Assembly: GCF_022869805.1 (NCBI RefSeq)
Contig: NZ_CP094974.1
Coordinates: 2,046,001 to 2,110,000, forward strand
Direction of reading: 5' to 3'
Length of the DNA: 64,000 bases
From: Halosolutus halophilus
GTDB lineage: Archaea; Halobacteriota; Halobacteria; Halobacteriales; Natrialbaceae
In this document: piece by piece, positions 1 to 64,000 of the stretch
How the letters are laid out: the number at the start of each line of letters is the position of its first letter
Numbering within the stretch: position 1 is the first letter of the stretch
Translations under genes and position numbers: made by a program
The notes under the pieces: generated by a model
What the model was told of the DNA's origin: nothing
Database searches by the model: none
Seen by the model: only the letters and a program-made list of their open reading frames with translations

Positions 1-1
1 A

Positions 2-589
2 CTCCCGGCCGACCAGCACGACCACCTCGAGCAGATCGAGGCGGCCGCCGAGAACCTCGCCACCCTGAGCGAGCGATCGCGTCTCGCGGAGCGAACGATG
101 GGCGAGGCGAGCGCGAACCGGCAGCCGATCGACCTCGTCCCGCTCGTCGAACGAACGGTCGCCGAGTTTCGATCGAACCGAGCGGACGACTCGATCTCGA
201 CGACGCTCCCCGAACGGGCCCCGGTGGTCGCCCACGAATCGTTCGAACTCGCACTCGAGGAGGTACTCAGTAACGCGTTCGAACACGCCGATCGGCCCGT
301 ACCGGACGTGACCGTGGCGATCGACTGCGATCGATCCGAGACGGTCCTTCGCGTGAGCGACGACGGCCCGGGGATCCCGGGTCACGAACGACAGGTCCTC
401 GAGACGGGACGGGAGACGGCACTCGAACACACCAGCGGGCTCGGTCTGTGGCTGGTCAAGTGGCTCGTCCGCGTTTCGGGCGGGACGCTCGACATCACCG
501 ATCGATCACCACGGGGAACGACGGTCGAGATCGCACTCCACTCGGCCCCGATCGAGTCGGTCGACGAAACAGCCGAACCGGCTCGGTAG
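2..589 (+). CDS. Sensor histidine kinase, C-terminal part (gene starts before the window)
   Basis: The reading frame is open from base 2 without a start codon, so only the C-terminal part of the gene is present. It holds the end of a helical DHp-like segment (LEQIEAAAENLATLSERS) and a complete HATPase domain. The N-box is EEVLSNAFEHA, the G1 box is SDDGPGIP and the G2 box is TSGLGLWLVKWLV. The domain binds ATP and phosphorylates the upstream histidine, which lies outside the window. The last ~20 residues are acidic and unstructured. Haloarchaeal kinases of this layout usually carry PAS or GAF sensors upstream, but none can be seen here. Which response regulator it serves is not visible; the next gene is an unrelated winged-helix protein. 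Confidence 0.9.
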   Translation, partial: LPADQHDHLEQIEAAAENLATLSERSRLAERTMGEASANRQPIDLVPLVERTVAEFRSNRADDSISTTLPERAPVVAHESFELALEEVLSNAFEHADRPVPDVTVAIDCDRSETVLRVSDDGPGIPGHERQVLETGRETALEHTSGLGLWLVKWLVRVSGGTLDITDRSPRGTTVEIALHSAPIESVDETAEPAR

Positions 590-729
590 GTACCTGCGCC
601 TATTTTACTGATTTGAAAATACAAGAAGTAATACAAGTATCGTTCTAGAGAGACGTAACATCTAATGTGTCGGCTGCAGTAGGGACGGCTGGTGGTTTCG
701 AATGGTAACTTACGGTAGGTGGTTCGTGG

Positions 730-1104
730 ATGCGTGAAACGGAGGGTGAGCCGACGTCACTCGCGGTCGAGGCAACGCCGTCGCTAGATCTCATCTTCGA
801 TATGCTCTCGAACCGACGGCGGCGGCAGGTGCTGTACGATCTCAACGATCGGCCGGACGGCGTCGCGACGATCGACGAACTGGCCGACACGGTAGCAGCA
901 CGCGAGCACGGATCCGGCGGGACGGACCTCGACGCGGACGAGCACCGCACCCAGATTCGCACGGAACTCCAGCACGTTCACCTGCCGAAACTGGAGGACG
1001 CGGGGATCATCGAGCACGATCGGCGCAGCGAGACGGTTCGGTACTGGACTCAGCCGTCGCTCGAGGAGTGGCTCGAACACGCACAACACAAGGAACGGGC
1101 GTAG
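730..1104 (+). CDS. DUF7344-type winged-helix protein
   Basis: This is a 124-aa protein starting at the ATG at 730. The segment LIFDMLSNRRRRQVLYDLND is the typical first helix pair of the haloarchaeal DUF7344 winged-helix family. It is followed by the diagnostic helix LQHVHLPKLEDAGIIEHD, in which the H-x-H-L-P-K-L-E motif precedes the wing. Members are small cytoplasmic DNA-binding proteins of mostly unknown target. A second, divergent member lies at 44578-44967. The 140 bases upstream are A+T-rich (around 601-640) and probably carry its promoter. No operon partner is seen: the superoxide dismutase begins 195 bases downstream behind its own promoter. Confidence 0.8.
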   Translation: MRETEGEPTSLAVEATPSLDLIFDMLSNRRRRQVLYDLNDRPDGVATIDELADTVAAREHGSGGTDLDADEHRTQIRTELQHVHLPKLEDAGIIEHDRRSETVRYWTQPSLEEWLEHAQHKERA

Positions 1105-1226
1105 GGTTCACTCGACGGATCGACAGGCCGTGGTTCTGGGGTCGCCGTCGCTGAAAGGTTTAACACGTGGTCCGTCGTTGGTCCAGTGGAGGGTCGGCAA
1201 CGCACACGTCGGTAGCTAACGATTTA

Positions 1227-1253
1227 TGAGGTGTGATATCATTTCACTCCTCA
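1227..1253. promoter_or_regulatory. 27-base imperfect palindrome, probable operator of the sod gene
   Basis: The outer arms TGAGG and CCTCA pair exactly, and the inner arms GTGA and TCAC pair around an A+T core (TATCATT). The palindrome ends a few bases before an A+T-rich TATA-like stretch (AAAACTTAAC, 1254-1263) and 45 bases before the sod start codon. That is where an archaeal repressor or activator would act. The dyad length suits a dimeric winged-helix metal or redox regulator of the DtxR/SirR type, but the regulator is inferred, not seen. Confidence 0.55.
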
Positions 1254-1298
1254 AAACTTAACAGGGGAGCTACCGATACAAGATAACAGGTGAGAACC

Positions 1299-1901
1299 AT
1301 GACTGATCACGAACTTCCACCACTACCGTACGACTACGACGCACTGGAACCGTCGCTTTCCGAACAGGTGCTGACCTGGCACCACGACACGCACCACCAG
1401 GGGTACGTCAACGGCCTCAACGCCGCCGAGGAGACCCTCGCCGACAACCGCGAGTCGGGCGACTTCGACTCGACGCCCGGGGCGCTCAACAACGTCACCC
1501 ACAACGGCTGTGGACACTATCTCCACACGCTGTTCTGGGAGAACATGTCTCCCGACGGCGGCGGCGAACCCGAGGGCGACCTCGCCGACCGGATCGAGGA
1601 GGACTTCGGCTCCTACGAGGGCTGGAAGGGCGAGTTCGAGGCCGCTGCCGGTGCTGCCGGTGGCTGGGCACTGCTGGTATACGACCCGGTCGCCAAGCAA
1701 CTGCGCAACCTTGCAGTCGACAAACACGATCAGGGTGCACTCTGGGGGTCCCATCCCGTTCTCGCGCTGGACGTCTGGGAGCACTCCTATTACTACGACT
1801 ACGGTCCGGACCGCGGGAGCTTCATCGACGCCTTCTTCGACGTCGTCGACTGGGAGAAGGCGGAAGAAGAGTACCAGAAGTGTCTCGACCACTTCGAGTA
1901 A
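1299..1901 (+). CDS. sod: Superoxide dismutase (Mn/Fe family)
   Basis: This is a 200-aa cytoplasmic enzyme that converts superoxide to hydrogen peroxide and oxygen. The start is the ATG at 1299; an in-frame GTG at 1290 would add three residues that do not fit the family. The N-terminus (LPPLPYDYDALEPSLSEQ) is the standard Fe/Mn-SOD opening. The metal ligands are visible: the first His of WHHDTHHQGYV (about residue 28), a His in GHYLHTLFWENMSP, and Asp and His of DVWEHSYYYDYG near the C-terminus. Full length for the family. Haloarchaeal homologues are manganese enzymes; the metal cannot be read from sequence with certainty. The palindrome at 1227-1253 suggests regulated expression. Confidence 0.95.
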   Translation: MTDHELPPLPYDYDALEPSLSEQVLTWHHDTHHQGYVNGLNAAEETLADNRESGDFDSTPGALNNVTHNGCGHYLHTLFWENMSPDGGGEPEGDLADRIEEDFGSYEGWKGEFEAAAGAAGGWALLVYDPVAKQLRNLAVDKHDQGALWGSHPVLALDVWEHSYYYDYGPDRGSFIDAFFDVVDWEKAEEEYQKCLDHFE

Positions 1902-2220
1902 TACCGTCGCCCGTACCCGTTCGTCGGATTCGCCGGTCGGTCTCGGCGAATTCGATTCACTGACTTGCAGCGACGACAGATACGACGAACGAGTCGCCAC
2001 TGACCGTCGCTGCACCCCCGTCGCACGGTGTCCGTGCGACCGGTGTGTAAATCGGTTCCATCGAGTCGATAGTCGGCCTCGATTTGTGCCCGATCGGCGA
2101 GGGGCCGTTCCAGGTGGAGTGGGTGTCTCGTGACCGTGTCGCGGGCGTCCATGGTCACGGTTCGACCACACTGTGACGTAGTACCATAGTTTAACAACGC
2201 CCGCGACGATTGGAGGGTAT
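1902..2220. other. Intergenic region upstream of the FAD/Fe-S dehydrogenase
   Basis: I see no credible gene in these 319 bases. Near the right end are an A+T-rich element (around 2184-2195, ATAGTTTAACAA) suitable as a TATA box and a GGAGG at 2211-2215, spaced as a ribosome-binding site for the ATG at 2221. Confidence 0.5.
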
Positions 2221-5200
2221 ATGGCCGTCGAGGACAGCGATATCGAGAACGGCGACGCCGGGGGGCGAGACATCGAGAACGGCGACGTCGAGGTCGGACT
2301 GGGCCGATCACGGGACGGAGGAGACGATCGCGACGGGACTGTAGCGACGGCGTCGCTGGCGAGTGCGCTCGCCGACGCCTGTCGGGGCGACGTACGGTTC
2401 GACGAATACACGCGCGTCCTCTACGCGACCGACGGCAGCATTTACGGCGCACAGCCGGCCGGCGTCGTGTTTCCACGGGACACGGCCGACGTGCAAGCCG
2501 CCGTCCGCGTCGCGGCCGACCACGACGTCCCGGTCCTGCCTCGCGGCGCGGGTTCCTCGCTGGCCGGCCAGGCCGTCGGTCCGGGTTGCGTCGTCCTCGA
2601 CCTTTCGCGTCACATGGACGACGTTCGCGAGATCGACGCCGACGAACGGCGGGCCGTCGTCCAGCCGGGCGTCGTGCAGGACGACCTCGACGACGCGCTC
2701 GAACCCCACGGACTGCGCTTCGCACCGGACCCTGCCTCCTCGAACCGGGCGACGATCGGCGGCGGCATCGGGAACAACTCGACGGGTGCTCACTCGGTCC
2801 GGTACGGGATCACCGACGCCTACGTCGAGGAGTGCGAGGTCGTCCTCGCGGACGGTTCGCTGATCCGCACCCGTGACGTCGTGCTGGATAGCCCCGAGTG
2901 GAATCGGATCGTCGCGAAAGTCGATCGGGAGGCCGCGATCTACCGAACCGTCCGGGCGATCGTGGAGGACAACGCGGCGGAGATCGAGGCGCGGTATCCG
3001 GACCTCAAGCGGTGTGTGAGCGGTTACAACCTCCAGAAGGTGATCCGGGAGGACGCGGAGGGGGATCGGATCGTCAACCTCTCGAAACTCCTGGTCGGCG
3101 CGGAGGGGACGCTCGGCGTCGTCGTCGAAGCGACGCTGTCGCTCGTGACCCGTCCGGACGAGACCGCGCTCGTCGTCTACTGTTACGACGACCTGCTCGA
3201 GGCCCTCGCGGCGGTTCCCGAGGCGCTCGCGCTCGACGCCAGCGCGGTCGAACTCATGGACAGCGAGGTGTTCCGGCTCGCGGCCGATTCACAGGAGTAC
3301 GCCGAGTACGCCGACCCGATCCCCGACGGCACAGCCGCGGCGCTGATGCTCGAGTTCGACGACGAGGTGGTCGACGACCTGCCCGACGCGATCGGGCTGG
3401 CGACCGACGAACTGGTCGACGACGGCACCGCGTTCGAGTCGATCGAGGCGTTCGGTGCCGAGAAACAGGATCGACTCTGGAAGCTCCGGAAGGCCGCCAT
3501 CCCGCTGTTGATGAGCATGGAGGGGGACCCGAAACCGTATCCCTTCGTCGAAGACGCCTCCGTTCCGCCCGCAGAACTCGCGGAGTACGTCGCGGGATTC
3601 CAGGAGATCCTCGACGATCACGACACGACGGCCGCCTACTTCGCCCACGCCGGCGTCGGGACGCTGCACATCCGGCCCGTCCTGAACCTGAAGACCGACG
3701 AGGACGTCGAGACGATGCGATCGATCGCCGACGACGTGACCGACCTCGTTCGCGAGCACAACGGCGCGTTCTCGGGCGAACACGGGGACGGGCTGGCACG
3801 GACGGAGTTCAACCCCAAGCTGTACGGTCCCGACCTCTGGGCGGCGTTCAAGGACGTCAAGTCCACCTTCGATCCGGACTGGCGCATGAACCCGGGCAAG
3901 GTCGTTTACCGGGAGGAAGACCCCACAGACATCCGCGAGCACCTCCGGTACGGCCCCGACTACGCGTCGCTCGAGCCGCGAACGACGCTCGATTTCGACG
4001 ACGACGGCGGGTTCTCCCACCTCGTGGAACTCTGTAACGGCTGTGGCACCTGTCGCCAGACGGACAGCGACGTGATGTGTCCGACCTACCGCGCGACCGA
4101 GGAGGAGGTCGCCACGACCCGTGGGCGGGCGAACCTCCTCCGGGCCGCGATCAGCGGCGAGATCGACCCCGAGGAACTGTATTCCGAGCGGTTCCAGTCC
4201 GAGGTGCTCGACCTCTGTATCGGCTGCAAGGGCTGCCAGAGCGACTGTCCGACGGGCGTCGACCTCGCGAAACTCAAAGTCGAGGTGAAACACCAGTACC
4301 ACGACCGCGAGGGGGTGAGCCGCCGCGAGCGGCTGTTCGCGAACGTCGATCGACTCGCCGCCGCGGGGAGCGCGGTGGCCCCGATCGCGAACCGGCTTCC
4401 CGACTTCCCGGGTGCGCGGACGCTTCTCGAGCGGACGGCAGGAATCGCCTCCGAGCGATCGGTGCCGACCTTCCAGCGGGAGTCCCTCGTGGACTGGTTC
4501 CGGGATCGGGGGCCCCGGGTGGACGCCGCGGCGGCGACCGATCGGGTCGTCCTCTTCCCGGATACGGACACGAATTACTCCCATCCCGAGACGGGCAAGG
4601 CGGCCGTCAGGGTCCTCGAAGCCGCGGACGTCCACGTCAGGGTTCCCGATCTCGGCCCGACTGGCCGCGCGGCTTACTCGCAAGGCTTGCTCGATCGAGC
4701 GGCCGCGGACGCTCGCGCGTTGCTCGACGACCTCGACCCGTATCTCGAGGCGGGATGGTCGATCTGTTTCGTCGAACCCTCCGACGCGTCGATGGTCGTC
4801 GACGAGTACCGCTCGTTGCTCGACGACGATCGGGTCGGGACGCTCGCGTCGACCGCCTACGACGTCTCCGAGTACCTCGACGTGCACCGGCTGGACGAGG
4901 ACCTGACCGTCGACGCGACGGCCGATCGGCTGACCTATCACGGGCACTGCCACCAGAAGGCCCGTGGGACCGATCACCACGCGGTCGGCGTCCTCAGGCG
5001 CGCCGGCTACGCGGTCGATCCGGTCGACTCGGGCTGCTGTGGGATGGCCGGCAGCTTCGGCTACGAGGCCGAACACTACGATCTCTCGCGGGCGATCGGT
5101 GCGTTGCTTGCCGATCAGCTCGCGGACAGCGACGGCGAGACCGTCGTCGCACCCGGAACCTCCTGTCGAACGCAGATCGGCGACTTCGACGGGTACGATC

Positions 5201-5247
5201 GTCCGCCCCACCCGATCGAGGTCCTCGCGCGGGATCTGGATCGGTGA
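2221..5247 (+). CDS. FAD-linked oxidase with 4Fe-4S and CCG domains (D-2-hydroxyacid/D-lactate dehydrogenase type, YdiJ-like)
   Basis: This 1008-aa fusion should oxidise a D-2-hydroxyacid (D-lactate, glycolate or D-2-hydroxyglutarate) with FAD and pass electrons through iron-sulfur centres to the respiratory chain. Residues ~70-240 are the FAD_binding_4 domain (PRGAGSSLAGQ, then GGGIGNNSTGAHS). Residues ~250-560 are the FAD-oxidase C-terminal domain, ending in the family signature HAGVGTLHIRP and GEHGDGLART. Two ferredoxin-like clusters follow: CNGCGTC (~602) and CIGCKGCQSDCP (~665). A CCG heterodisulfide-reductase-like domain ends the protein (HGHCHQK ~909, GCCGMAGSFGYE ~938). The length matches YdiJ-type enzymes (~1000 aa) rather than split GlcDEF. 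The first ~45 residues are an acidic tail with a repeated DIENGD unit. Exact substrate is undecided. Confidence 0.88.
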   Translation: MAVEDSDIENGDAGGRDIENGDVEVGLGRSRDGGDDRDGTVATASLASALADACRGDVRFDEYTRVLYATDGSIYGAQPAGVVFPRDTADVQAAVRVAADHDVPVLPRGAGSSLAGQAVGPGCVVLDLSRHMDDVREIDADERRAVVQPGVVQDDLDDALEPHGLRFAPDPASSNRATIGGGIGNNSTGAHSVRYGITDAYVEECEVVLADGSLIRTRDVVLDSPEWNRIVAKVDREAAIYRTVRAIVEDNAAEIEARYPDLKRCVSGYNLQKVIREDAEGDRIVNLSKLLVGAEGTLGVVVEATLSLVTRPDETALVVYCYDDLLEALAAVPEALALDASAVELMDSEVFRLAADSQEYAEYADPIPDGTAAALMLEFDDEVVDDLPDAIGLATDELVDDGTAFESIEAFGAEKQDRLWKLRKAAIPLLMSMEGDPKPYPFVEDASVPPAELAEYVAGFQEILDDHDTTAAYFAHAGVGTLHIRPVLNLKTDEDVETMRSIADDVTDLVREHNGAFSGEHGDGLARTEFNPKLYGPDLWAAFKDVKSTFDPDWRMNPGKVVYREEDPTDIREHLRYGPDYASLEPRTTLDFDDDGGFSHLVELCNGCGTCRQTDSDVMCPTYRATEEEVATTRGRANLLRAAISGEIDPEELYSERFQSEVLDLCIGCKGCQSDCPTGVDLAKLKVEVKHQYHDREGVSRRERLFANVDRLAAAGSAVAPIANRLPDFPGARTLLERTAGIASERSVPTFQRESLVDWFRDRGPRVDAAAATDRVVLFPDTDTNYSHPETGKAAVRVLEAADVHVRVPDLGPTGRAAYSQGLLDRAAADARALLDDLDPYLEAGWSICFVEPSDASMVVDEYRSLLDDDRVGTLASTAYDVSEYLDVHRLDEDLTVDATADRLTYHGHCHQKARGTDHHAVGVLRRAGYAVDPVDSGCCGMAGSFGYEAEHYDLSRAIGALLADQLADSDGETVVAPGTSCRTQIGDFDGYDRPPHPIEVLARDLDR

Positions 5248-5391
5248 CGCCGTCCCGTCACGATGGCCGGTCCGGCACGTCCGGCGTCACGAGTTAGACG
5301 CTGGCGTCCTCGGAATCGAACGCCACTCGGGTCGGGGATCGCACGAGACCGGATCGGTGCGGTCTTGAGTCGTGCGCTACTAGTATCGTCC

Positions 5392-5658
5392 ATGCCGGTT
5401 CCGAAGTCCGAATTCGACCAGCTTCCGCCGTGTGACTTCTACACGCCCGACGAGTTACTCGAGGACGACCAGATGTACACGGTCTACGAGATCGCCCGCA
5501 TGCTACAGGGCCTCGAGCCCGACGCGGACATCGATCGGGAGACCGAAGACATCCTGCTCGACTGGGCGATCCCCTGGATCATGACGAACGCCGACGACCT
5601 CGTGGTCGCGGAACCACGAACCGAGGACGAACCCGGTTACTACGGCCTGAAAGAATGA
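5392..5658 (+). CDS. Small conserved haloarchaeal protein (DUF5827-like)
   Basis: This is an 88-aa acidic protein starting at the ATG at 5392; the open frame extends upstream to 5263 but the extra residues are low-complexity and not protein-like. The sequence (MPVPKSEFDQLPPCDFYTPDE, ending PGYYGLKE) is typical of a small family found across Halobacteria. No catalytic motif is visible and its function is unknown. Its stop codon overlaps the start of the following ATPase gene (ATGA at 5655-5658), so the two are translationally coupled and probably work together. Confidence 0.75.
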   Translation: MPVPKSEFDQLPPCDFYTPDELLEDDQMYTVYEIARMLQGLEPDADIDRETEDILLDWAIPWIMTNADDLVVAEPRTEDEPGYYGLKE

Positions 5659-6485
5659 TCCTCCTCGTCGTCGGTTCGGATCGCGTCGACGCCGGAAAGA
5701 CGACGTTTTCGGCCGGGTTGCTCGAGCGAACCGGCGCGGTCGGCTACAAGCCGCGTGCCGGAAACGACTACTGGTTCGACCACGACGACTGTCGGACCGC
5801 GATCGCGGACGGTCGTCTCTACGGCAAGGACGCAGCCCGCCTCGCGGCCGCGGAGGGGCGCGATCGTGCGCCCGAACGACTCAATCCGGTCCACCGGCTG
5901 TGGCAGCCGTCGACGAACGGCGGGACCGGACTGCTCGGCCGATCGGACCGCGAGTTCCTCGTCGATCGGATCGGGCGATCGCCCGGAGAGCCGACGATCG
6001 TCCGCAACGCCACCGTCGACCTGCCGGACGCGGTCGCCGACGCGTTGCCGCTCGCGGACGCGATCCCCGTCGAAACGGTCGACGAACTCAACGCGGTCGT
6101 CCAGCGGGAGTACGTGCCGGCGTTCGAGGCGCTCGCCGCGGACATCGAGGCGGCCGACCTGGCCGTCGTCGAGTCCTACGGTGACATCGCACAGCCGCTC
6201 TCGGCGCTCGACCCCGCCGCGATCGCCGCCGTCGCAGCCGTCGAACCCGGACGGGCGCGGATCTACCCCGGCGACCGCTACTGCCGCGCCTGTGAGATCG
6301 CCAGTTCGAGCCCGAAAGACGGAACGCTGGAGAAGCGCGTTCCGGACGTACTCGACTACCTGAAGCCGCTCGAACGCGTCCGCCTGCCGCCGCTTCCGGG
6401 CGACGACCGGGCGGATCCACGGCGGATCGCGGACGCCTACGCGCCGGCCTACGACGCGCTGCTGGACGCCGTGAAACGGGTCTAG
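5655..6485 (+). CDS. P-loop ATPase, BioD/CobQ-like
   Basis: This is a 276-aa protein whose first 20 residues contain a deviant Walker A, GSDRVDAGKTTF, of the type seen in dethiobiotin synthetase and other SIMIBI-class enzymes. The second half is less conserved and carries a YCRACE cysteine pair. The ATG overlaps the stop of the upstream DUF5827 gene. The fold implies ATP binding, but the rest does not let me name a substrate. Related haloarchaeal proteins are annotated only as ATPases. It ends 31 bases before the convergent MBL hydrolase. Confidence 0.7.
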   Translation: MILLVVGSDRVDAGKTTFSAGLLERTGAVGYKPRAGNDYWFDHDDCRTAIADGRLYGKDAARLAAAEGRDRAPERLNPVHRLWQPSTNGGTGLLGRSDREFLVDRIGRSPGEPTIVRNATVDLPDAVADALPLADAIPVETVDELNAVVQREYVPAFEALAADIEAADLAVVESYGDIAQPLSALDPAAIAAVAAVEPGRARIYPGDRYCRACEIASSSPKDGTLEKRVPDVLDYLKPLERVRLPPLPGDDRADPRRIADAYAPAYDALLDAVKRV

Positions 6486-6516
6486 TGCGTTCGGAGGCGC
6501 GATCTCGCGGGGATGC

Positions 6517-7095
6517 CTACGCCTGGCGCGCCATCCGGGCCGACAGTTCGACGTGACCGTACGGTTGGTTGGTCACGCTCGGCCCGTGGCCGGTGTGCAT
6601 CTCCGCGAGGTCCTCGTCGATCCACTCGAGGACGCGATCGATGCTCCGGATCAGCGTCTCGCGATCGCCTTCCTCGAGATCAGTCCGTCCGAAGCTCCCG
6701 TTCTGGAAGACGAGATCGCCCGCAAAGAGCACGCCGGCGTCGTCCGAGTAGAAACAGAGGTGATCGTTCTTGTGGCCGGGCGTGTGCAACGCGACGTACT
6801 CGTGATCGCCCAGCTGGACCCGCTCTTCGTCCGCGACGGCGTGGTCGACGCCGTCGATCGACGGATCGTATCCCCACACGTCGACGGCGAAGGCGTCCGT
6901 CACTGCCGCGAGGTTGCCGACGTGGTCCGGGTGGGTATGCGTGAGCACGACCGCGTCGAGGTCGTCGACGCGCGATCGGATCGCCGCGACGACGTCGAAG
7001 TTCGCGCCCGGATCGACGAGGACGGTTCGGTCTCCCGGGACGAGATAGACGTTACTCGTGAAGGCCTGCACTCCCTGCGCGAGATTGGCGATCAT
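6517..7095 (-). CDS. MBL-fold metallohydrolase (glyoxalase II-like)
   Basis: This is a 192-aa cytoplasmic metallo-beta-lactamase-fold hydrolase. I choose the ATG at 7095 (MIANLAQGVQAFTSNVYLV) because this is the normal beginning of the fold; 43 further in-frame codons upstream look non-coding. Metal ligands are complete: THTHPDHVGN, HTPGHKNDH, AGDLVFQNGSFGRTDL and HTGHGPS. Glyoxalase II-like members cleave hydroxyacyl-thioesters, but this short haloarchaeal subgroup has no proven substrate. It is transcribed towards the ATPase gene and lies alone. Confidence 0.85.
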   Translation of the reverse strand: MIANLAQGVQAFTSNVYLVPGDRTVLVDPGANFDVVAAIRSRVDDLDAVVLTHTHPDHVGNLAAVTDAFAVDVWGYDPSIDGVDHAVADEERVQLGDHEYVALHTPGHKNDHLCFYSDDAGVLFAGDLVFQNGSFGRTDLEEGDRETLIRSIDRVLEWIDEDLAEMHTGHGPSVTNQPYGHVELSARMARQA

Positions 7096-7291
7096 GGCCG
7101 CCGGTAGGGAGTCGAACCGTTTGTGCGTATCGACACGATCCGTGGGGGACGAACAGTATCCGACGGTGACAGAACGATCGATGCCGTCTGCGAACTCCGC
7201 TTCTGCCGGGAAAAGAGCCGTCACGCGCCGGATCCCGGTCTCAACTCCCTATTCACAAGGATTTTTAGCTTCGGCACGTAGTGGTAGACGA

Positions 7292-8527
7292 ATGAACCGG
7301 CCGGGCTCCGTAGGACTCGTCGTCCTCGCTGTGGTCGTCACTGTTGCCGGCATCGGCGGACCACTTGCAGTGGTCGGGGCGACTGCCTCGCCCCAGGCAT
7401 CGACGTCTGGCACTGCGTCAGTCACTGGTAGCGAATCGACGATGGCGGCCGTCCCAGCCAGCCTCCAGTCTCAGGAGTTCGACAGTACCACGTTCGAGGT
7501 CACCGTCTACGAGAACGGCAGTGCGACGTGGACCCTCCGTCACGAGATGCAACTCAACGAATCCGAAGTGGAAGACTTCGAGACGACCGCCGAGGAATTC
7601 GAATCGAACGAGAGCGACACCTACGAACCCCTGTACAAAACCTTCGTGGACCAGGCTCACGCACTGGCGGGGACCGGATCCAATGCCACGGACCGCGAGA
7701 TGGAGGCGCGCGATTTCACGCGGTCCGCATACGTCGAAGAGGAAATCAACCTGGCGGGGGGAAGTTCGGAGGTCGGTGTCGTCGAAATGTCGTTCACCTG
7801 GGACGGGTTCGCGGCCGTCGAGGGCGGGACGGTCAAGGTCGGTGACGTATTCAACGGCCTCTACATCTACCCCGACCAGTCGATCGTCTTCCGGGCGGGC
7901 GGTGATCTCGTCTTCGAGTCCGTTGCTCCGGACGGGGCGGAATACGCCACCACCGAACTCGAGAATGCGGACGAAGTGATCTGGAGCGGCGAACGCGAGT
8001 TCATCGACGGCCATCCGCGCGTCGTCTTCGACAATCCCAACATAAGCGCTCACAGTTCGGGTCCCATCTCGACGCTGACCAGTGCGGTCGGTGACCTCCT
8101 GTGGCCGCTGGTCGCCCTCGCCATCCTAGTGGGTATCGGCGGTGCCGTCGTCTGGTATCGCCGGAGCGACGACGGGGCGACCGAGGCGACGACCGAGTCG
8201 CCCGCACCGGCCCCTCCCGCGGACCGCGCTGGAGGTCGATCGCAGGAGGCCCCCGGCGAACCCGACGACGCTGACGACGGCGGGCTGCCCGACGAGGAAC
8301 TGCTCACCGACGACGATCGCGTCGTCAAACTCATCCGCGAGAACGGCGGCCGGATGAAACAGGTCAACATCGTCGAGGAGACCGGCTGGTCGAAATCCAA
8401 GGTCAGCATGCTCCTGTCGGACATGGAAGAGGAGGGAACCATCAGTAAACTCCGCGTCGGTCGCGAGAACATCATCAGCCTCGAAGGGTTCGAACCCGAG
8501 GCGACGAAGTCACCGTTCGAGGAGTGA
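7292..8527 (+). CDS. Membrane-anchored winged-helix regulator (DUF7345/DUF7343 type)
   Basis: This is a 411-aa protein. The start is the ATG at 7292, which begins a clear signal peptide (MNRPGSVGLVVLAVVVTVAG). An extracytoplasmic beta-rich domain of ~250 residues follows, of the kind that begins FEVTVYENGSATWT. Then come one transmembrane helix (LLWPLVALAILVGIGGAVVW, about residues 270-290) and an acidic linker. The cytoplasmic C-terminus is a winged helix (DDRVVKLIRENGGRMKQVNI, then WSKSKVSMLLSDMEEEG). This layout suggests a one-component sensor that places its DNA-binding domain at the membrane. The ligand is unknown. It is the last gene before the tRNA that marks the island edge. Confidence 0.8.
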   Translation: MNRPGSVGLVVLAVVVTVAGIGGPLAVVGATASPQASTSGTASVTGSESTMAAVPASLQSQEFDSTTFEVTVYENGSATWTLRHEMQLNESEVEDFETTAEEFESNESDTYEPLYKTFVDQAHALAGTGSNATDREMEARDFTRSAYVEEEINLAGGSSEVGVVEMSFTWDGFAAVEGGTVKVGDVFNGLYIYPDQSIVFRAGGDLVFESVAPDGAEYATTELENADEVIWSGEREFIDGHPRVVFDNPNISAHSSGPISTLTSAVGDLLWPLVALAILVGIGGAVVWYRRSDDGATEATTESPAPAPPADRAGGRSQEAPGEPDDADDGGLPDEELLTDDDRVVKLIRENGGRMKQVNIVEETGWSKSKVSMLLSDMEEEGTISKLRVGRENIISLEGFEPEATKSPFEE

Positions 8528-8629
8528 GCCGATCGGGCGACGGCAGCGCGTGTCACCGTCCGACACTCTCGAAATGAAACGGAATGCTTAAACATCGGTC
8601 GGCGCTACGAAGAACTGGAGTCGCGAACC

Positions 8630-8704
8630 GCTCCGATAGTGTAGTCCGGCCAATCATATTGCCCTCTCGAGGCAATGACCGGGGTTCAAATCCCCGTCGG
8701 AGCA
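8630..8704 (+). tRNA. tRNA-Glu (anticodon CTC), probable attachment site of the island
   Basis: A full cloverleaf can be drawn. The acceptor arms are GCTCCGA and TCGGAGC with discriminator A. The anticodon stem TTGCC/GGCAA encloses the loop CTCTCGA, giving anticodon CTC (glutamate). The T arm is CGGGG/CCCCG around TTCAAAT. No CCA is encoded and no intron is evident. An integrase gene starts 222 bases downstream, so the 3' end of this tRNA is the likely integration site. I did not find a second copy of the 3' end elsewhere in the window, so the other attachment site probably lies beyond 64 kb. Confidence 0.93.
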
Positions 8705-8925
8705 CTCCTACCCCGATTCCTTCCTGCGGTTTTCGGTCGTGAACGAGCAAGAAACACGACCATGACATTGGGCAATTCGACTCGAATAGGTGTACCGAAC
8801 CCGTCGCCCTCTGGCGATTCGTCTGAAAGAAAGGGCATCGAGACTCGACGGGGAATTTCCGGCGCCGTCCGGCGATCGGCGAAATTCGTGGGCAATCAAC
8901 GGGTCTCCCATTCGGAGGTGGGGCA

Positions 8926-10047
8926 ATGACCGACGACGCAGCCGGCCCGTTAGCGGAGGTCTCTGTCGTCCCCGAACCCTCGGCAGCGCAACTGAACGAG
9001 CGGCAGGTGATCGATTACCGGACCGAGCGTGAACACTGCCTCGAGTGGCTGCTGACGTTCGGCAAGAACCCCAAACGGGCCGACGGGTACGCGCACTCGA
9101 CCGTGAAGAACCGAGCGAGTCGCATGGACCAGCACTACCGCTGGGTCTGGGAGCAGGAAGGCAGGTACACGACGGACCTCACGCACGAGCACGCGGACGG
9201 GTACCTCGAGTACCTCGCACGGCAGGAGACGTCGAACGCGCACAAATCGGCGTGTCGGAAAGCGCTGATGATGCTGTACAAGTGGCGCCACCACAAGCGC
9301 GGTGCCGAGCAGTGGGAGCCGCAGATCACGTTCTCCAGATCGAATCAGACGACCACGCCGCGTGACTACCTGACGCGGGAAGAACGGGCGAAGATCCGCG
9401 AGGCGGCGCTGGAGTACGGGAGCGTCCCGAACGTCGACAGCGTCTCCGGTGAGAAACGCGAGCGGTGGAAAACGTACCTCGCGCAACGCTTCGAGAAACC
9501 GAAATCGGAGCTCACGCGAGAGGACTGGGAGCGTGCGAACTCGTGGAAGACCCCGACGCTCGTGTGGACGAGTCTTGACGCCGCACTCCGCCCGATCGAG
9601 GTCGAGCGAGCGCGCACGTCGTGGGTCGACATCGAGAACGGTGTGCTCAGGATCCCACGCGAAGACGCCTCGAAGAACAGCGAGAACTGGATCGTCGGGC
9701 TCAAAGACCAGACCGTCGAGATGCTGGACCGGTGGCTCGATCAGCGGCGAGCGATCGAGAAATACCACGGGACGGACGCGCTGTGGTTAACCCGTGAGTC
9801 GAACCCGTACCAGTCCGCGTCGCTCCGGTCGGTGCTGCACCGACTCTGCGAGATCGCCGACATCGACACGACGGATCGGCAGATGAGCTGGTACACTGTC
9901 AGGCACTCGACGGGAACGTACATGGTCCGCGAAGAAGATCTCGCCGCTGCGCAGACGCAGTTACGCCACCGCGATCCGAAAAGCACGATGAAGTACGATC
10001 AGGTGCCGGTCGAAGCCCGGAAAGACGCCCTCGAGCGGATGGGATAG
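8926..10047 (+). CDS. Tyrosine recombinase / site-specific integrase
   Basis: This is a 373-aa integrase starting at ATG 8926 behind a GGAGGTG ribosome-binding site. The N-terminal half is a SAM-like core-binding domain (AHSTVKNRASRMDQHYRWVW). The C-terminal catalytic domain keeps Arg222 (AALRPIEVERA), Arg326 (WYTVRHSTG), His348 (LRHRD) and the nucleophile Tyr357 (MKYDQ). The first His of the usual HxxR box is Tyr, as in many haloarchaeal members. It lies directly downstream of tRNA-Glu, the classic position for the enzyme that inserted the element. It appears intact and could be active. Confidence 0.88.
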   Translation: MTDDAAGPLAEVSVVPEPSAAQLNERQVIDYRTEREHCLEWLLTFGKNPKRADGYAHSTVKNRASRMDQHYRWVWEQEGRYTTDLTHEHADGYLEYLARQETSNAHKSACRKALMMLYKWRHHKRGAEQWEPQITFSRSNQTTTPRDYLTREERAKIREAALEYGSVPNVDSVSGEKRERWKTYLAQRFEKPKSELTREDWERANSWKTPTLVWTSLDAALRPIEVERARTSWVDIENGVLRIPREDASKNSENWIVGLKDQTVEMLDRWLDQRRAIEKYHGTDALWLTRESNPYQSASLRSVLHRLCEIADIDTTDRQMSWYTVRHSTGTYMVREEDLAAAQTQLRHRDPKSTMKYDQVPVEARKDALERMG

Positions 10048-10121
10048 CGTCTCCAACGCCGCCTTTTTTCACCGCGCGCACCGGCGAGTCGGCGCGCTCG
10101 GCTCATCACACCGTCACCCGA

Positions 10122-11480
10122 CTACTCAGCATCTTCTGAGAGGATTCGCTGAGCGAGTTTCGCGCGGGCTTCGGTCGTGTCCGGGATCACGACGTCGGCG
10201 TGGATGTTCCCGCCGCTTGTTTTCGTGACTGGATCGGCAGCGACCTTCGCGGTTATATCGACGGGTTCGTGCTGCGTCGTAGTTTGGCCGTGATCGATCG
10301 ATTCGTCGAACGGGTCGTAGTCAGGATCAGCGGCAGCAGCGGCTGCTTTCTGGTGTGTCATGTCCACTCGCTTCTGGAGTTTTTCCACCGGTGTCTTGTC
10401 GTACCGTTTGGTCGCCTTTCTGGTGGAGTGTCGCAGTTGATCGTTCGCCTCCGACAGCTCGCCTTCTTCGGTCACGTTTCTCCCCATCGTGTAGCGTAAA
10501 CTGTACCATTTGATCGCTTTCCCCTCGGTTTCGATTCCGGCTTCCTCACAGAGCTGCTTCAGCAGGCGACACAGACTCCCCGACGTGTACGGGTTCCCGT
10601 TCAGGTTCAGCCAGAGTTTCTCCGTCCCGTCGTACACTGAGAGGCGTTGACGGAGTTCGAACCACCGCTCGAGTTCTTCAGCAGATGCATCGCTGAGCGC
10701 GACTTCTTCTTTCTCGCGTTGTTTACACGCTTTCTCGGTGGGGATTTTGAGGACGTTGCGTTTCGGATCGTACCAGCTTCGTTCCGCATTTGCGACTTCT
10801 TTCGGTGTTAGTCCAGCGTCGTGCCCGACGAAGACGAGTGAGCGATTCTTCGTAGTGTAATCCGCGCGCAGCCAGTCTTCTCGCGTCAGTTCGTCCTTGG
10901 GGATGCCGAGACGCTGAGCGATGATGGCCCTGTATTCGTCGCGTTCGGTTTCCGAGAGGTCATCGTACGATGGGAGCGCCCCGTAGGACGCGGTCGCCTC
11001 GAGTAACTGCCCGAGTTCCGTGTAGGTGAATCGGTACGCCTCCTCTCCCTTGCCGTCCGAGAAGTTGATCGGTTTCTCCCACTCGTCCTCCAGTGAGCCT
11101 TCGTAGAACCGCCACTGGAAGTATTTTAGCAGCGTCTCTTCGAGTTTCCGCTTGGCCGAGTTTCCGTACTCGTCCCCGTCGTCTTTTTTGATCTCGTCGT
11201 CACTGAGCAGTTTAAGGTACTCCTCCGCGTGCCCGGGCCGAATCGTCGCTTTGTCCTCGGGATTGAACACGTGAATTAGATGCCGGTGAGCCTGGTCGAG
11301 CCGTTGAACGTAATTCTTCGCCGTGGACTGCTGCAACGGCTCTCCTTCACGCGGTTTCTTCCCCTCTCGACGCATCCAGTCGTAGAAGTCGTCGTACTCT
11401 GCCTGGACCTGGGCGGCCTCATTTCCAGCCACCGACTGCATCTTTCCTGTTATTTCTACGTGTGAGCGTTCTGAACTCAT
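10122..11480 (-). CDS. Second integrase-like protein, first catalytic Arg replaced
   Basis: This 452-aa protein is a diverged relative of the neighbouring integrase: VFVGHDAGLTPKEVANAERS aligns with the AALRPIEVERA block, and WYSLRYTMGR, LRHSTRKATKRYDK align with the C-terminal boxes. The position of the first catalytic arginine is Thr225 here, whereas the second Arg, the His and the Tyr are kept. That argues for reduced recombination or a purely structural or directional role. It has a ~60-residue C-terminal extension absent from the first enzyme. It faces the first integrase tail to tail with 74 bases between them. ATG start at 11480. Confidence 0.8.
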   Translation of the reverse strand: MSSERSHVEITGKMQSVAGNEAAQVQAEYDDFYDWMRREGKKPREGEPLQQSTAKNYVQRLDQAHRHLIHVFNPEDKATIRPGHAEEYLKLLSDDEIKKDDGDEYGNSAKRKLEETLLKYFQWRFYEGSLEDEWEKPINFSDGKGEEAYRFTYTELGQLLEATASYGALPSYDDLSETERDEYRAIIAQRLGIPKDELTREDWLRADYTTKNRSLVFVGHDAGLTPKEVANAERSWYDPKRNVLKIPTEKACKQREKEEVALSDASAEELERWFELRQRLSVYDGTEKLWLNLNGNPYTSGSLCRLLKQLCEEAGIETEGKAIKWYSLRYTMGRNVTEEGELSEANDQLRHSTRKATKRYDKTPVEKLQKRVDMTHQKAAAAAADPDYDPFDESIDHGQTTTQHEPVDITAKVAADPVTKTSGGNIHADVVIPDTTEARAKLAQRILSEDAE

Positions 11481-11624
11481 GAGTCTCGCGAAACGGCATA
11501 CTAAACTCTCACTTAAAAACCCTCGCCCTCAGCACCCGGTACAGAAGATCTCGACAGCAGGGTTTGATCGAATCGAGTCGACCGACGAAACCCCGATTCG
11601 TAGCCGCGCTCGTTGATGAGTTGA

Positions 11625-12072
11625 CTACTCGAACGTGTTGATAGCGTCAATGGCACAACCGAACTTGTAACGTTCGACCGGACATTCTTGGACCGGATTG
11701 GGTCAGAACCACTCCTCATTGCAGAATGGGAGCGGCTCTCGCCAGAGGGAAACAACGCGCGTCGCGCATCCCTACGGCTATTCAGCCAATCCAACACTCG
11801 ATCGGACGTTTGAGGCATACACGCCGGCTCAGCCGGGTGCGTATCAATTCCGTCTTCTGCTCAATACCCAACTCAACCCGACCGGTCCAGAACGGTCCGA
11901 AGAACAGGTCGTACCCCTCTCCGAATCAGAGGTATACGTCTACTCAGAGGAACAAGCGGCATCGTTCACCATCTCGGAAGCGACGTACCGCCTCGAGCAG
12001 ATCGCAATTATCGGTATAGCCATCGGCCTGCTTCAACTGATTCTCAGCAGTTACCCCGCCAGAGAGGAGTAA
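11625..12072 (+). pseudogene. Decayed gene, frameshifted, with a C-terminal membrane segment
   Basis: Two adjacent open stretches in different frames read as one protein. The first (about 11625-11811) gives GTTELVTFDRTFLDRIGSEP and ends NTRSDV-stop. The second (from about 11790 to 12072) continues LDRTFEAYTPAQPGAYQFRL and ends in a hydrophobic helix (IAIIGIAIGLLQLILSSY) followed by a short basic/acidic tail. A single indel around 11800 would join them. No start codon is evident for the first part, so the 5' end also seems lost. The protein family is not recognised. It lies between the integrases and the zinc-finger gene. Confidence 0.4.
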
Positions 12073-12182
12073 TGACAACGTAGCCCCCAAGCTCTCTTCG
12101 AGGATCGGTATAAGTCGTGCCAGTAATGAGTTATCGGAGGAATTAGATTTATAACATATTATTTCTCTATCCTTAATTATAG

Positions 12183-13355
12183 ATGGGATTTTATCTAGAA
12201 GACGACCATCTCGTTTCAGATACCACAGAAACTGAGTATCGAGTCGAGGGAAAGTTTCGACGGGTACTGGAGACTCTCCCTGACGAATCCGTTCCTCGAG
12301 CCCTGATTCTGTTTGGCCTTTTAACCGAACAACTCGCACCCGTCGAGTCGGATTCCGAGAAGTACATTCGTATCGCATCGGAGAACGTCGATCGAGCACC
12401 CGCGGCGGAAATCCCGGTGGAGACGGTCAAGGGGACCATGTGGCTCCTGAGCGAGGTGCGGGATTCACTGGATACAGAGCGTAAACGGACAATCGGTAGA
12501 TTGCTTACCGAAGCACAACTCAACTCTCCCGGTTTGATCAGCACCTCGAACGCTTCGTCTGAGACCGAGGATTCTACTGACGCCGCGCCGTCACCGGAGA
12601 CGGCTCCAACTGCCAGTAGCAAGACGCCGCCATCGGGAACTGACACTACAGCAGAGGACGAAATAACCAACAACGACGAACCAGCGGCGGAAAGCACAAC
12701 TTCGAACGACAGCGACGACGGGGAGCGACTTGACTGTGAATTCTGTGCTGCTTCGTTCCGATCCGAGAGCGACCTAATGTCGCACTCGATCCAGTGTGAC
12801 AAGCGTCCCAGCGACGCCCGATTCCAGTGTGAGCACTGCAAGAACGAGTACATTTCTGAACGCGCACTGAGCCGCCATCTCGAAGACTGTGGCGAGATCG
12901 GCACAACCGTCATCTACGATTGCGAAACCTGTGGCGAACAATTCGAGTCACCGCAACGATTGATAAAGCACAAACACACCCACTCTCGTTCGAATTCGGC
13001 GTCGCGGGCGCGAACCACGTCACGAACCCGGTCGTGTTCTAACACGGAACTGATCGAACGCGGTGCCACAGGGTTCGTAGTGTATTTCGATGCTGACGGC
13101 GGCTACGGTTTCATCGACTCTTCTGCAGTGCTCAAACATCAGAACACGGACTCGGATGCATCTGAAGACGTATTCTTCCACATAAACGAGTATCCCGGAA
13201 GCAAGGTTCAAGAGAACGAAAAATTGAGATTCGATATCAAGAAGACCGATCGCAGGTTTAAAGCTGTCAATATCTCCTTCGCTCAACGAGAGCGAATTGA
13301 AACCAGAGACGATACTTTTGCGAGCACCCGACCGCGGTGGGGAACTGATACTTGA
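12183..13355 (+). CDS. Zinc-finger and cold-shock-domain fusion protein
   Basis: This 390-aa protein starts at ATG 12183, about 20-30 bases after a very A+T-rich promoter (around 12149-12163), so the mRNA is probably leaderless. Residues 1-110 form a helical domain of unknown family. Residues ~120-183 are a Ser/Thr/Pro/acidic linker. Three C2H2/C2HC fingers follow: CEFCAASFRSESDLMSHS (~185), CEHCKNEYISERALSRHL (~217) and CETCGEQFESPQRLIKHKH (~245). Residues ~290-360 are a cold-shock OB fold (GGYGFIDSS, then EDVFFHINEYPG). The combination implies nucleic-acid binding, probably RNA or single-stranded DNA. A hairpin at 13379 may end its transcript. Confidence 0.75.
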   Translation: MGFYLEDDHLVSDTTETEYRVEGKFRRVLETLPDESVPRALILFGLLTEQLAPVESDSEKYIRIASENVDRAPAAEIPVETVKGTMWLLSEVRDSLDTERKRTIGRLLTEAQLNSPGLISTSNASSETEDSTDAAPSPETAPTASSKTPPSGTDTTAEDEITNNDEPAAESTTSNDSDDGERLDCEFCAASFRSESDLMSHSIQCDKRPSDARFQCEHCKNEYISERALSRHLEDCGEIGTTVIYDCETCGEQFESPQRLIKHKHTHSRSNSASRARTTSRTRSCSNTELIERGATGFVVYFDADGGYGFIDSSAVLKHQNTDSDASEDVFFHINEYPGSKVQENEKLRFDIKKTDRRFKAVNISFAQRERIETRDDTFASTRPRWGTDT

Positions 13356-13378
13356 ACGCAACGAATCCTCCCGCCTCG

Positions 13379-13396
13379 TCTCATAGCCCTGAGACG
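13379..13396. terminator. Hairpin between convergent genes
   Basis: Perfect 6-bp stem GTCTCA/TGAGAC with a TAGCCC loop, placed between the convergent genes ending at 13355 (+) and 13435 (-). It may stop or stabilise both transcripts. No T-tract follows, so the role is inferred from position. Confidence 0.35.
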
Positions 13397-13434
13397 GTAG
13401 CTCGTGGCCGACTCACGTCACGAAACGGGGAGAA

Positions 13435-14622
13435 TCATCCGAGTTGGAACCCCCGTGGATACCAATAATCGTTCCTCGGATCCAGCGCTGACTTCGGTTC
13501 GATAACAGGAGAACCCTCACCTAACACGCCGAGACTCTTGAACTGACTTGCCGTATTCGAGATAAATTGGCTGTGAACGATCCGCCCGAGATAGTCCGGA
13601 TCCTCGTAAATCTCGTCACCGCGCCCCTGTTCGATGAGGTACGGCGCATCTCCACCGTCGGGATCCGTATACACCAGATTCAAGAAAGTACTCGGATAGT
13701 TGTCGATCAACGTCGCACACAACTCCTGAATGGAGAGTCGGTCACCGCTTCGTCGAAGCAATACCTCGAACAGGGTTCGGAAGTCTGGATTGGAGACGAA
13801 CCGGTTACGGAGATACGTCGCGATCGGAGGGTGATTCTGGTAGAGCGGGCCGCGTTCTTTCAGCGTTTTCAGGTCAGCGACTGACTCGGTACCGTATCCC
13901 TGTAGCATGGTCCACCCCATCGTCCCTTGCTGGGTCAAGCAGTACTCGTCGTTCGCCTCGTGAATCATTCCGAGATACTCCGCGAGGCGGATCATCCGTT
14001 TGTACGCGCTCCGATATGGGTAGTCCGCCGCTTCCACGAGGTCCTCGATCTCGGCGTCAGTGGTACGATCGTGCCCAGCAATGGCGACCACGGGCATAAG
14101 TTGATTCAATGGATCAGCGTAGTTCGGAAGTCGTCGTGACTGCTGATTGGCAGTGACGTACATACTCTCCAACTGGTGGCGCGTGTTGTAGAGCAAGTCC
14201 TTCATCTCCGCCGCGTAGGGGTGTTTCTCCGCGACGTCTCGTGCGTCACGATCGACTTCGAAGACGCCGATGCCCTTACTCAGCGCGAGATCGTGCACCC
14301 GGTTCAGTTTCGTCTGGTCAGCGGCCAGGTACGCGTGGTCAACACCTCGCTGATAACTAATTGCCTGCCCGAGTCCCTTTCGGAGATTCTCAGTTCCCTT
14401 TACCTCGATCGCAAATACGCGATTCGACGGGGTGTACCCCAAGACGTCGGGTTTATACGGCCCGATAGAGATGGAGTGGGAGGGATACTGATCGTAGAGC
14501 CGAGAGTATCCCTCGTTAGACTGGTGCATATCGGGGACGTGGACAAAAAAATCGTATCCGCGGTCATCGAGCCAATTTGCGAGCGGCAAGAAAATCTCGG
14601 CTTCCGCCGTCGAGTTCCCCAT
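13435..14622 (-). CDS. PD-(D/E)XK nuclease-like protein
   Basis: This is a 395-aa protein if started at ATG 14622; a GTG at 14664 would add 14 residues. Residues ~5-130 match a PD-(D/E)XK nuclease fold. A Glu occurs in AEAEIFLPLANWL, Asp in YKPDVLGYT, and FAIEVKGTENLRKGLGQAIS supplies E-x-K followed by the helix that normally carries the Gln of restriction-type enzymes. The remaining ~260 residues contain winged-helix-like segments and no recognised family. It lies next to the archaeal Dpd-like operon and is a candidate DNA-cutting effector of that system. A decayed end of the PLD nuclease gene follows it upstream on the same strand. Confidence 0.65.
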   Translation of the reverse strand: MGNSTAEAEIFLPLANWLDDRGYDFFVHVPDMHQSNEGYSRLYDQYPSHSISIGPYKPDVLGYTPSNRVFAIEVKGTENLRKGLGQAISYQRGVDHAYLAADQTKLNRVHDLALSKGIGVFEVDRDARDVAEKHPYAAEMKDLLYNTRHQLESMYVTANQQSRRLPNYADPLNQLMPVVAIAGHDRTTDAEIEDLVEAADYPYRSAYKRMIRLAEYLGMIHEANDEYCLTQQGTMGWTMLQGYGTESVADLKTLKERGPLYQNHPPIATYLRNRFVSNPDFRTLFEVLLRRSGDRLSIQELCATLIDNYPSTFLNLVYTDPDGGDAPYLIEQGRGDEIYEDPDYLGRIVHSQFISNTASQFKSLGVLGEGSPVIEPKSALDPRNDYWYPRGFQLG

Positions 14623-14679
14623 GTCGCACACGAACGAACTGTCCTGATAAGAAAGTTCCTTCACTTGAGAATTATCTCA

Positions 14680-15022
14680 TCAAAGCCGCTTCTGTGTGTA
14701 GTAACTCGGATAGTACTCTCCATTCGGAAGTTCCTGCACCCGATCGGATCAACTTCGTCGGCACTCGCCACCTCTCTGACGAAATCGAAGAACTCTAACG
14801 CTGCAGTGACGAAATTCGCGTTCTCCGTATGGGCGCCACGTTCCGGATTCCAACCGCAGCCGTTCTCCATACGTTCGCCGACCTAAGCAACGCAGCACCC
14901 ACCTCTGCGTGACCGGTAGTCTGCAATTTGGCGTGGATACCGAATTCCTTCAGGTCACGAGGGTAGTAGCGAGTATAGCCGGATCATCCCGTTCTCCCAA
15001 TTAGAATCGAGTTCCCGTGATT
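14680..15022 (-). pseudogene. Decayed C-terminal fragment of a DpdK-like PLD nuclease gene
   Basis: Read on the minus strand with frame changes, this stretch repeats the end of the intact PLD gene at 15688-17655. NWENGMIRLYSLL matches NRENVHIRTYSRF, FGIHAKL matches VGIHGKL of the catalytic HxK box, and VGAALLRSAN matches EGAALLGSAN. MENGCGWNPERGAHTENANF matches MENSYHWNPECGVYTEQSAF, and YYPSYYT matches FIPSYYS before the stop. Several frameshifts and an in-frame stop make it non-functional. It is a duplicate remnant, and the EVE gene now lies between it and the intact copy. Confidence 0.8.
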
Positions 15023-15103
15023 AGCGGAGTGAGGTTCCGCTCGTGGACGTATCCGTCGAGCGAATACGACTCTTTTTTGACAGCTCCACTGAAACTCGGG
15101 GGC

Positions 15104-15670
15104 ATGACAGACGACGAGGATGTCGAACTCTATATCGCTCCCTGTAGTCGGGAACACAAGGAGCATACCTATCGATACTTCAAAAGAACCGTCCTGAACC
15201 CGGTTTCGCCGGATCACTTTGAACCGCTCCTCGAGGCGGGATTCGAGACGCCGACATCGATCTGGGGCGTCGTAAGCGGCAACCGGACGCACTGGGAGTC
15301 GATCGAACAGGGTGACGCGCTGGTCTTCTACACGAAGTCGGGAACGTACACCCACGCCGCAGTCGTTACCGACACGGAGAAAAACCAACAGCTCGCGGAG
15401 GAACTGTGGGAGCCCTACGACGGGGGCCGGATCGTCGCGGACAAGGAGGAGCCGTGGCCATTCGTGATCTATCTGGATCGCGTTCGGCGGATCGATCTCC
15501 CCGCGGAGGAACTTCACGAGGCGCTGGGGTACTCGATGGAGTACCCGCAGGGATTCATGCGACCCACCGATGAGCGCTTCGAGACGCTCCGCGCGAAGCA
15601 CGGGAGCGTCCGATCCTTCCTCGATTCCTATACCCCTCCGACCAGCCCAGGGCTCTTCGAGAAGGTCTGA
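15104..15670 (+). CDS. EVE/PUA-like domain protein (predicted modified-base reader)
   Basis: This is a 188-aa protein. The ATG at 15104 (MTDDEDVELYIAPCSREHKE) is preferred over the longer open frame. The fold is suggested by WGVVSGNRTHWESIEQGDAL, VFYTKSGTYTHAAVVTDTEK and the late motif YSMEYPQGFMRPT. The last of these recurs as GYYPQGLMRVS in the protein at 42128-42598. EVE/PUA-like proteins bind modified bases, and several guide nucleases to 5-substituted cytosines. Here, at the edge of a predicted 7-deazaguanine system, a role in sensing modified or unmodified DNA is likely but inferred. It is transcribed against the surrounding minus-strand genes and lies between an intact and a broken PLD gene. 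Confidence 0.7.
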   Translation: MTDDEDVELYIAPCSREHKEHTYRYFKRTVLNPVSPDHFEPLLEAGFETPTSIWGVVSGNRTHWESIEQGDALVFYTKSGTYTHAAVVTDTEKNQQLAEELWEPYDGGRIVADKEEPWPFVIYLDRVRRIDLPAEELHEALGYSMEYPQGFMRPTDERFETLRAKHGSVRSFLDSYTPPTSPGLFEKV

Positions 15671-15687
15671 AGAGCAGTTAGCGAGGG

Positions 15688-17655
15688 CTAACTGTAGTAA
15701 CTCGGAATGAACCGCCGCTCGGGAATCTCCTGCAGCCGTTCCAGCGAGAGCTGGTCAGCCTCGGCGATGTCCCAGACGATGTCGAAGAACTCGGTGGCGC
15801 TGTCGACGAACGCGGACTGCTCAGTGTAGACGCCACACTCGGGATTCCAGTGATAGCTGTTCTCCATGAAGTTCGCCGAACCCAGCAGCGCGGCGCCTTC
15901 CTCGGGGGCACCGATGACGTGGAGTTTGCCGTGAATCCCGACCTCGCTGAGGTCGCGGAGGTCCAGGTCGCGGGTGATCCGCTGGTGGGTCTTGAAGCGC
16001 GAGTAGGTCCGGATATGAACGTTCTCGCGATTCGATTCGAGTTGTGCGAGCAGATTGTCCCGGAGACGACGCCACTCCCAGGGCTCTTTCGTGTGCCGGG
16101 TGAGCAGGCGGAGTTCGAAGCCCTGCTCCAGGAGGCGCCGCAGTTGCGCCGCGTATTCGCTGAACGTGTCGTCGTCGAACGGCGTCATGATCCGGAGGAC
16201 ACGGTGTTCCAGATCCTCCTCGAGCCCGAGGCTGATCAGGCGGTCGGTCATCGCCGTGTACGACCGGAGGCCGCTCGGCCGATCCTCGTGCCACCGTTTG
16301 AGGCGTGCGCGCTCGCGGCGGAGGCCCCGGGAGTCGCCGACGTAGTCGTCCATCGCCTCCTCGCCGAGCGACTCGGGGTCGATCAGCGTGTACGCGAAGT
16401 ACGTTGGCGCGACCTGCCGATCGCGGAGTCGATCGAGGCGATCAACAAGATTCGCGTCGGCGTGACGCCCCTCGAGTTCGAACTCGGGATCCGAGAGCGC
16501 GTCGATCCGCTGCGAGACGGTCGCATGCCGATCCAACAGGTACTCGACGTACTCGTCGTAACGGCTCGTCCCGGCAACGTCGGACGGGACGCGCGCCACT
16601 TCGACGGTCTCGTCCACGAGTTCGCACTCGAACCCGGGGACGTCGTTCAGCACCCGGAAACAGTCGTAGGGCTCAGCGTCGAGGGCGTCTGTGACGTAGC
16701 CCGTGTCGATTCGACCGAGATCGCCGTCGGCGATCGTCGCGACCAGATCCAAGACCGCGTCGACTGACGCGACAGCGGAGGGCGGATCGACGTCTTCGGA
16801 CGCAACATGATGGACCTCGTCGGCGCGCTCGGGCACTGTGACATCGCCGGTGGCCAGACGGCGGTATCTCCGGGCCATCTGCTCGTACTCCACCCGGACC
16901 TCGCCCGCCGCCTCGAGGATTACGTCGCGGTCGATCACGCGGGAGTAGCCTTCTCCGAGCGTCCCGATGACGTCCGCGGGAGCGACCTCGCCGCCCGGGT
17001 TGACGTCCAATAGTTCACCCGTAATGTCCGCCGCCGTAGTGGCGTCGAGATTCATCGCCGACGAGAGCACGCGACGGTAGAGCGATGCCCTGGCGATGTC
17101 CGTCGGGACTTCGTCGTACGCGTCCAGGCCAGCCTGTGCGGCCGAGTCGGCGACGTCGACGCCGGTCGGATACGCGGTCAGGAGTCCGAATGAACCGAGC
17201 AGGGGAGTCAGGACGGTCTCCTCCCAATCGTCGCGGAGCAGTCCGTCGTACTCCTCCCTGGGCAGTTCACCGTCGATCGCCAGACATTCCCGGAGGAGGC
17301 GGCGGGCACTCTGCCACCTGGCGACGGCGAGAGTCTGCAGGAGGGATCGGGGATCCTCACCGCACAGGACGAGCGCGCCGACCTCCGAGACCGGGTCAGT
17401 TTCGGACTCCTGCTCGGCGTCGACGAATCCGAGGTCGACCAACAGCCGTCTGTGCAACGAGACGAGAGCTTCGAGGTCGCGCTCCTCGTTCGTGGCTGCC
17501 AGTTCGACCCGTCGGTATCGGGCGAGAGCGGTCTCTACGGACCGACCGCGGGCGGTCGCGTCGAGAGCGGTATAGACGCTCTCGGGCGAGACACCCCACA
17601 GCCGGACCGGGTTCGCCACCGCGAGGGTCGCGGCGTCGTCTATATCCCTACTCAT
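15688..17655 (-). CDS. DpdK-like phospholipase-D-family nuclease
   Basis: This is a 655-aa protein starting at ATG 17655, eight bases inside the end of the upstream helicase gene; it is the last gene of the minus-strand operon. The C-terminal ~150 residues are a PLD nuclease domain with one HKD box, HGKLHVIG...LLGSANFMEN (His ~574). One box per chain means the active site would form in a dimer. The preceding ~500 residues are helical with winged-helix features and no named domain. In bacterial dpd clusters the terminal gene, dpdK, encodes a PLD protein implicated in restriction of unmodified DNA, and the position here is the same. A decayed duplicate of the 3' end is at 14680-15022. Confidence 0.75.
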   Translation of the reverse strand: MSRDIDDAATLAVANPVRLWGVSPESVYTALDATARGRSVETALARYRRVELAATNEERDLEALVSLHRRLLVDLGFVDAEQESETDPVSEVGALVLCGEDPRSLLQTLAVARWQSARRLLRECLAIDGELPREEYDGLLRDDWEETVLTPLLGSFGLLTAYPTGVDVADSAAQAGLDAYDEVPTDIARASLYRRVLSSAMNLDATTAADITGELLDVNPGGEVAPADVIGTLGEGYSRVIDRDVILEAAGEVRVEYEQMARRYRRLATGDVTVPERADEVHHVASEDVDPPSAVASVDAVLDLVATIADGDLGRIDTGYVTDALDAEPYDCFRVLNDVPGFECELVDETVEVARVPSDVAGTSRYDEYVEYLLDRHATVSQRIDALSDPEFELEGRHADANLVDRLDRLRDRQVAPTYFAYTLIDPESLGEEAMDDYVGDSRGLRRERARLKRWHEDRPSGLRSYTAMTDRLISLGLEEDLEHRVLRIMTPFDDDTFSEYAAQLRRLLEQGFELRLLTRHTKEPWEWRRLRDNLLAQLESNRENVHIRTYSRFKTHQRITRDLDLRDLSEVGIHGKLHVIGAPEEGAALLGSANFMENSYHWNPECGVYTEQSAFVDSATEFFDIVWDIAEADQLSLERLQEIPERRFIPSYYS

Positions 17656-20600
17656 CCGCTCCTCCGTCAACGGGCTCGAGTTGGAGCCCTTCCCCGAGGA
17701 GGTCGACGAGGTGCTCTTTGTCGAAGGTGTCGGGGTCGTTGTGATTCGTGCAGCCGTACTGGTAGAGGCAGAACGGGCATCCGCCTTCGCAGTCGCAGTC
17801 CAACGTCTCGGCGACGATCTCCATCGCCCGCTGGAAGTTCCCGTCGTCGTCGCCGTCAGAGCCCTGGGTCAGGAGGACGCTGATACCACTCCCACCCTCG
17901 TCGCCGTCGTAGACGAATGTCCCTTCCTCTTCGATCGTCTCGGGGACTTTCCTGACGCCGACGCCGCCAATGTACTGCAGCGCCGCACGGAACCCGTGTG
18001 CGAGTGTGTGCTCGAGTTCCTCGGAGGCCAGCTGCAGCCGGACGCCAGCGGTCTCGAACTCGGTGGCCAGGCGGACGGCCTTCGAGTCGCCAACGTCATG
18101 TTTGGGGTTCTGCAGACAGTAGGCAGCGTCGTCGGTACGCGCAACCACGCCCGAGCAATTGTCGCGGTCACAGAGTTCGAAGACGGTCGGGAGACCGTCC
18201 GAACCGCCGCCCTTGTACGTGGCGAAGAACTGGGTCGATGACGATCGGAGCTGGAGATCTCCGTGCTCCAGCGTCCCGACATAGTCCCCATCCTCGGTCA
18301 CGATGCGGAACTGGCGGTTCTCGGCGGCTTCGAACGACACCGCCTCGTCTTCGACGGGCGCGTACGTGTTCTGGACCTCTTCCTGCTGGTTCCGGTAGAT
18401 CGCCGCGGGTGTCAGCGCGTCCCCGTCTGCCGTGCGATCGATCGGCAGGCTGTCCTTGTAGGCCCGGACACGCCGCGGGACGACGGTCTCGAGCCGCTTC
18501 AGGCGCTCACCGCAGTGTTCGCAGTGCGAGGCGTCGACGTCTTCGGTCTCGCCACACCGGAGACAGATCGCCTCGTCCGGGACGTTCTTCCGGACTTCCT
18601 GGGTCATATGTGAGTCCTCGACGACCTCGGTGACGACGTAGGTCTCATCATCGCCGTGGAGATACGCCGCGCCGGGGTGGAGCTCCGAGAGCGCGATCTG
18701 GCGGTCGCGGTCGAGTTCGCCGTTGGTCGCCGACTGGAACCCATCGCCGATGAGATCGTAGGTCACGCTAGCCGAGACCGACCGAAGACTGAACGCGGCG
18801 TCGCTGTACCGGTTCAGGAACGTTCGGAACTGCATGCTCTCGAGTCGCATCAGGAACTCGTCCAGTCGTGTCCGCCGGTCCCGAAGTCGGTCGAGTTCCT
18901 CACGCTGATCCGTCCCCGATTCGTCGCCTCGCCACCCGCGTCGCCGGCTTCGCGAGGACCGCCGGAGGTCGCTGATGCGGTCCTCCACGCGATCGAGTTC
19001 CTCGTAGAGGTCGTCCTCGAACGCGACGTACCGGTCGACGATATCCCGCTCGAAACTCTCGAGGGCGTCCGCGACGAGCTCGTCGTACTCGTCGAGCAGC
19101 GACACTGTCGTGCCGTCGCAGTCGTCGGCGGCGCAGGGCCCCTCATACCCCGCCTCGTGCTTGCGACCGCAGCGATCGCAGGGGCTGAATCGAACGATAT
19201 CGGCGAGATACTCCTGCAGGCGGTCGGCGTCCTCTTCGACCACTTCGTGCAGCGCCTCCAGCGGCGAGATGGGCGCTCCGGGCTGGAGTTGTCCGCACCC
19301 GTTTGCCAGCAGCGTGCTGAAGGTCACCACGTCGTTCGGCCGAGGCGTCTCGGCGCGAGAGACGATTTCGTCGTCCTCCTCGTAGACGAACAGATCGTCC
19401 ATAGCGCTCATCTCGCGACGCCACGGGACCCAACGCGTCGCCGCCACGGCGTCGAGGACGGCCCACGTGAGCGATCGCTGGAGGACCTCGCGGTTCACCT
19501 CGTTCAGTGGCACCGGCTGGGCTTCCGACTGGATGAGTTCCCCCGGGCGGCGGAAGTAGTAGTAGTCGATGGGGTTGCGCTGGCTGACCGAGTGCACGAG
19601 CGAGGATCCGGAGTCCCGCCCGGCCCGTCCCACCCGCTGGAGGTATGAGTTCGTGTTGGGAGGCGTCCCGTACAGCAACAGCGAGTCGAGATCACCGATG
19701 TCGACGCCGACCTCCATCGCCGGCCCTGACGAGAGGAAGTTGGGGTGGCGTCCCTCGCGGAACTGATACTCCAGGCGGCGCCGATCGGACCGCTCGGTCT
19801 GCCCGAAGTACGAATCGCTGAGCAACACCATCGGGTCCGAGGACTCGATACGGTACGCCAGCCGATCGAAGTGGGGATGGGAGAACGCCGACCGTGCGAC
19901 GTAGTCGTCAGTGAACGAGACGAGGTCGGCCTCGACATCACGGCAGGCCAGGTCGAATGTCGTGTAGAACTGCTCTGCCGCCGGGTCGTACTTGACCGGC
20001 GTCGACTCGTCGGTCAGCGTAACCTCGACGGCGTCGGGCGCCAGCGCCACGACGACGCTCCCGTCCGAGTCTCGCTTTTCGAGGACGCCCGCGTCGACCA
20101 GTTCCTCGACGTGATGGCCCGCGCCCTCGACCTCCTCGGCGAGCGTAGAGACGTAGCGCGCGCTCTGGGCGTGGAACTCGGTGAGCAGTTCCTGCTTTGT
20201 CTCGTCGAGCGACGGAATATCGGTGTCGAGACGGACATCGACCAGCCCGTTCTTCACGAGGCGAGGCGTCCGGCGGCGGTTGTTGAACCGCCCGGACAGC
20301 ACGCGTGCGGCCACCTCGTCGCGGACGTAGCGTTCAAGGGACTCGTCGTATGCCGTCAGTCGTCGCTCGAGTGGCGAGCGATGGGCGTCAGCCGACGTCT
20401 CCAGCATCTCCTCGTACTCGGAGACGGCCGCCCAGACGCGATCGCCGAGTTCCTCAAGCGTCGCCCAGTCGTTGTCGACTTCCTCAAGAGCCTCGGTGGT
20501 CAACTGACTGAAGAACAGCGACGTCTCCGGTTCCTCAAAGTTCCGGGCCAGTTCCTTCATGTCGGACTGACTGTCCGCAAACGAGAGCAGCTTAGCCCGC

Positions 20601-23143
20601 TCGAACGACTCGGGGTCATCGGGATCGGCTGACGCCCGGAGTTGGTACTGAGACGAGGTCACGGCCGTGTTGCCCGGACCGCGGAGCATCGACTCGTAGC
20701 GGCGATGCTTCGAGTACGATTTCCCCCTGTCATAGCAGGGCACGGCTCCCGGGAAGTCGGTCGGCGAGCGCACCGAACCACGTTCGTCGACCATCTTGTA
20801 GGTCCGGTACCCCTTCGGCACCGTCTTAACGTCGGGGTCGTCGCAGAAGCACTCCTGCTCGGGGAACAGTTCGCGGTCGCAGGACTGGCACTGCGAAACG
20901 CGGTCGAGATCGAACAGCGCAGTGCGGGCGAACCGCCGCTTCCCGCACTCGCAGGTCCGCGGGGCCTCGCCGAGGTAAACCGCGTTACAGTCTTCGCCGC
21001 TGCACTGCCACCCGAGGAAGCGCTTGGGTCGCAGGGCGCCGCCGCAGGCGCAGCGTTCTCCAGCAGTGTCGGGGTAGGTCTCGTCGCACTCGTCGCAGTA
21101 GAGAGTATCGTCGGCGAGGGGGTGAAGTTCCTCGTGCGAACAGGACTGGCACTCGTGGGTGTCCGTCGCCTCGGTGTGTGCGCCGCAGTCAGGGTTGGTA
21201 CACTCGTAAGCCTCACGGTCGTCCGTAAGCACCATCGGTGCTTCGGCGTCGCAGGACGTGCACTGCCGCACGCGGTCGATGGTCTGGCGGTCGCCGCACT
21301 CGGAGCACTCGTAGAATGGCCGCCAGAGCGCGCGGATCATATCCGTCTCGCTCTCGGTTCCCTCGTCGCAGTTGCAGGTCTGGACGTCGAAGTACTCGAA
21401 TCGCCCCTCCGAGGACGTCACCGTGAGCGGTTCAAGACGCTCGCAGGCAGGACAGAACCAGGACTCCAGGGCTTCTTCTCCGCAGTGTCGGCAGTAGGAA
21501 AACTTCGTCACGAAGTGGTGGTCGCACTCCGCGCACTGGCCCCGGGGCGTGTCGTAGACCGTCCCGCAGTGCAGGCAGGTGTAGTATCCGTCGGTAGGCC
21601 AGGAGAACAGGTGGACCCGGCTCTCAAGGACGCCCGCCAGCCGCCCGATCGCGACGAAGTTCTCCCGGATCGTCGCCGCGACCCTCTCGTCGACGTCAAG
21701 TTCGGCGGCGACCGTCTCGGTCAATCCGGCGAGTTCCTGCGGGTCCTCGTAGAGTTCCAGGTACAGCGCCCGGACGAAGTCAAGGTCGTCGTCCCCACCG
21801 TGGAGCAACCGCTCGTATAGGGCATCTTCGACCCGACGAAGCGCGGTCGTCGGCGTCGCGTCGTCGGGCACGTTGACGTCGGCGAGCTCGAGCAACCGCT
21901 CACCGACCGGCCCCGGATCGTCGCTGTCGGCCAGCGCCTGTCCGAACGCCTCAACGTCGAGTGAGTTCGAACGGAACGCCTCCGGAACGGTCGTCGGCAT
22001 CGGTGCATCGAGCGTCTGCGGATCCTCGGTCACGACCGATGTCTCGGGGTCGGTGAATGGCAGGATCCGGTTGAAGATGGCCCGGCGGTTCGAGACGGTT
22101 GCGCTCGCACCGATCACCTGCAGATCGTCGTCCTCGATGGCGTCGTTATCGAGCAGTTCCTGTCGCGACCGGGCGTAGCGTCGCATCAGCCCGGTGGTGA
22201 ACGCGCCGAACAGCTCGGAGTACTCGTGAATCTCGTCGAAGACGACGAACCGTGGCTGCTCGACGAACGCCGACTGCTCGTCGGTCTCGTTGACGTTGAA
22301 CAACCGGTAGTTGACGGTGTCGGGGTTCGTCAGGAGGATGTCGACCTCTTCGGCCACGATCTCGTCACGGGTCAGGCGGATGAAGTCGAGATCGACATCC
22401 GGTGTTCCGGTCGCGTCGTGGTCGACACGGAACTGCTCGTCTTCGGTCCGCTCGACAGTCAGTGAGCCGTCACAGTGCTCGCAGGGACACTCGAAGAACT
22501 TGTAGGCGGTCTGCAGGTACTCGAACTCCTGCGGATCGTTCTGGGGCGTGTCGCCGTCGAAGATACCGACCGTGATGCGGTCGGTCCCCGTGCGGTTTCG
22601 GTTGAGTTCGTAGAGGTACTCGATGAGGCGCTTTAGCTGATCCTGAGCGAGTGCCTTCGTCGGGTAGGTCAGGATGCATTTGACGCTCTGTGGCGGATGC
22701 TCGGGATGTTCGCCGGCTTTCGCCTCGCAGATGTACTGGAGGATCGGGACGAGCCAACTCTCGGTCTTTCCCCGGCCAGTCCCTGCGGTCACCAGGGTGT
22801 GGTCACCGTCGAGGACCGACCGGACGGTCTCGGCTTGGAACTCGTAGAGGTGCTCGAATCCTGCCTCGGTGAACGTGCGAACGACGTCCTCGTGCAGGCT
22901 GACTTCGTCGGCGAAGGACTCCCAGTCGGGCCCCCGCTGGGGGAGGTCCAGCGCCTGAAGGAAGGGGCCCCGCGTCCGCGTGAACGAGGTCACTGCCTCT
23001 TCCAGTGGTTCGTCGGCATCCGTTTCCGCGTACCGGTCGATCACGTCCCGGAGGACCCGGGACTGACCGGACGCGACGACGTGTTCCGCGTACGCTCGCT
23101 TCGTCTGTTCCGCGAGTTCGATCGTGTCGTCTTGTGAGCTCAT
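17648..23143 (-). CDS. DpdJ-like giant DExH helicase with zinc knuckles and DUF1998 (copy B)
   Basis: This is an 1831-aa protein. ATG 23143 is chosen because it overlaps the upstream stop (ATGA); longer in-frame sequence is non-coding. Lobe 1 has Walker A TAGTGRGKTES (~122), the DEIH box (FDEIHEYSELF, ~306) and GASATVSN. About 450 residues of insertion contain more than ten CxxC knuckles (for example CLHCGTVYD, CAECDHHF, CRHCGEE, CQSCSHEE, CDECDETYP). Lobe 2 has MEVGVDIGDLDSLLLYGTPP and the motif VI QRVGRAGRDSGSS (~1174). The end is a DUF1998 domain with CDCEGGCPFCLYQYGC (~1785). The protein should translocate on DNA and probably feeds it to the PLD nuclease. It is a paralogue of the gene immediately upstream (copy A). 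Confidence 0.85.
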   Translation of the reverse strand: MSSQDDTIELAEQTKRAYAEHVVASGQSRVLRDVIDRYAETDADEPLEEAVTSFTRTRGPFLQALDLPQRGPDWESFADEVSLHEDVVRTFTEAGFEHLYEFQAETVRSVLDGDHTLVTAGTGRGKTESWLVPILQYICEAKAGEHPEHPPQSVKCILTYPTKALAQDQLKRLIEYLYELNRNRTGTDRITVGIFDGDTPQNDPQEFEYLQTAYKFFECPCEHCDGSLTVERTEDEQFRVDHDATGTPDVDLDFIRLTRDEIVAEEVDILLTNPDTVNYRLFNVNETDEQSAFVEQPRFVVFDEIHEYSELFGAFTTGLMRRYARSRQELLDNDAIEDDDLQVIGASATVSNRRAIFNRILPFTDPETSVVTEDPQTLDAPMPTTVPEAFRSNSLDVEAFGQALADSDDPGPVGERLLELADVNVPDDATPTTALRRVEDALYERLLHGGDDDLDFVRALYLELYEDPQELAGLTETVAAELDVDERVAATIRENFVAIGRLAGVLESRVHLFSWPTDGYYTCLHCGTVYDTPRGQCAECDHHFVTKFSYCRHCGEEALESWFCPACERLEPLTVTSSEGRFEYFDVQTCNCDEGTESETDMIRALWRPFYECSECGDRQTIDRVRQCTSCDAEAPMVLTDDREAYECTNPDCGAHTEATDTHECQSCSHEELHPLADDTLYCDECDETYPDTAGERCACGGALRPKRFLGWQCSGEDCNAVYLGEAPRTCECGKRRFARTALFDLDRVSQCQSCDRELFPEQECFCDDPDVKTVPKGYRTYKMVDERGSVRSPTDFPGAVPCYDRGKSYSKHRRYESMLRGPGNTAVTSSQYQLRASADPDDPESFERAKLLSFADSQSDMKELARNFEEPETSLFFSQLTTEALEEVDNDWATLEELGDRVWAAVSEYEEMLETSADAHRSPLERRLTAYDESLERYVRDEVAARVLSGRFNNRRRTPRLVKNGLVDVRLDTDIPSLDETKQELLTEFHAQSARYVSTLAEEVEGAGHHVEELVDAGVLEKRDSDGSVVVALAPDAVEVTLTDESTPVKYDPAAEQFYTTFDLACRDVEADLVSFTDDYVARSAFSHPHFDRLAYRIESSDPMVLLSDSYFGQTERSDRRRLEYQFREGRHPNFLSSGPAMEVGVDIGDLDSLLLYGTPPNTNSYLQRVGRAGRDSGSSLVHSVSQRNPIDYYYFRRPGELIQSEAQPVPLNEVNREVLQRSLTWAVLDAVAATRWVPWRREMSAMDDLFVYEEDDEIVSRAETPRPNDVVTFSTLLANGCGQLQPGAPISPLEALHEVVEEDADRLQEYLADIVRFSPCDRCGRKHEAGYEGPCAADDCDGTTVSLLDEYDELVADALESFERDIVDRYVAFEDDLYEELDRVEDRISDLRRSSRSRRRGWRGDESGTDQREELDRLRDRRTRLDEFLMRLESMQFRTFLNRYSDAAFSLRSVSASVTYDLIGDGFQSATNGELDRDRQIALSELHPGAAYLHGDDETYVVTEVVEDSHMTQEVRKNVPDEAICLRCGETEDVDASHCEHCGERLKRLETVVPRRVRAYKDSLPIDRTADGDALTPAAIYRNQQEEVQNTYAPVEDEAVSFEAAENRQFRIVTEDGDYVGTLEHGDLQLRSSSTQFFATYKGGGSDGLPTVFELCDRDNCSGVVARTDDAAYCLQNPKHDVGDSKAVRLATEFETAGVRLQLASEELEHTLAHGFRAALQYIGGVGVRKVPETIEEEGTFVYDGDEGGSGISVLLTQGSDGDDDGNFQRAMEIVAETLDCDCEGGCPFCLYQYGCTNHNDPDTFDKEHLVDLLGEGLQLEPVDGGADE
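19556..19627 (-). repeat. 72-base near-identical block shared with 25105-25176
   Basis: This block covers motif VI and the following NPIDYYY segment of helicase copy B. It matches the corresponding block of copy A at 25105-25176 in 69 of 72 positions, including silent positions, while surrounding sequence is much more diverged. It marks either strong recent gene conversion or retained duplication identity. Confidence 0.7.
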
Positions 23144-26100
23144 GAGTCGGGTTTGGTGTCTTCGTTCGGTTCGGTTCGTTCGATGCCGGTTCCACCGTCG
23201 GTCGCCAGTACGGCTGTCGAGGCCCGATTGAGGCGTTCGAACAGTCCTTCGCGATCGAACGAGCGCCCCCGGTTGTGCGTGTCGCAGCCGTACTGGTAGA
23301 GGCACAAGGGGCAGCCGTCGTCGCAGTCACACCGGAAGTGCTCGCGGAGGAGCGAGATTGCCTGCTCGAAGTTCCGCCGGCCCTCGCCGCTTTCGAACAG
23401 CAGCCCGGTCACCCCGGCGCCGCCCTCCTGGGCGTCGAACAGGTCTACGACGCCGTCGCCGTGGACGACTTCCGAGAGTTCGCGGATGCTCACGCCGCCG
23501 AGATACTGGAGTGCGACTCGGAACCCGTGGACCAGGGTGTGCGCCTCGGCGGTATCGTCCAGATCGACGCGGATCCCGTCGGTCTGATACTCGTAGCCGA
23601 GCCGGGCCAGTTCGTAGCCGGTATCGTGTGCGGGGCCATGGTCTGCGTTCGCGCTGCAGTGCAACTGGTCGTCCTCGTTCCGATAGACGGTACCGGGGCA
23701 GTCGTCGTCGCCACAGAGCATGAACGGCGTCGTCTCGCCGTCCATTTCGCCGGACTTGTACTTCGCACGGAAGCCGTCCGTGTGGAGCAACACGTCGATG
23801 CTCCCGTACTCGACAGTGCCCAGCGGCTCGCCGTCCTCGCCCGTCAGATCGAAGCGCTTGACCGGTTCGAACTCGAGGACCTCCGTCTTCCGCTCGGCGT
23901 AGGTGTTCTGGATCTCGTTCGACGGCTCCCGATACACCGTCCGTGCGGGATCGCCGTCCGCCGACATCAGGAGGTCAGACCGGTGGGCCCGTACCGACTC
24001 GGGGACGACCAATCGACGCCGCCGGAGATCCGTGTCGGCGCCGCAACTGCAGGTATCTCCCGGAGCCTCGTGGCCCTCTCCGCAGGCGGGACAGACGTAC
24101 TCCTCGGCGAGTCCACTCGCCTGGCTACGCCGGACGCGCTCGCGGAGTTCCGACGACGCGAACTCATCGGTCGAGAGTTGGGAGACCACGTACGCGTCGC
24201 CGCCATCGAGGTACGCCGCTCCCGGGTGGAGTTCGCTGATCGCCATCCGCATCGACCGCCCGTCGTCCTCGCCGATGCTACGGGTCCGGTAGCCGTCCTC
24301 GCCCGCGTCGATGAGGCCGACGCCGACGTTGTTCGTCACGCTCCGCATGTTGAACGCGTAGCGACTCTGTCGTGACTCGCGCAGGAAGTCGAGATAGGAC
24401 ATTCGCTCGATCTGGTCCAGTCGCCGTCTGAGCGCCTCTTTCCGGTCGGCGAGCGTGGCGCGCTCCTCCGAGATGCGTCGTGCCTCCTCGCCGGAACTTG
24501 CTCGGCGGCGATCACGCTTGAGCTTCCTCCAGCGCCGCTGGACATCCTCGAGTTCGTCCTCGAGTTCGCGGCGATACTCACCGTAGTGGTCGATGAATCG
24601 CTCACCGAACCGCTCGACCGCCTCGTCGATCAAGTGCTCGAACTCTGACAGCGCGTCGCGGAGGTCGCCCGAGCAGTCGTCGTCGACGCAGGTCTCGCGG
24701 TCGGTGTCGCGGTCGTACTTGCGATTGCACTCGACGCAGTACCGGTGGTCCAACAGCCGCTCGAGGTGCTCCCGGATCTCTCGATCGTAGTCGTGGACCA
24801 CTGTCCCTAGGGCGGCTAACTTCGAGTTCCGCGACTGCAGGCCGAGTTCCTTCGTCCGTGCCGACATCACGTGAGTCAGCTTCGCGACATCGTCGCCGGA
24901 CGAGGGGTGACGGTGCTCGAATTCATCACCGCCGCTAACCGACGCGTATCGTCCACGCCGCTCGACTTCCCATGGGACGACGAAGTTCGCGGCTACGTAA
25001 TCGAGCACACCCCACGTTAGCGAGACGCGGAGCACCTCCTCGTTGTACTCCTTGAGCGGGACCGGTTGCGGGTCGGCAGCCATCAGGTCCGCCGGCTGCT
25101 CGTAGTAGTAGTAGTCGATGGGGTTGCGCTGACTGACCGAGTGCACGAGCGAGGATCCGGAGTCACGCCCGGCACGACCGATCCGCTGCAGGTACGCATT
25201 CATGTTCGGTGGCGTGCCGTACAGCAGTAGTGCGTCGAGGTCGCCGATGTCGACGCCGAGTTCCATCGTCGGCCCCGACGAGAGGAAGTGGGGCTGGTTT
25301 CCTTCGCGGAAGAGATACTCGAGTTCGCGCCGCTCCTTCTTCTCGGTCATCCCGTGGTAGACCTGCCCGACAAGCATGCGAGGCTCCGAGTACGTCGTCC
25401 GGTATGCACGAGCGGTGAACCGGGGGTGCTCCGGGTCCGCTAGGGCCTCGATCGACGTGTTCGAGGGGACGGCGTCCCCGCTTCGTCCGCCGAACTGCGC
25501 GTCGATCGTCTGATCGTAGCTGCCGATCGACGGTCTGTAGTATAGATCGTCGTCGTCGCCCGTGAGCGTCACTTCAAGCGCACTCGGATCGAACTCGACG
25601 TAGTCGTCGTCCGCCTCGAGCACGCCCTGATTGTCGAGGTCGTTCACGACCCCCCGGACGTCCGTCGACGGGGACGGCGGATCGATATTTTCGATCGAAC
25701 TTCCAGAGCCGTTCTTGACGAGTTCCTGTACGATCCCTCGCTCCTCGGCAGAGAGTTCCGCGCGAACGTCCGGATCAAGTCGGACGTCGACCAGTCCGGC
25801 GTCAGCGAGGGCACCCCCGAACTCCCCGTACCGGCCGCTGTAGCTGTGGGGATACAACCGGCGCCGAAGTCGGTCCCGGACGGCCTCCTCGGTGTCCATG
25901 TGCCGCCTCGGGATATCGACGAGTTCCTCGGTGAGATCAAAGGTCACTCCACGGACGTCTTGCGGCGGCGCCAACTCGTCGCCGAGGTCCTCGATTAATT
26001 CCATCGCGTCGTCAAGGACGGTTTCGGCGTCGATCCATGGTTCGCGCCGACGGGTGGCCTCGACCAGCGTCTGGTCCATCAGCGTCGCCGCTTCGGGCTC

Positions 26101-28644
26101 TGAAAAGTCGCGGTTGACCTCCTTCATGTCGCGGTGGGAGTCCGCGAACGAGAGGAGCTTGGCCGCTCTGTGCCCCTCTTCGTCGGCGACTCGCCGGAGG
26201 AGGTATTGGCTGGTCGTCACCGCGAGGTTCCCCGGCCCACGGACGAGCTCGTCGTACCGGCGGTCAGTGTCGTAGTTCTGCCCCTGGTGCGTGCAGGGCG
26301 CGACGCTTGAGAACGAACTCGCCGCTCGTACGCTCCCGTCCGGCTGGATGGTCTGGTACGCCTGGAACGGCGTTTCTCGCGTCCTGACGGCGCCGTCACA
26401 GTCACACACCGGATCGCCGACGGTACTCGTCCCGCAGGACTCGCAGTACGAGTCGGCGAGCACTTCGAACAGCCCCGCCCGCGCGAAGGTGTACGATCCG
26501 CAGGGGCAGGTGTCGGGCGGATCGCCGAAGTACTCCTGGTCGCAAGAGTCCTTCCGGCACACCCAGGGGACTAGTCGCGTCTGCGTCAGTGATCGGCCGC
26601 AGTCGCAGGTTACCGGAAGGTCCGCTTCGTGCGATCGCCCGCAGCCGGGGCAGTCGACGGGACCGTCGCCTGTGACCGGCCGCTGGTCCCCGCCGCAGGT
26701 GGGACAGCCGGGATCGTAGCCGACGCTCGCCTCGCAGTCGGGGTTCGGACACCGGTACTGGTCCGGTCCGACGTGGACGAGATCGGTCGCGCACTCGGGA
26801 CAGCCCCCCCTCGTCGACCGCGTCGTCCGTTCCCCGCAGGACTCGCACTCGAGCGTCGGCTGGAAGGTAATCCGAAGTGAGCGTACCTCCTCGTCGCGGG
26901 CCGCCAGACAGTGCTGGCAGTGGTGTTCCTCGTCGGTACGGCGTTCACCCTCCTCGCTCGGGATATAGGGGTCCAGCTGCTCGCATGACGGACAAAACCA
27001 CGCGACTAGCGCCTCGTCGTCGCAGCGGCTACAGTACGTGCTGCGTGTGACGAAGCCGTGGCCACAGGCCCTACACGTCTCCTGTGGCGAAGCGTACACC
27101 GCCTCACAGGCGGTACAGGCGTAGAAGCCGTCGATCGGCCACGAGAAGAGGTGCGTTCGGTTCTCGAGGAGGCCGGAGAACGTCCCGAGGATGGTGAAAT
27201 TCTCCAGCACCCGTTCGGCCTCGGTCTCCGTCAGGTCGAACTCACTTGCGATCCACTCAAGGAATGCCTCATAGGTCCGGGGTTCCGAGGAGAGTTCGTC
27301 GTGTAGTACTCGGAAGGCGGCGACAACGGGCGACGCGTCCGCGCCCTCGTTCGCGATGGCGTCGAAAAGGTCGTCGCCCAGGAGTTCGAGCAACCGGTCG
27401 TTGTCGTACGCCGACGCGTCAACGTTGAAATCGATATCGGCCAGTAACGGCGGAGTTCGCTTCCCGCGTGCGAACGAGAGTAGTTCCTTCTCCTCGAGCG
27501 TCGACTCCGTGAACGCGGGCGGCATGCTCGTCTCCGACGGCGCGTCGAGGGAACGAGATCGCTCGTCGACATGTTCAACCTCCGTCGCGCCGCTGATCTG
27601 CTGGAACAGTTCAACGTCGTTCTCCACGGTCGCACTGCTGGCAATCACCTGGAGGTCGTCGCACCCGCGGTCCTCGCGGAGGGCGCGCATACGCTTGGTC
27701 AGCGTGGCAGTATAGCTCCCGAACAACCCGTCATAGGTATGAACCTCGTCGAACACGAGGAACTCGGGATCGTACACGAAGGTCTCGTGCTCGTCGGGCG
27801 CGTTGACGTTCACGAGTTTCATGTTGATCGTGTCCGGGTTCGTCAACAGGATGTCGACGCCCTCAGTGAGGATCGCGTGCTTGGTAAGCCGGATAAAATC
27901 GAGCGGCACGTCCTCGGTGCACTGGCGCTTCTCCGGGCGGAGCTCGTAAGACTGCCCGCTGTTGTGGACGTGGACGCCCTGCCGGCAGTTGCGGCACTTC
28001 TCGAGATCCTCATTCGCACCGGGGCATTCGGTGTATTTGAACGACGACTCGAGGTACCCCTGGGCGTTTGCGCTCATATTCGTCGGCGTGTCGCCGTCGT
28101 AGATCCCGATCGTGATCTGCTGGTTCGTCGGCCACTGCTCGTTGATCCGGTAGAGGTACTGGACCAGCCGCTTGAACTGGTCCTGTGCCAGGGCCTTCGT
28201 GGGGTAGATGAGCGTCGCGGTTGTGCCGTCCCCGTCGCCGCGGCGCTTCTTCTCTAAGATGCGGTCGAGAATCGGGATCAGCCATGCTTCGGTTTTCCCC
28301 CGACCCGTGGCGGCCGTGACGACGGTGTCGCGGCCGTCGCGGATCGCCTCGATGCTCCGCTCTTGGAAGTCGTACAGGCGCCGGAACCCCAGGTCGTCGA
28401 AGGTCTTCCTGATGAGCGGGTTCAGCCCCACGCTTGAGGCGAACGACCGCCAGGACTCGTCGCTCCAGTTGGGCACGTCCAGCGCCTGGAGGTACGGCCC
28501 GCGGACGTTGATGAGGTCGTCGGGGTCGTCGAGGAGACGCTCTTGGCGGTTCGCGATGCTTCGCGCGGCCGGCCCCGTCCGGCCGACGAAGTGGTTCTGG
28601 TAAGCGCGAACGGCCTCGGTGGCGCGCTGAGTAGGATTCTCCAT
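23140..28644 (-). CDS. DpdJ-like giant DExH helicase with zinc knuckles and DUF1998 (copy A)
   Basis: This is an 1834-aa protein starting at ATG 28644, three bases after the coiled-coil gene. Walker A is TAATGRGKTEAW (111-118) and the DEVH box is FDEVHTYDGLFGSY (~300). Motif III is ASSATVEN. A long zinc-knuckle insertion spans ~510-750 (CTACEAVYA, CRACGHGF, CSRCDDEA, CPNPDCEAS, CPTCGGDQ, CESCGTST). Lobe 2 has MELGVDIGDLDALLLYGTPP and QRIGRAGRDSGSS (~1150). A charged coiled coil lies around 1400-1470 and DUF1998 with CDCDDGCPLCLYQYGC ends the protein. Both helicases keep every ATPase motif, so neither is a decoy. Two such genes in tandem are unusual: bacterial dpd clusters carry one dpdJ. Likely partners are the ATPase and coiled-coil proteins just upstream. 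Confidence 0.85.
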   Translation of the reverse strand: MENPTQRATEAVRAYQNHFVGRTGPAARSIANRQERLLDDPDDLINVRGPYLQALDVPNWSDESWRSFASSVGLNPLIRKTFDDLGFRRLYDFQERSIEAIRDGRDTVVTAATGRGKTEAWLIPILDRILEKKRRGDGDGTTATLIYPTKALAQDQFKRLVQYLYRINEQWPTNQQITIGIYDGDTPTNMSANAQGYLESSFKYTECPGANEDLEKCRNCRQGVHVHNSGQSYELRPEKRQCTEDVPLDFIRLTKHAILTEGVDILLTNPDTINMKLVNVNAPDEHETFVYDPEFLVFDEVHTYDGLFGSYTATLTKRMRALREDRGCDDLQVIASSATVENDVELFQQISGATEVEHVDERSRSLDAPSETSMPPAFTESTLEEKELLSFARGKRTPPLLADIDFNVDASAYDNDRLLELLGDDLFDAIANEGADASPVVAAFRVLHDELSSEPRTYEAFLEWIASEFDLTETEAERVLENFTILGTFSGLLENRTHLFSWPIDGFYACTACEAVYASPQETCRACGHGFVTRSTYCSRCDDEALVAWFCPSCEQLDPYIPSEEGERRTDEEHHCQHCLAARDEEVRSLRITFQPTLECESCGERTTRSTRGGCPECATDLVHVGPDQYRCPNPDCEASVGYDPGCPTCGGDQRPVTGDGPVDCPGCGRSHEADLPVTCDCGRSLTQTRLVPWVCRKDSCDQEYFGDPPDTCPCGSYTFARAGLFEVLADSYCESCGTSTVGDPVCDCDGAVRTRETPFQAYQTIQPDGSVRAASSFSSVAPCTHQGQNYDTDRRYDELVRGPGNLAVTTSQYLLRRVADEEGHRAAKLLSFADSHRDMKEVNRDFSEPEAATLMDQTLVEATRRREPWIDAETVLDDAMELIEDLGDELAPPQDVRGVTFDLTEELVDIPRRHMDTEEAVRDRLRRRLYPHSYSGRYGEFGGALADAGLVDVRLDPDVRAELSAEERGIVQELVKNGSGSSIENIDPPSPSTDVRGVVNDLDNQGVLEADDDYVEFDPSALEVTLTGDDDDLYYRPSIGSYDQTIDAQFGGRSGDAVPSNTSIEALADPEHPRFTARAYRTTYSEPRMLVGQVYHGMTEKKERRELEYLFREGNQPHFLSSGPTMELGVDIGDLDALLLYGTPPNMNAYLQRIGRAGRDSGSSLVHSVSQRNPIDYYYYEQPADLMAADPQPVPLKEYNEEVLRVSLTWGVLDYVAANFVVPWEVERRGRYASVSGGDEFEHRHPSSGDDVAKLTHVMSARTKELGLQSRNSKLAALGTVVHDYDREIREHLERLLDHRYCVECNRKYDRDTDRETCVDDDCSGDLRDALSEFEHLIDEAVERFGERFIDHYGEYRRELEDELEDVQRRWRKLKRDRRRASSGEEARRISEERATLADRKEALRRRLDQIERMSYLDFLRESRQSRYAFNMRSVTNNVGVGLIDAGEDGYRTRSIGEDDGRSMRMAISELHPGAAYLDGGDAYVVSQLSTDEFASSELRERVRRSQASGLAEEYVCPACGEGHEAPGDTCSCGADTDLRRRRLVVPESVRAHRSDLLMSADGDPARTVYREPSNEIQNTYAERKTEVLEFEPVKRFDLTGEDGEPLGTVEYGSIDVLLHTDGFRAKYKSGEMDGETTPFMLCGDDDCPGTVYRNEDDQLHCSANADHGPAHDTGYELARLGYEYQTDGIRVDLDDTAEAHTLVHGFRVALQYLGGVSIRELSEVVHGDGVVDLFDAQEGGAGVTGLLFESGEGRRNFEQAISLLREHFRCDCDDGCPLCLYQYGCDTHNRGRSFDREGLFERLNRASTAVLATDGGTGIERTEPNEDTKPDS
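25105..25176 (-). repeat. 72-base near-identical block shared with 19556-19627
   Basis: Counterpart in helicase copy A of the block at 19556-19627; three mismatches in 72 bases. It encodes the motif VI region and the residues SLVHSVSQRNPIDYYY. Confidence 0.7.
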
Positions 28645-28646
28645 TC

Positions 28647-29390
28647 CTACAGCGTCACCTCAAGCACGTCGCGGAACTCGTCGACGCCTAGCAGTTCCTC
28701 TACGACGTCACCATCGAGGTCACGGAAGGAGACGTTCTCTCCGCGACCGAGCTCCTTCAGGAGGTTGATCGTGTCGTCGCTGAGGCTGTACCGGTCCTGC
28801 AGTTCGTCCCAACTAACGACGCCGTCGTTCCACTTCCGCTCAAGTCCCTGCCACTCTGACTGCAGGGAATTGACGCCGGTGGAGTCGTCCCATATGCGGC
28901 TGTCGACGAACTCCTCGATGTCGTTGAGCAGCCGGGACGATTCCCGAGAGTCGGGCATCAGCGTCTGAATACGCCGTGCCGCCTGGACGTCGCTCCGCCA
29001 AGCGGCCTGGAGCTCGTTCAGCTCCGTCCGGAGGAGGTTCCGCGCGTCGTCGGCCTCCGACTTCGCGGTCTGGACCTTGGCCGTGTACTGTTCGCTCCGG
29101 CCGTCGTCGATCAGCTCCCAGTAGTCGTCCGCGGTCCGGTCCAGGACCTGACGTGCCTGATGACGCGCGTCCTCGACCGTCCCGGGCGTGTCGCGACCGA
29201 AGACCCGCGTGTAGATATCGTTCAGTCGTTCGACCTCTTCCATTCGATTCCGAAGCCCGACAAGAGACGTCTCCAGCGACGACGCGCTCCCGGTGTGCTC
29301 CTGCAGTTTGGCCTCGAAGTTCGTTGCTTCCTGGTAGTCGTCCGCTTTCGATCGCAGTGCTTCGACCGTTTCTTCGAGATTCGATGACAT
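28647..29390 (-). CDS. Coiled-coil protein of the Dpd-like operon (DpdI position)
   Basis: This is a 247-aa acidic protein. ATG 29390 (MSSNLEETVEALRSKADDY) lies three bases after the upstream stop; a GTG at 29396 is less likely. Residues ~5-150 are nearly continuous amphipathic helix rich in Glu, Arg and Leu, predicted as a coiled coil. The C-terminal ~60 residues (WDELQDRYSLSDDTINLLKE) look like a small helical or winged-helix unit. No catalytic motif is seen. It lies between the ATPase and the helicase in the same place as dpdI in bacterial clusters. That suggests a bridging subunit between ATPase and helicase. I recognise position rather than sequence. Confidence 0.7.
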   Translation of the reverse strand: MSSNLEETVEALRSKADDYQEATNFEAKLQEHTGSASSLETSLVGLRNRMEEVERLNDIYTRVFGRDTPGTVEDARHQARQVLDRTADDYWELIDDGRSEQYTAKVQTAKSEADDARNLLRTELNELQAAWRSDVQAARRIQTLMPDSRESSRLLNDIEEFVDSRIWDDSTGVNSLQSEWQGLERKWNDGVVSWDELQDRYSLSDDTINLLKELGRGENVSFRDLDGDVVEELLGVDEFRDVLEVTL

Positions 29391-29392
29391 GG

Positions 29393-32300
29393 TCACTCAC
29401 CTCCGATGACGTCGGCGATCTCATCGCGTGTCGCGACGAGGGTGCGGAACTCCTCGGAGTCCCTAACTGCGCTCTCCAGTTCGTTGTCTATCTCGGGAAC
29501 TTCGACGACCTGCGCGGTCTCGATCATCTCGCCGATGGCCTCGTAGATCTCCCACTCCGCGGCCGTCTCCCGACTCTCCTCGAACTCGTGCATCAGTCCG
29601 ACGAGTTCGGGTCCGCTTGCGGACTCGACCTCTCGGAACCGCTCGATGTCCTTCGCGAACGCCCCGAGCTGGAACCGGTCCTCGTTTTCGAGGCGTTGTC
29701 GCCGATTTTCCCACTTGTTACGCATGTTCACGTCGAGGTCGCCGACGATCTCCAGCAATTCATCGTATAGCTCCTGGAGTTCGTGGAGCGAGTGGCTCTC
29801 GTCGTACCAAGCGTCGATCTCCTCTACGGTCTCGGTGATGTACTCGACATCGTTCGGACCGAGCCCGTTGAGTTCCTGTGCGTAGACCTTCACGTACTCG
29901 AGGACGGGCGCCATTTTAATCGTCGCGTTCGACCGCGTCGTTCCGACCTTGTATGCGTCCGGGAGGTCGTCGGTGTCGATGAACATTGCTTCCTCGAGGT
30001 ATGTCTCGAGGTCGTTGGCGACCGCCCCGTAGGCCTCGTTCAGCCGCTCGGCGTCGACGAAGTTCTCCTTGATCTTGAAGAATCCCTCCGCGAGATCGGT
30101 CGGGACGCTGCTCTGGGTGCTCAGGTCGGTGAGCGCTTCGAAGAAGGGGTGAGTCCTGTCGAACCGCTTCTCGACCGGGTGGGGATACTCGTCCGGGTGT
30201 TCGTATGACTCGAACACCTGGTCGCGCGTCAGCCCGGTCTCCCCCCGCGCTGCGTTGACGAGGAGGTACTGGGCCACGACGACGAACTCCTCAATCGTCC
30301 AGCCCTCGAAGCAGTCCTCGATGCGCTCGCGCATCGTCCGCTTGAACTCGGCGACTGAATCGTCGGCCCAGTTGCGCAGTAATCCGTAGTTGAGGTCGTA
30401 GCGGTCCTCGTAGGGGAGTTCGTCGTCGGCGCTGATTCCGTACCAGAACAGCGGCTCGTAGATCCGATCGTACTCAGAACCGAACGGGAGCTCGATGCTG
30501 ATACCCGTCCGCTCGTCGACCCCCTGTAGCGATACGGGGACCTGGGCTCCACGCGTGTAGTAGATGCCAGCCGTTCCACGCGTCGAGGAGTTAGGATTGG
30601 CGAGGCGGCTCGGCTCGTACCACTCTTCGAGCAACTCCGCCGTCCCGTCTCGTAGCGTCGCCGAACTGGCGTACTCCTCGCCGTTGGACACCCACTGCTG
30701 GTAGTCGAAGCGGTACTCGTCGACGGTCTCGCCGTCGTAGTCAGTCTCGACCGGGTAGGTTCGAATCCCCGCGATCCGGACCTCTTTTTCGTCCTCGAGG
30801 TTCTCGTACTCCGCGGCGATGCTTATCGAGGGTGGGTCGTCGGCGGTAATCTTGAACGTCCCGTCCTCGTCCGTGGTTCCCAATACTTGTCCGTCGCGTT
30901 TGACCGTGACCTCAGCGGTCGGCTCCCCGTTAACCCGCGCGGTGAGTTGGACCGTCTCGCCCTCGCTCGGGGTGGACGGTGTCGGGATTAGCGCGAGCGA
31001 GTCCGTCCCGACTGCGAGTTCGAGCGTGCCGGTGCAGTCGGCCTTCTCGCCGATGATCTCCACGTCTCCTTCCTCGTCAGGGAGCGTTACCGTCAGCCGC
31101 CCGTCATCATCGGTGTGACCAACGACCGATCCGTCGAGAGTCACCTCGACATCGGACTCAGGTCGGTCGTTCAGCAGCGCCTCGACGGTGATCGTCCTAC
31201 CGGGCTCGATCTGTCCGTCGACCTGCCGCAGTCGGAGGTCGGACGGCGCACCAATGTCCGCGTCGAAGACCACCTCGAACTCTGTGGTTCTGACCGTGCG
31301 CTCGGGCACCGGGACGTCGAAAAGTTCGAACACGCTGCGGGGCACCCGCATGTTCCCCTCGGCGGTCGGGATGCCGTACCACTTCACGATCGACTGGACT
31401 TCGGCGGGATAGTCCAGCGATACAGGCGTCGGGAACTGCTTGACGTACGGGTTCCCGTCGATCGCCTCGAAGGGCGGTTTCGTCGACGTCAAGCACTCTC
31501 GGACGATCCGCATGAGGAGCAGTCGCGGCGTCCGTCGCTCGTTTCCGTCCTGAACGAGGTTCTCGTACGCACGTTTGATGAACTCCGCGTTGAACGGATA
31601 GAGACCGTCGAAGTCCTCCTCCGGGATGTCCATGTCGGCCGACACCGCCGAGTCCTCGCGAATGACCGAGAGGTACTGCTTTGTCAGTTCGACGGTGACG
31701 TCGTCCGTGAGGAAGTACGCCTGACCGGTGTCGTCGGTCGTGCTGAGGTACCCCTCGGCCCGGTCTTTCATGTACGTCTGGGCGTCCTCGTTCGTCCCCA
31801 ATGCTGTGTCGACGTTGTCCTTCTCCCAACCGGTCGTCCAGCCGAGCACCACGTCGTAGTGTCCGCTGTCGAGTTGGAAGATGTGGTCCAGCAGTTGTTC
31901 TTTGAGCACGCTGAACGTCGTGAGATCCTCACAGATCAAGACCGGACGAAGTCCCTGCTCGACGTACTCCTCGGAGATTTCCTTGAGCCGCTGCTGGAAG
32001 TCGCCAACGCCGAGTTTGCTGGACAGTTCCTGATCGATGAAACTCTGGAGCGCCGGGAAGATGGTATCGCCACCTTCCGCCTTTCCGAACGCCGCCACCG
32101 AGAGGTCGCGGTAGTCCTCCTCCGTGATGAGTTCCGGGATGTCCTCCTCGTCGTCGCTCAGGACTGCCTCCTGGTACTCGCGGACGTTCTCCTCGAGGAT
32201 GCCCCGGAGATCGGTGCTCCGGGGACGGTCCTCGACGAGCGCCTGGATCTCCTCCTCTGTGAACGACTCGAGCATCGGGTTGTACGCTTCGAGGTTCGCA

Positions 32301-32758
32301 AGCATGGCGTTCGCGACCTTTTCGGGGTCGAGCCCGCCGACATCGCGGACGTTGACGTCCATCTCGAGCGGTTCTGTGAGGATCTCGACGATGTCCTTAA
32401 TGCGGGTCTCGCTCCGGGAGACGTGCAGGGCGACGTGCATATCGTCCATTCCGGAGTCTGCCTCGTGCCCGATTTGGTATTCGAGCCACTGGCACAGTTG
32501 GCTCTTCCCGCTCCCGGTCTCCCCGCGCAGGATGAAGATCCGATTGTCGTCTTCGGTCTCCGACTTCAGGATCGCGTCGCGGAACTCCTCTTGCGTAACA
32601 AACTCATCGTTCGTTGGGTGGGGGAACAGGTAGTCCGCTCTGAGTTTGTCGATGTCGATGTGGGTGCGCTCGAACTCCTCTTTGGACTTCTGGTGCGCCT
32701 CCGCAGTCAGGTACTGTCGAACGGTGTCGTCGGACCAGTCGATGGGGTACTCGCTCAT
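29393..32758 (-). CDS. DpdH-like P-loop ATPase with internal Ig-like repeats
   Basis: This is a 1121-aa protein starting at ATG 32758, overlapping the upstream stop (ATGA). The ATPase domain has Walker A GETGSGKSQ (79-87) and a Walker-B-like PVLICEDLTTF (~300), suggesting an AAA/STAND-type switch. Residues ~515-660 contain two tandem beta-sandwich repeats. The first starts GRTITVEALLNDRPESDVEV, the second GETVQLTARVNGEPTAEVTV, each ending in a DEDG/DDDG-type turn, like bacterial Ig-like domains normally found outside cells. The C-terminal ~450 residues are helical. No signal peptide is present, so it acts in the cytoplasm. Its place after the winged-helix gene and before the coiled-coil gene corresponds to dpdH. 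Confidence 0.75.
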   Translation of the reverse strand: MSEYPIDWSDDTVRQYLTAEAHQKSKEEFERTHIDIDKLRADYLFPHPTNDEFVTQEEFRDAILKSETEDDNRIFILRGETGSGKSQLCQWLEYQIGHEADSGMDDMHVALHVSRSETRIKDIVEILTEPLEMDVNVRDVGGLDPEKVANAMLANLEAYNPMLESFTEEEIQALVEDRPRSTDLRGILEENVREYQEAVLSDDEEDIPELITEEDYRDLSVAAFGKAEGGDTIFPALQSFIDQELSSKLGVGDFQQRLKEISEEYVEQGLRPVLICEDLTTFSVLKEQLLDHIFQLDSGHYDVVLGWTTGWEKDNVDTALGTNEDAQTYMKDRAEGYLSTTDDTGQAYFLTDDVTVELTKQYLSVIREDSAVSADMDIPEEDFDGLYPFNAEFIKRAYENLVQDGNERRTPRLLLMRIVRECLTSTKPPFEAIDGNPYVKQFPTPVSLDYPAEVQSIVKWYGIPTAEGNMRVPRSVFELFDVPVPERTVRTTEFEVVFDADIGAPSDLRLRQVDGQIEPGRTITVEALLNDRPESDVEVTLDGSVVGHTDDDGRLTVTLPDEEGDVEIIGEKADCTGTLELAVGTDSLALIPTPSTPSEGETVQLTARVNGEPTAEVTVKRDGQVLGTTDEDGTFKITADDPPSISIAAEYENLEDEKEVRIAGIRTYPVETDYDGETVDEYRFDYQQWVSNGEEYASSATLRDGTAELLEEWYEPSRLANPNSSTRGTAGIYYTRGAQVPVSLQGVDERTGISIELPFGSEYDRIYEPLFWYGISADDELPYEDRYDLNYGLLRNWADDSVAEFKRTMRERIEDCFEGWTIEEFVVVAQYLLVNAARGETGLTRDQVFESYEHPDEYPHPVEKRFDRTHPFFEALTDLSTQSSVPTDLAEGFFKIKENFVDAERLNEAYGAVANDLETYLEEAMFIDTDDLPDAYKVGTTRSNATIKMAPVLEYVKVYAQELNGLGPNDVEYITETVEEIDAWYDESHSLHELQELYDELLEIVGDLDVNMRNKWENRRQRLENEDRFQLGAFAKDIERFREVESASGPELVGLMHEFEESRETAAEWEIYEAIGEMIETAQVVEVPEIDNELESAVRDSEEFRTLVATRDEIADVIGGE

Positions 32759-33645
32759 GCGTCCACCTCCGTGAATCGGTCGAAGAGGTAGCGTTTGCTC
32801 GCGGGCAGTTCCTTCGGCCAACCGTGCAGTTCAAACTTCGTCACGCTCGGTTCCTCGTTTCGAGAGTGCGTCGAGGGTAGTACGACCTCGTTCTTCGCGT
32901 CCGACATTCCGCGTACGTCGACGTAGTCATCGTCGATCAGGGTCTGTAGCGTGTCGGTGACGCCTTGGTGAAGCCGCGGCGTCCCGGGGCGGGTCGTGAG
33001 GACGGTGAGGAACTCGTCCTCGATCCACCCGACTGCGGCACCGAAGTCGGTCGAGTTCTCCTCGTCCCGGAAGGTCTCGAGGAGTTCGTACAGCAGCGTC
33101 GGCCGCGGTGACAGCACCAACTCCCGAGAGTCGATGTACGACAATACGCCGATGCCCTCGAGGAGGTGGTACCAGCCGTTGATCTTCGTCTTGTTCCAAT
33201 TGATGTACTCCACCTCGTTATTGAGTTCGGTCACGAGGCGCTCGCGTTTGACCGTCTTCGGGGCGAACTCGAACGCAACGCGCTGGGCCTCGACGATGTG
33301 GTCCTGAGGATGTTCCTGACGGTTCAAGTGGTAGAGCAACCGGAGCTCGAACGAGAGGTCGGGATAGACGTCTTCGTTGAGCAGTGAGACCACGCGGTCC
33401 TCCGGACGCTCGAGGAGATCGATTGCGCGGAGGAACTTGAGACACTCCCCGAGGTGGGCGTCGTCCTTCGAGCCGTGGTCGTCGCTCGGTACCATCGTGT
33501 CCTTGAGCGTGGACACGTTGATCGGCCCGCCCCCAGCGGCCTTGAGGTTGCGGTAGATGAGCCGCAACTCGGGGACGCGAACCGTCGAGTAGTTCACGAG
33601 GTCTTTCTGCGGTTTGTTGTCGTTCGTCTCGTAGGTAGTTGTCAT
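32755..33645 (-). CDS. Winged-helix protein of the Dpd-like operon (DpdG position)
   Basis: This is a 296-aa protein. ATG 33645 overlaps the upstream stop (ATGA) and begins MTTTYETNDNKPQKDLVNYS. Residues ~30-90 (STLKDTMVPSDD, then LGECLKFLRAIDLLERPEDR) look like a helix-turn-helix followed by a wing. A second such unit is likely at ~150-210. The fold suggests a DNA-recognition or scaffold subunit rather than an enzyme. The gene overlaps both neighbours, so it is translated with them. Bacterial dpdG, also ~300 aa, sits directly before dpdH, as here. Identification rests on size, fold and order. Confidence 0.65.
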   Translation of the reverse strand: MTTTYETNDNKPQKDLVNYSTVRVPELRLIYRNLKAAGGGPINVSTLKDTMVPSDDHGSKDDAHLGECLKFLRAIDLLERPEDRVVSLLNEDVYPDLSFELRLLYHLNRQEHPQDHIVEAQRVAFEFAPKTVKRERLVTELNNEVEYINWNKTKINGWYHLLEGIGVLSYIDSRELVLSPRPTLLYELLETFRDEENSTDFGAAVGWIEDEFLTVLTTRPGTPRLHQGVTDTLQTLIDDDYVDVRGMSDAKNEVVLPSTHSRNEEPSVTKFELHGWPKELPASKRYLFDRFTEVDA

Positions 33646-34505
33646 CGGTAGTTGGGGTCTCGCTGTCGGTAGTTTTCGAGCGTCGATGCGTCGTAGTCGC
33701 AGACCCGAAGCACCTCCAGGATGTGGTTGGCGACACGCTGGGTGTCTCCCTTCTCCATCCACGAACGCAGGGCCTCGCGGATGTGGTCAGAGTAGTCCTC
33801 TAACACGTTTTCAAGATCGTGCTCGATGAAGTAGCGGGCCGAGTCCCACACCGGGCTGTCGGTCGGTGCTCGAGTGTAGTCGAACACCGCTTCGATGCCG
33901 TCCGCCGGAGCGCCTGCCTCAGCGTGGATCGCCGACGCGGCGTGGAAGAACACGTTCCGCGTGTCGACCACGGGAATCCGAGATCGACCATCGAGGGCGT
34001 CCTGTACGAACGAGTTCGCCAGCGAGGCGTAATCGCGGACCGCGATAGCTGGGAAATCGTCCACGACAGAGCGCCCGGGCTTTTTCGTGTAGGTCGGTGT
34101 CCGCGGCGCCGTTGTGTCCGTAACCAGGACGTATTGTCCGTCCTCGTCGAGCGAACGCTCTAGGAGCCGACGGACGAGGTCCTCCTCACCGTGTTCAAGA
34201 ATACCGTCCTGCGTAACCACGTGCACGAGGGGGAACTCAAGCTCTTCGGGGTCTGCGTCCTCGCTCGAGACGTGCTCGTAGTCTATCGGGCTGTACTCGT
34301 TGTCCCACAGGTCCGTGTGAACGACTCGGTTCAGTCCGAGCGACTGAAACAGTGGGAGCGATCGGAGTTGCGCTCGCGCTTGTTTCCCTCGCTTCTGTAA
34401 CTGCGAGTCCCTGACGACGATCGTCGGTGTTTTCGTGTGTGCTATATCGACAAGTTGTACCGATCCCGAGTCGTCGAACCGTTCGTACCAGTGTCCTGTG
34501 GTCAT
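33642..34505 (-). CDS. Unknown protein, first gene of the minus-strand Dpd-like operon
   Basis: This is a 287-aa acidic protein starting at ATG 34505. I do not recognise its family. Visible features are a beta-alpha core (QLVDIAHTKTPTIVVRDSQL, VVHTDLWDNEYSPIDYEHV, FPLVHVVTQDGIL, YVLVTDTTAPRTPTYTKKPG) that could be a Rossmann-like or nuclease-like sheet, and a helical C-terminus. The stop overlaps the start of the winged-helix gene. An A+T-rich ATACATA-type element ~22 bases before the ATG on the minus strand suggests a leaderless promoter for the whole seven-gene operon. It has no obvious counterpart among bacterial dpdA-K. Confidence 0.6.
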   Translation of the reverse strand: MTTGHWYERFDDSGSVQLVDIAHTKTPTIVVRDSQLQKRGKQARAQLRSLPLFQSLGLNRVVHTDLWDNEYSPIDYEHVSSEDADPEELEFPLVHVVTQDGILEHGEEDLVRRLLERSLDEDGQYVLVTDTTAPRTPTYTKKPGRSVVDDFPAIAVRDYASLANSFVQDALDGRSRIPVVDTRNVFFHAASAIHAEAGAPADGIEAVFDYTRAPTDSPVWDSARYFIEHDLENVLEDYSDHIREALRSWMEKGDTQRVANHILEVLRVCDYDASTLENYRQRDPNYR

Positions 34506-34856
34506 CCTATTACAGTGTCTCCACTATGTATCGTGGCAAACATGTTCTGACGTCGATACGCCGTTCGGTCGTTGATCGCGGTAACTTCGCTTCGTTTGTT
34601 CGTGTTTTCGAGGGGGTGTGTAATCCTATTAAACTTTCCGCTAATCTGATTAGTGTTTCGGAATGCCAGAATTCATCGAGTGAATTTTAGATTTATGGGA
34701 TCTAAACAGAAGTTATAGTTAAATTCTTTGTGGCCCCCTGTCGTGTTCGGCCTGACGCCTCGATTGATCGTTGCAAATCGGTTACAACGAGACCGGACCG
34801 TTCTACGATCGTGCAACACCATCGTTTTATTTGGGACGTCCAATACGATGGTACGA
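34506..34856. promoter_or_regulatory. Divergent promoter region of the two Dpd-like operons, with a palindrome
   Basis: These 351 bases separate the minus-strand operon from the CARF-HTH gene and contain no credible gene; base composition is clearly richer in A+T than the flanks. A perfect dyad CTAATC-T-GATTAG lies at 34641-34653, with related TAATC and TATTAAA sequences just before it (34621-34634). A TATA-like CGTTTTATTT at 34823-34832 is correctly placed for a leaderless transcript of the CARF-HTH gene. The dyad is a candidate operator for that regulator. Confidence 0.5.
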
Positions 34857-35507
34857 ATGACGACGTTCATTGCTACGATCGGATTCGACAGTACCCGTGT
34901 CACACGACCGGTACTCACTTACGGACTCGAAGAGGGCGACGAAATCGTTCTGGTACAACCGATGGACGACGGGGAAAACGACCGATCGAACGAGGCACGC
35001 GAGGACGTGCGCCGAATGGTTACTGAACTGCAACCGAACGTCACCGTCGATCCGGTCGCACTAGATCCGGAGGAGTTCTACGAGGGCATCCGTCGTAGCA
35101 TCGATCGTATTGAATCCGAAAGCGACGACGTCGTCATCGTTCTCGGTGGGGGCGCACGAGATATCTACCTCCCTGTCGCGTTCTCCGCCTTCCTCGCACG
35201 CGACGAGATCCACACAGTCCTCCAGTTCAGTGATATCACGGGGTCCGTCTCAGAGATACAGATCCCCAACTTCGTCGATCCTCTGAGTGACTCTGTTGTC
35301 GAGACCCTTGAGGTGATCGTCGACGTTGATGAAGGGACATCACTGACGTCCATCTCGAACACACTCGACGTCGCGAAGAGTACTGTCGCCCGTCACGTTG
35401 GCGAGCTCGAAGAACGCGGATTTGTCCATGCAGAAAAACATGGTAAGTCTAAGATGGTATATCCTACAGAAGAGGGGCGTCTCGCTATCGATATTAACAT
35501 CTTCTAA
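34857..35507 (+). CDS. CARF-HTH transcription factor (Csa3-like)
   Basis: This is a 216-aa protein starting at ATG 34857 (MTTFIATIGFDS); an ATG at 34848 would add three residues. Residues 1-125 form a CARF Rossmann fold. Its signs are FIATIGFDSTRVTRPVLTYG with GDEIVLVQP, then VVIVLGGGARDIYLPVAFSA, whose GGGAR loop sits where CARF proteins bind cyclic oligoadenylate. Residues ~140-216 are a winged helix (SLTSISNTLDVAKSTVARHV, then GELEERGFVHAEKHGKSKMVY). Csa3 proteins regulate CRISPR-Cas genes in archaea, but no cas gene or repeat array occurs in this window. It stands alone between the divergent operons, so it is best placed to control them. Confidence 0.82.
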   Translation: MTTFIATIGFDSTRVTRPVLTYGLEEGDEIVLVQPMDDGENDRSNEAREDVRRMVTELQPNVTVDPVALDPEEFYEGIRRSIDRIESESDDVVIVLGGGARDIYLPVAFSAFLARDEIHTVLQFSDITGSVSEIQIPNFVDPLSDSVVETLEVIVDVDEGTSLTSISNTLDVAKSTVARHVGELEERGFVHAEKHGKSKMVYPTEEGRLAIDINIF

Positions 35508-35960
35508 TTTTCGTAGTACCGGATAGACGCTTCCGTCATTGCTTTCGTTTGCAACGCTTCCGCTTATTCGGATAGGTTTCGCGGACAAGGCTATTCGATG
35601 GCCCGAGGGCTGCCCTGACGAACATCCCTATGGTCGACGACTTGGCTGAGGTTTCCGGCCAGTTACGAGAACTGATCAAAAAGGGGCCTGAAAAACGCGA
35701 AGAAAATCGACTGGAAGGAGCATGCTCTCAACGGCTTTCCTTGAGTTTGGAAGATGCAACGGCAGGTGTCGGGCTATGGACGCCCGACCATGACTTAGCC
35801 GATTGCCGGAAGAAATTGTCCTGTACGCCCGGAGTTCCATGGAACGCAATAACGTCGCAAAGTTATGTAGATAGCGTGTCAAATCGGCAGTATGGCATCT
35901 CGGTCGGATGGGGAGATTCATATGCGAGAGCGAGCAACCTTGTCGTGGTGAATATCATCT
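35508..35960. other. 453-base intergenic stretch before dpdA
   Basis: No gene is convincing here. A 116-codon frame at 35630-35980 begins plausibly (MVDDLAEVSGQLRELIKKGP) but its second half is unlike protein and it overlaps the dpdA start; it could be the remnant of a small gene. The region probably carries the leader and promoter of dpdA. No clear hairpin or repeat was seen. Confidence 0.4.
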
Positions 35961-38162
35961 GTGAGGTTCTTCGTTCCTGAATGGGATGACAACGTCGACG
36001 CTCACTATGACTTCGAGCACGACGAGCACTCGGAGCTCGGAACTGAAGAGCGCGAACTGCAGTATATCTGGGACATCTTCGACTACGAGACGACCCCAAT
36101 CGACGGCGTTCTCATTTCGCGCGAGCAGGTCGAAGAAAGCGCAACGAAATTCGATCAACTCACGTCTTATGGAGTCTACGACGAACAGTCAGGACTCGAT
36201 ATCCCCGATTGGCTCCCGACGATCAGCGACTGCGGCGCCTGGGGGTACAAATCGCTCCCGTTCCCTCCCTACGACAACGACGAGATGCTGGCGTTCTATG
36301 AGGAACTCGACGTCACGGTCGGCGTGACGATCGACCATCTCGTACTTGGCTCCGGACACGATTCCAGGCTCTATCTCGATAAACGCGCATTCGCTGACTC
36401 ATCGCTTACCCCGAACGACCTTCCCGAGGAATTGACCGACGAAGTCGACGTCATGGTGGACGAGTGGCCCGCTGAATGGCCATCTTACGTCAAGGAGTAC
36501 GATTCAACGGTCTACGATGTGTCGTCGATCGAACCGTTCGATCCCGAGGACTTCGACGGTGATCCGACGAAAGTGATCGAGCGGTTCCAGGACGATCCTC
36601 GCGCCATCTACCGCGAGGACGATATGGAGTTCCGGTACGAGTTGACGCTCGACAACGCCGAGGAGATGAAGCAACTGTACGACGAGAACGGTTACTCGTT
36701 CCGGCTGATGGTTGCGATTCAGGGGTGGGATCCGATGTCCTATACGCGTGCGGCTAAGCAGGTCCTTGACCTCGGATACCAGTACGTGGGGATCGGCGGC
36801 GTCGCGGGGAGCAATGCCGCACGGATTCGAGATATCGTCACCGGCGTCGGAAACGCAGTCAAGGAACACGAGCGAAACCGGAAGACGAGGGTGGACACAC
36901 ACGTCTTCGGGTTTGCGAAGACGGACGCGTTCGATGCGATCGGCAAAACCGGGATGTCGAGTTTCGATAGTGCGAGTATGCTTCGGTCGGCCTGGACAGG
37001 CGGCGACAACTATCACCTCGGCAGCGAGCGGCGCTACGATGCACTGCGCGTCCGATTCGGATCGAACAGAGACCCGCTCGAGAAACAGATACAGACCGCT
37101 CTGCGGGGTCAAGAATTGCTGCACTCGCTTCGTGCGTTCGACGAGGGATCGTCGATTTCGGAGGCGATCCGGGAGTGGCACGCCGACGCGACGCGGGCAC
37201 TCGACGAATTGGCGCCCTACCTGAAAGAGCACAGGCATGACGACGAGTACGATCGGCGGCTCCTACGTGACGTTGAGGAGCATTTCAGGGACCACTACGA
37301 CCACGGGCGAGAACTCCGAGCGTCTTTCAGCCGGACGCTCCGGAAGCGGATTATCAAGTTGCTTCGGGATGACGATCCCGAATCGCCGATCGGTTTCGAC
37401 GAGTATCAGGAACTGATCGAGACCGTTCGAGAGGAATTCGAGGAATTCCCCAGGATGGCCGAGACGATCGAACAGCGCGAGGAGTTTTCGGGGAACGTTG
37501 CGACGTTCGATCAAATCTGGCTCCTTGTGGAAGATTATGCTCCGTGGATCGGTGATGAACGACTGCTTGACGAGTACAAACGACTTCTCCGAGAGGAGCC
37601 GTGGCGGGAGTGCGACTGTCGAATCTGCGAAGAACACGGGATCGAAGTGGCAATCTTCCGTGCGAACAACCGGAATCGGCGTCGAGGATTCCATAACACG
37701 AAACGATTCTACGACCAGTTCCGAGAGGCGCTTCCGAAGACACTCGTCACTACGCCGGCCTCAGAATCGCTTACGTCGTGGAGCACGGTAGAGGGCTACC
37801 TCCTCACGGAACGTGAGGACTTCTGGTCGGACGTCCACGATCTTCCTGTTGCAGAAATCGGTGCCATCAGTGCCGATGGGGTCCACGAGTGGTGGTCGGA
37901 ATCACCAACGTCGGTGTCGCTCGACGCGACCGAAATGACGGCATCGATCAGAGACTTCTGTACGCGGTATCAGAATCTGTTCCTGTACGATCCAGATGAG
38001 ATCGTTGATCAGGAGGTCATCGAAGCGATTGAAGCGAAGGGATGCGTCGTAGAGTCGCATCGAGATTCGTCGGAGCTTCGAGCGGCCGTTCTTGATCGAC
38101 TTGGATATGAGAGCGAGTTCCTACCCGAGTTCATGATTCAAAAAGGGCTGATGGAGTTCTAA
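35961..38162 (+). CDS. dpdA: DpdA-like DNA 7-deazaguanine (preQ0) transglycosylase
   Basis: This is a 733-aa TGT-superfamily enzyme expected to exchange guanine in DNA for preQ0. The GTG start gives MRFFVPEWDDNVDAHYDFEH, the N-terminus expected for DpdA proteins. Asp90 in SDCGAWGY occupies the place of the general-acid/base Asp of tRNA transglycosylases. VGVTIDHLVLG follows as the pocket strand. Asp336 in GMSSFDSASMLRSAW is the predicted nucleophile. A zinc site is present as C551-x-C553-xx-C556 with His578 (GFHNTKRF). Length and the C-terminal helical region differ from tRNA enzymes, and the SSFDSAS box is characteristic of the DNA branch. It is two bases from the DUF6884-like gene and heads the modification operon. 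Confidence 0.85.
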   Translation: MRFFVPEWDDNVDAHYDFEHDEHSELGTEERELQYIWDIFDYETTPIDGVLISREQVEESATKFDQLTSYGVYDEQSGLDIPDWLPTISDCGAWGYKSLPFPPYDNDEMLAFYEELDVTVGVTIDHLVLGSGHDSRLYLDKRAFADSSLTPNDLPEELTDEVDVMVDEWPAEWPSYVKEYDSTVYDVSSIEPFDPEDFDGDPTKVIERFQDDPRAIYREDDMEFRYELTLDNAEEMKQLYDENGYSFRLMVAIQGWDPMSYTRAAKQVLDLGYQYVGIGGVAGSNAARIRDIVTGVGNAVKEHERNRKTRVDTHVFGFAKTDAFDAIGKTGMSSFDSASMLRSAWTGGDNYHLGSERRYDALRVRFGSNRDPLEKQIQTALRGQELLHSLRAFDEGSSISEAIREWHADATRALDELAPYLKEHRHDDEYDRRLLRDVEEHFRDHYDHGRELRASFSRTLRKRIIKLLRDDDPESPIGFDEYQELIETVREEFEEFPRMAETIEQREEFSGNVATFDQIWLLVEDYAPWIGDERLLDEYKRLLREEPWRECDCRICEEHGIEVAIFRANNRNRRRGFHNTKRFYDQFREALPKTLVTTPASESLTSWSTVEGYLLTEREDFWSDVHDLPVAEIGAISADGVHEWWSESPTSVSLDATEMTASIRDFCTRYQNLFLYDPDEIVDQEVIEAIEAKGCVVESHRDSSELRAAVLDRLGYESEFLPEFMIQKGLMEF

Positions 38163-38164
38163 CG

Positions 38165-38866
38165 ATGAGGGTACTCATCATCGACCAATGTTCGAACAGC
38201 AAATCCTATCCAGAGAATAGCGTCGCTTTCGATGCATCTGAAATCGATGACGCCGGCCTCAACGCGCTCCGAAACCGAAAAGAGGCAGCGAGCATTCCGG
38301 CACGCAAACTCTACGCTGGCCGACAACAGCAATACGTCAATGACGCAGTCGATTCGCTCCGTGCTAACGGCCATAACGTAGATCGGTACTTCATCAGCGC
38401 GGGGTTCGGACTCGTCGCAGAGAGCGAAGAACTCCCGCCGTACAACGTTACGTTCGCGGATATGACCGCAGACGAGATTGAGTCTCGAGCCGATACTCTC
38501 GAACTCACGGAGCGGACTCGGAATGTGATTTCGTCTGAACCGTACGATATCGTCTTTTTCGCGCTCGGGAGTGATTACTACCGAGCGCTAATTCTGCCAG
38601 ACGCTCTCTCTGCAGTCCCCGAGGAGACGATCGGTGTAACGTTCAATCAAGAAGAAATCACCGATCAGTACGACAACGTCATTTCCATCCCGGCTCGGAC
38701 TGACCAAGCGAAAGAATACGGGACGATCGTCGTTGCGCTCAAGGGAATCTATCTGAAGAACTTCGCTGATAACCTCGCGCAAGGTAGTGAGCCGACGTCT
38801 CTCGAAGACGTGAGAGCAGCCTGCCTCAACGAGCCGACCTCACAGAAGGACTTAACTGAATTTTAG
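38165..38866 (+). CDS. DUF6884/YaaA-like protein in the dpdA operon
   Basis: This is a 233-aa protein starting two bases after dpdA. The hallmark elements are VLIIDQCSNSKSYP, IPARKLYAGRQQQYV and YFISAGFGLVAESEELPPYN, corresponding to the C-s-x-K, p-A-r-x-L-Y-t-G and S-A-x-x-G-L blocks of the DUF6884/YaaA-like group. YaaA-type proteins are DNA-binding and related to glycosylases. In this setting it may present DNA to the transglycosylase or convert preQ0 in DNA further, taking the place of DpdB or DpdC, neither of which is present. That role is inferred from linkage only. Confidence 0.65.
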   Translation: MRVLIIDQCSNSKSYPENSVAFDASEIDDAGLNALRNRKEAASIPARKLYAGRQQQYVNDAVDSLRANGHNVDRYFISAGFGLVAESEELPPYNVTFADMTADEIESRADTLELTERTRNVISSEPYDIVFFALGSDYYRALILPDALSAVPEETIGVTFNQEEITDQYDNVISIPARTDQAKEYGTIVVALKGIYLKNFADNLAQGSEPTSLEDVRAACLNEPTSQKDLTEF

Positions 38867-38946
38867 ACGTCTCACCCAGGTATAAGATACGTTTTCTCGA
38901 GCTAGGCAGTCTATTACCATTATAGAAGAAACTGAGCTAAGACCGC

Positions 38947-39981
38947 ATGCTGTATCGGCAACGGTTGCTCGATCTTCCTCACGGGGAATTACAGACGCCA
39001 GTGCTGTTCCCCGTGCGCAACCTCGGGAAGCGATCGAGTGACAATACACCAGAATACATCAGTTCCATCCCTGATCTACCCACAGCGATGATAAACGTCC
39101 GGGCGATCAGGGAACGGGACCCGATGTGGGATCGCTTGACTAATGGGGTGTCCCTTCGGGAAGAGATGGAGGTGCCGGATGATACAATCGTCTATGCGGA
39201 CAGCGGTGGGTACGATTTCAGCGAGAAAGATCCCGACACGACACCCCAAGAAACGCTAGAAACTCAACGCCTGCTCGAGGCGGATATCTTCGGTACCGTC
39301 GATATTCCGTTGTCCAGAGAGAATCGATCGGCGGAGAATCAGCGTCGGATCGATCGAAGTATCGACCTCGCATTGGAAGCAAGTACGCATCACGACGGGG
39401 ATGAACTTCTTTTGGCGAGCGTCCACGGGTACGATCCCGAGACGATCCGGAACGGGATTCGATACCTGGAACGACGTGGAGAGTTCGATGGATACGCCCT
39501 CGGAAGCCTCGTCCCCGTTCGTACAGATTACGAGAAAGTCACGAAACTCGTACTGGCAGCGCGAACGGCGACGGACAAACACCTCCACGTCTACGGACTC
39601 GGCGGCCTCGTCTACCAACCACTTTTGCTCTATCTCGGCGTCGATAGCTTCGACTCGTCAGCGTTCATTCGAAGCGCGGGAAACAGAAACTACCTGCTTC
39701 CTGGATTCGGCGGCGAAGAGTTGTGGAATATTGACGATCTCGAGTACCTCCCATGTCCGTGTCCCGTTTGCGGGTCACGGACGCTTGATGATATCCGAGA
39801 GGATCGTGACGCGTTGGTTGTACACAACCTCTGGGCGCTGACGACTGAGTTGCGCCGGTTCCGATACGTCGCTTCCGCCGGTAGGGATATCGAGGACTAC
39901 CTCGACCTACGGTTCCAGGGCAACGAAGTCACCCAGCGGGCGTATCGGATTGCTAAACAGCAGGTCCGGAGGTTAACATGA
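38947..39981 (+). CDS. Second TGT-fold transglycosylase with intact active site
   Basis: This is a 344-aa enzyme about half the size of the DpdA. It keeps all landmarks of queuine/archaeosine transglycosylases. Asp85 lies in YADSGGYDF (the DSGGF box). ADIFGTVDIPLS is the LD-x-P strand and GYALGSLVPVR resembles the GG/GS loop of the base pocket. Asp236 in VDSFDSSAFIRS is the predicted nucleophile. The zinc site is C270-P-C272-PV-C275 with His293 in VHNLWAL. It lacks the PUA domain of archaeal tRNA enzymes, so the substrate is probably DNA, but a tRNA role cannot be excluded. Its stop overlaps the next ATG. Two transglycosylases in one cluster suggest two bases, two steps or two sequence contexts. 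Confidence 0.82.
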   Translation: MLYRQRLLDLPHGELQTPVLFPVRNLGKRSSDNTPEYISSIPDLPTAMINVRAIRERDPMWDRLTNGVSLREEMEVPDDTIVYADSGGYDFSEKDPDTTPQETLETQRLLEADIFGTVDIPLSRENRSAENQRRIDRSIDLALEASTHHDGDELLLASVHGYDPETIRNGIRYLERRGEFDGYALGSLVPVRTDYEKVTKLVLAARTATDKHLHVYGLGGLVYQPLLLYLGVDSFDSSAFIRSAGNRNYLLPGFGGEELWNIDDLEYLPCPCPVCGSRTLDDIREDRDALVVHNLWALTTELRRFRYVASAGRDIEDYLDLRFQGNEVTQRAYRIAKQQVRRLT

Positions 39982-40880
39982 CCTCAGAGCGAGCAACGAT
40001 CCGTCCAGTTACTCTAGGGCGCCTTACGGAACTCACTCACCTCTGTGAGAGTGCTCCAAAATCGACATCAGACGTCGAGGAGGAGCTTGGTGTCACAACT
40101 CGCCGAGCTCGAGAAGCGATTCTTGAAGCAACCCGGATCGGGTTACTCGAAGAGCGAGAAAGGAGTGAGAATGACGACGAGGAAGTCTACCGCACGACGC
40201 CTGTTGGTGAGCAATTTCTGACGGCGATCCGCAACGAGGAGTGGGAGACGGCTGATGAGATCCTTGCCGTTCGAAGCCCGCACTACGGTGCGATGTTCGA
40301 GGCACTCGCAGAGATCGGGCCTGTCCATCCCAATGAGTTGCTCGAGTATCTGGAAGAGGAACACGAGTTTTCACCGTACACGTTCAACCAGACCGGTATC
40401 GAGGTCGTCGGGAACTGGGCGGAGCGACTCGGCGGAATTCAGCGGAATGCGTTCACTGGAGACTATTATGTCGTCGATCGCGCAGACGTTCCGATGAACT
40501 TCCAGTACGTGCTGCTGGAGGCGTACGACGAACTCGAGGAGACGGCCGGCGTTAACCTTCGTCAGCGGTATCTCTCGATCCCGCGGTTGCGCGAACGGAC
40601 CTGTGAACGACTCGGTTGTCCACGAAACGCGTTCGATCAAGCACTCTCAGCGTTGTGCAGACAGAACGTCGGCAAACTCGAACTCTCCGGGGCCCCGTTA
40701 GATACATCTGCGAAGGATTCGGCGCTGGGAATCAAAGAGATCGAACTCGCCGACGGTGACACGCTCGTATCGACTTCACAATCAACACAGCAGGTGATGG
40801 CCGGTCTCGAACAGTTCGATAAGCAGTACTACTACCTCGCGGTGTACGACCGCAACATCACGTTCACTCCAGACCCATGA
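39978..40880 (+). CDS. Multi-winged-helix protein of the modification operon
   Basis: This is a 300-aa protein overlapping both neighbours by four bases (ATGA). Residues ~15-75 are a winged helix (LTHLCESAPKSTSDVEEELG, VTTRRAREAILEATRIGLLE). A second unit at ~90-160 (VHPNELLEYLEEEHEFSPYT) and a third at ~190-235 are probable. There are no catalytic motifs. Coupled to an AAA ATPase, such a protein usually supplies DNA binding or target recognition to the motor. It is similar in size and style to the DpdG-position protein of the opposite operon but I see no close sequence match between them. Confidence 0.65.
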   Translation: MTSERATIRPVTLGRLTELTHLCESAPKSTSDVEEELGVTTRRAREAILEATRIGLLEERERSENDDEEVYRTTPVGEQFLTAIRNEEWETADEILAVRSPHYGAMFEALAEIGPVHPNELLEYLEEEHEFSPYTFNQTGIEVVGNWAERLGGIQRNAFTGDYYVVDRADVPMNFQYVLLEAYDELEETAGVNLRQRYLSIPRLRERTCERLGCPRNAFDQALSALCRQNVGKLELSGAPLDTSAKDSALGIKEIELADGDTLVSTSQSTQQVMAGLEQFDKQYYYLAVYDRNITFTPDP

Positions 40881-42028
40881 GCGAAGCCTTCGACATCAGC
40901 GACCAAGCACAGGATTACAATCGGTTCGGCCTCGACGGCAACCCGTTTCCGTACAGCCCAGTCCCGGCCGAAAACCCGGAGACTTACTGTGGTCAGGAAC
41001 ACGCGACGACGACGATCAGTTCGACCGTCTCGAAGACGCTCTCGACGGGAAAGTCGAAGCACCTCGTGATCACCGGGAAATACGGTAACGGGAAGTCACA
41101 CACGCTCAAATATACCCGATCGCTCCTCCGCGATCGAGACGACATCATTGTCGGCTACGTTGCGCAACCGGGAGAGGGATTCGTCGACATTTACCACGAG
41201 TTCATGTACGATCTCGGATTCGCCGAAGTACAAAATATTGCGTACGAGTTCCTCGCCTCGGTCGCCCGAGATGTCACGGAAACGAACCCTGTCAGCGGGA
41301 GCGCGATGCGATCGCTGATCGACGAGGGGGATGTGCTCCTCTCGGAGATCGTTCCGGAGGCGATCAAGCGTTTGAGCGACATAACGCGGTTCGCCGATTT
41401 TGCAAGAGCGATCATCCACATGGTATATGAAGATACGAACCTCTACGCCTGGCAGTGGCTTACGGCTGAAGGGATCCGATACGAACAGCGGAAAGAGATG
41501 GAGATCCACACCGCTCTCGACGACGACACGATGGGCGTGCGAGCGTTCACGGCGTTCAAAAACATGCTTCTCGAGTTGGGATACACCGCAGTGTTCGTCT
41601 TCATCGACGAATTCGAGAGCATCGCCCGGCTCTCGTCGAAAGACGAGCAGGCGACATTGAACAGCATCCGTCACTTGATGGACCAGAACAGCGAGGGGCT
41701 CTGTCTCCTATTCGGCTGTGCCCCGGAGGTGTGGCAGGACGTGATGAGCGAGTACCACGCGTTCAGCGAACGGATCGGTCAGGAAGTGGCACTTCGACCG
41801 CTTACGAATGAGCATCTATACGAACTTGTCGAAGAGTATCTCAATCGAGAACGTGCTACCGAAGAATCCGGAATTCATCCGTTCACTGCTGATGGTTTAG
41901 ATATGATCTTGCAGCGTTCGCAGGGTAACATCCGCCAGGTCCTCTCGGTATGTAGCCGACTTCTTGACGCGGCAGCACAAGCACAGCGGTCAGAGATAAC
42001 TGCTGAGTTCATTGAAGAATCGATCTAA
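40877..42028 (+). CDS. AAA/ORC-like ATPase of the modification operon
   Basis: This is a 383-aa protein with Walker A ITGKYGNGKSH (about 66-75) and Walker B VFVFIDEFES (about 238-247). A sensor-type stretch is LCLLFGCAPEVW, and the C-terminal lid has RQVLSVCSRLLDAA. The layout fits the ORC/Cdc6-like ATPases found in BREX-type and other defence loci. It starts inside the stop of the winged-helix gene, so the two form a pair. It could drive DNA opening for base exchange or act as a checkpoint for the restriction arm. It is not an origin-binding Orc1, because the C-terminal winged helix is missing. Confidence 0.75.
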   Translation: MSEAFDISDQAQDYNRFGLDGNPFPYSPVPAENPETYCGQEHATTTISSTVSKTLSTGKSKHLVITGKYGNGKSHTLKYTRSLLRDRDDIIVGYVAQPGEGFVDIYHEFMYDLGFAEVQNIAYEFLASVARDVTETNPVSGSAMRSLIDEGDVLLSEIVPEAIKRLSDITRFADFARAIIHMVYEDTNLYAWQWLTAEGIRYEQRKEMEIHTALDDDTMGVRAFTAFKNMLLELGYTAVFVFIDEFESIARLSSKDEQATLNSIRHLMDQNSEGLCLLFGCAPEVWQDVMSEYHAFSERIGQEVALRPLTNEHLYELVEEYLNRERATEESGIHPFTADGLDMILQRSQGNIRQVLSVCSRLLDAAAQAQRSEITAEFIEESI

Positions 42029-42127
42029 CCGATATGACCTCGAGAGACTCGAAACACAAATGAATGGCTACACAATGGTATAGCCCAATCTCTTATCAAA
42101 TTTCGACTTGTAGAACAGTCAGATACA

Positions 42128-42598
42128 ATGGGAAATGTATACCTAGCTCCGTGTGACTCACCGAACTTCGATGACACCGTAAAGAATGCTATCGATCTGA
42201 GTCAATTGTCGGACTATCCGGAACCATTGACCGGTGAGCAAGAGGTACGGTTCTGGGGAGCCAGAATCGGTGAGAGGAACGAAAGAAACTTCGAGAAGAT
42301 GCAGAACGGTGACCTCGTTCTGTTCTACCAAGAGGGTGACTACGTTGGTACAGCACGGGTCGATTCCAAGTTTAGAGACGAAGAGAGGTGGGCCAGCACA
42401 AAGTTTTGGCGTGGTGGCGAATCATACTTGATCTACACGCTCACGGACTTCGAAGAGATTTCAGTACCAAGACAGAAGGTAAACACGATTTTCGGATACA
42501 CAGAGGGTTACTATCCGCAGGGCTTGATGCGTGTAAGCCCTGGGAACGTGGACAAACGGCTAGCCTCGATCAAGTTAGCTCTCAAGCGAATAAGTTGA
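42128..42598 (+). CDS. EVE/PUA-like domain protein (second modified-base reader)
   Basis: This 156-aa protein is almost a single domain. It begins MGNVYLAPCDSPNFDDTV, continues EVRFWGARIGERNERNFEKM and QNGDLVLFYQEGDYVGTARV, and carries GYYPQGLMRVSPGNV near the end. The same pattern (CSRE, WGVV, GDALVFYTKSGTY, YPQGFMRP) occurs in the protein at 15104-15670, so the two are distant homologues at opposite ends of the system. EVE-like domains hold a flipped modified base in an aromatic pocket. It starts 99 bases after the AAA gene and may be in the same transcript. Confidence 0.7.
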   Translation: MGNVYLAPCDSPNFDDTVKNAIDLSQLSDYPEPLTGEQEVRFWGARIGERNERNFEKMQNGDLVLFYQEGDYVGTARVDSKFRDEERWASTKFWRGGESYLIYTLTDFEEISVPRQKVNTIFGYTEGYYPQGLMRVSPGNVDKRLASIKLALKRIS

Positions 42599-42679
42599 TT
42601 GAGGCCTCTTGCAATGTTCTTTTCTGGAGTGACTATTCGACAGAGCGGGCAGACTTCTCTAAACTTTCGTGTCGTACTT

Positions 42680-43339
42680 TCAGGCCATCTGCTCTACAAC
42701 CTCTGTCACCGCGTAGAACGGCACCGTATCCACGAGCGCTACGAGTAACTTGACCAGATACTGGCCGACGATGATCGAGGTCAGCGCCCAGCCCCACGTT
42801 GGATCGCCACCGAGCCCGAGCGTTGGGAAGATCGCAAACCCGAGTGTGATGAAGACGACCGTATCGACACCCTGGCTGGCTGCCGTTGAGCCGCAGTTCC
42901 GGATCCATCGATGTCGACCATCCGTTCGTGACTTGAGATCCGAAAAGAGTCGAACATCCAGGTGCTGCGCGATCGCTAATGCCACAACAGATGCCAGAAT
43001 GATCGACGCCGAGTCGCCAAGCGTCGAGACGAACGCCGCTTGCCCGTCGTAGAATGGTGCTGTCGGCATCCAGATCGCCGCGAAAACCAGCGCGTACGCG
43101 ACAACGAGCGTGACGACAGTCCCGTTGACAACCGACGCTGCGTACTCGCGCCCGTGGTACTCCACAAGCAAGTCTGACGCGAGATACGCGACACCGAACG
43201 CAACGAACCCTGCTGGGACGGCAACGCCACCGATCACAGGCAACTCGACCCACGTCAATTTCGCCGCCAGTACATTGGCGAGGACGATAGACCCCGCGAA
43301 AAGAGCGGTGAACATCGCTCGAGTGTCCTCAGTTTGCAT
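42680..43339 (-). CDS. VUT/YhhQ-family 7-deazaguanine precursor transporter
   Basis: This is a 219-aa integral membrane protein starting at ATG 43339. About six hydrophobic segments are visible (for example MFTALFAGSIVLANVLAAKL, VVNGTVVTLVVAYALVFAAI and SASIILASVVALAIAQHLDV). Family hallmarks are NVLAAK in helix 1, ASDLLVEYHGREYA between helices 2 and 3, AIAQHLDVRLFSDLKSRT and IRNCGSTAASQGVDTVVFIT. Characterised members import preQ0, preQ1 or queuine. Next to a preQ0-DNA transglycosylase operon, supply of the base to the system is the natural reading. It converges on the EVE gene. It could also serve archaeosine tRNA synthesis. Confidence 0.85.
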   Translation of the reverse strand: MQTEDTRAMFTALFAGSIVLANVLAAKLTWVELPVIGGVAVPAGFVAFGVAYLASDLLVEYHGREYAASVVNGTVVTLVVAYALVFAAIWMPTAPFYDGQAAFVSTLGDSASIILASVVALAIAQHLDVRLFSDLKSRTDGRHRWIRNCGSTAASQGVDTVVFITLGFAIFPTLGLGGDPTWGWALTSIIVGQYLVKLLVALVDTVPFYAVTEVVEQMA

Positions 43340-43589
43340 GTAGAACCACCTTCTCAATCTGGGATATCGGTTCGCTCTCGATTAGCGGGATGCTATTTGA
43401 AGATCCCTCGGATATTCTCTGGAGCATATTAGTAGAATAACGATGGAAGGTATAGTCTTATTGGTTGATCAGTTAAAGAGACGGTCATCAGGAATCTGTC
43501 TCGATTTGCAAGAATTCTCGATTAGATATTTCTGTCAATCAGCGAGTCCAGCAGCCTGAAGCGCCTCTGAAAGCCCCAAATCTATCTCA

Positions 43590-44417
43590 ATGGAGGTGAG
43601 TCAGATCTCTTTCGACCGTTCAAACCAAACAAATTACTATGGAGAACTAATCAACAGAACTGTAGGTTTGAACGTACTCCATTCGCCAGATCATGCAGCG
43701 CTTGCCGATTTCATCTCTCGAGCACATACTGCAGACGAACTGGTGACGATCCATGCAACGTGTAGTGTCGAATATACCGGCAATAGGGAAGGAGAGCTCG
43801 GCTCGGGTGACCGAGTTGTTATCTGTAAAGGAGATGGTGCCGTGGCAGTGCACCGACCGACTGGAGCACGTGCAGTAGCTCGGCAGGGTATTGGAAGTTC
43901 GCTTGAGACAGTATTACTTGACGACTGTGTCCGCATCTATGCCGCGAAAGGTCAGAGTGAGCGGATTCGAGTGGACATCACTGATGCCTCGCTCGCAGTA
44001 CGGGATAGTGCCGTCGACGATGCGACCCTGCAGGAGAATCAAACTGAAGCGCAAATGCACGAGTACATTCTGTCGAATCCCGAGGAGATTGAGGCTAATC
44101 TTCGGATCCTCGAACACGAGCGGCAGACTCCCTATGGTCGGGTTGACTTCTTCGCAGCAGACGCAGACGGTAACAGCGTGATTCTCGAGATCAAGCAGCC
44201 GGAAGCCGAGTATTCTCACGTCGATCAACTCCAACGGTATGTCTCCTATTTTCGCACGTCAGACGATGCGACGGTGCGTGGGATTCTAGTCGCTCCGTCG
44301 ATCGGAAGTGGCGTGAAACGATTGTTACGACGACAAAATCTGGAATGGGTACAGCTCAAGCAATACCAAGTCAATGAGACCTCACCAGGACAAACTTCGT
44401 TCGATGACTGGTGCTAA
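43590..44417 (+). CDS. nucS: NucS/EndoMS-type mismatch endonuclease
   Basis: This 275-aa protein has the two-domain NucS layout. An N-terminal beta-rich DNA-binding domain contains ATCSVEYTGNREGELGSGDR and VICKGDGAVAVHRPTGARAV. The C-terminal RecB-type nuclease domain has an E-x-x-L-R opening (NPEEIEANLRILEHE), the catalytic D in GRVDFFAAD, E-x-K in VILEIKQPEAE, and the QLQRYV helix. NucS cuts both strands at mismatches and acts with the sliding clamp. The protein ends in GQTSFDDWC, which resembles a PCNA-binding box. Haloarchaea normally carry a core nucS elsewhere, so this may be an additional island copy. It stands alone. Confidence 0.85.
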   Translation: MEVSQISFDRSNQTNYYGELINRTVGLNVLHSPDHAALADFISRAHTADELVTIHATCSVEYTGNREGELGSGDRVVICKGDGAVAVHRPTGARAVARQGIGSSLETVLLDDCVRIYAAKGQSERIRVDITDASLAVRDSAVDDATLQENQTEAQMHEYILSNPEEIEANLRILEHERQTPYGRVDFFAADADGNSVILEIKQPEAEYSHVDQLQRYVSYFRTSDDATVRGILVAPSIGSGVKRLLRRQNLEWVQLKQYQVNETSPGQTSFDDWC

Positions 44418-44577
44418 AACCAATTAGGTACTAAGTCTAATACGTGCCACAGGTCCTTTCGGGAAGCCGTCTACTCAGTATGCACCCAGAGTTACCGAAT
44501 CTGGCCACCTCATTTTCACACTCGGATTTGAATGAAGAAATCGTGTTGCCGACTACTGTTCTACTGGATGCAGTGAG

Positions 44578-44967
44578 TCAACTGTCCAGATCCGGTGACT
44601 GGACAAGTCCTCCCTCAGCCTCCTCAACAGTAGCTACAATGCTCTGCATTGTCTGTGCGACGGGCCGCGTCCGGTCCGTCGTCGACACTTCGCTCGCAGT
44701 TGCGTCGTACTCAATGACGCCATAGTCATCAAGCATCGGCAGATGAGTATGACGGAGCCTGACGTTCGATGATCGCTGGACCGTCCGACCGACGGTCGCA
44801 GAATCGACGTCTGCTTCTCTCGCTGCGACCTGTCGAACTATATCCGGGACCTGAACGGTCACATCATCGCTGTCTTGCTCGAGTTGGAGCGCGTAGAGCA
44901 ACTCGAGTACGATTCGACGGCGCTCCGATTGGAAGAGGTCCAAGAGTGCATCCACCGCGCTATTCAT
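44578..44967 (-). CDS. DUF7344-type winged-helix protein
   Basis: This is a 129-aa protein, ATG at 44967. ALLDLFQSERRRIVLELLYA and LRHTHLPMLDDYGVIEYDAT are the two signature helices of the haloarchaeal DUF7344 winged-helix family, as in the gene at 730-1104. It is opposite in strand to NucS and the HNH gene and has no operon partner. Its target is unknown; haloarchaeal islands often carry such small regulators. Confidence 0.8.
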   Translation of the reverse strand: MNSAVDALLDLFQSERRRIVLELLYALQLEQDSDDVTVQVPDIVRQVAAREADVDSATVGRTVQRSSNVRLRHTHLPMLDDYGVIEYDATASEVSTTDRTRPVAQTMQSIVATVEEAEGGLVQSPDLDS

Positions 44968-45507
44968 GACTGGTCACCTCTAATGGACGACTCGTCAGCG
45001 ATCAAAACCTGACTGAGACCATCTTGGAATGTTGGTGTGCGATCCTCTTCAGAGTCAACTGTACAGTTCCGCCGAAGCCAAGAACTGGCTCGCTGTCCAC
45101 CAATCGGACAGAGTTATCACTCTCGGCTTGTGTAGACTCGATTGCTGTCATAGGTTGGCAGCGCGGCGCTCCGGCGTCCCAGCGCCGGGCCCGTTTTGGG
45201 ACGGCCGCGCTACCTCGGGATGGGCGACTAATCATAAAAAGCGCTCGTATTTCTAAGTGCTAACCAAATGGCCGCGAATATTATGTGTTGAGCGATCAAA
45301 CGGATCGAGTGCTACCTGCACAAAGGTAGCAAGTCAGAAGTCAGGGTTGACCTCTCTGTCACAACCACGAGAACACCCGGATCCACCACATTACCGGGGT
45401 TCTTTAGAAAGAGCGATCGCATTGTAATGATCAGTTTAGCCGACGTCTGCTCTACACAGTAGCTTCCCAAAAGATCGAAATGGGTAGATGAACATTCTGA
45501 GCCATCG
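44968..45507. other. 540-base intergenic region with a GC-rich hairpin
   Basis: No protein-like frame is visible. The left part is GC-rich and contains a strong inverted repeat (45159-45210). The right part is A+T-richer and should contain the promoters of the HNH gene. A non-coding RNA or the end of a lost mobile element is possible. Confidence 0.4.
45159..45210. repeat. GC-rich inverted repeat
   Basis: AGCGCGGC and GTCCCA in the left arm pair exactly with TGGGAC and GCCGCGCT in the right arm, with an 8-base GC insertion in the left arm and a 15-base loop. Role unknown: transcript end, small RNA, or transposable-element terminus. Confidence 0.45.
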
Positions 45508-46497
45508 ATGGCCCCAGCACGGCTCCGCTCAATCGTGCCGATGTTCGGCGGAGCAACAAGCTACATCGAGACACTCGATGCCATTCTTGCGTACGTCGAC
45601 GAACAACACCCCACGACGGACGAACTCGTCGGCTGGCATCGAGGAAGTTTCGCCCGTGTCTCAAGTCGAGACTCGATTATGCGCCGTGTCGAGTATCTCG
45701 AGGATGTCGGCTTTCTCACTGCCGAGAATGGCGTCTGGACACTCGGTCCCGAAGGCAAGCGATACGTCGCAGACCGCTCGACTGAAACCCTCCTCGAGAT
45801 CATGTGCCGACGAAACGTCGGCCTTCGAAGCCTGCTCTATGCGCTTTTGGTCGGTCCAATGACGATCGACGAAATCGGCCGCCAACAACTCGAAACACAC
45901 CCCGAACTCGGCTGGAACCCTGAGAACCCGGATATGGCACTCCAGCGCGTAAACTGGCTGCGAAGCCTTGAGCTCGTCCAGCAAGACGGCGACCAGTATC
46001 GGCTCACTGCCGAGGGGAGACAGTTCACCGACAATGCCGTCGAGACCTGGGCAGAGCCCGCTGCATTGACTGCATCCGATACGACTGATCCAATGACTGC
46101 GGGCACTTACGAGACGACAGTCAACGCACGAGCAATCGATCCAGAGTTCCGAGCGGCCGCACTGGCGAGGTTTGACCAGACTTGTCCGGTCTCAGGGGTA
46201 GACCATCCAGGGCTACTGGACGTCGCGCACGTCCTCCCGTGGAGCGACTATCCGGAGTACCGGGCGGACTTATCGAACGTACTGACACTCAGCAAGACCC
46301 ATCACGCAGCATTCGATCGGGAGCTATTTACCATTGATCAGGACTACCGAGTGCGAGTGAACCCGGCATTCGAGACAGAAAGCGAATTGCTGCGACGGAC
46401 AATCCTTGACCGTGCTGGCGAGCAAGTGCCGCTGCCCGACGGGGCCGTTGATCCTGAGTACGTTGCTCAGCACAACGAGATACTCGAGTGGGTGTGA
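45508..46497 (+). CDS. HNH endonuclease with N-terminal winged helices (intact copy)
   Basis: This is a 329-aa protein starting at ATG 45508. Residues ~15-90 and ~100-190 are two winged-helix segments (YIETLDAILAYVDEQHPTTD; SLLYALLVGPMTIDEIGRQQ). Residues ~210-310 are an HNH nuclease of the HNH_2 type: CPVSGVDHPGLLDVAHVLPW supplies the catalytic His, and NVLTLSKTHHAAFDREL supplies Asn and the His pair. The Cys pairs that would hold a structural zinc are absent. It looks like a restriction endonuclease with a sequence- or state-reading N-terminus. Three decayed copies in the same orientation lie at 49890-50372, 55287-55500 and 61628-61790. Confidence 0.82.
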   Translation: MAPARLRSIVPMFGGATSYIETLDAILAYVDEQHPTTDELVGWHRGSFARVSSRDSIMRRVEYLEDVGFLTAENGVWTLGPEGKRYVADRSTETLLEIMCRRNVGLRSLLYALLVGPMTIDEIGRQQLETHPELGWNPENPDMALQRVNWLRSLELVQQDGDQYRLTAEGRQFTDNAVETWAEPAALTASDTTDPMTAGTYETTVNARAIDPEFRAAALARFDQTCPVSGVDHPGLLDVAHVLPWSDYPEYRADLSNVLTLSKTHHAAFDRELFTIDQDYRVRVNPAFETESELLRRTILDRAGEQVPLPDGAVDPEYVAQHNEILEWV

Positions 46498-46600
46498 CAG
46501 TTCATAGATTCGTCTTTGGGCAGTAAGATATCGGTCTCAGTCCGTTTCACAAGATCTGAGTAAGTACTATTGCTTCATCTTGGGTGAAACATTCCTCAGA

Positions 46601-49600
46601 TTAGCTATCTGGTTCGTCAGCTAACCCAACCTCTCTGAGCGCCTGCTCCAGTTTATCATTTGTAGTGCCAGTATTCGATGATTTTGTGGCAGTATCATCG
46701 TCAGTTGTGTCCTCGAGACCAGCGGCAGATAGTGCTGCGTCGAGGCTTCCGAAAACCTCCTCATACACTTGTGGGTGGTTGTCACCGACTGAGTAAAGCA
46801 GTCTTCTGTTGACGTTGGACCAGTTCTTGCTGAGGCGTTTCAATTCAGCAATCAATTCGTCCCGCCGATTGTGGTCAGAGTCATTCTTCGAAGCCTCTTC
46901 ATGCCCTTCCTGGTCAGTCTGTGTGGCTCCTTCCTGCTCTTCTTCTTGGAGATTTGCTGTGGAGAGTGCTGCTTGTTGGCAGGCTTCAACAAGTTGCTCG
47001 GCTTCTGCAGTCGCTCGAATCCGAACCGTTTCGTCACGATAAACATACTCATCCAGAGTTGAGGAGAGATAGCGGTGGACGTCCTTGCCAGAATCGAGAT
47101 CCCACCGAGATGCCAGTTCACCGTTACTCGTCGGTTGCATCGCAACAATATCGCTGAGCCGGGTAAGATCACGTGGGGGAAGCTCGTGGTCGGTCTCCTC
47201 CACCAGCTCCTCATCAGGTTCGGTAGAAAGAGGACTAGGGAGGTCAGGAGAGACTCGTGATTCCGTCTCCCAGTCAAAAAACGCGTCACGGGCATCTGCA
47301 TATTCAATAAACGAACGAAGAATGTTATCAGGCTCTGTCTTTGCACCGATGCGGTCGACATTACCTACAACTACGAGTTTCGATTTCGGCCGTGTTGCCG
47401 CGACGTTGAATCGGTTCTGGTCTCCAGCGAACTTTAGACTCCCCGGGTCAGTGCCGACGACACTGTAGATGATAACATCTCGCTCGCGGCCTTGGAAACC
47501 ATCGACTGTCTCGACATCGACGGCATACTCTGTTTCGAGTGCATCGCGGATTACGTTTCGCTGCCCGCGATACGGTGTTATAATACCGAGCTGGTCGGTG
47601 TCGAGACCATAATCTTGGATGAGTCGAGCAACCAGCCGGACACAGACATCGGCCTCTTGTTTGTTAAACGGACTTCCGTAGCGTTTGCGCCAGCCCTGTT
47701 CCTCGCTGGTAGCAACCATCGCTAGTGGCTCGTCCAGGACCTCATCTACGAACATCTCGTCCGAGCGCAGATGAGATGGTGTTTCGATCGTTCCATCACC
47801 GGTATGCGCCAGCTCGATATTCGAGTCGTAGACTCGGTCACGCGCAAACCCGATGATCGGAGCGACGGACCGATAGTGTGTTCGGAGCCAAGCATCTTCA
47901 CCGAAGCGGTCGCGGAGGAGATTAAAGATACTCGACCCCGCCGGCGGACGTCCGGAGTCGGTATTGACGCTCTTCAGGACTGGGAGAAGTTGCTTGTGAT
48001 CACCGACGACAATCCACTTCTTTGCAGTTACCATCGCCAGCAAGCCCATCGGGGTACTGATCTGGCTCGCTTCATCGATGATGACGGTATCAAACTCGAC
48101 CTGTGCGAGGCCGCCGAGCTGAGAACGGACTAAGGTCGCCCCAGTAATATCGGCCTGTCTGACTGATGTGGCCTCCGCTTCATCCCACAACTCTCGCAAT
48201 TCTCGCTGCAGCGTGGTTAGCTCTTCCCGCTCTGCCGCAATCTCCGCGTCTATCTCGGCTTCTCTATTGGAGTCACGAAGCCGATGATCGACTTCGCGGT
48301 TCAGGTATCCCTTGTGTTCTTCGAGGGCGCCAATTCGCTCTTGTTGATCACTGATTGCCGATTTGAGCTCATCAACTCGGTCGAGCAACCCGCTCACCGA
48401 TGACGTCTCGCTATCAACCACTTTTTCCAACATCAATTCCTTCGCTTCTGTTGAGACCTTTTCAGGCCGCCCAACCCGAACGACCCTATGTGGGTTATCA
48501 CCAGCTAGGTTCTCAATGACGTTGTCGACAGCAATATTCGTGTGAGATGTTACTAGTACGCGTTCTCCCCGATTCGCAAGTTCATCTGCTGCTTTCGCAA
48601 TTACTTCGGTTTTGCCAGTTCCAGGTGGGCCAACGACGGTATACAGGTCCCCCGGACTCATACCGAGAACGTGATTGACAACTTCGCGCTGTGAGTCATT
48701 AAGCGGGAAACTGTCGGCGCCAACACTCTCCAACTGCGTGTTCTGCTCAGGGGTTATTTGCGGTAGTGAGTCACGATTCAGTGTCTTGAGTAAGCGTTTC
48801 GAGTTCTGTACGAGGCGTTCGTGATCCGGAGAAGATGTAGCAAGACCTTCAAAATCACGTTGCGCCTCAAGCAGCCACGATTGTTGCAGGACCGTAGTGA
48901 TATGTGATTCTGCACTCCACAACTCAACCGACATTCCCTCTGCGAGCGGGAGTGATCCCATCTCTCCGTAGTCGACGTGTACTTCGCTCTCAGTGGTGTT
49001 GATGACTCTTCCTAGCAGGAGCCGCTGATCATTTGTCGTATAGCCGACCTGACTTCCATCTTCGATCCAGTCTGGAGGGCGATGTGCCGTTCCAACAATA
49101 ACGAACTTCGAACTAGGATTGTGTTCAGTAATCTCACCAGAGAGACGCTGGTTGTAGCGATCTTGTCGTTCTCGTTTCGCCTCGTCGTGAACGATCTGCG
49201 GCCACCCACCAAGGAGTGTCCCGCAGTTAGAACAGTACAGCAGCGGTGCAGACTCGAACGAATTTCCGCACTGATCACAATAGAGATTATCCTCGTTCTT
49301 ATTGGAGACAGCGCTCTCTAAAGCATCTCGAATCACTGCATCGTTATTTTCCAGAAACTTGGTTGCAGTCGCTACTGGCTCCTCAATCTCAGATACACTG
49401 GAAAGCATATCGAGCCGTTCACTAATCTGATCTGTAATCTCCTTCCCAAGGAATCGACTGCCGGACTCAAATTTTCGTTGTGCACCAGCTAAGGTATAGT
49501 GAACGATTGCCGCGACAGCGGCGTCGGATCCAAACTGTTCAGCAAACGCAGTGACACCAGCCCGTGGACAGTCAGTGATCCAATCCTGAGTTCGTCGGGC

Positions 49601-49744
49601 AGACGCAGGGAACTCAAATTCCAACTGCGGTGCTGCACGGGATACGACATATGGAGCATCGATCAACAGATCGACCAATCGGACTGTGGCCGGATCCAGT
49701 CCCAACTCACGGCCACAGTGTGCATGGACATACCATTCAGTCAT
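46601..49744 (-). CDS. SF1 (Dna2/UPF1-like) helicase with zinc ribbon
   Basis: This is a 1047-aa protein. ATG 49744 (MTEWYVHAHCGRELGLDPAT) is chosen over a further upstream in-frame ATG. A zinc ribbon with CDQCGNS and YCSNCGTLLGG lies near 158. The helicase has Walker A VVGPPGTGKTEVIAKA (~370), IIDEASQI (~553), GDHKQLLPV, a TVDGFQGRERDVIIYSVVG block (~748) and NVAATRPKSKLVVVGN (~788), all typical of UPF1/Dna2-type superfamily 1B helicases. A long coiled coil interrupts the first lobe after Walker A (~440-530). The C-terminal ~200 residues hold two short repeats of unknown function. A nuclease domain is not evident, so it may work with the HNH enzyme that faces it tail to tail. Confidence 0.82.
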   Translation of the reverse strand: MTEWYVHAHCGRELGLDPATVRLVDLLIDAPYVVSRAAPQLEFEFPASARRTQDWITDCPRAGVTAFAEQFGSDAAVAAIVHYTLAGAQRKFESGSRFLGKEITDQISERLDMLSSVSEIEEPVATATKFLENNDAVIRDALESAVSNKNEDNLYCDQCGNSFESAPLLYCSNCGTLLGGWPQIVHDEAKRERQDRYNQRLSGEITEHNPSSKFVIVGTAHRPPDWIEDGSQVGYTTNDQRLLLGRVINTTESEVHVDYGEMGSLPLAEGMSVELWSAESHITTVLQQSWLLEAQRDFEGLATSSPDHERLVQNSKRLLKTLNRDSLPQITPEQNTQLESVGADSFPLNDSQREVVNHVLGMSPGDLYTVVGPPGTGKTEVIAKAADELANRGERVLVTSHTNIAVDNVIENLAGDNPHRVVRVGRPEKVSTEAKELMLEKVVDSETSSVSGLLDRVDELKSAISDQQERIGALEEHKGYLNREVDHRLRDSNREAEIDAEIAAEREELTTLQRELRELWDEAEATSVRQADITGATLVRSQLGGLAQVEFDTVIIDEASQISTPMGLLAMVTAKKWIVVGDHKQLLPVLKSVNTDSGRPPAGSSIFNLLRDRFGEDAWLRTHYRSVAPIIGFARDRVYDSNIELAHTGDGTIETPSHLRSDEMFVDEVLDEPLAMVATSEEQGWRKRYGSPFNKQEADVCVRLVARLIQDYGLDTDQLGIITPYRGQRNVIRDALETEYAVDVETVDGFQGRERDVIIYSVVGTDPGSLKFAGDQNRFNVAATRPKSKLVVVGNVDRIGAKTEPDNILRSFIEYADARDAFFDWETESRVSPDLPSPLSTEPDEELVEETDHELPPRDLTRLSDIVAMQPTSNGELASRWDLDSGKDVHRYLSSTLDEYVYRDETVRIRATAEAEQLVEACQQAALSTANLQEEEQEGATQTDQEGHEEASKNDSDHNRRDELIAELKRLSKNWSNVNRRLLYSVGDNHPQVYEEVFGSLDAALSAAGLEDTTDDDTATKSSNTGTTNDKLEQALREVGLADEPDS

Positions 49745-49889
49745 TCGATAGAATCGTAATGAATCATGCCGATATATTAATTTTCTCATATATGTGTGGG
49801 TTAGGCTATCGCGCAAACAACTCACTGCGTTTCGCGGAACTACTTATATAGATCAATTATTCTGATTTGGTTGTCAACCTCAAGAGGTT

Positions 49890-50372
49890 ATTTGAGATTA
49901 TATGTCAACGAACTGCTGTCTGCGAGATCTGCTCTATACGGTCTTGATAGTTCGATGACGAGCGACGAAATCGGCTGCCAACAACTCGATACACATCCCG
50001 AACTCGGTTAGAACCCAAAGAACCCTGACATGGCACTCCAGCGCGTGAACTGGCTGCGAAGCCTCAGGTTCGTTCAGAAGGACGGCGACCAGTATCGGGT
50101 CACTGACGAGGTTCACCGACGGCGCTGTTGAGTACGGGGCAGATTCTGCTGCATCGGCTGTGTCTGGTATAGTGGATCCGATGACCGCAGGAACATATGA
50201 GACGACGGTCGACGCACGAGCCATCGATCAAGAGTATCGATTCCAGGTGAATCCGGATTTCGAAACGGAGAGTGATCTGCTGCAGCAGACGATCCTCGAT
50301 CAGGCTGGAGAGCGACTTACGTTACTTGATGAAAACGTCGTCACGGACTATGGCAGGATAACGTGTCGATAA
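49890..50372 (+). pseudogene. Decayed copy 2 of the HNH endonuclease gene
   Basis: Runs parallel to the intact HNH gene from its codon ~97 to its end. Long stretches are nearly identical in DNA (for example around 50029-50059, ATGGCACTCCAGCGCG). An in-frame stop, several indels and the loss of the nuclease core inactivate it. The core is missing between AIDQEYR and FQVNPDFETE: 66 codons are absent compared with the intact gene. The last part still reads MTAGTYETTVDARAID and TILDQAGERLTLL. Confidence 0.85.
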
Positions 50373-50552
50373 ACGTCGGCCAATAATTTCATGAGCTAGT
50401 AATCAAGTGAGTGAAATAGCGGGGTCGGTCCAATTCCGCTTGAAGGACATCTTCATGGCATCAGTATCATCGGATGATGACTCATCAAATAATGAATCTA
50501 CAAATTCACGATTAAACTTTCACGCTGAGCGAGTCGGGGTGATGAAAACTTA

Positions 50553-53500
50553 ATGACAACGCGTCTCTTACACACGACAGATACTTTCTTAGACCGCAAA
50601 AATATGGGTCGGAAATCCCGTCTGAAAGATTATCTAGCTGCATTTAAACAAGCGATCGCACACGCACTTCGGAAAAACGTCGACGGCGTGATCCACACGG
50701 GCGATCTGTTCTGGACGAGAGCCCCCTCGGAGGAGATCGTTGAAGAGTGCAAAAAACCTCTGAGGCGGCTGGCGAAGGCGGGAATTCCGTTTTGGCTGGT
50801 GTACGGGGATCGGGATGACAAGCTAGCGACCGGCCTTCTGGATGAGTTTCAAGAAGAGGGATTGCTTCGGCGATTGACCTCAGAGTGGCACACCATCGGC
50901 GACGTCTCGGTTTATGGCATCGACGCGACGACCGATCTGAGATCGGCCAGTCACCCAGAGGTCAAGCCACCGCGACCGCGGATCGCTTGTGCGCATGAAG
51001 ACGTCGCGGTTTCCACCCTCAACAGGGTCCTGGGGTCGGAAGTCGATGCGTTGCTTCTCGGCGATCAAGAAGGCTCGGTCAACCGCATGGAATCCGGCTG
51101 CCGAATTCTCTCTCCCGGCAGCCCCGAACGAGTGATAGGAAAGTGGACGACCGAAACCGGAGCCGGGACCAGCGCGTGGAGCCAGCCGCGCCGCGTCAAC
51201 GTCTACACAATCTCCGAACAATCGATCTCCGTCGAATCCAGTGTGATCGATGCTCGGGATTACGAGGGAATCGAAATCCGGGTCGATGCACAAACGACCA
51301 TGCAGGACGTCAAGCGACGACTGGATCAGTTCGATCTGAAAGAAAAGGCGGTCTTGCTGATCCTGAGAGGCGAGAACGGCCCAGCAAACCCGTCGCGAGA
51401 TGCGATTCAAGACGAACTATCGGCCCGGGCTGAAATTGCTCGTGTCTACGACCGACGGGACGATGTCGATGCTTCTGATGGTACGTCGGGAGGATCCGAT
51501 GCAACGACCGGGGCACCTCTTGACGCGGATGGCGGAACGAATTCCACTCCTGCCGACGGTACAAGGACAATCAATCCCGTCGAGATTACGCGCGACGATA
51601 TCGACAAACTCGATGTCGCTGACGGGACCTCTCCCGACTCCTCACATCTCGCGGTCAAATTCAGGCGGTTGCAGGCGCAGATCGAGACCCTCTTCCGGAA
51701 TGCCCCGTGGTTCGAGTCGTTCGATTGGTCCGGCGACCCGGGCTCGCCGTACGTCGAACCTCCCGACTCTGACGAATCGGAGTATCTCTGGTTGGGTCTG
51801 TATCACGACTCGTACCGCTCACTCGGCACGCAGTCCAGTGCGCTTCAGTTCGAGTTCGGGATCGATACGGATTCCAGTCGCGGGTTCTTCGGCCGCAGCG
51901 TAATCTGTGGCCTGTATCTCGGACCCTGGGTGAAGGATTCGGTCGCTGGGGACGTCGCCGATCGTCTCTGGGCACATCACGCCAATGTCGCCTCTTTTTT
52001 GACCACCCAGTCGGACTACGTCCTCATCACTGGAGACAAAACGTGGCAGACACTTACCCCCGATATCGTCACGAGACGAGCCGATCACCTTGCCCAGGGA
52101 TTCGCTCTCACCCTCGCTCTTTCGCTGGAAGACCTCTACGCATGCGACGACCTGGTTGAACTCGCGGGACAGGCAATCCTGGAAGTGCTGCCGCTGTACT
52201 ACAAACTCGCCGGAGTGGACAGTCCCGACCATATCCCGAACATGGAATCGTTTCGGGAAGACCTCGGGGTTCACGAGGACTCGACCCGCGATGCGGAGGG
52301 CAGGTCAATCCCACAACCGACCGCAACCGATGTCGACGTCAATGTGGAAGCGACGGTCGAATCGATCGAAGCACACTCGTCGATACTCGATTCTGATGAT
52401 ATTGAAAGATCCCTTGATAATCTCGCCGAGCGAGGCGCGTCGCGTGATGAGGCGCTGCAGTACGTTCGACAATATGCCTTCGACATGGAACGCGGCGACG
52501 GGCTCTACGCAATTAATGGGCTGGGTCCGGTCGCCGGCTACACACTTGCCCAGGCCGGAATCACGACCCCTGAGGAACTGGCGTCAACCTCGCTCGAGGA
52601 GGTGAAGGCGATCGACGGACTGCTCGAGGACCACGCGCAAAGAATCCTGGAAAACGCCCGAAGCGGGGAGCTGACACCGGCAGCCACGGGAGCGAACGAC
52701 GGTTCATCGGCTGCCACAGCCGACGCCGCGTCTGAATCGGACGTCACCGCCGCTTCCAAGGAGACCGGTAGCGAGACCCAGAAAGTGCGCGAGTCACGGA
52801 CCCGTTCTGCTGATACATCCCGGTCACGTGCGACGGACGATCTGCCGGTCGTCACCCACGACGGTCAAGAGATCTCGGCAAATCAATTGTCCGAATGTTA
52901 CGAAGCGATCCGCAGCGTCCGGAAGGTCCTTTCGACAGTCATGCAGCTCCCGGGAACCGCTATCGACCCCGACGATTTGACTGATTCCTGCGTTCAGTAC
53001 TACGTGCTCCTCGAGGCGTGCATCAGTGGCCATTCGGAGCTTGAGCTGTCAGGATACGGTCAGCAGCATCGGGATCGACTCTCGTTCAGAACCGATGACT
53101 ATCGCCATGCGTTCGGCGATGGCGACTGGGTGACCGAGTATCACACCATCGATGTGGCACCGTATCGGGAAGAGACGCAAGACTGGCTCGAGGAAAAGAC
53201 GTATCTCGAGGACACACAGCGATTCGTTCGGCCGATCCCGCCGGGGATCGAGCAGCCGCTCCCGGAGAGCGTCGGCTCAGTTGACGACCTCCGCTACGCG
53301 CTTGAGGTATTAAGCGAGTTCCCCGCCTATCCTCCCCTGCCGACGGAGAACGGAGCCTCCGACCGTACAATACCGGTCGAAACCCTCTATACATCATTGT
53401 TCGGCCAAGTGGATGGTGCGCAGTTGATCGACGTTGAGACGCTTTCCGACCTAGGTTCGGCAAGTCCTGAACCGATCACGGGACCGGTGGCTGACGCGAC

Positions 53501-54182
53501 GCCGACATCAAAGGCAGACGCCGAGTCAGTACTGCTCGATTACGGCAAACTCACGCACCTGTATAAACAGGTCGAACCCCCGACTCAGTCGCCTGTTCGA
53601 CGTCTGCTGCCCGTCTTCGGCCTCGACTGGTACCGTTCGGCATCCGGATCATTCGACGCCCTGCAAGACCTCGCGAAGCACGGTAAGGACGACCCGGTTT
53701 CGATCTTCCGGCCACGGCTTCGAGATATGGTGCATCGTCGATTCCTGCGCGATCGCTGGGAGTACGATTACATCACGGTCGTCCCGAGCCACGAGGCCGG
53801 GAGTTTGAGCCCGCAACTCGTCGAACTGGCCCAGGACTCCGTCCTCGAAACATCGACCCTCTACTCACCGCTGCTGGAACGAACGGAAACGACGGAACGG
53901 CAGCGCGAGAAATCGCGCGAGGGACGCAAGGAGGTCGCACGAAATCCGGAGGCAACATTGCGAGCCCGCGCCTCACTCGATGGAGAAACCGTGATTCTAT
54001 TCGACGATATCTGCACTTCCGGGAACTCGCTACTGGCGGGAGCGTACCTGCTGCGTGAAGCCGGGGCCGATCGCGTGGTCGGTCTGACCCTCGGGTTTAC
54101 ACCCGGCGAGGACGAGATGCAGACGAAAGAAATCAAGAAGCCCGATGCCTACGCGTCGGATATCATCGCGGGGTTAGAATGA
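50553..54182 (+). CDS. Mre11-like / HhH / phosphoribosyltransferase fusion
   Basis: This is a 1209-aa protein, ATG 50553. Residues 1-~190 resemble an Mre11/SbcD metallophosphoesterase (LLHTTDTFLDRKNMG, VIHTGDLFWTRAP, VYGDRDDK, LLLGDQEGSVNR), but the canonical metal ligands DxH, GNHD and GHxH are altered, so catalysis is doubtful. Residues ~365-520 resemble the DNA-binding part of McrB-like proteins (FESFDWSGDPGSPYVEPPDS, then FGRSVICGLYLGPW). A helix-hairpin-helix (LYAINGLGPVAGYTLAQAGI) lies at ~650-705. The C-terminus is a ComF-type phosphoribosyltransferase with the PRPP loop VILFDDICTSGNSL at ~1147-1160. The stop overlaps the start of a DprA gene, so the two form a module. The pair is best read as a defence or DNA-uptake-control system. 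Confidence 0.72.
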   Translation: MTTRLLHTTDTFLDRKNMGRKSRLKDYLAAFKQAIAHALRKNVDGVIHTGDLFWTRAPSEEIVEECKKPLRRLAKAGIPFWLVYGDRDDKLATGLLDEFQEEGLLRRLTSEWHTIGDVSVYGIDATTDLRSASHPEVKPPRPRIACAHEDVAVSTLNRVLGSEVDALLLGDQEGSVNRMESGCRILSPGSPERVIGKWTTETGAGTSAWSQPRRVNVYTISEQSISVESSVIDARDYEGIEIRVDAQTTMQDVKRRLDQFDLKEKAVLLILRGENGPANPSRDAIQDELSARAEIARVYDRRDDVDASDGTSGGSDATTGAPLDADGGTNSTPADGTRTINPVEITRDDIDKLDVADGTSPDSSHLAVKFRRLQAQIETLFRNAPWFESFDWSGDPGSPYVEPPDSDESEYLWLGLYHDSYRSLGTQSSALQFEFGIDTDSSRGFFGRSVICGLYLGPWVKDSVAGDVADRLWAHHANVASFLTTQSDYVLITGDKTWQTLTPDIVTRRADHLAQGFALTLALSLEDLYACDDLVELAGQAILEVLPLYYKLAGVDSPDHIPNMESFREDLGVHEDSTRDAEGRSIPQPTATDVDVNVEATVESIEAHSSILDSDDIERSLDNLAERGASRDEALQYVRQYAFDMERGDGLYAINGLGPVAGYTLAQAGITTPEELASTSLEEVKAIDGLLEDHAQRILENARSGELTPAATGANDGSSAATADAASESDVTAASKETGSETQKVRESRTRSADTSRSRATDDLPVVTHDGQEISANQLSECYEAIRSVRKVLSTVMQLPGTAIDPDDLTDSCVQYYVLLEACISGHSELELSGYGQQHRDRLSFRTDDYRHAFGDGDWVTEYHTIDVAPYREETQDWLEEKTYLEDTQRFVRPIPPGIEQPLPESVGSVDDLRYALEVLSEFPAYPPLPTENGASDRTIPVETLYTSLFGQVDGAQLIDVETLSDLGSASPEPITGPVADATPTSKADAESVLLDYGKLTHLYKQVEPPTQSPVRRLLPVFGLDWYRSASGSFDALQDLAKHGKDDPVSIFRPRLRDMVHRRFLRDRWEYDYITVVPSHEAGSLSPQLVELAQDSVLETSTLYSPLLERTETTERQREKSREGRKEVARNPEATLRARASLDGETVILFDDICTSGNSLLAGAYLLREAGADRVVGLTLGFTPGEDEMQTKEIKKPDAYASDIIAGLE

Positions 54183-55147
54183 TGGAAATAGACGAGGTCG
54201 CCGCTCTGGTCGGGTTGACGGATATCGACGGGATCGGTGATAAGCGCGCCCTCGAATTGTATCGAGCGGTCGAGACGTTGGAGGAACTCTGGTCGAGCCC
54301 GTTAGCCGCATTCGACGACTTTCACTACGTGGATGAAGAAACCCACGCGCAGCTACGGAGTTTGCCGGAGACCATCGACGACTACTGCGAGCGGTTCGAT
54401 CGCTACAGGAACGATGGAACCGAGATCATCGGCATCGACGACAACCGGTATCCGGCGGTATTACGCCGTAATCATGCACCGTTCATCCTCTATGCGAGGG
54501 GAGATGTCGATCTGTTGGATGGACCAGCAGTGAGCGTCTCTGGATCGCGCGAGACCAACGAAGCCGGGCAACAATGGATCCGTGGGATCGCGCGCGAGCT
54601 GGCCGCTAAAGGGTACACAATAGTCAGCGGCGGTGCTCGAGGCGCGGATACGGCGGCTCACGAAGGTGCCCTCGATGCGACTGGCGAAACGATTGTCGTC
54701 CTCGGGACGGGCGTAGATACCCCGTATCCGGAAGAGAACGAGGCTCTGTTTTCCGATATCGTCGATGCGGGTGGCCTTCTACTCTCACACCGGCCACCGG
54801 ACGCAGGACCGACTCGTCATTCGTTCCTCGACCGCAACCCGACGATTTCTGCGCTGAGTCGCGGGACAATCGTCGTCGCTACCGATGGGACGGGCGGAAC
54901 GATGGCCCAGTATGACATCGCTGTCGAACAGAATCGCCGAATATTCGTTCCCGAAGTGGACCGCGACATACGGCCCGATAACGGCCTTAGAGAGTTGCGA
55001 ACTGCCGAGGCAACAACGGTTGTCTCCTCGACCGCGTCGATCGAAGCCGAACTCGTAGAAGCGACTCCCGGTGACGGGACGGAACCCGGTGATACGGACA
55101 GTTCCGAGGAAGAGGCAAACCAAACGAGTCTGGACGACTGGGGGTGA
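54179..55147 (+). CDS. DprA/Smf-like protein
   Basis: This is a 322-aa protein coupled to the upstream fusion gene (start at 54179, ATG repeated at 54182). The N-terminus is a short helix-hairpin-helix (DIDGIGDKRALELYRAVETL). The DprA Rossmann fold follows. SVSGSRETNEAGQQWI and IVSGGARGADTAAHEGAL match the S-G-x-A-R-G-x-D-x-x-A-H box, and GTGVDTPYPEENEALF and TDGTGGTMAQ complete the pocket. Canonical DprA loads RecA on incoming single-stranded DNA; relatives in defence loci are thought to bind nucleotides. The C-terminal tail ends QTSLDDWG, much like the tail of the NucS at 43590-44417, and resembles a PCNA-binding box. Confidence 0.83.
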   Translation: MMEIDEVAALVGLTDIDGIGDKRALELYRAVETLEELWSSPLAAFDDFHYVDEETHAQLRSLPETIDDYCERFDRYRNDGTEIIGIDDNRYPAVLRRNHAPFILYARGDVDLLDGPAVSVSGSRETNEAGQQWIRGIARELAAKGYTIVSGGARGADTAAHEGALDATGETIVVLGTGVDTPYPEENEALFSDIVDAGGLLLSHRPPDAGPTRHSFLDRNPTISALSRGTIVVATDGTGGTMAQYDIAVEQNRRIFVPEVDRDIRPDNGLRELRTAEATTVVSSTASIEAELVEATPGDGTEPGDTDSSEEEANQTSLDDWG

Positions 55148-55286
55148 TCCTCTCTGGTCGAACTGTTTCCCGTCCGCAACCCATGATTTTACTTAACTGA
55201 TACCGGACAGAGAGGTTGATTTTTGATCGAAGAGAAATGCCGTCAAGACCGGGATCAACACTATCCCGACGGATTTCGACTTGGCG

Positions 55287-55500
55287 GATCCCATGACTTC
55301 AGGACCTACGATACGACGGTTGAAGCGAGAGCCATTGATCCGGAGTTTCGAGTGACTGTTCGGGAGGTTCGATCGAGAGCTATTCACGATCGATCCAGCG
55401 TTCGAGACTGGAAGTGATCTTCTGCGGTGAACGATCCTCGACTGCGCCGGTGAACGATTGCCACTACCGGATGGAGCCGGATCGGATTCCGTAAACTGCT
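55287..55500 (+). pseudogene. Decayed copy 3 of the HNH endonuclease gene
   Basis: The segment begins at the position of TDPMTAGTYETTVNARAID (here MTSGPTIRRLKREPLI in one frame, DTTVEARAIDPEFR in the other). It resumes as FDRELFTIDPAFETGSDLLR-stop-TILDCAGERLPLPDG, so the nuclease core between AIDPEFR and FDREL is missing and a stop lies in the tail. It stands between the DprA gene and the DUF3883 remnant. Confidence 0.78.
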
Positions 55501-55559
55501 ACACCACCTTCACTAGCGGATCGCAAAAGAAGGGTTCAACATCCCTCTTTCGTGGAGAT

Positions 55560-56494
55560 TTACTCTACGTTCAGGTTCATGTATCCGCCTTTGACGACGC
55601 GCTCGAACCCCTGTTCGGCGACCATCGCGTCCAGATCGTCGACCGAGTCGATCACCTGTTCCATTGCCACCGTGCTCTGTGCCGGCCAGTTCGCCGTCCC
55701 CGCCTCGGGAACCGAGACGAGCCGAACGACGTAGGGTGCATCGGAGTCACGAACGAAGGCCTTGCACTGGCGATACTCGTTCGTCGTCAACCGGAACCGG
55801 AACGGCGGTTCGGTTCCGTCGACCGCCTTCACCTCGACGGGAGCGAAGTTGAGGCCGAACGCGCTGTTCGATTGCGTCGACTCGGGGACCGAACGGATCG
55901 ATCACGTCGAAGCCCGGCCCGTGCTCCATCGTGACGTTGACCAACTCGACGAGCGGGTGGGCGGTCAGCAAGCCGTCTTCCTCGATCCACGATCGCCAGT
56001 CCACGATCATCGATTCCGTGAGTCCCTCTGGATCGTCCAGCAGGGGCAGAAGGTTCTCCTCCCAGACGCCGTCGAGATGCCAGCTGTACTCGGCGTTCCG
56101 CTGGTCTCGGTGCAACTGGTTGAAGCCGCTGCGCAGCTGTCGGAGGACGCCGCTCGGATTCTCCTCGAGCCAGCCGGCCGCTCGGCCGAGGACGCTGGCC
56201 ATGACGAACGCCTCGGCATGCTGGCCTTGACCGCGGAACTGTGACCTGCCACCGCCGCCGCCGCGTTGCGATCCGCTCGAGATGTTGAGCGACACATCTC
56301 CGGTTCCCAGGAGGTCGGTCGACTCCGGACCACCGGACGGGACGAAATCCACGGCGCTGTCGGAAAAGACCAACGAGGTGAGATCCGAAAGGACGGGTCC
56401 TTGATGCTCGGCTGCACCGTGATCGGTCCCGGTATCCTCACCGACTGTGCCCACCTCGAATTCTGACGAGACCAGCGAGTGTAGCTACCCACTG
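55560..56494 (-). pseudogene. Truncated, frameshifted DUF3883-containing gene
   Basis: The minus strand reads VGTVGEDTGTDHGAAEHQGP, GQHAEAFVMASVLGRAAGWL, GVWEENLLPLLDDPEGLTES and GPGFDVIDPFGP. After an extra base in a C-run (+ strand 55884-55887) the next frame continues ESTQSNSAFGLNFAPVEVKA and PPFRFRLTTNEYRQCKAFVR to the stop at 55560. The PVEVKA...FRLTTNEY block is a DUF3883 domain, the C-terminal nuclease-like domain of large GHKL/helicase defence proteins. No start is available: the frame is closed by a stop near 56494, so the N-terminal part is gone. It neighbours an intact GHKL-DUF3883 gene on the same strand. Confidence 0.78.
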
Positions 56495-56589
56495 GTATTA
56501 GACGCTCCGCTCTCAGCAGCCCGATGCGGTTAATATGGTCACCGATATTGTGAGAAGGGATGTCCGTCTGTCACGCGGTTGAACTTCTA

Positions 56590-59500
56590 CTACTCCTTTG
56601 ATTGCGTCGCAACAGGGACCTCGAGCACCGGCTCTTCGTCCGTGAACGCGTTGACGTCAACTTGAACGGACTGTGTGACCGTAACTTCGCGTTCGACCTG
56701 CGCGTTTAGCAGTCGGAACGGATTTGGAATCGTTCGAATGTAGGGGTCGGGACTTGTTCGCTTCGAGAGATGGCCGACGACATAGAGGTAGTAGAGTGGC
56801 ATTTCGCGGGCCTGAATCCAATCATTTCGGGCTGTCGTCCACTCGTTCCACGAGACAGATGGCTTACGACGTCGGCACGTCGCCGCCTTGAGCTCGATGA
56901 GTCGATCAGGCTCTTTGGTCTCCGGATTCACCGTCAGTAGATCGAACCCGGGGAAGTGCTCCGGGATTCCCGCCTCCGTTTCCAGCACTTCGAACGCACG
57001 CGCTGCATTCGGATGCTCTCGCGCCGCGTCCACGAGATGCCGTTCATCGGTTCGGAACACGAACTCGCTGGGATCGTCGCAGTCCGGGTGTTCCCTGCGA
57101 AGCCGCGTCGCTTCCCACGCCTCAACGAGGGCGGCGCCCAGATCTTCGACATCGTACTGGGATTGATCACGCCTGCGGTCGCTCGGCGATGTCTCCCGTA
57201 ACGCCGACTCCTCCGAATCGATACCAACTTCTTCAACCGACTCCAGGTCGGCGTCCGACGCCGAATCGATCGCACTTGTCGACGACGGCGTCACTGGGAT
57301 CGGCTCGCCTCCGACTCGAAGCTCCGAGGCGTCGTACAGCTCCGCAGGGGGTGACCGCACATCACTTGCAACTGACTGCTCGGAGGGTTCCGTCTGGCTG
57401 ATTTCCGAGTCGGCCTCCTCTTCGCGCTCGGAAGAATCTCCGTCCTCGCCCTGTCCACCGACCGGCTCGGGCTCTCCGAACTCCCCTCGTGGAGATCGTT
57501 TCTCAGACTCATCGAGCCGCAATCGCTTCTGGCGAATTGCATCCGGCGACGACGGTGCATTCGCATACTGGAGGTACTGGCGACGCTCTTGGTCTGTGGA
57601 GGCCGAAAGCAGAGCATCGATTCCCTCGAATTGCGTCACATCGAGATATGCGCATAATGCGCGGGCCAACAGCTGCCACTGTTCCCGTTCGTGCTCGCGA
57701 TGAACGGCGTACGGGAATCGCTCTTCGACTGCGCCATCTGGTCGTGTTTCGATGTAGAACTCCGTCGTCGTGGTCTTCTTCCGCTCTGTCTCGTCACCGA
57801 TCGGATCGAGCGTGTACGTTACTTGAATCTCCTCGACGACTGTCAGCGAGTTCAGGAACGACCGCATTCTGTCACGGTCACGGTCGATGAGCCGCTGGGA
57901 CGGACGCTCCGCCTCGAGTCGACAGAGGATGTGGGAAGCGCAGGACTTCAGATGGTCGGTAACTGCCCGCGTTCTGTCTTCTCGGGCGGTGATCGGCTCG
58001 CCATCTTCCATGACGGCGGCGGTGAAATCGTGGAGGCCGAAATACTGCCCGAACCGGGCCGATCGCTGCTCTTCGAGAACGAAGAAGGGGAGATCGTCGA
58101 ACGGGTAGTCTGCCCTGACGCTCGGGGAGCGGGCGAAGTAGGCCTCCCGCGCGTCGCAAAATTCGAACGTGCCGCTCACCCGACAGAGCACCGGGCAGTT
58201 CGCGAGTTCGGCGGTCGCATCTTGCCACGCGCTGTCTTCTGGAAGCGGTTCGTCGACCGGCGGCGCGAGATCCTGCACCTGTCTGTAGATCGGCTGAATG
58301 TCGCGGAGCGACTCGGCGATGGTGATATCGCCGGTGCGGCAGACGTCTGCCAGCCCCTCGCACACGGTGCGCGCGTCGACGGGCGTAAACGTCTCCGATG
58401 AGAGATGGCGTCGGATGCCGAGGTCTTCGAGTAGTGGCTGGGCCTCGTACTCGGCCGGATCGAGGCCGCGCTCGAGAATCGGCAGCAAGGACTGCTCGCC
58501 GATGGTGAAGGGAATCGACTGCCGCTGCGGAGGATCCCAAATGGTGGAAGGTTCGACGGCGCCTCGCGAGCTGGGACACCAAGCGTCAGTCTGGAGTTGC
58601 CACAGCCACAGATTCGTCCCGACTTCACGCAGCTCACTGCTGGATTGCGAGCTCGAATTACGTCCCGAAAATCCGCCAACCGAGTGTGTTGCTAGCGTCG
58701 CCACGCGGTGATCGGAGAAGACGGGCTCCCACCACGCGATGAGGTGATCCATCAGGGCTTGCCCGACATCCGTATCCGATCGGGCTTTTCGATGGATCGT
58801 CTCCCAAAACTCGAAGCTGTTTACCTCGTGGATCGAATCGTACTTTTGGCGACCGGCGGACATGCCGTCGAGCGCCGCCTTGAGATGATCGCGGTACGCC
58901 TCCCAGGTGTCCTCGTCGAGGTCGCCGAGAACCGAGGTCCCGTTCGACGGCCGGTCGACGACGCCCTCAGCCACCGTTGCGGAGAACTGGCGCTGTTCGT
59001 CGGGAGCGAAAAACGGTCTGAGGCGAAGGTGCGGTGAGACGCCGATCCAGCGCAGGAACTCAAACCACGCCGACACGTCGATTCCGTCCTCAAGGTCGAA
59101 CCCCTGGTCTCGCAACCGCTCCGCGATGGTTTCGGGGGAGACGAGCATCGGTGCATCGATCTCGGCCTTCTCGAGTAGCCGCTCGACGCTGCGGACGTCG
59201 TCCGAGAGCCAGTCCGTACCGAAGTACACCCGATGGGCCGGACACCACCCCTGGTTTTGGATCGGGACGGGCAGCTGACAGAGTCGATAGAGCGGCTGTG
59301 CGTCGTATCGGTCGCGCAGCGGGAGAGGCGCGTCAGGGTCGGCAGTTTCCTCGCCGAGTTCCCGCAACAGCGCCAGCATGCCGATGTCGATTGTCCCGTC
59401 TCCCCGTTCGGACTGTTGACCTCCGGAGAGCCGTGGAGCGACCGTCGTTCGGACGAGTTCTTCGAACTGGAACGAGTCGGGTCGCCAAACCTGTCTGATG

Positions 59501-61443
59501 ACGCTCTGGCGCGACTCGACCGTCGGCGGTAGCGCCTGGCTGCCGAGCCGACTTCGTGGTCGATACACGTATTCGGTCACGAACCGCACGCCGGGGATGT
59601 CGACGTCGAGTTCCCCGTCTTCTCGCGGGAGGTACAGCTCCGTGTCGTCGGCACGGACGCGGGTCACGGAGCCGTCATCGAACGGGGTGCCGACGGGAAC
59701 GAGCGGCTGGGCCCGAGCGGCGGCGGCAAACGTTTCTTTGGCGTCGTCATCGAGAGGCTCCCACATGGCCGCCACGAGTTCGATGACCGGATCCGTCGCC
59801 GTGCGCTGTGGGCCCGGGGGATACGAGTCAATCGCGAACCAATCGTCCGGCAGCTCCGGAAGCAGCTTCGGCAGGTACTCGATGGGGAACGCCGATGCGC
59901 CGAGCGTTCGAAGAACGTCAGGCACGTGATCGTGCTCTGCGTCGAGCAGCTGAGCCCGCGGAAAGAATCCCGCAATCGAGGTCGTGTCGTCGTCGAGTTC
60001 GACGTGCCGGCCGTCCCAGTGGTCCACGAAATCGACTATCGCCTCTCGGGATTCGTCCAGGATCGAGGGAATGAGGGTCTGCATCGGCATCACGTGCGTC
60101 GTCCCCGTATCGGTGGTGTCGCCGACGGGCACACAGTCGACGTCGGCCATCTCGTCCTGTATGGCGCGAATTAACTCATCTCGGAACGTGTTGTCGTCCC
60201 GGCTGTCGGGGTCGGCCCACGTGGTGAAGTTGAGGCAGGCGAGAAACTCGCTGGCCGTCGTCGCCGTCCGGCGAGCGACGGTGGCGATATCGGAACTGAT
60301 GATGTTTGCAGCCTCGCGGATCAAAAATCGGTTGTAGTCCAGATTGTGTTCCGTAATGTCGATCGATTTGCGGGACAGATTCGAGTCGAACGCGCCGTTA
60401 ACGAGTAGCGGGATCGGCGACCGTTCTTCCGTCGGCAGGAACACGTGGGCCTGGGGATCGTTTCGCACCGGTAGGAGATGCGTGCCGTCGTCTCGGCGGT
60501 CGGCTCGAACTGCGACGCTCACCTGCGTGTGCGCCACATCCCCCCACGTGTTGTTCGAGATGCCAGCCGTGTGTGCCCCGATCTCGACCTCGTCTCGAGT
60601 AAATCGGAGATATCCCACTTCGGTCGGCGTGGCTCCGCGACGGCGGATTTTCACGCTGTCGACGTCCGAAGACACCGCGCCGATGGTGCTGTCGTGCCGA
60701 CCGATCTCCCAGGTCGTCGTCTCGCCATCGATGGCCACCTCGAGGCGATTCAAATTGTTGAGAAAGAGTACCGTCTGTTCGTCGAGTTCAGCGAGCGCGT
60801 TGCGGACGTCTGCGACCGCTTCCTCACGAAGTGGGAAGTAGAACGCCGTCTCGTGCTCAGCCTGAAGCAGCGATTCCACCCGTGATGGACAGCGATCCGG
60901 AGCAAAGGGAAGCCGCATGAGCGGGATCCCCGCGATATCGTCCATTTCCCACTCGTCCAGTTCGGCAATGGCCTCCTCGATCCGCTTGCGGGAGCGGGCT
61001 CGGTCGAACATGAACGAGACATCCGTCGAAAACACGTACGGATGCTCCGTAATCTCGAGCACAGCGCTGAATCCCCGTCCCTTGTGCCCGATCGTCGCTT
61101 TCCGGTCCGCGTCTCGTTTGGTCGTGTCCCCAATGGTGGTCAGGGCCCGTGCATCCTCGTCGTCAACGGGTGACCCGGAATTGGCTACGATGAGATGCGG
61201 GTCCGAGCCGGTCTCCAGCTCAAACCGCGTGACGCACGGATTCTCCGGATCGTCGGTTTTCCCAACCGCGTCGTCCGCGTTTTGGATCAGTTCGTAGGCG
61301 AACCGGCCGTAGTAATTCTCCTCGTTCTCCCCCTCATCGTTGTAGTGCGAGGAGATGTCGTTCGGCATCTCTCGATACGTGTTCAGCCGCGACTCGCGCA
61401 AGTCCCTGACACACGGTCTCTCCGCCAGTATTGTATTCTGCAT
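56590..61443 (-). CDS. Giant GHKL (sacsin-like) ATPase with C-terminal DUF3883
   Basis: This is a 1617-aa protein; ATG 61443 starts MQNTILAERPCVRDLRESRL. Residues ~40-190 are a GHKL/HSP90-type ATPase. The N-box is RFAYELIQNADDAV (48-60), the G1 motif VANSGSPVDDED and the G2 motif IGHKGRGFSAVLEI, the same arrangement as in sacsin. The middle ~1100 residues are mixed and unrecognised. An acidic, Ser/Glu/Asp-rich linker (~1290-1470) precedes a DUF3883-type domain (PDRLIELKAATCRRRK), in which ELK would be the nuclease-like strand. Large GHKL-DUF3883 proteins occur in many prokaryotic defence islands. It may sense invading DNA and cut through the C-terminal domain. Most of the ATPase motif set is intact. 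Confidence 0.8.
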   Translation of the reverse strand: MQNTILAERPCVRDLRESRLNTYREMPNDISSHYNDEGENEENYYGRFAYELIQNADDAVGKTDDPENPCVTRFELETGSDPHLIVANSGSPVDDEDARALTTIGDTTKRDADRKATIGHKGRGFSAVLEITEHPYVFSTDVSFMFDRARSRKRIEEAIAELDEWEMDDIAGIPLMRLPFAPDRCPSRVESLLQAEHETAFYFPLREEAVADVRNALAELDEQTVLFLNNLNRLEVAIDGETTTWEIGRHDSTIGAVSSDVDSVKIRRRGATPTEVGYLRFTRDEVEIGAHTAGISNNTWGDVAHTQVSVAVRADRRDDGTHLLPVRNDPQAHVFLPTEERSPIPLLVNGAFDSNLSRKSIDITEHNLDYNRFLIREAANIISSDIATVARRTATTASEFLACLNFTTWADPDSRDDNTFRDELIRAIQDEMADVDCVPVGDTTDTGTTHVMPMQTLIPSILDESREAIVDFVDHWDGRHVELDDDTTSIAGFFPRAQLLDAEHDHVPDVLRTLGASAFPIEYLPKLLPELPDDWFAIDSYPPGPQRTATDPVIELVAAMWEPLDDDAKETFAAAARAQPLVPVGTPFDDGSVTRVRADDTELYLPREDGELDVDIPGVRFVTEYVYRPRSRLGSQALPPTVESRQSVIRQVWRPDSFQFEELVRTTVAPRLSGGQQSERGDGTIDIGMLALLRELGEETADPDAPLPLRDRYDAQPLYRLCQLPVPIQNQGWCPAHRVYFGTDWLSDDVRSVERLLEKAEIDAPMLVSPETIAERLRDQGFDLEDGIDVSAWFEFLRWIGVSPHLRLRPFFAPDEQRQFSATVAEGVVDRPSNGTSVLGDLDEDTWEAYRDHLKAALDGMSAGRQKYDSIHEVNSFEFWETIHRKARSDTDVGQALMDHLIAWWEPVFSDHRVATLATHSVGGFSGRNSSSQSSSELREVGTNLWLWQLQTDAWCPSSRGAVEPSTIWDPPQRQSIPFTIGEQSLLPILERGLDPAEYEAQPLLEDLGIRRHLSSETFTPVDARTVCEGLADVCRTGDITIAESLRDIQPIYRQVQDLAPPVDEPLPEDSAWQDATAELANCPVLCRVSGTFEFCDAREAYFARSPSVRADYPFDDLPFFVLEEQRSARFGQYFGLHDFTAAVMEDGEPITAREDRTRAVTDHLKSCASHILCRLEAERPSQRLIDRDRDRMRSFLNSLTVVEEIQVTYTLDPIGDETERKKTTTTEFYIETRPDGAVEERFPYAVHREHEREQWQLLARALCAYLDVTQFEGIDALLSASTDQERRQYLQYANAPSSPDAIRQKRLRLDESEKRSPRGEFGEPEPVGGQGEDGDSSEREEEADSEISQTEPSEQSVASDVRSPPAELYDASELRVGGEPIPVTPSSTSAIDSASDADLESVEEVGIDSEESALRETSPSDRRRDQSQYDVEDLGAALVEAWEATRLRREHPDCDDPSEFVFRTDERHLVDAAREHPNAARAFEVLETEAGIPEHFPGFDLLTVNPETKEPDRLIELKAATCRRRKPSVSWNEWTTARNDWIQAREMPLYYLYVVGHLSKRTSPDPYIRTIPNPFRLLNAQVEREVTVTQSVQVDVNAFTDEEPVLEVPVATQSKE

Positions 61444-61627
61444 TGAATATATAATTCTAAGATCAATTGAAAAAGCCACTGGCTATGATTGGCTTCTCGG
61501 TCCAAATCACTCCGGTTCCTCACCGAGAAGTCGGCTAATCTCGGTAGCCGCGGCTTCGCTGTCCACGGCCCCGTCACCGCGACATATGATTTGTACCCCT
61601 GGCCGTCGTGATCCAGGCATCGGATCC
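61444..61627. other. Intergenic stretch upstream of the GHKL gene
   Basis: No gene is visible. The first 30 bases are A+T-rich and supply the probable promoter of the minus-strand GHKL gene. Beyond 61628 the HNH remnant begins. Confidence 0.35.
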
Positions 61628-61790
61628 GACGCTGTTGAGTCCTGGACAGATTCTGCTGCATCGGCTGCGTTTAGTACAACGGATCAGATGACCGCGGGAA
61701 TCTACGATAACAGTTGACGGGCGCTCGATCGCAGAGTTCCGGACGACTGCCTTGGCGATGTTCGACCATATCTGTCCGATCTCAGGTGGT
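61628..61790 (+). pseudogene. Decayed copy 4 of the HNH endonuclease gene
   Basis: Corresponds to the middle of the intact gene (NAVETWAEPAALTASDTTDP to CPVSGVD). ACAGATTCTGCTGCATCGGC is shared with copy 2 at 50141-50160 but for one base. Frames shift after MTAGIYD and resume as RTTALAMFDHICPISGGTEF, then similarity stops before the catalytic histidine. Same orientation as the other copies. Confidence 0.75.
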
Positions 61791-61909
61791 ACTGAATTTT
61801 CGGAATTTTGTGGAATCCGGTGTCGATAAGGGTGTTTCGGATTAACCGAACTCGAGGCAATATGCTATGCCGTGAAGAGTCTTTTAAGTACTTCTTCAGA
61901 AGGGATACT

Positions 61910-62833
61910 TCAACTGACCGATTCAGCATGGGTAACGGCACGCTCAAGGTAATCTAGTTCACGATTGATGAACTGAGATGGTACCCCATATTCCGCCAAC
62001 AGCGCTTCAACAGTATCTAGATTAGGGCTTGGGATCGGTGGATCATTGAGAAGAGCTGAATCTATGCCCTCAAAGCATGGCGGGTCAAGAAACAAATCAC
62101 GTAAGTCATCTACAATTTCCGGCATTGGATCGTCAACACGATCATATACGGCTTCGAGTGATCCATACATTTCAAGTGCATCCATCGCAGATTCGGCACT
62201 TACATTCTGAAGTCCATCGTTGTAGTCCGTTCCGACAAGAATGGCTATATCAACTAGTTCCTTTTGTGAAAACCCGGTTTCTGCCTCAAGCGCCCGCCGA
62301 TTAGCTAACACTTCTGACCCCTGGCCAGTAAAATCCCGTATCTGGACTTCTGCACCAAATAGAAGCGTATCCCAGTCATTTGATAACACAAAATCAGCAT
62401 AACCATCGCGGTTCAAAACGGCTGCGCCCGCTTCTCCGTCGAATGGATAGTCCTTAATAAACGGGATACCAAGAGCATCCAAAATTTTTGCTGTTGATTC
62501 TTTGAAAAACCTGCTTTGTGGATAGGGCGTTGCCTCTGTTGACCGACCTGGATCAGTCATCTGCCGTACCGAACTTGAAAATTCTCCGTCATATATAAAT
62601 ATCAGCGGAATATCAGATCGAATGTATTTCCTGACACCGCTAATCGTACCAATCACATGCGCTACACCATTTCCATTTGAATTTGACCACATGTGTGACG
62701 GAACATTTGATTGAACGCCGGTAGCCATCTTCGTCACCCAATTCAGTGCATCTACAGCACCAACCCGACCAGAGTGCTTGGTAAGTTGTATTTCTGATGT
62801 TGGAGCAAACCGCTCAATCCAGGGAGCGCCCAT
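61910..62833 (-). CDS. FEN1/XPG-type 5' nuclease homologue
   Basis: This is a 307-aa protein. ATG 62833 gives MGAPWIERFAPTSEIQLTKH and GRVGAVDALNWV, the normal FEN opening; the frame upstream is not family-like. Catalytic acidic residues are present: AVDALN, FIYDGEFSS, PFDGEAGAAVLN, LSNDWDTLLFGA and VDIAILVGTDYNDGL. The first Glu of the usual EGEAxAA box is Asp. The helix-hairpin-helix that follows is degenerate (LQNVSAESAMDALEMYGSLE), and no PCNA-binding tail is seen, so it is not the replicative FEN1. It ends upstream of the HNH remnant and is 155 bases after the DUF1998 helicase, whose reading direction it shares. The G+C content looks lower than the rest, pointing to separate acquisition. 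Confidence 0.82.
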   Translation of the reverse strand: MGAPWIERFAPTSEIQLTKHSGRVGAVDALNWVTKMATGVQSNVPSHMWSNSNGNGVAHVIGTISGVRKYIRSDIPLIFIYDGEFSSSVRQMTDPGRSTEATPYPQSRFFKESTAKILDALGIPFIKDYPFDGEAGAAVLNRDGYADFVLSNDWDTLLFGAEVQIRDFTGQGSEVLANRRALEAETGFSQKELVDIAILVGTDYNDGLQNVSAESAMDALEMYGSLEAVYDRVDDPMPEIVDDLRDLFLDPPCFEGIDSALLNDPPIPSPNLDTVEALLAEYGVPSQFINRELDYLERAVTHAESVS

Positions 62834-62988
62834 TGCTTTTGATAACGTTGTCCAGCACACAATCAATATTTTGGCTCTAGTGGATAACTGAATGACGCCG
62901 ATATCAGATGCTAGGACCGGGAGTAATTCCTCCTTCTGTAGCAATAACGCAGTAGCGATCTTCTCACCGATCGAAACTACAGAGTCGG

Positions 62989-64000
62989 CTAGTTAAGAAT
63001 AGCGTCTAAGAGATCAACTGAAAGAACTTTGTCGAGATTACGATTCGCATTTCCACAATGCGGCGAATGGATACATGAGGGGCAGCCCTCCTCGCAACTA
63101 CACCCTTTTACAAGCTCCAATGTTTGCTCGAGTAACCCTTCCAACTGTTCATACGCACTTGCAGAATATCCTGCACCTCCAGGATAGATATCATGGACAA
63201 AGATCGTTCCTCGCACCGTCTGTGGATGAGCTACGATCGATAATCCACCGATATCTGCCCGGTCGCAAAGTACCTCACGCGGATACAGCGAAATAAGCGC
63301 ATGTTCGATCGCATGAAGGGCACTCAGGTATTCATCCTGTTCTTCAGTTTGCGCAGTGATGGATGCCTCGACTTCTGAGGGAACAGTGAAGAATAATCCC
63401 GTTGTCTCCACCGTCGCCGGAGGCAACGGCTTGTCGAACGTTTGTTCAGCAGGCGACTCATCATTCGGATGCGTGTAATGGAGGTATCCAGTGACTGAAT
63501 CTGCCACCGTCATTCGAGCAAGCGTCTTTTCGAACGCTACACCACCGTAGTCTACTGTTTCCGTGTTTACCGTATCCTCAATAGTTATCTCTTTTTCACG
63601 GAGCGGCCGAGTGTAAGCTGATGTCTCCACTGATTCAAAGTACGCCCGATCGCGCTCTAGATTCAACTCGGCGACTCTGTAAGACTGCTTCTGGTGGGTA
63701 TAGATGGCGTCAGGGTGAGCATCTCGCAGCGCTGCGCTATATTCGAGCGTCCCAAGGTGTTCGTCACGATTGCGGTCAATAAGCGTAATCTCACGCTCGT
63801 CGATACTTCGAATGTTCGTCTCCCACTGGACATTATCTTCAACAGCATTCCATCGGATCCGATCACCATCAACACGCCGGAGTCGCTCGGTTGCTTCGAG
63901 GTCGGTCACTATAGAAGGAAGATCCGGTCCGAAGTACTCTTCGTCATCTGGCGAGAGATAATGGTCTGAAGCAGCACAAACGACGTGATCGGGAAGGATC
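62989..64000 (-). CDS. DUF1998 DExH helicase, C-terminal part (gene continues past the window)
   Basis: The frame is open through 64000, so this is the 3' end (at least 337 codons) of a larger helicase; GTG 63909 is internal. Readable features are SDHYLSPDDEEYFGPDLPSI, HLGTLEYSAALRDAHPDAIY and THQKQSYRVAELNLERDRAY. The end is a DUF1998/MZB zinc domain, GCSCEEGCPSCIHSPHCGN. This is the tail of YprA/MrfA-type helicases, which work in DNA repair or in defence. The two DpdJ-like helicases end in the same domain, but this one is shorter around the join and clearly a separate lineage. It shares direction with the FEN-like gene and may form a helicase-nuclease pair with it. Confidence 0.8.
   Translation of the reverse strand, partial: ILPDHVVCAASDHYLSPDDEEYFGPDLPSIVTDLEATERLRRVDGDRIRWNAVEDNVQWETNIRSIDEREITLIDRNRDEHLGTLEYSAALRDAHPDAIYTHQKQSYRVAELNLERDRAYFESVETSAYTRPLREKEITIEDTVNTETVDYGGVAFEKTLARMTVADSVTGYLHYTHPNDESPAEQTFDKPLPPATVETTGLFFTVPSEVEASITAQTEEQDEYLSALHAIEHALISLYPREVLCDRADIGGLSIVAHPQTVRGTIFVHDIYPGGAGYSASAYEQLEGLLEQTLELVKGCSCEEGCPSCIHSPHCGNANRNLDKVLSVDLLDAILN

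What the first reader, a model, noticed from the sequence alone, without database searches (positions are those of the whole stretch)
34506..35507. CARF-HTH (Csa3-like) factor placed between the two halves of the system
The gene sits alone in the divergent promoter region and no CRISPR array or cas gene is in the window. A CARF domain with an intact GGGAR loop suggests control by cyclic oligonucleotides. That would tie a base-modification system to second-messenger signalling, which I have not seen described for Dpd.
Basis: partly seen in the sequence, partly recalled or inferred. Interest (0 to 1): 0.8.

Follow-up and report, generated by a model that had tools for sequence, protein, structure and literature searches.

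The report
CRISPR-type sensor-switch on archaeal restriction island
A small ligand-sensing gene switch, of a family best known from CRISPR systems, sits at the head of a DNA-modification-and-restriction island in salt-loving archaea that mostly lack CRISPR, so one kind of sensor seems to control two quite different antiviral systems.

Summary
A CARF-wHTH gene (34857-35507, +) lies in a divergent promoter region; 34506-34856 is intergenic. It is a Csa3 relative by profile and predicted fold. It is no local oddity: 391 haloarchaeal genomes hold 69 homologous places in 65 genomes. Of these, 27 are divergent neighbours of the first effector gene of the Dpd-like system that a 2025 preprint names BRIGADE, and about 40 sit beside type I-D cas operons. 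The constant partner is the effector half (two helicases, PLD nuclease), not dpdA; "between the two halves" is true in 3 of 27.

A palindrome, CTGTT-N12-AACAG, lies 51-59 bp upstream of the CARF start in 22 of 27 loci (0.1 expected); weaker copies sit at the same place in 16 of 39 other, mostly type I-D, loci. Ligand-motif residues are invariant, yet Cas10 was found in 0 of the 27 genomes and Cas1 in 6. Type III cyclic oligoadenylate is therefore an unlikely ligand; c-di-AMP is possible but untested. Public annotation calls such genes "CRISPR-associated". The sign of regulation is unknown.

The parts
34857..35507 (+). CARF-wHTH (Csa3-like) regulator, 216 aa; CARF about residues 1-138, winged HTH about 139-216
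   Evidence: PF22662, TIGR01884, PDLC01852; AF2 pLDDT 89.1 and Csa3 match Z 19.0
34798..34819 (.). Putative operator, 22-bp palindrome CCGTTCTACGATCGTGCAACAC (consensus CTGTT-N12-AACAG), 59 bp upstream of ATG 34857
   Evidence: 22 of 27 island loci have it with <=1 mismatch within 100 nt of the start (0.1 expected); the window copy has 2 mismatches; PWM 19.4, the only hit >=9 in the 64-kb window
34769..34789 (.). Second palindrome CGTTG-N11-CAACG beside the operator; possible second site
   Evidence: read from sequence; equivalent place in relative G087 scores 14.3; spacing differs by 1 from the main site
34825..34832 (+). TATA-like element of the regulator gene, 5 bp after the operator
   Evidence: read from sequence; inference
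33642..34505 (-). First gene of the effector operon ('m33642'), unknown function; constant divergent partner
   Evidence: 35 of 391 genomes have it; 27 of those 35 have the CARF gene divergent to it; AF2 model poor, pLDDT 64
32755..33645 (-). Second effector-operon gene, unknown function
   Evidence: no family match; conserved in order
29393..32758 (-). DpdH-like ATPase with Ig-like repeats
   Evidence: NF041065 73.7 bits, below cut-off 450; PDLC02891
28647..29396 (-). Small effector-operon gene, weak BrxA similarity
   Evidence: E 0.002
23140..28644 (-). YprA/DruE/DpdJ-type helicase 1
   Evidence: PADLOC DruE, DpdJ, DrmA; DEAD PF00270
17648..23143 (-). YprA/DruE/DpdJ-type helicase 2, 38% identical to helicase 1
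15688..17670 (-). PLD-family nuclease
   Evidence: PF13091 29.3 bits (cut-off 27); DrmC weak
35961..38162 (+). DpdA (modification half)
   Evidence: NF041059 275.5 bits, cut-off 200
38165..38866 (+). DUF6884 / DpdC-like
38947..39981 (+). second TGT-family protein
   Evidence: PF01702
39978..40880 (+). unknown gene of the modification operon
   Evidence: conserved in order
40877..42028 (+). BrxC/BrxD-type ATPase
   Evidence: PF10923
42680..43357 (-). homologue of a gene annotated as queuosine-precursor transporter
   Evidence: 91% match; annotation of the relative

Best explanation
The gene encodes a dedicated, ligand-gated, probably autoregulated Csa3-type transcription factor for the effector (restriction) operon of a BRIGADE-like 7-deazaguanine island. 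Inferred mechanism: a CARF-wHTH dimer holds a two-fold-symmetric ligand in its CARF pocket and binds a 22-bp palindrome beside its own promoter. In the largest clade it may also bind a second site nearer the effector promoter. Ligand binding moves the wHTH domains and changes transcription of the helicase/PLD-nuclease operon, while the DNA-modification genes are left out of this control. Modification would then be steady and restriction would be switched. The same lineage, with a related operator at the same distance, sits at type I-D cas operons in other haloarchaea. Shown here: family, predicted fold, divergent linkage, conserved palindrome, motif conservation, no match for Cas10, Cas1 or Csc2 in the host. 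Inferred: DNA binding, dimer, ligand control, direction of regulation, target operon. The ligand is probably not type III cyclic oligoadenylate; c-di-AMP or another general nucleotide is the leading untested candidate.
For: Csa3 family and fold. 27 of 35 genomes with the first effector gene have the CARF gene divergent to it, 133-576 bp apart's gene models. 20 of 27 CARF loci show both helicases and PLD; 6 of 27 run off the fetched stretch; G003 is truncated. Among the 8 CARF-less loci, 0 show helicase 2 as a full gene or the PLD. Operator: 22 of 27 with <=1 mismatch against 0.1 expected; 0 of 37 cas loci at that stringency. No PWM score >=19 outside the CARF-effector intergenic regions in 1.9 Mb of fetched sequence, no hit >=9 before dpdA, none upstream of the first effector gene in the 8 CARF-less loci. 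16 of 39 other, mostly type I-D, loci have a weaker site at -45..-65 with shuffle p<0.05. Ligand-motif residues G9, D11, S12, R14, G97-G99, R101, D126 invariant in 27 of 27. DAC (c-di-AMP cyclase domain) in 27 of 27.
Against: No binding, expression or ligand data. The operator is nearer the regulator's promoter than the effector gene, so effector control is by linkage only. G252, G264 and G174 have no clear site. Eight islands of the same first-gene family lack the regulator. Phe14, needed for cA4 binding in Csa3 (PMC8844856, passages), is Arg in all 27. HFX_2341-type regulators exist separately in the host and could also act on the island.
Confidence: 0.78

Rival explanations
1. It is an ordinary Csa3 CRISPR regulator that serves a CRISPR-Cas system elsewhere in the genome and lies in the island by chance.
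For: Passes the Csa3 model; about 40 of 69 homologues lie at type I-D cas operons; NCBI names relatives 'CRISPR-associated CARF protein Csa3'.
Against: No Cas1 and no Csc2 in the host genome; 21 of 27 carrier genomes lack Cas1 and 24 of 27 lack Csc2; 27 conserved divergent pairs with the same effector gene.
Confidence: 0.05
2. It senses cyclic oligoadenylate as Csa3 of Sulfolobus does, linking the island to type III CRISPR signalling.
For: Predicted fold matches cA4-bound Csa3 6wxq, Z 18.4, rmsd 3.3, 204 aligned; motif 1 Gly-Phe/Tyr-Asp and motif 2 Gly-x-Arg conserved.
Against: Cas10 palm2 in 0 of 27 carriers and 2 of 391 of the class; Phe14 replaced by Arg in 27 of 27. A divergent cyclase missed by the model is possible.
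Confidence: 0.12
3. The CARF pocket is used only for dimerisation, and the protein is a constitutive (auto)repressor without ligand.
For: Arg98 of Csa3 contributes to the dimer interface (PMC8844856, passage), so conservation alone does not prove a ligand.
Against: Invariant Gly-rich loop and several invariant polar residues in both motifs across 27 sequences.
Confidence: 0.2
4. It controls the whole island, modification half included, as a master switch placed between the two halves.
For: In the window, G293 and G087 it lies between m33642 and dpdA.
Against: dpdA is not its direct neighbour in the other 24 of 27; no operator-like site before dpdA in the fetched loci.
Confidence: 0.15

Closest known systems
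Csa3 (Saccharolobus solfataricus Csa3a, 2wte/6wxq/6w11)
   Same: CARF + wHTH order, predicted fold (Z 17.2-19.0), motif 1 and 2 positions, palindromic site upstream of a TATA box (Csa3a site CAPPa, PMC8699464, passages)
   Different: about 20% identity; Phe14 is Arg; here not CRISPR-linked and no Cas10 match in the host; different operator
Csa3-annotated regulators of haloarchaeal type I-D CRISPR operons
   Same: same family (about 30-39% identity), same divergent placement, same recognition-helix residues, related operator at the same distance
   Different: partner operon is cas6 - large subunit - csc2 - csc1 - cas3 - cas4 - cas1 - cas2; motif 1 and residue 97 vary more
HFX_2341 of Haloferax mediterranei (PMC11434293: abstract and passages read)
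   Same: haloarchaeal Csa3a-like; overexpression represses cas genes; its authors propose cAMP or c-di-AMP as possible signal
   Different: described there as a vertically inherited global regulator; our protein scores below the HFX_2341_N cut-off (22.8 of 30), and matches over that cut-off exist separately in 27 of 27 carriers
BRIGADE systems (PMC12458937, preprint 2025; abstract and passages read)
   Same: 7-deazaguanine genes, two YprA-type helicases, PLD nuclease, halophilic archaea
   Different: the passages found name no CARF gene ('carf' occurs twice in the text held, seen in the reference list); supplements could not be read
MM_0565 of Methanosarcina mazei (PMC7465815, passages)
   Same: dimeric CARF-wHTH that binds DNA and has targets outside cas genes
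   Different: lies at a type I-B CRISPR locus

Membership tests
Csa3 (CARF-wHTH regulators) | profile match over the curated cut-off | tested here: met
   TIGR01884 86.9 bits against 60.2
Csa3 (CARF-wHTH regulators) | CARF fold followed by winged HTH like 2wte | tested here: met
   AF2 pLDDT 89.1; Z 19.0, rmsd 3.8 over 208 residues
Csa3 (CARF-wHTH regulators) | cA4 motif 1 (Gly9, Phe10, Asn/Asp11, Phe14) and motif 2 (Gly96, Arg98) | tested here: inconclusive
   Gly9, Phe/Tyr10, Asp11, Gly99, Arg101 kept in 27 of 27; position 14 is Arg, not Phe, in 27 of 27
Csa3 (CARF-wHTH regulators) | linked to a type I CRISPR-Cas locus | tested here: not met
   no Cas1 or Csc2 in the host; held for about 40 of 69 homologues
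Csa3 (CARF-wHTH regulators) | binds cyclic oligoadenylate | not testable with these tools
   Cas10 palm2 in 0 of 27 carriers argues against
BRIGADE type II | 7-deazaguanine (Dpd-like) genes | tested here: met
   DpdA NF041059 275.5 bits; second TGT; DpdC-like
BRIGADE type II | two ARMADA-like YprA helicases, 'nearly identical' | tested here: inconclusive
   two tandem DruE/DpdJ-type helicases, 38% identical; no ARMADA profile and no helicase tree were used
BRIGADE type II | PLD or PD-(D/E)xK nuclease nearby | tested here: met
   PF13091 over cut-off
BRIGADE type II | only in halophilic archaea | tested here: met
   all 18 loci returned by the genome-contig scan bear haloarchaeal names; 15 of them show the island's first effector gene
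HFX_2341 family | HFX_2341_N profile over cut-off | tested here: not met
   22.8 bits against 30
Canonical Dpd | DpdH over curated cut-off | tested here: not met
   NF041065 73.7 of 450 bits

The most novel reading that the evidence does not exclude
A CRISPR-type CARF regulator and its operator form a portable sensor-promoter module in haloarchaea, shared between type I-D CRISPR and a 7-deazaguanine restriction island, and they respond to a non-CRISPR nucleotide signal present in all haloarchaea (c-di-AMP being the obvious candidate). Two unrelated immune systems would be set by one cellular second messenger.
Probability: 0.3. Interest if true: 0.82.

Novelty: new variant of a known kind. Interest (0 to 1): 0.6.

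Why it matters
CARF proteins are usually read as listeners to type III CRISPR. Here a set of them sits in genomes with no detectable Cas10 and mostly no Cas1, at the head of a restriction operon, so a different signal or a different use of the pocket should exist. The defined palindrome and the strict divergent pairing make this directly testable. NCBI labels such genes 'CRISPR-associated', GO 'maintenance of CRISPR repeat elements', which is misleading at these loci. The pattern also suggests a rule: modification left outside this control, restriction under signal control.

Tried and rejected
Rejected: that the gene serves a nearby CRISPR locus; that CD-NTases supply the ligand (SMODS in 5 of 27 carriers); viral spread (8 stretches of viral contigs matched a pattern, none confirmed). 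Operator strings tuned to the island found 0 of 37 cas loci at <=1 mismatch; only the softer PWM showed the related site. That PWM was trained on 15 distinct island sites and their reverse complements, so its island scores are circular; the independent tests are the mismatch count against shuffles and the cas loci. The first effector gene remained unidentified: no family and a poor model (pLDDT 64), so no fold search was made with it. The sigma-70 scan is not suited to archaea and is not used. One against several origins of the island lineage is unresolved: 2 changes on the tree, bootstrap range 1-3, one clade not rejected, p-AU 0.418. The tree leaves out two fragments (G065, G382), 67 of 69 rows kept. 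Not clean in the context counts: G131 lies beside neither system; G382 is a fragment; G286 has only a cas1 label; G255's second copy lies in a stretch that showed only cas6 by label. My ORF caller missed some CARF genes, so the homologue coordinates were used instead. Slips: mis-oriented three small loci (repaired by refetching); the label dpdJ2 was overwritten by a fragment (repeated correctly); G234's two stretches overlap, so its helicase was counted twice. PF22335 found only 2 haloarchaeal Cas10, so a very divergent cyclase could be missed. Two of the 18 named loci (L172, L178) have the gene beside neither the first effector gene nor cas6, and L177 lies at cas6.

Full report
WHAT IS THERE. 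The reported stretch is 351 bp of intergenic DNA (34506-34856) plus one gene (34857-35507, +, 216 aa). The protein matches Csa3_N (52.1 bits, cut-off 27), Csa3 TIGR01884 (86.9, cut-off 60.2) and PADLOC CARF3 PDLC01852 (206.5 bits). A profile of its island relatives finds solved Csa3 structures (6w11, 2wte, 6wxq; E about 2e-5) as its best hits. The predicted model (pLDDT 89.1) aligns over 208 residues with Csa3 2wte (Z 19.0, rmsd 3.8) and over 204 with cA4-bound 6wxq (Z 18.4, rmsd 3.3).

SURROUNDINGS. Leftward lies an operon of two unknown genes, a DpdH-like ATPase, a small gene, two helicases of about 1,830 residues of the DruE/DpdJ/YprA type (38% identical to each other) and a PLD nuclease. 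Rightward lie DpdA, a DpdC/DUF6884-like protein, a second TGT, an unknown gene and a BrxC/D-type ATPase. A 2025 preprint (PMC12458937; abstract and passages read) names such haloarchaeal Dpd-like systems BRIGADE; type II has two ARMADA-like YprA helicases. The window fits type II apart from the wording 'nearly identical', which 38% identity does not meet; I made no helicase tree.

DISTRIBUTION. A protein search of 391 genomes of the class gave 69 places in 65 genomes. DpdA was found in 57 of 391. Both occur in 31 genomes (Fisher odds ratio 10.5, p 4e-13). Neighbourhood maps class 27 of 69 as divergent to the first effector gene of the island and 38 of 69 as beside type I-D cas genes. The second copy of G255 (next to cas6) and G286 (a cas1 label) raise the latter to about 40. 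G131 and the fragment G382 are elsewhere. The cas operon was typed on one representative: Csc2, Cas3' of type I-D, Cas4, Cas1d, Cas2, weak Cas6 and Csc1; its 847-aa large subunit had no match. From the island's side, 35 of 391 genomes have the first effector gene and 27 of those 35 have the CARF gene divergent to it. Of the 27, 20 show both helicases and the PLD, 6 run off the fetched stretch and 1 (G003) is truncated; of the 8 without CARF, none shows helicase 2 as a full gene or the PLD. So the regulator goes with the two-helicase-plus-PLD effector set. dpdA is its direct neighbour only in the window, G293 and G087. In 18 named loci from another collection, several of them the same strains, 15 have the first effector gene divergent, 1 has cas6, 2 have neither. 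Named carriers include Natronorubrum aibiense and Haloferax alexandrinus plasmids, Haloferax gibbonsii and Haloarcula vallismortis.

LINEAGE. On a 67-row tree (two fragments left out) the island label needs 2 changes against 21 in shuffles; three supported island clades of 6, 4 and 17 rows appear; a single origin is not rejected (p-AU 0.418).

OPERATOR. CTGTT-N12-AACAG occurs with at most one mismatch within 100 nt upstream of the CARF gene in 22 of 27 island loci against 0.1 expected from shuffles, at -51 in all 17 loci of the largest clade and at -53 to -59 in the others that have it. The window copy (34798-34819) has two mismatches and is the only PWM hit of 9 or more in the 64 kb. Many loci of the large clade have a second, weaker site near -145 to -158. 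In 1.9 Mb of fetched sequence no score of 19 or more lies outside these intergenic regions, and no hit lies before dpdA. Sixteen of 39 other loci, nearly all type I-D, have a weaker site at -45 to -65 with shuffle p below 0.05. Recognition-helix Arg179 is invariant in 27 of 27 and 39 of 39; His180 in 27 of 27 and 37 of 39. The site lies 5 bp before the TATA-like element in the window, a position compatible with activation or with blocking of TFB (my inference); the sign is open.

LIGAND. Gly9, Asp11, Ser12, Arg14, Gly97-99, Arg101 and Asp126 are invariant in 27 of 27; position 10 is Phe or Tyr. They correspond to the cA4-binding motifs of Csa3 (PMC8844856, PMC8699464, passages), but Phe14, whose loss abolished cA4 binding there, is Arg. 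Asp126 lies one position from the residue aligned with Csa3 Glu122. Cas10 palm2 is found in 0 of 27 carriers and 2 of 391 of the class; Cas1 in 6 of 27; Csc2 in 3 of 27; SMODS in 5 of 27; the DAC domain of c-di-AMP cyclases in 27 of 27. The authors of the HFX_2341 work raised c-di-AMP or cAMP for that related haloarchaeal regulator (PMC11434293, passage). DAC occurs in every carrier, so its presence is permission, not proof.

PRIOR ART. Literature searches listed no paper that by its title or abstract start places a CARF regulator in a Dpd-like or BRIGADE island, nor did the passages read. The library is incomplete; the preprint's supplements and the 2020 CARF classification were not readable (for the latter). 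The PADLOC CARF3 models show that the protein family itself was already catalogued. Novelty therefore rests on the system link, the shared operator and the mismatch with type III signalling, not on the protein family.

Noticed in passing
L184 (Haloarcula vallismortis ATCC 29715): The host of halovirus HVTV-1, whose DNA carries dPreQ1 (PMC6884629, passages), itself carries this island's first effector gene with the CARF gene and a perfect operator: a ready virus-host pair.
   Followed up: partly
CARF-less islands G030, G223, G121, G234: Here a shorter, distant helicase gene of about 900 aa lies on the other side of the first effector gene, on the opposite strand, as if another module replaced the regulator and helicase 2.
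   Followed up: partly
G224:C1 550669 and 611411: Two identical copies of the CARF gene, each in an apparently duplicated type I-D locus about 61 kb apart in one genome.
   Followed up: no
G338 and G361: The only 2 of 391 genomes with a Cas10 palm2 match also carry the CARF gene at a type I-D locus; there cyclic oligoadenylate control remains possible.
   Followed up: no
window 34857-35507, residue 12: Invariant Ser12 in the first CARF loop; PDB entry titles list an S12A mutant of ring nuclease Sis0811. Whether the residues correspond was not tested.
   Followed up: no
window 45508-49825: HNH-type protein and a large MkoA-like helicase or nuclease beyond the island: further defence genes.
   Followed up: no

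Follow-up and report, generated by a model that had tools for sequence, protein, structure and literature searches.

How can a defence island grow without an integrase? The question arises from a stretch of the Halosolutus halophilus chromosome (64,000 nucleotides, called the window below; GCF_022869805.1, contig NZ_CP094974.1, positions 2,046,001 to 2,110,000) in which an HNH gene and its decayed copies lie among defence modules. Scars of one gene family at the joints let the assembly of such an island be followed base by base.

Table 1. Features of the island and its right-hand continuation. Positions are those of the window, except where preceded by G000, the code for the source genome, which marks chromosome coordinates.
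Feature	Position	Strand	Remarks
Small gene beside intact HNH	44578-44967	-	Single extra copy (78% DNA) at G000 2128986-2129317, likewise preceding an HNH remnant
Intact HNH gene	45508-46497	+	329 aa; PF13391 HNH_2, E=1.6e-13 (Pfam)
Module A: SF1 helicase	46601-49825	-	Best PADLOC match MkoA (Mokosh-type)
HNH scar 1	49894-50351	+	Residues ~95-215 and 3' tail, residues ~276-318; blastn 77% over 352 nt, 1e-72; tblastn 6e-33
Cassette common to G362 (genus g14)	50244-55235	+	90.5% over 4994 bp; HNH 3' tail, Mre11-PRTase and DprA-like genes
Mre11-PRTase protein	50553-54182	+	PADLOC match ShosT/PsyrT
DprA-like protein	54179-55147	+	PADLOC match ShosA/PsyrA
HNH scar 2	~55238-55480	+	Residues 176-215 and 269-314 (tblastn 3e-11)
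Module C: GHKL (sacsin-like) protein	56590-61479	-	1629 aa; best PADLOC match TmtA; weak NO VEIN match at C-terminus
HNH scar 3	~61627-61791	+	Weak tblastn from 61580; residues ~174-230 only; blastn 71% over 166 nt, 4e-15; tblastn 4e-8
Module D, first gene: FEN/XPG nuclease	61910-62944	-	
Module D, second gene	from 62989, past window end	-	Called DUF1998 helicase in the earlier note
Near-intact HNH copy past window end	G000:C1 2124534-2125520	+	82% identity; one TGA
HNH 3' remnant past window end	G000 2130506-2130680	+	Genome search
Distant HNH homologue	G000 ~2135770-2136162	+	39%; genome search

An earlier note on this DNA had described one intact and three decayed HNH copies, all on the + strand, a description that blastn and tblastn bear out and to which they add two further copies past the end of the window. 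These six close copies of the family all lie within 39 kb, and a search of the whole 5,058,678-bp chromosome returned none elsewhere. The regular spacing also described there has to be given up, as successive copies are 4.4, 5.3, 6.3, 17 and 6 kb apart, distances dictated by the length of the modules. Among the island genes compared by self-tblastn, HNH alone has left several dispersed remnants.

The names of the modules in Table 1 are PADLOC and Pfam similarities, and the functions that they imply are predicted. Module A has a 73% DNA match in genome G351, 1.3 kb upstream of an HNH gene there. A close copy of module C adjoins an SF1 helicase in G396, which would make the order in H. halophilus an interrupted pair; with helicases only 58% alike, this is only suggestive. 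To the right of module D follow a pAgo, an MBL protein, an AAA-DUF4143 protein and an AddAB-like pair that stands directly before the second HNH gene. The view that HNH copies separate the modules holds at most seams here, and module joints in other genera have HNH copies as well; from 46.5 to 78.5 kb it fails at three of the six joints, as tblastn and blastn detected no HNH sequence at the DUF1998/pAgo, pAgo/MBL and AAA/AddAB joints. Other boundary repeats, one of two findings that the earlier note had named as fatal to its proposal, were looked for, and self-comparison revealed no long direct or inverted repeat at the module edges besides HNH. A tRNA as the integration site of the island was ruled out, the only tRNA of the window being 37 kb away, with none to the right.

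The best single piece of evidence that HNH acts as an anchor comes from the Mre11-PRTase/DprA module, which has copies in G362 (90% protein identity) and G414 (86%). With G362, which belongs to another genus, the homology begins inside HNH scar 1 and ends at the very base where scar 2 (residue 176) begins in H. halophilus, and the degraded HNH 3' tail common to both genomes is 93.5% identical over 108 nt. In G414 the module genes alone match, from position 50568, without the HNH tail. The module with its HNH tail is thus present in two genera, and in H. halophilus HNH sequence delimits it at both ends. The two parts of scar 1 meet at a short similar motif (IDxEYR/IDxDYR), and what appears as an internal deletion of this scar may be a recombination joint.

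Relatives of this island show which modules can occupy the places beside HNH. In clade-1 islands, a right slot (HNH to gene family f3) could be compared in eight genomes and a left slot (f15 to HNH) in five. On the right, HNH is followed directly by f3 in G066 and G181, with 13-14 bp between the stops, and elsewhere the order is HNH/f71/f3, HNH/Mrr/f3, HNH/x245/Mrr/f3, HNH/f32-f10/Mrr/f3 (two genomes) or HNH/f37-f38-f10/Mrr/f3; throughout the eight genomes, the common DNA ends at the HNH stop codon, with different modules beyond. On the left, G287 has no insert, G049 carries f61 and f62 between -92 and -40, G136 carries f82, f28 and f42 between -138 and -41, and G035 and G113 carry f111 and f112 between -415 and -364; homology usually restarts about 40 bp before the HNH ATG, where a conserved promoter-like motif begins. 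Alternative gene sets, a near-empty state included, therefore stand between the same neighbours in both slots, as in the exchange of cassettes between anchor genes. Since the slot edges coincide with the edges of the minimal HNH gene, they show tight packing against HNH and not a site-specific mechanism. Among the 51 HNH locus pairs with any common flanking DNA, 42 have it on one side only.

Full-length members of the family occur in about 50 of the 392 genomes of the order, on chromosomes and on large plasmids. Viral carriage was rejected, as viral contigs and phages gave weak matches only; the plasmid matches were mostly haloarchaeal replicons. The search of haloarchaeal islands suggested by the earlier note did find the family at module borders in other genera, mostly with a single copy per locus (about 48 of the 52 full-length loci of the window family). 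Multi-copy clusters exist in 4 of the roughly 50 genomes, against 0 of 24 for an Mrr control, a difference that is not significant. Apart from the source genome, clusters recur in G356, G023 and G100, each on one strand. In G356, a 2965-bp direct repeat (86.6%) that runs from HNH -40 into the next gene flanks a 4-kb module; in G100, three genes that make up a module have an intact HNH on one side and, on the other, a 257-bp HNH 3' remnant 86% identical to that intact copy; in G023, an intact HNH is accompanied by two remnants, each nearer to a different lineage. All close HNH pairs are on the same strand, as opposed to about 14 same-strand and 11 opposite-strand pairs among other duplicated island genes (hand count). 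The sole counter-example in the family is G235, whose two intact, divergent genes lie 40 kb apart on opposite strands. As for congeners, G389 has one remnant and, at another place, an HNH locus; G392 has none.

The alleles themselves are mosaic, which would fit recombination at the HNH copies. A PHI-type test points to recombination within the HNH gene in clade 1 (z -6.8) and, with 8 rows, in clade 2 (z -3.1), both with p <=0.003; with 13 rows, clade 2 gives p 0.12. The second copy of H. halophilus groups with its first copy, L075 and L132 over the first 740 alignment columns (99/97), a grouping rejected over the last 250 (AU p 0.02, an optimistic value given that the groupings were partly picked after viewing identity profiles). 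Both tests thus place recombination inside the presumed anchor gene, as cassette exchange would have it. On the other side of the ledger, the recombination signal is broad in these islands and strongest in f3 (z -8.6, with -4.9 for f15 and -0.1 to -3.7 for operon-interior genes, values from different sample sizes that are only roughly comparable), and similarity of the HNH 3' end shows no association with a common downstream module (42 one-sided pairs, p 0.52).

On balance, we consider it probable that HNH serves as an anchor at which cassettes are exchanged through homology or microhomology, with the scars as its surplus copies. The gene would behave as a self-contained one-gene unit, made up of a core promoter from about -40, a coding sequence and a stop, and because it recurs with similar sequence in many haloarchaeal defence islands, it could offer a patch of homology to incoming island DNA. 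Homologous recombination within HNH would let cassettes enter or replace one another; by an alternative route, this would happen through homology on one side and a microhomology joint on the other. Along either path, modules would presumably be gained rather than lost. On either side of HNH, modules would then come to abut the gene directly, and each HNH allele that comes in would leave partial duplicates on the same strand. Since one HNH copy suffices, one would be retained and the surplus would decay into scars at the joints. The earlier proposal of recombination at HNH copies, or of cassette insertion beside HNH, is in this respect partly upheld by the module ends at HNH edges, the tail in G362 and the mosaic alleles, and weakened by the lack of association with downstream modules.

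The main rival of this anchoring role, unlikely in our estimate and still deserving serious weight, gives HNH no causal part: it would merely be a frequent single-gene defence unit in fast-shuffling islands, whose redundant copies decay and, as pseudogenes, necessarily lie between genes. This explanation gains from the controls. One-sided synteny, found for HNH in a fraction of 0.77, is as common for f3 (0.81), f8 (0.92), f9 (1.0), f10 (0.83), f12 (1.0), f14 (1.0), f18 (1.0) and a second HNH family (1.0), as compared with 0-0.56 for genes inside operons. As synteny switches coincide equally often with other one-gene units, HNH is not a special or sole marker of joints; it is one recurrent anchor among several. 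A general accretion mechanism, as the earlier note had ventured, is for this reason too strong a description, all the more with three of six joints free of HNH and single copies in most relatives, both of which passive decay would also accommodate. Selection on a minimal gene, moreover, would equally leave breakpoints at -40 and at the stop. What such passive decay explains poorly is the HNH tail found with its module in two genera, the right-hand module end that coincides with the first base of the following scar, the modules framed by HNH direct repeats in G356 and G100, and the uniform strand of close HNH pairs against a mixed background. Two further lines were set aside in weighing HNH as an anchor. 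Fixed pairs of module and HNH across genera are not general, copies of the SF1 helicase and of AddAB being mostly without an adjoining HNH, and the fact that HNH and the second HNH family point the same way across genera is no independent evidence, as island maps show a common backbone order.

Alternatively, an HNH array could have arisen first by tandem duplication in the lineage, with modules inserted later between the copies. All copies of H. halophilus are indeed on one strand and fall into one clade of the window family, and a common origin by in-place duplication of the three testable copies is not rejected over alignment columns 285-650 (AU p 0.20). Over the whole gene, the two full copies as sisters are rejected (p 0.04), partly owing to a foreign 3' tail. 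The intact copy has its nearest relative, L132, in another genus, the copies of G100 and of G023 belong to different lineages, and the tail of scar 1 is common to G362, all of which makes duplication in place improbable as the first step.

Could the HNH protein itself drive the exchange? Its residues ~7-186 form a tandem winged-helix (wH) DNA-binding part and residues 226-277 a C-terminal HNH_2 nuclease domain, in which H241, N257 and H266 are invariant across 24 homologues; such a fusion of winged helices with an HNH domain bearing the H-N-H residues is that of type IV wH-HNH endonucleases. An AlphaFold model built with these 24 homologues (mean pLDDT 69) displays the two tandem winged helices, with pLDDT mostly above 80 in the N-terminal part (block values 69-97 over residues 20-180) and poor values, of about 60, in the HNH part. 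In this model, 167-172 N-terminal residues align to the tandem wH recognition domains of FokI, Nt.BspD6I and BpuJI with Z of about 10-11, scores that unrelated proteins with a single wH also reach, so that the predicted number of wH domains is firmer than any kinship to FokI-type recognition parts. The nuclease parts of these three enzymes are of the PD-(D/E)XK type, not HNH. Weak profile matches link the protein to a PT-DNA restriction enzyme, other modification-dependent HNH enzymes and PADLOC HNH profiles, and PDB 6yex, an HNH endonuclease, is a weak match as well (E 0.0045). The gene stands alone: at about 57 loci its neighbours, among them BREX, SNF2-PLD, Mrr, Eco57I and MrfA-like genes, are highly diverse, with no constant family and no fixed partner methyltransferase. 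By similarity, the protein would probably be a solitary restriction enzyme of the modification-dependent (type IV-like) kind. Haloarchaeal wH-HNH enzymes already characterised cleave 6mA DNA (PMC11037411, PMC10101028); they too are solitary and combine a winged helix with a C-terminal HNH, whereas the window family is predicted to have a pair of wH domains in tandem and to lack a PUA domain.

Such an enzyme might cut incoming or resident DNA at HNH-bearing joints, with repair via partial homology inserting linked modules, a scheme that we regard as quite improbable; if true, it would turn a restriction enzyme into the engine that puts haloarchaeal defence islands together. That linked modules are inserted in a homing-like way, after the enzyme has cut alleles or incoming DNA in or around its own locus, is no easier to credit. 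The predicted nuclease with its FokI/BspD6I/BpuJI-like recognition part does sit exactly at the points of exchange, but no homing-type target or conserved insertion site was seen, the left-slot inserts lie at differing positions, inactive fragments also occupy joints, and the nearest characterised wH-HNH enzymes are restriction enzymes. The least probable reading of all is that cassettes owe their place beside HNH to a site-specific integrase or transposase that uses the gene end as attachment site: inserts do abut the HNH 3' end, and G100 resembles a 3'-end replacement with its 257-bp repeat, but the two copies of that repeat are no more than 86% identical and meet at a short overlap, Pfam found no recombinase in the portion of the slot and island module genes scanned with it, the single integrase (L113:14091-15239) is in G100, upstream of HNH, the left-slot inserts share no fixed site, and neither constant ends nor a constant target duplication mark the modules. 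Neither an integrase nor an active nuclease has positive evidence for a role here.

HNH as an anchor for cassette exchange, the reading that we prefer, would indicate accessory restriction genes as recombination anchors beside core genes or tRNAs, and HNH scars could become practical markers for the edges of modules in archaeal islands. Its closest precedents are the anchor genes of the immigration control region (ICR) and the homeocassettes. In the ICR of enterobacteria, variable restriction and defence cassettes, the type IV Mrr and McrBC among them, lie between the conserved anchor genes yjiA and yjiN; cassettes in E. coli are likewise exchanged between anchor genes in the absence of a mobilising enzyme at the anchors, which are, however, fixed genes at one locus (PMC12707154). 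The HNH anchor, by comparison, is itself a restriction-type gene that occurs in many genera, exchanges mosaic alleles and leaves decayed copies at the joints. The homeocassettes of Halorubrum ezzemoulense are also haloarchaeal alternative cassettes within constant flanks, and have been ascribed to homologous recombination in these conserved flanks (PMC11078007). There, the flanks are core genes and the exchange takes place within one species, whereas HNH as a flank belongs to the accessory defence genes, with an exchange that would extend across genera and families. What sets the proposed anchor of the present island apart is that it is an accessory restriction-type gene and leaves scars.

About 40 bp 5' of the HNH start codon (ATG), a conserved motif, GGGAAAGGATCATCATC, which includes GATC, precedes the gene at many of some 50 loci (e.g., L094, L095, and L103) and is a putative core promoter or operator. 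Islands carrying HNH repeatedly hold a second HNH family as well, encoded on the identical strand, whose nuclease part shows 39-45% identity and whose N-terminus is matched by methyl-directed restriction endonuclease profiles; an ADP-ribosylglycohydrolase gene is frequently found close to it. Near the intact HNH gene lies a small gene; at the cluster's far end, a 78% DNA copy of it (source chromosome, 2128986-2129317) stands shortly before the HNH remnant there.

Locations of the features (G000:C1, source chromosome; L, loci)
Feature	Location	Strand
Second HNH family	G000:C1 2135668-2136165; L092 10414-11511; L104 8199-9260; L109 1-918	
Small gene near intact HNH (span with copy)	window 44575-44906	-
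GHKL relative and SF1 helicase	G396, L239 11603-16935	same strand
Gene group including TGT-family and BrxC/D-like ATPase genes	window 34728-42028	+
Conserved block f14-f1-f4-f7-f5-f2	L186, L199, L205, L208, L215	
~1-kb repeated element	G000:C1 2141722-2143618; L132 3624-4686, 11642-12669; L180; L192	

In the related genome G396, a close relative of the GHKL gene is located 54 bp from an SF1 helicase gene, and the two kinds follow the same order in the window, where the HNH-bounded cassette stands between them. On the left side of the variable slots, a block of 5-6 genes is kept in nine genomes from several families; its genes have almost no Pfam matches, and it is possibly an undescribed defence system. 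The TGT-family gene of the window is of the queuine/archaeosine transglycosylase kind, and its group possibly constitutes a 7-deazaguanine DNA modification system.

Finally, the ~1-kb repeated element contains inverted repeats of 185 bp. Copies of this element flank an HNH remnant on both sides in L132, an arrangement that resembles a composite insertion.
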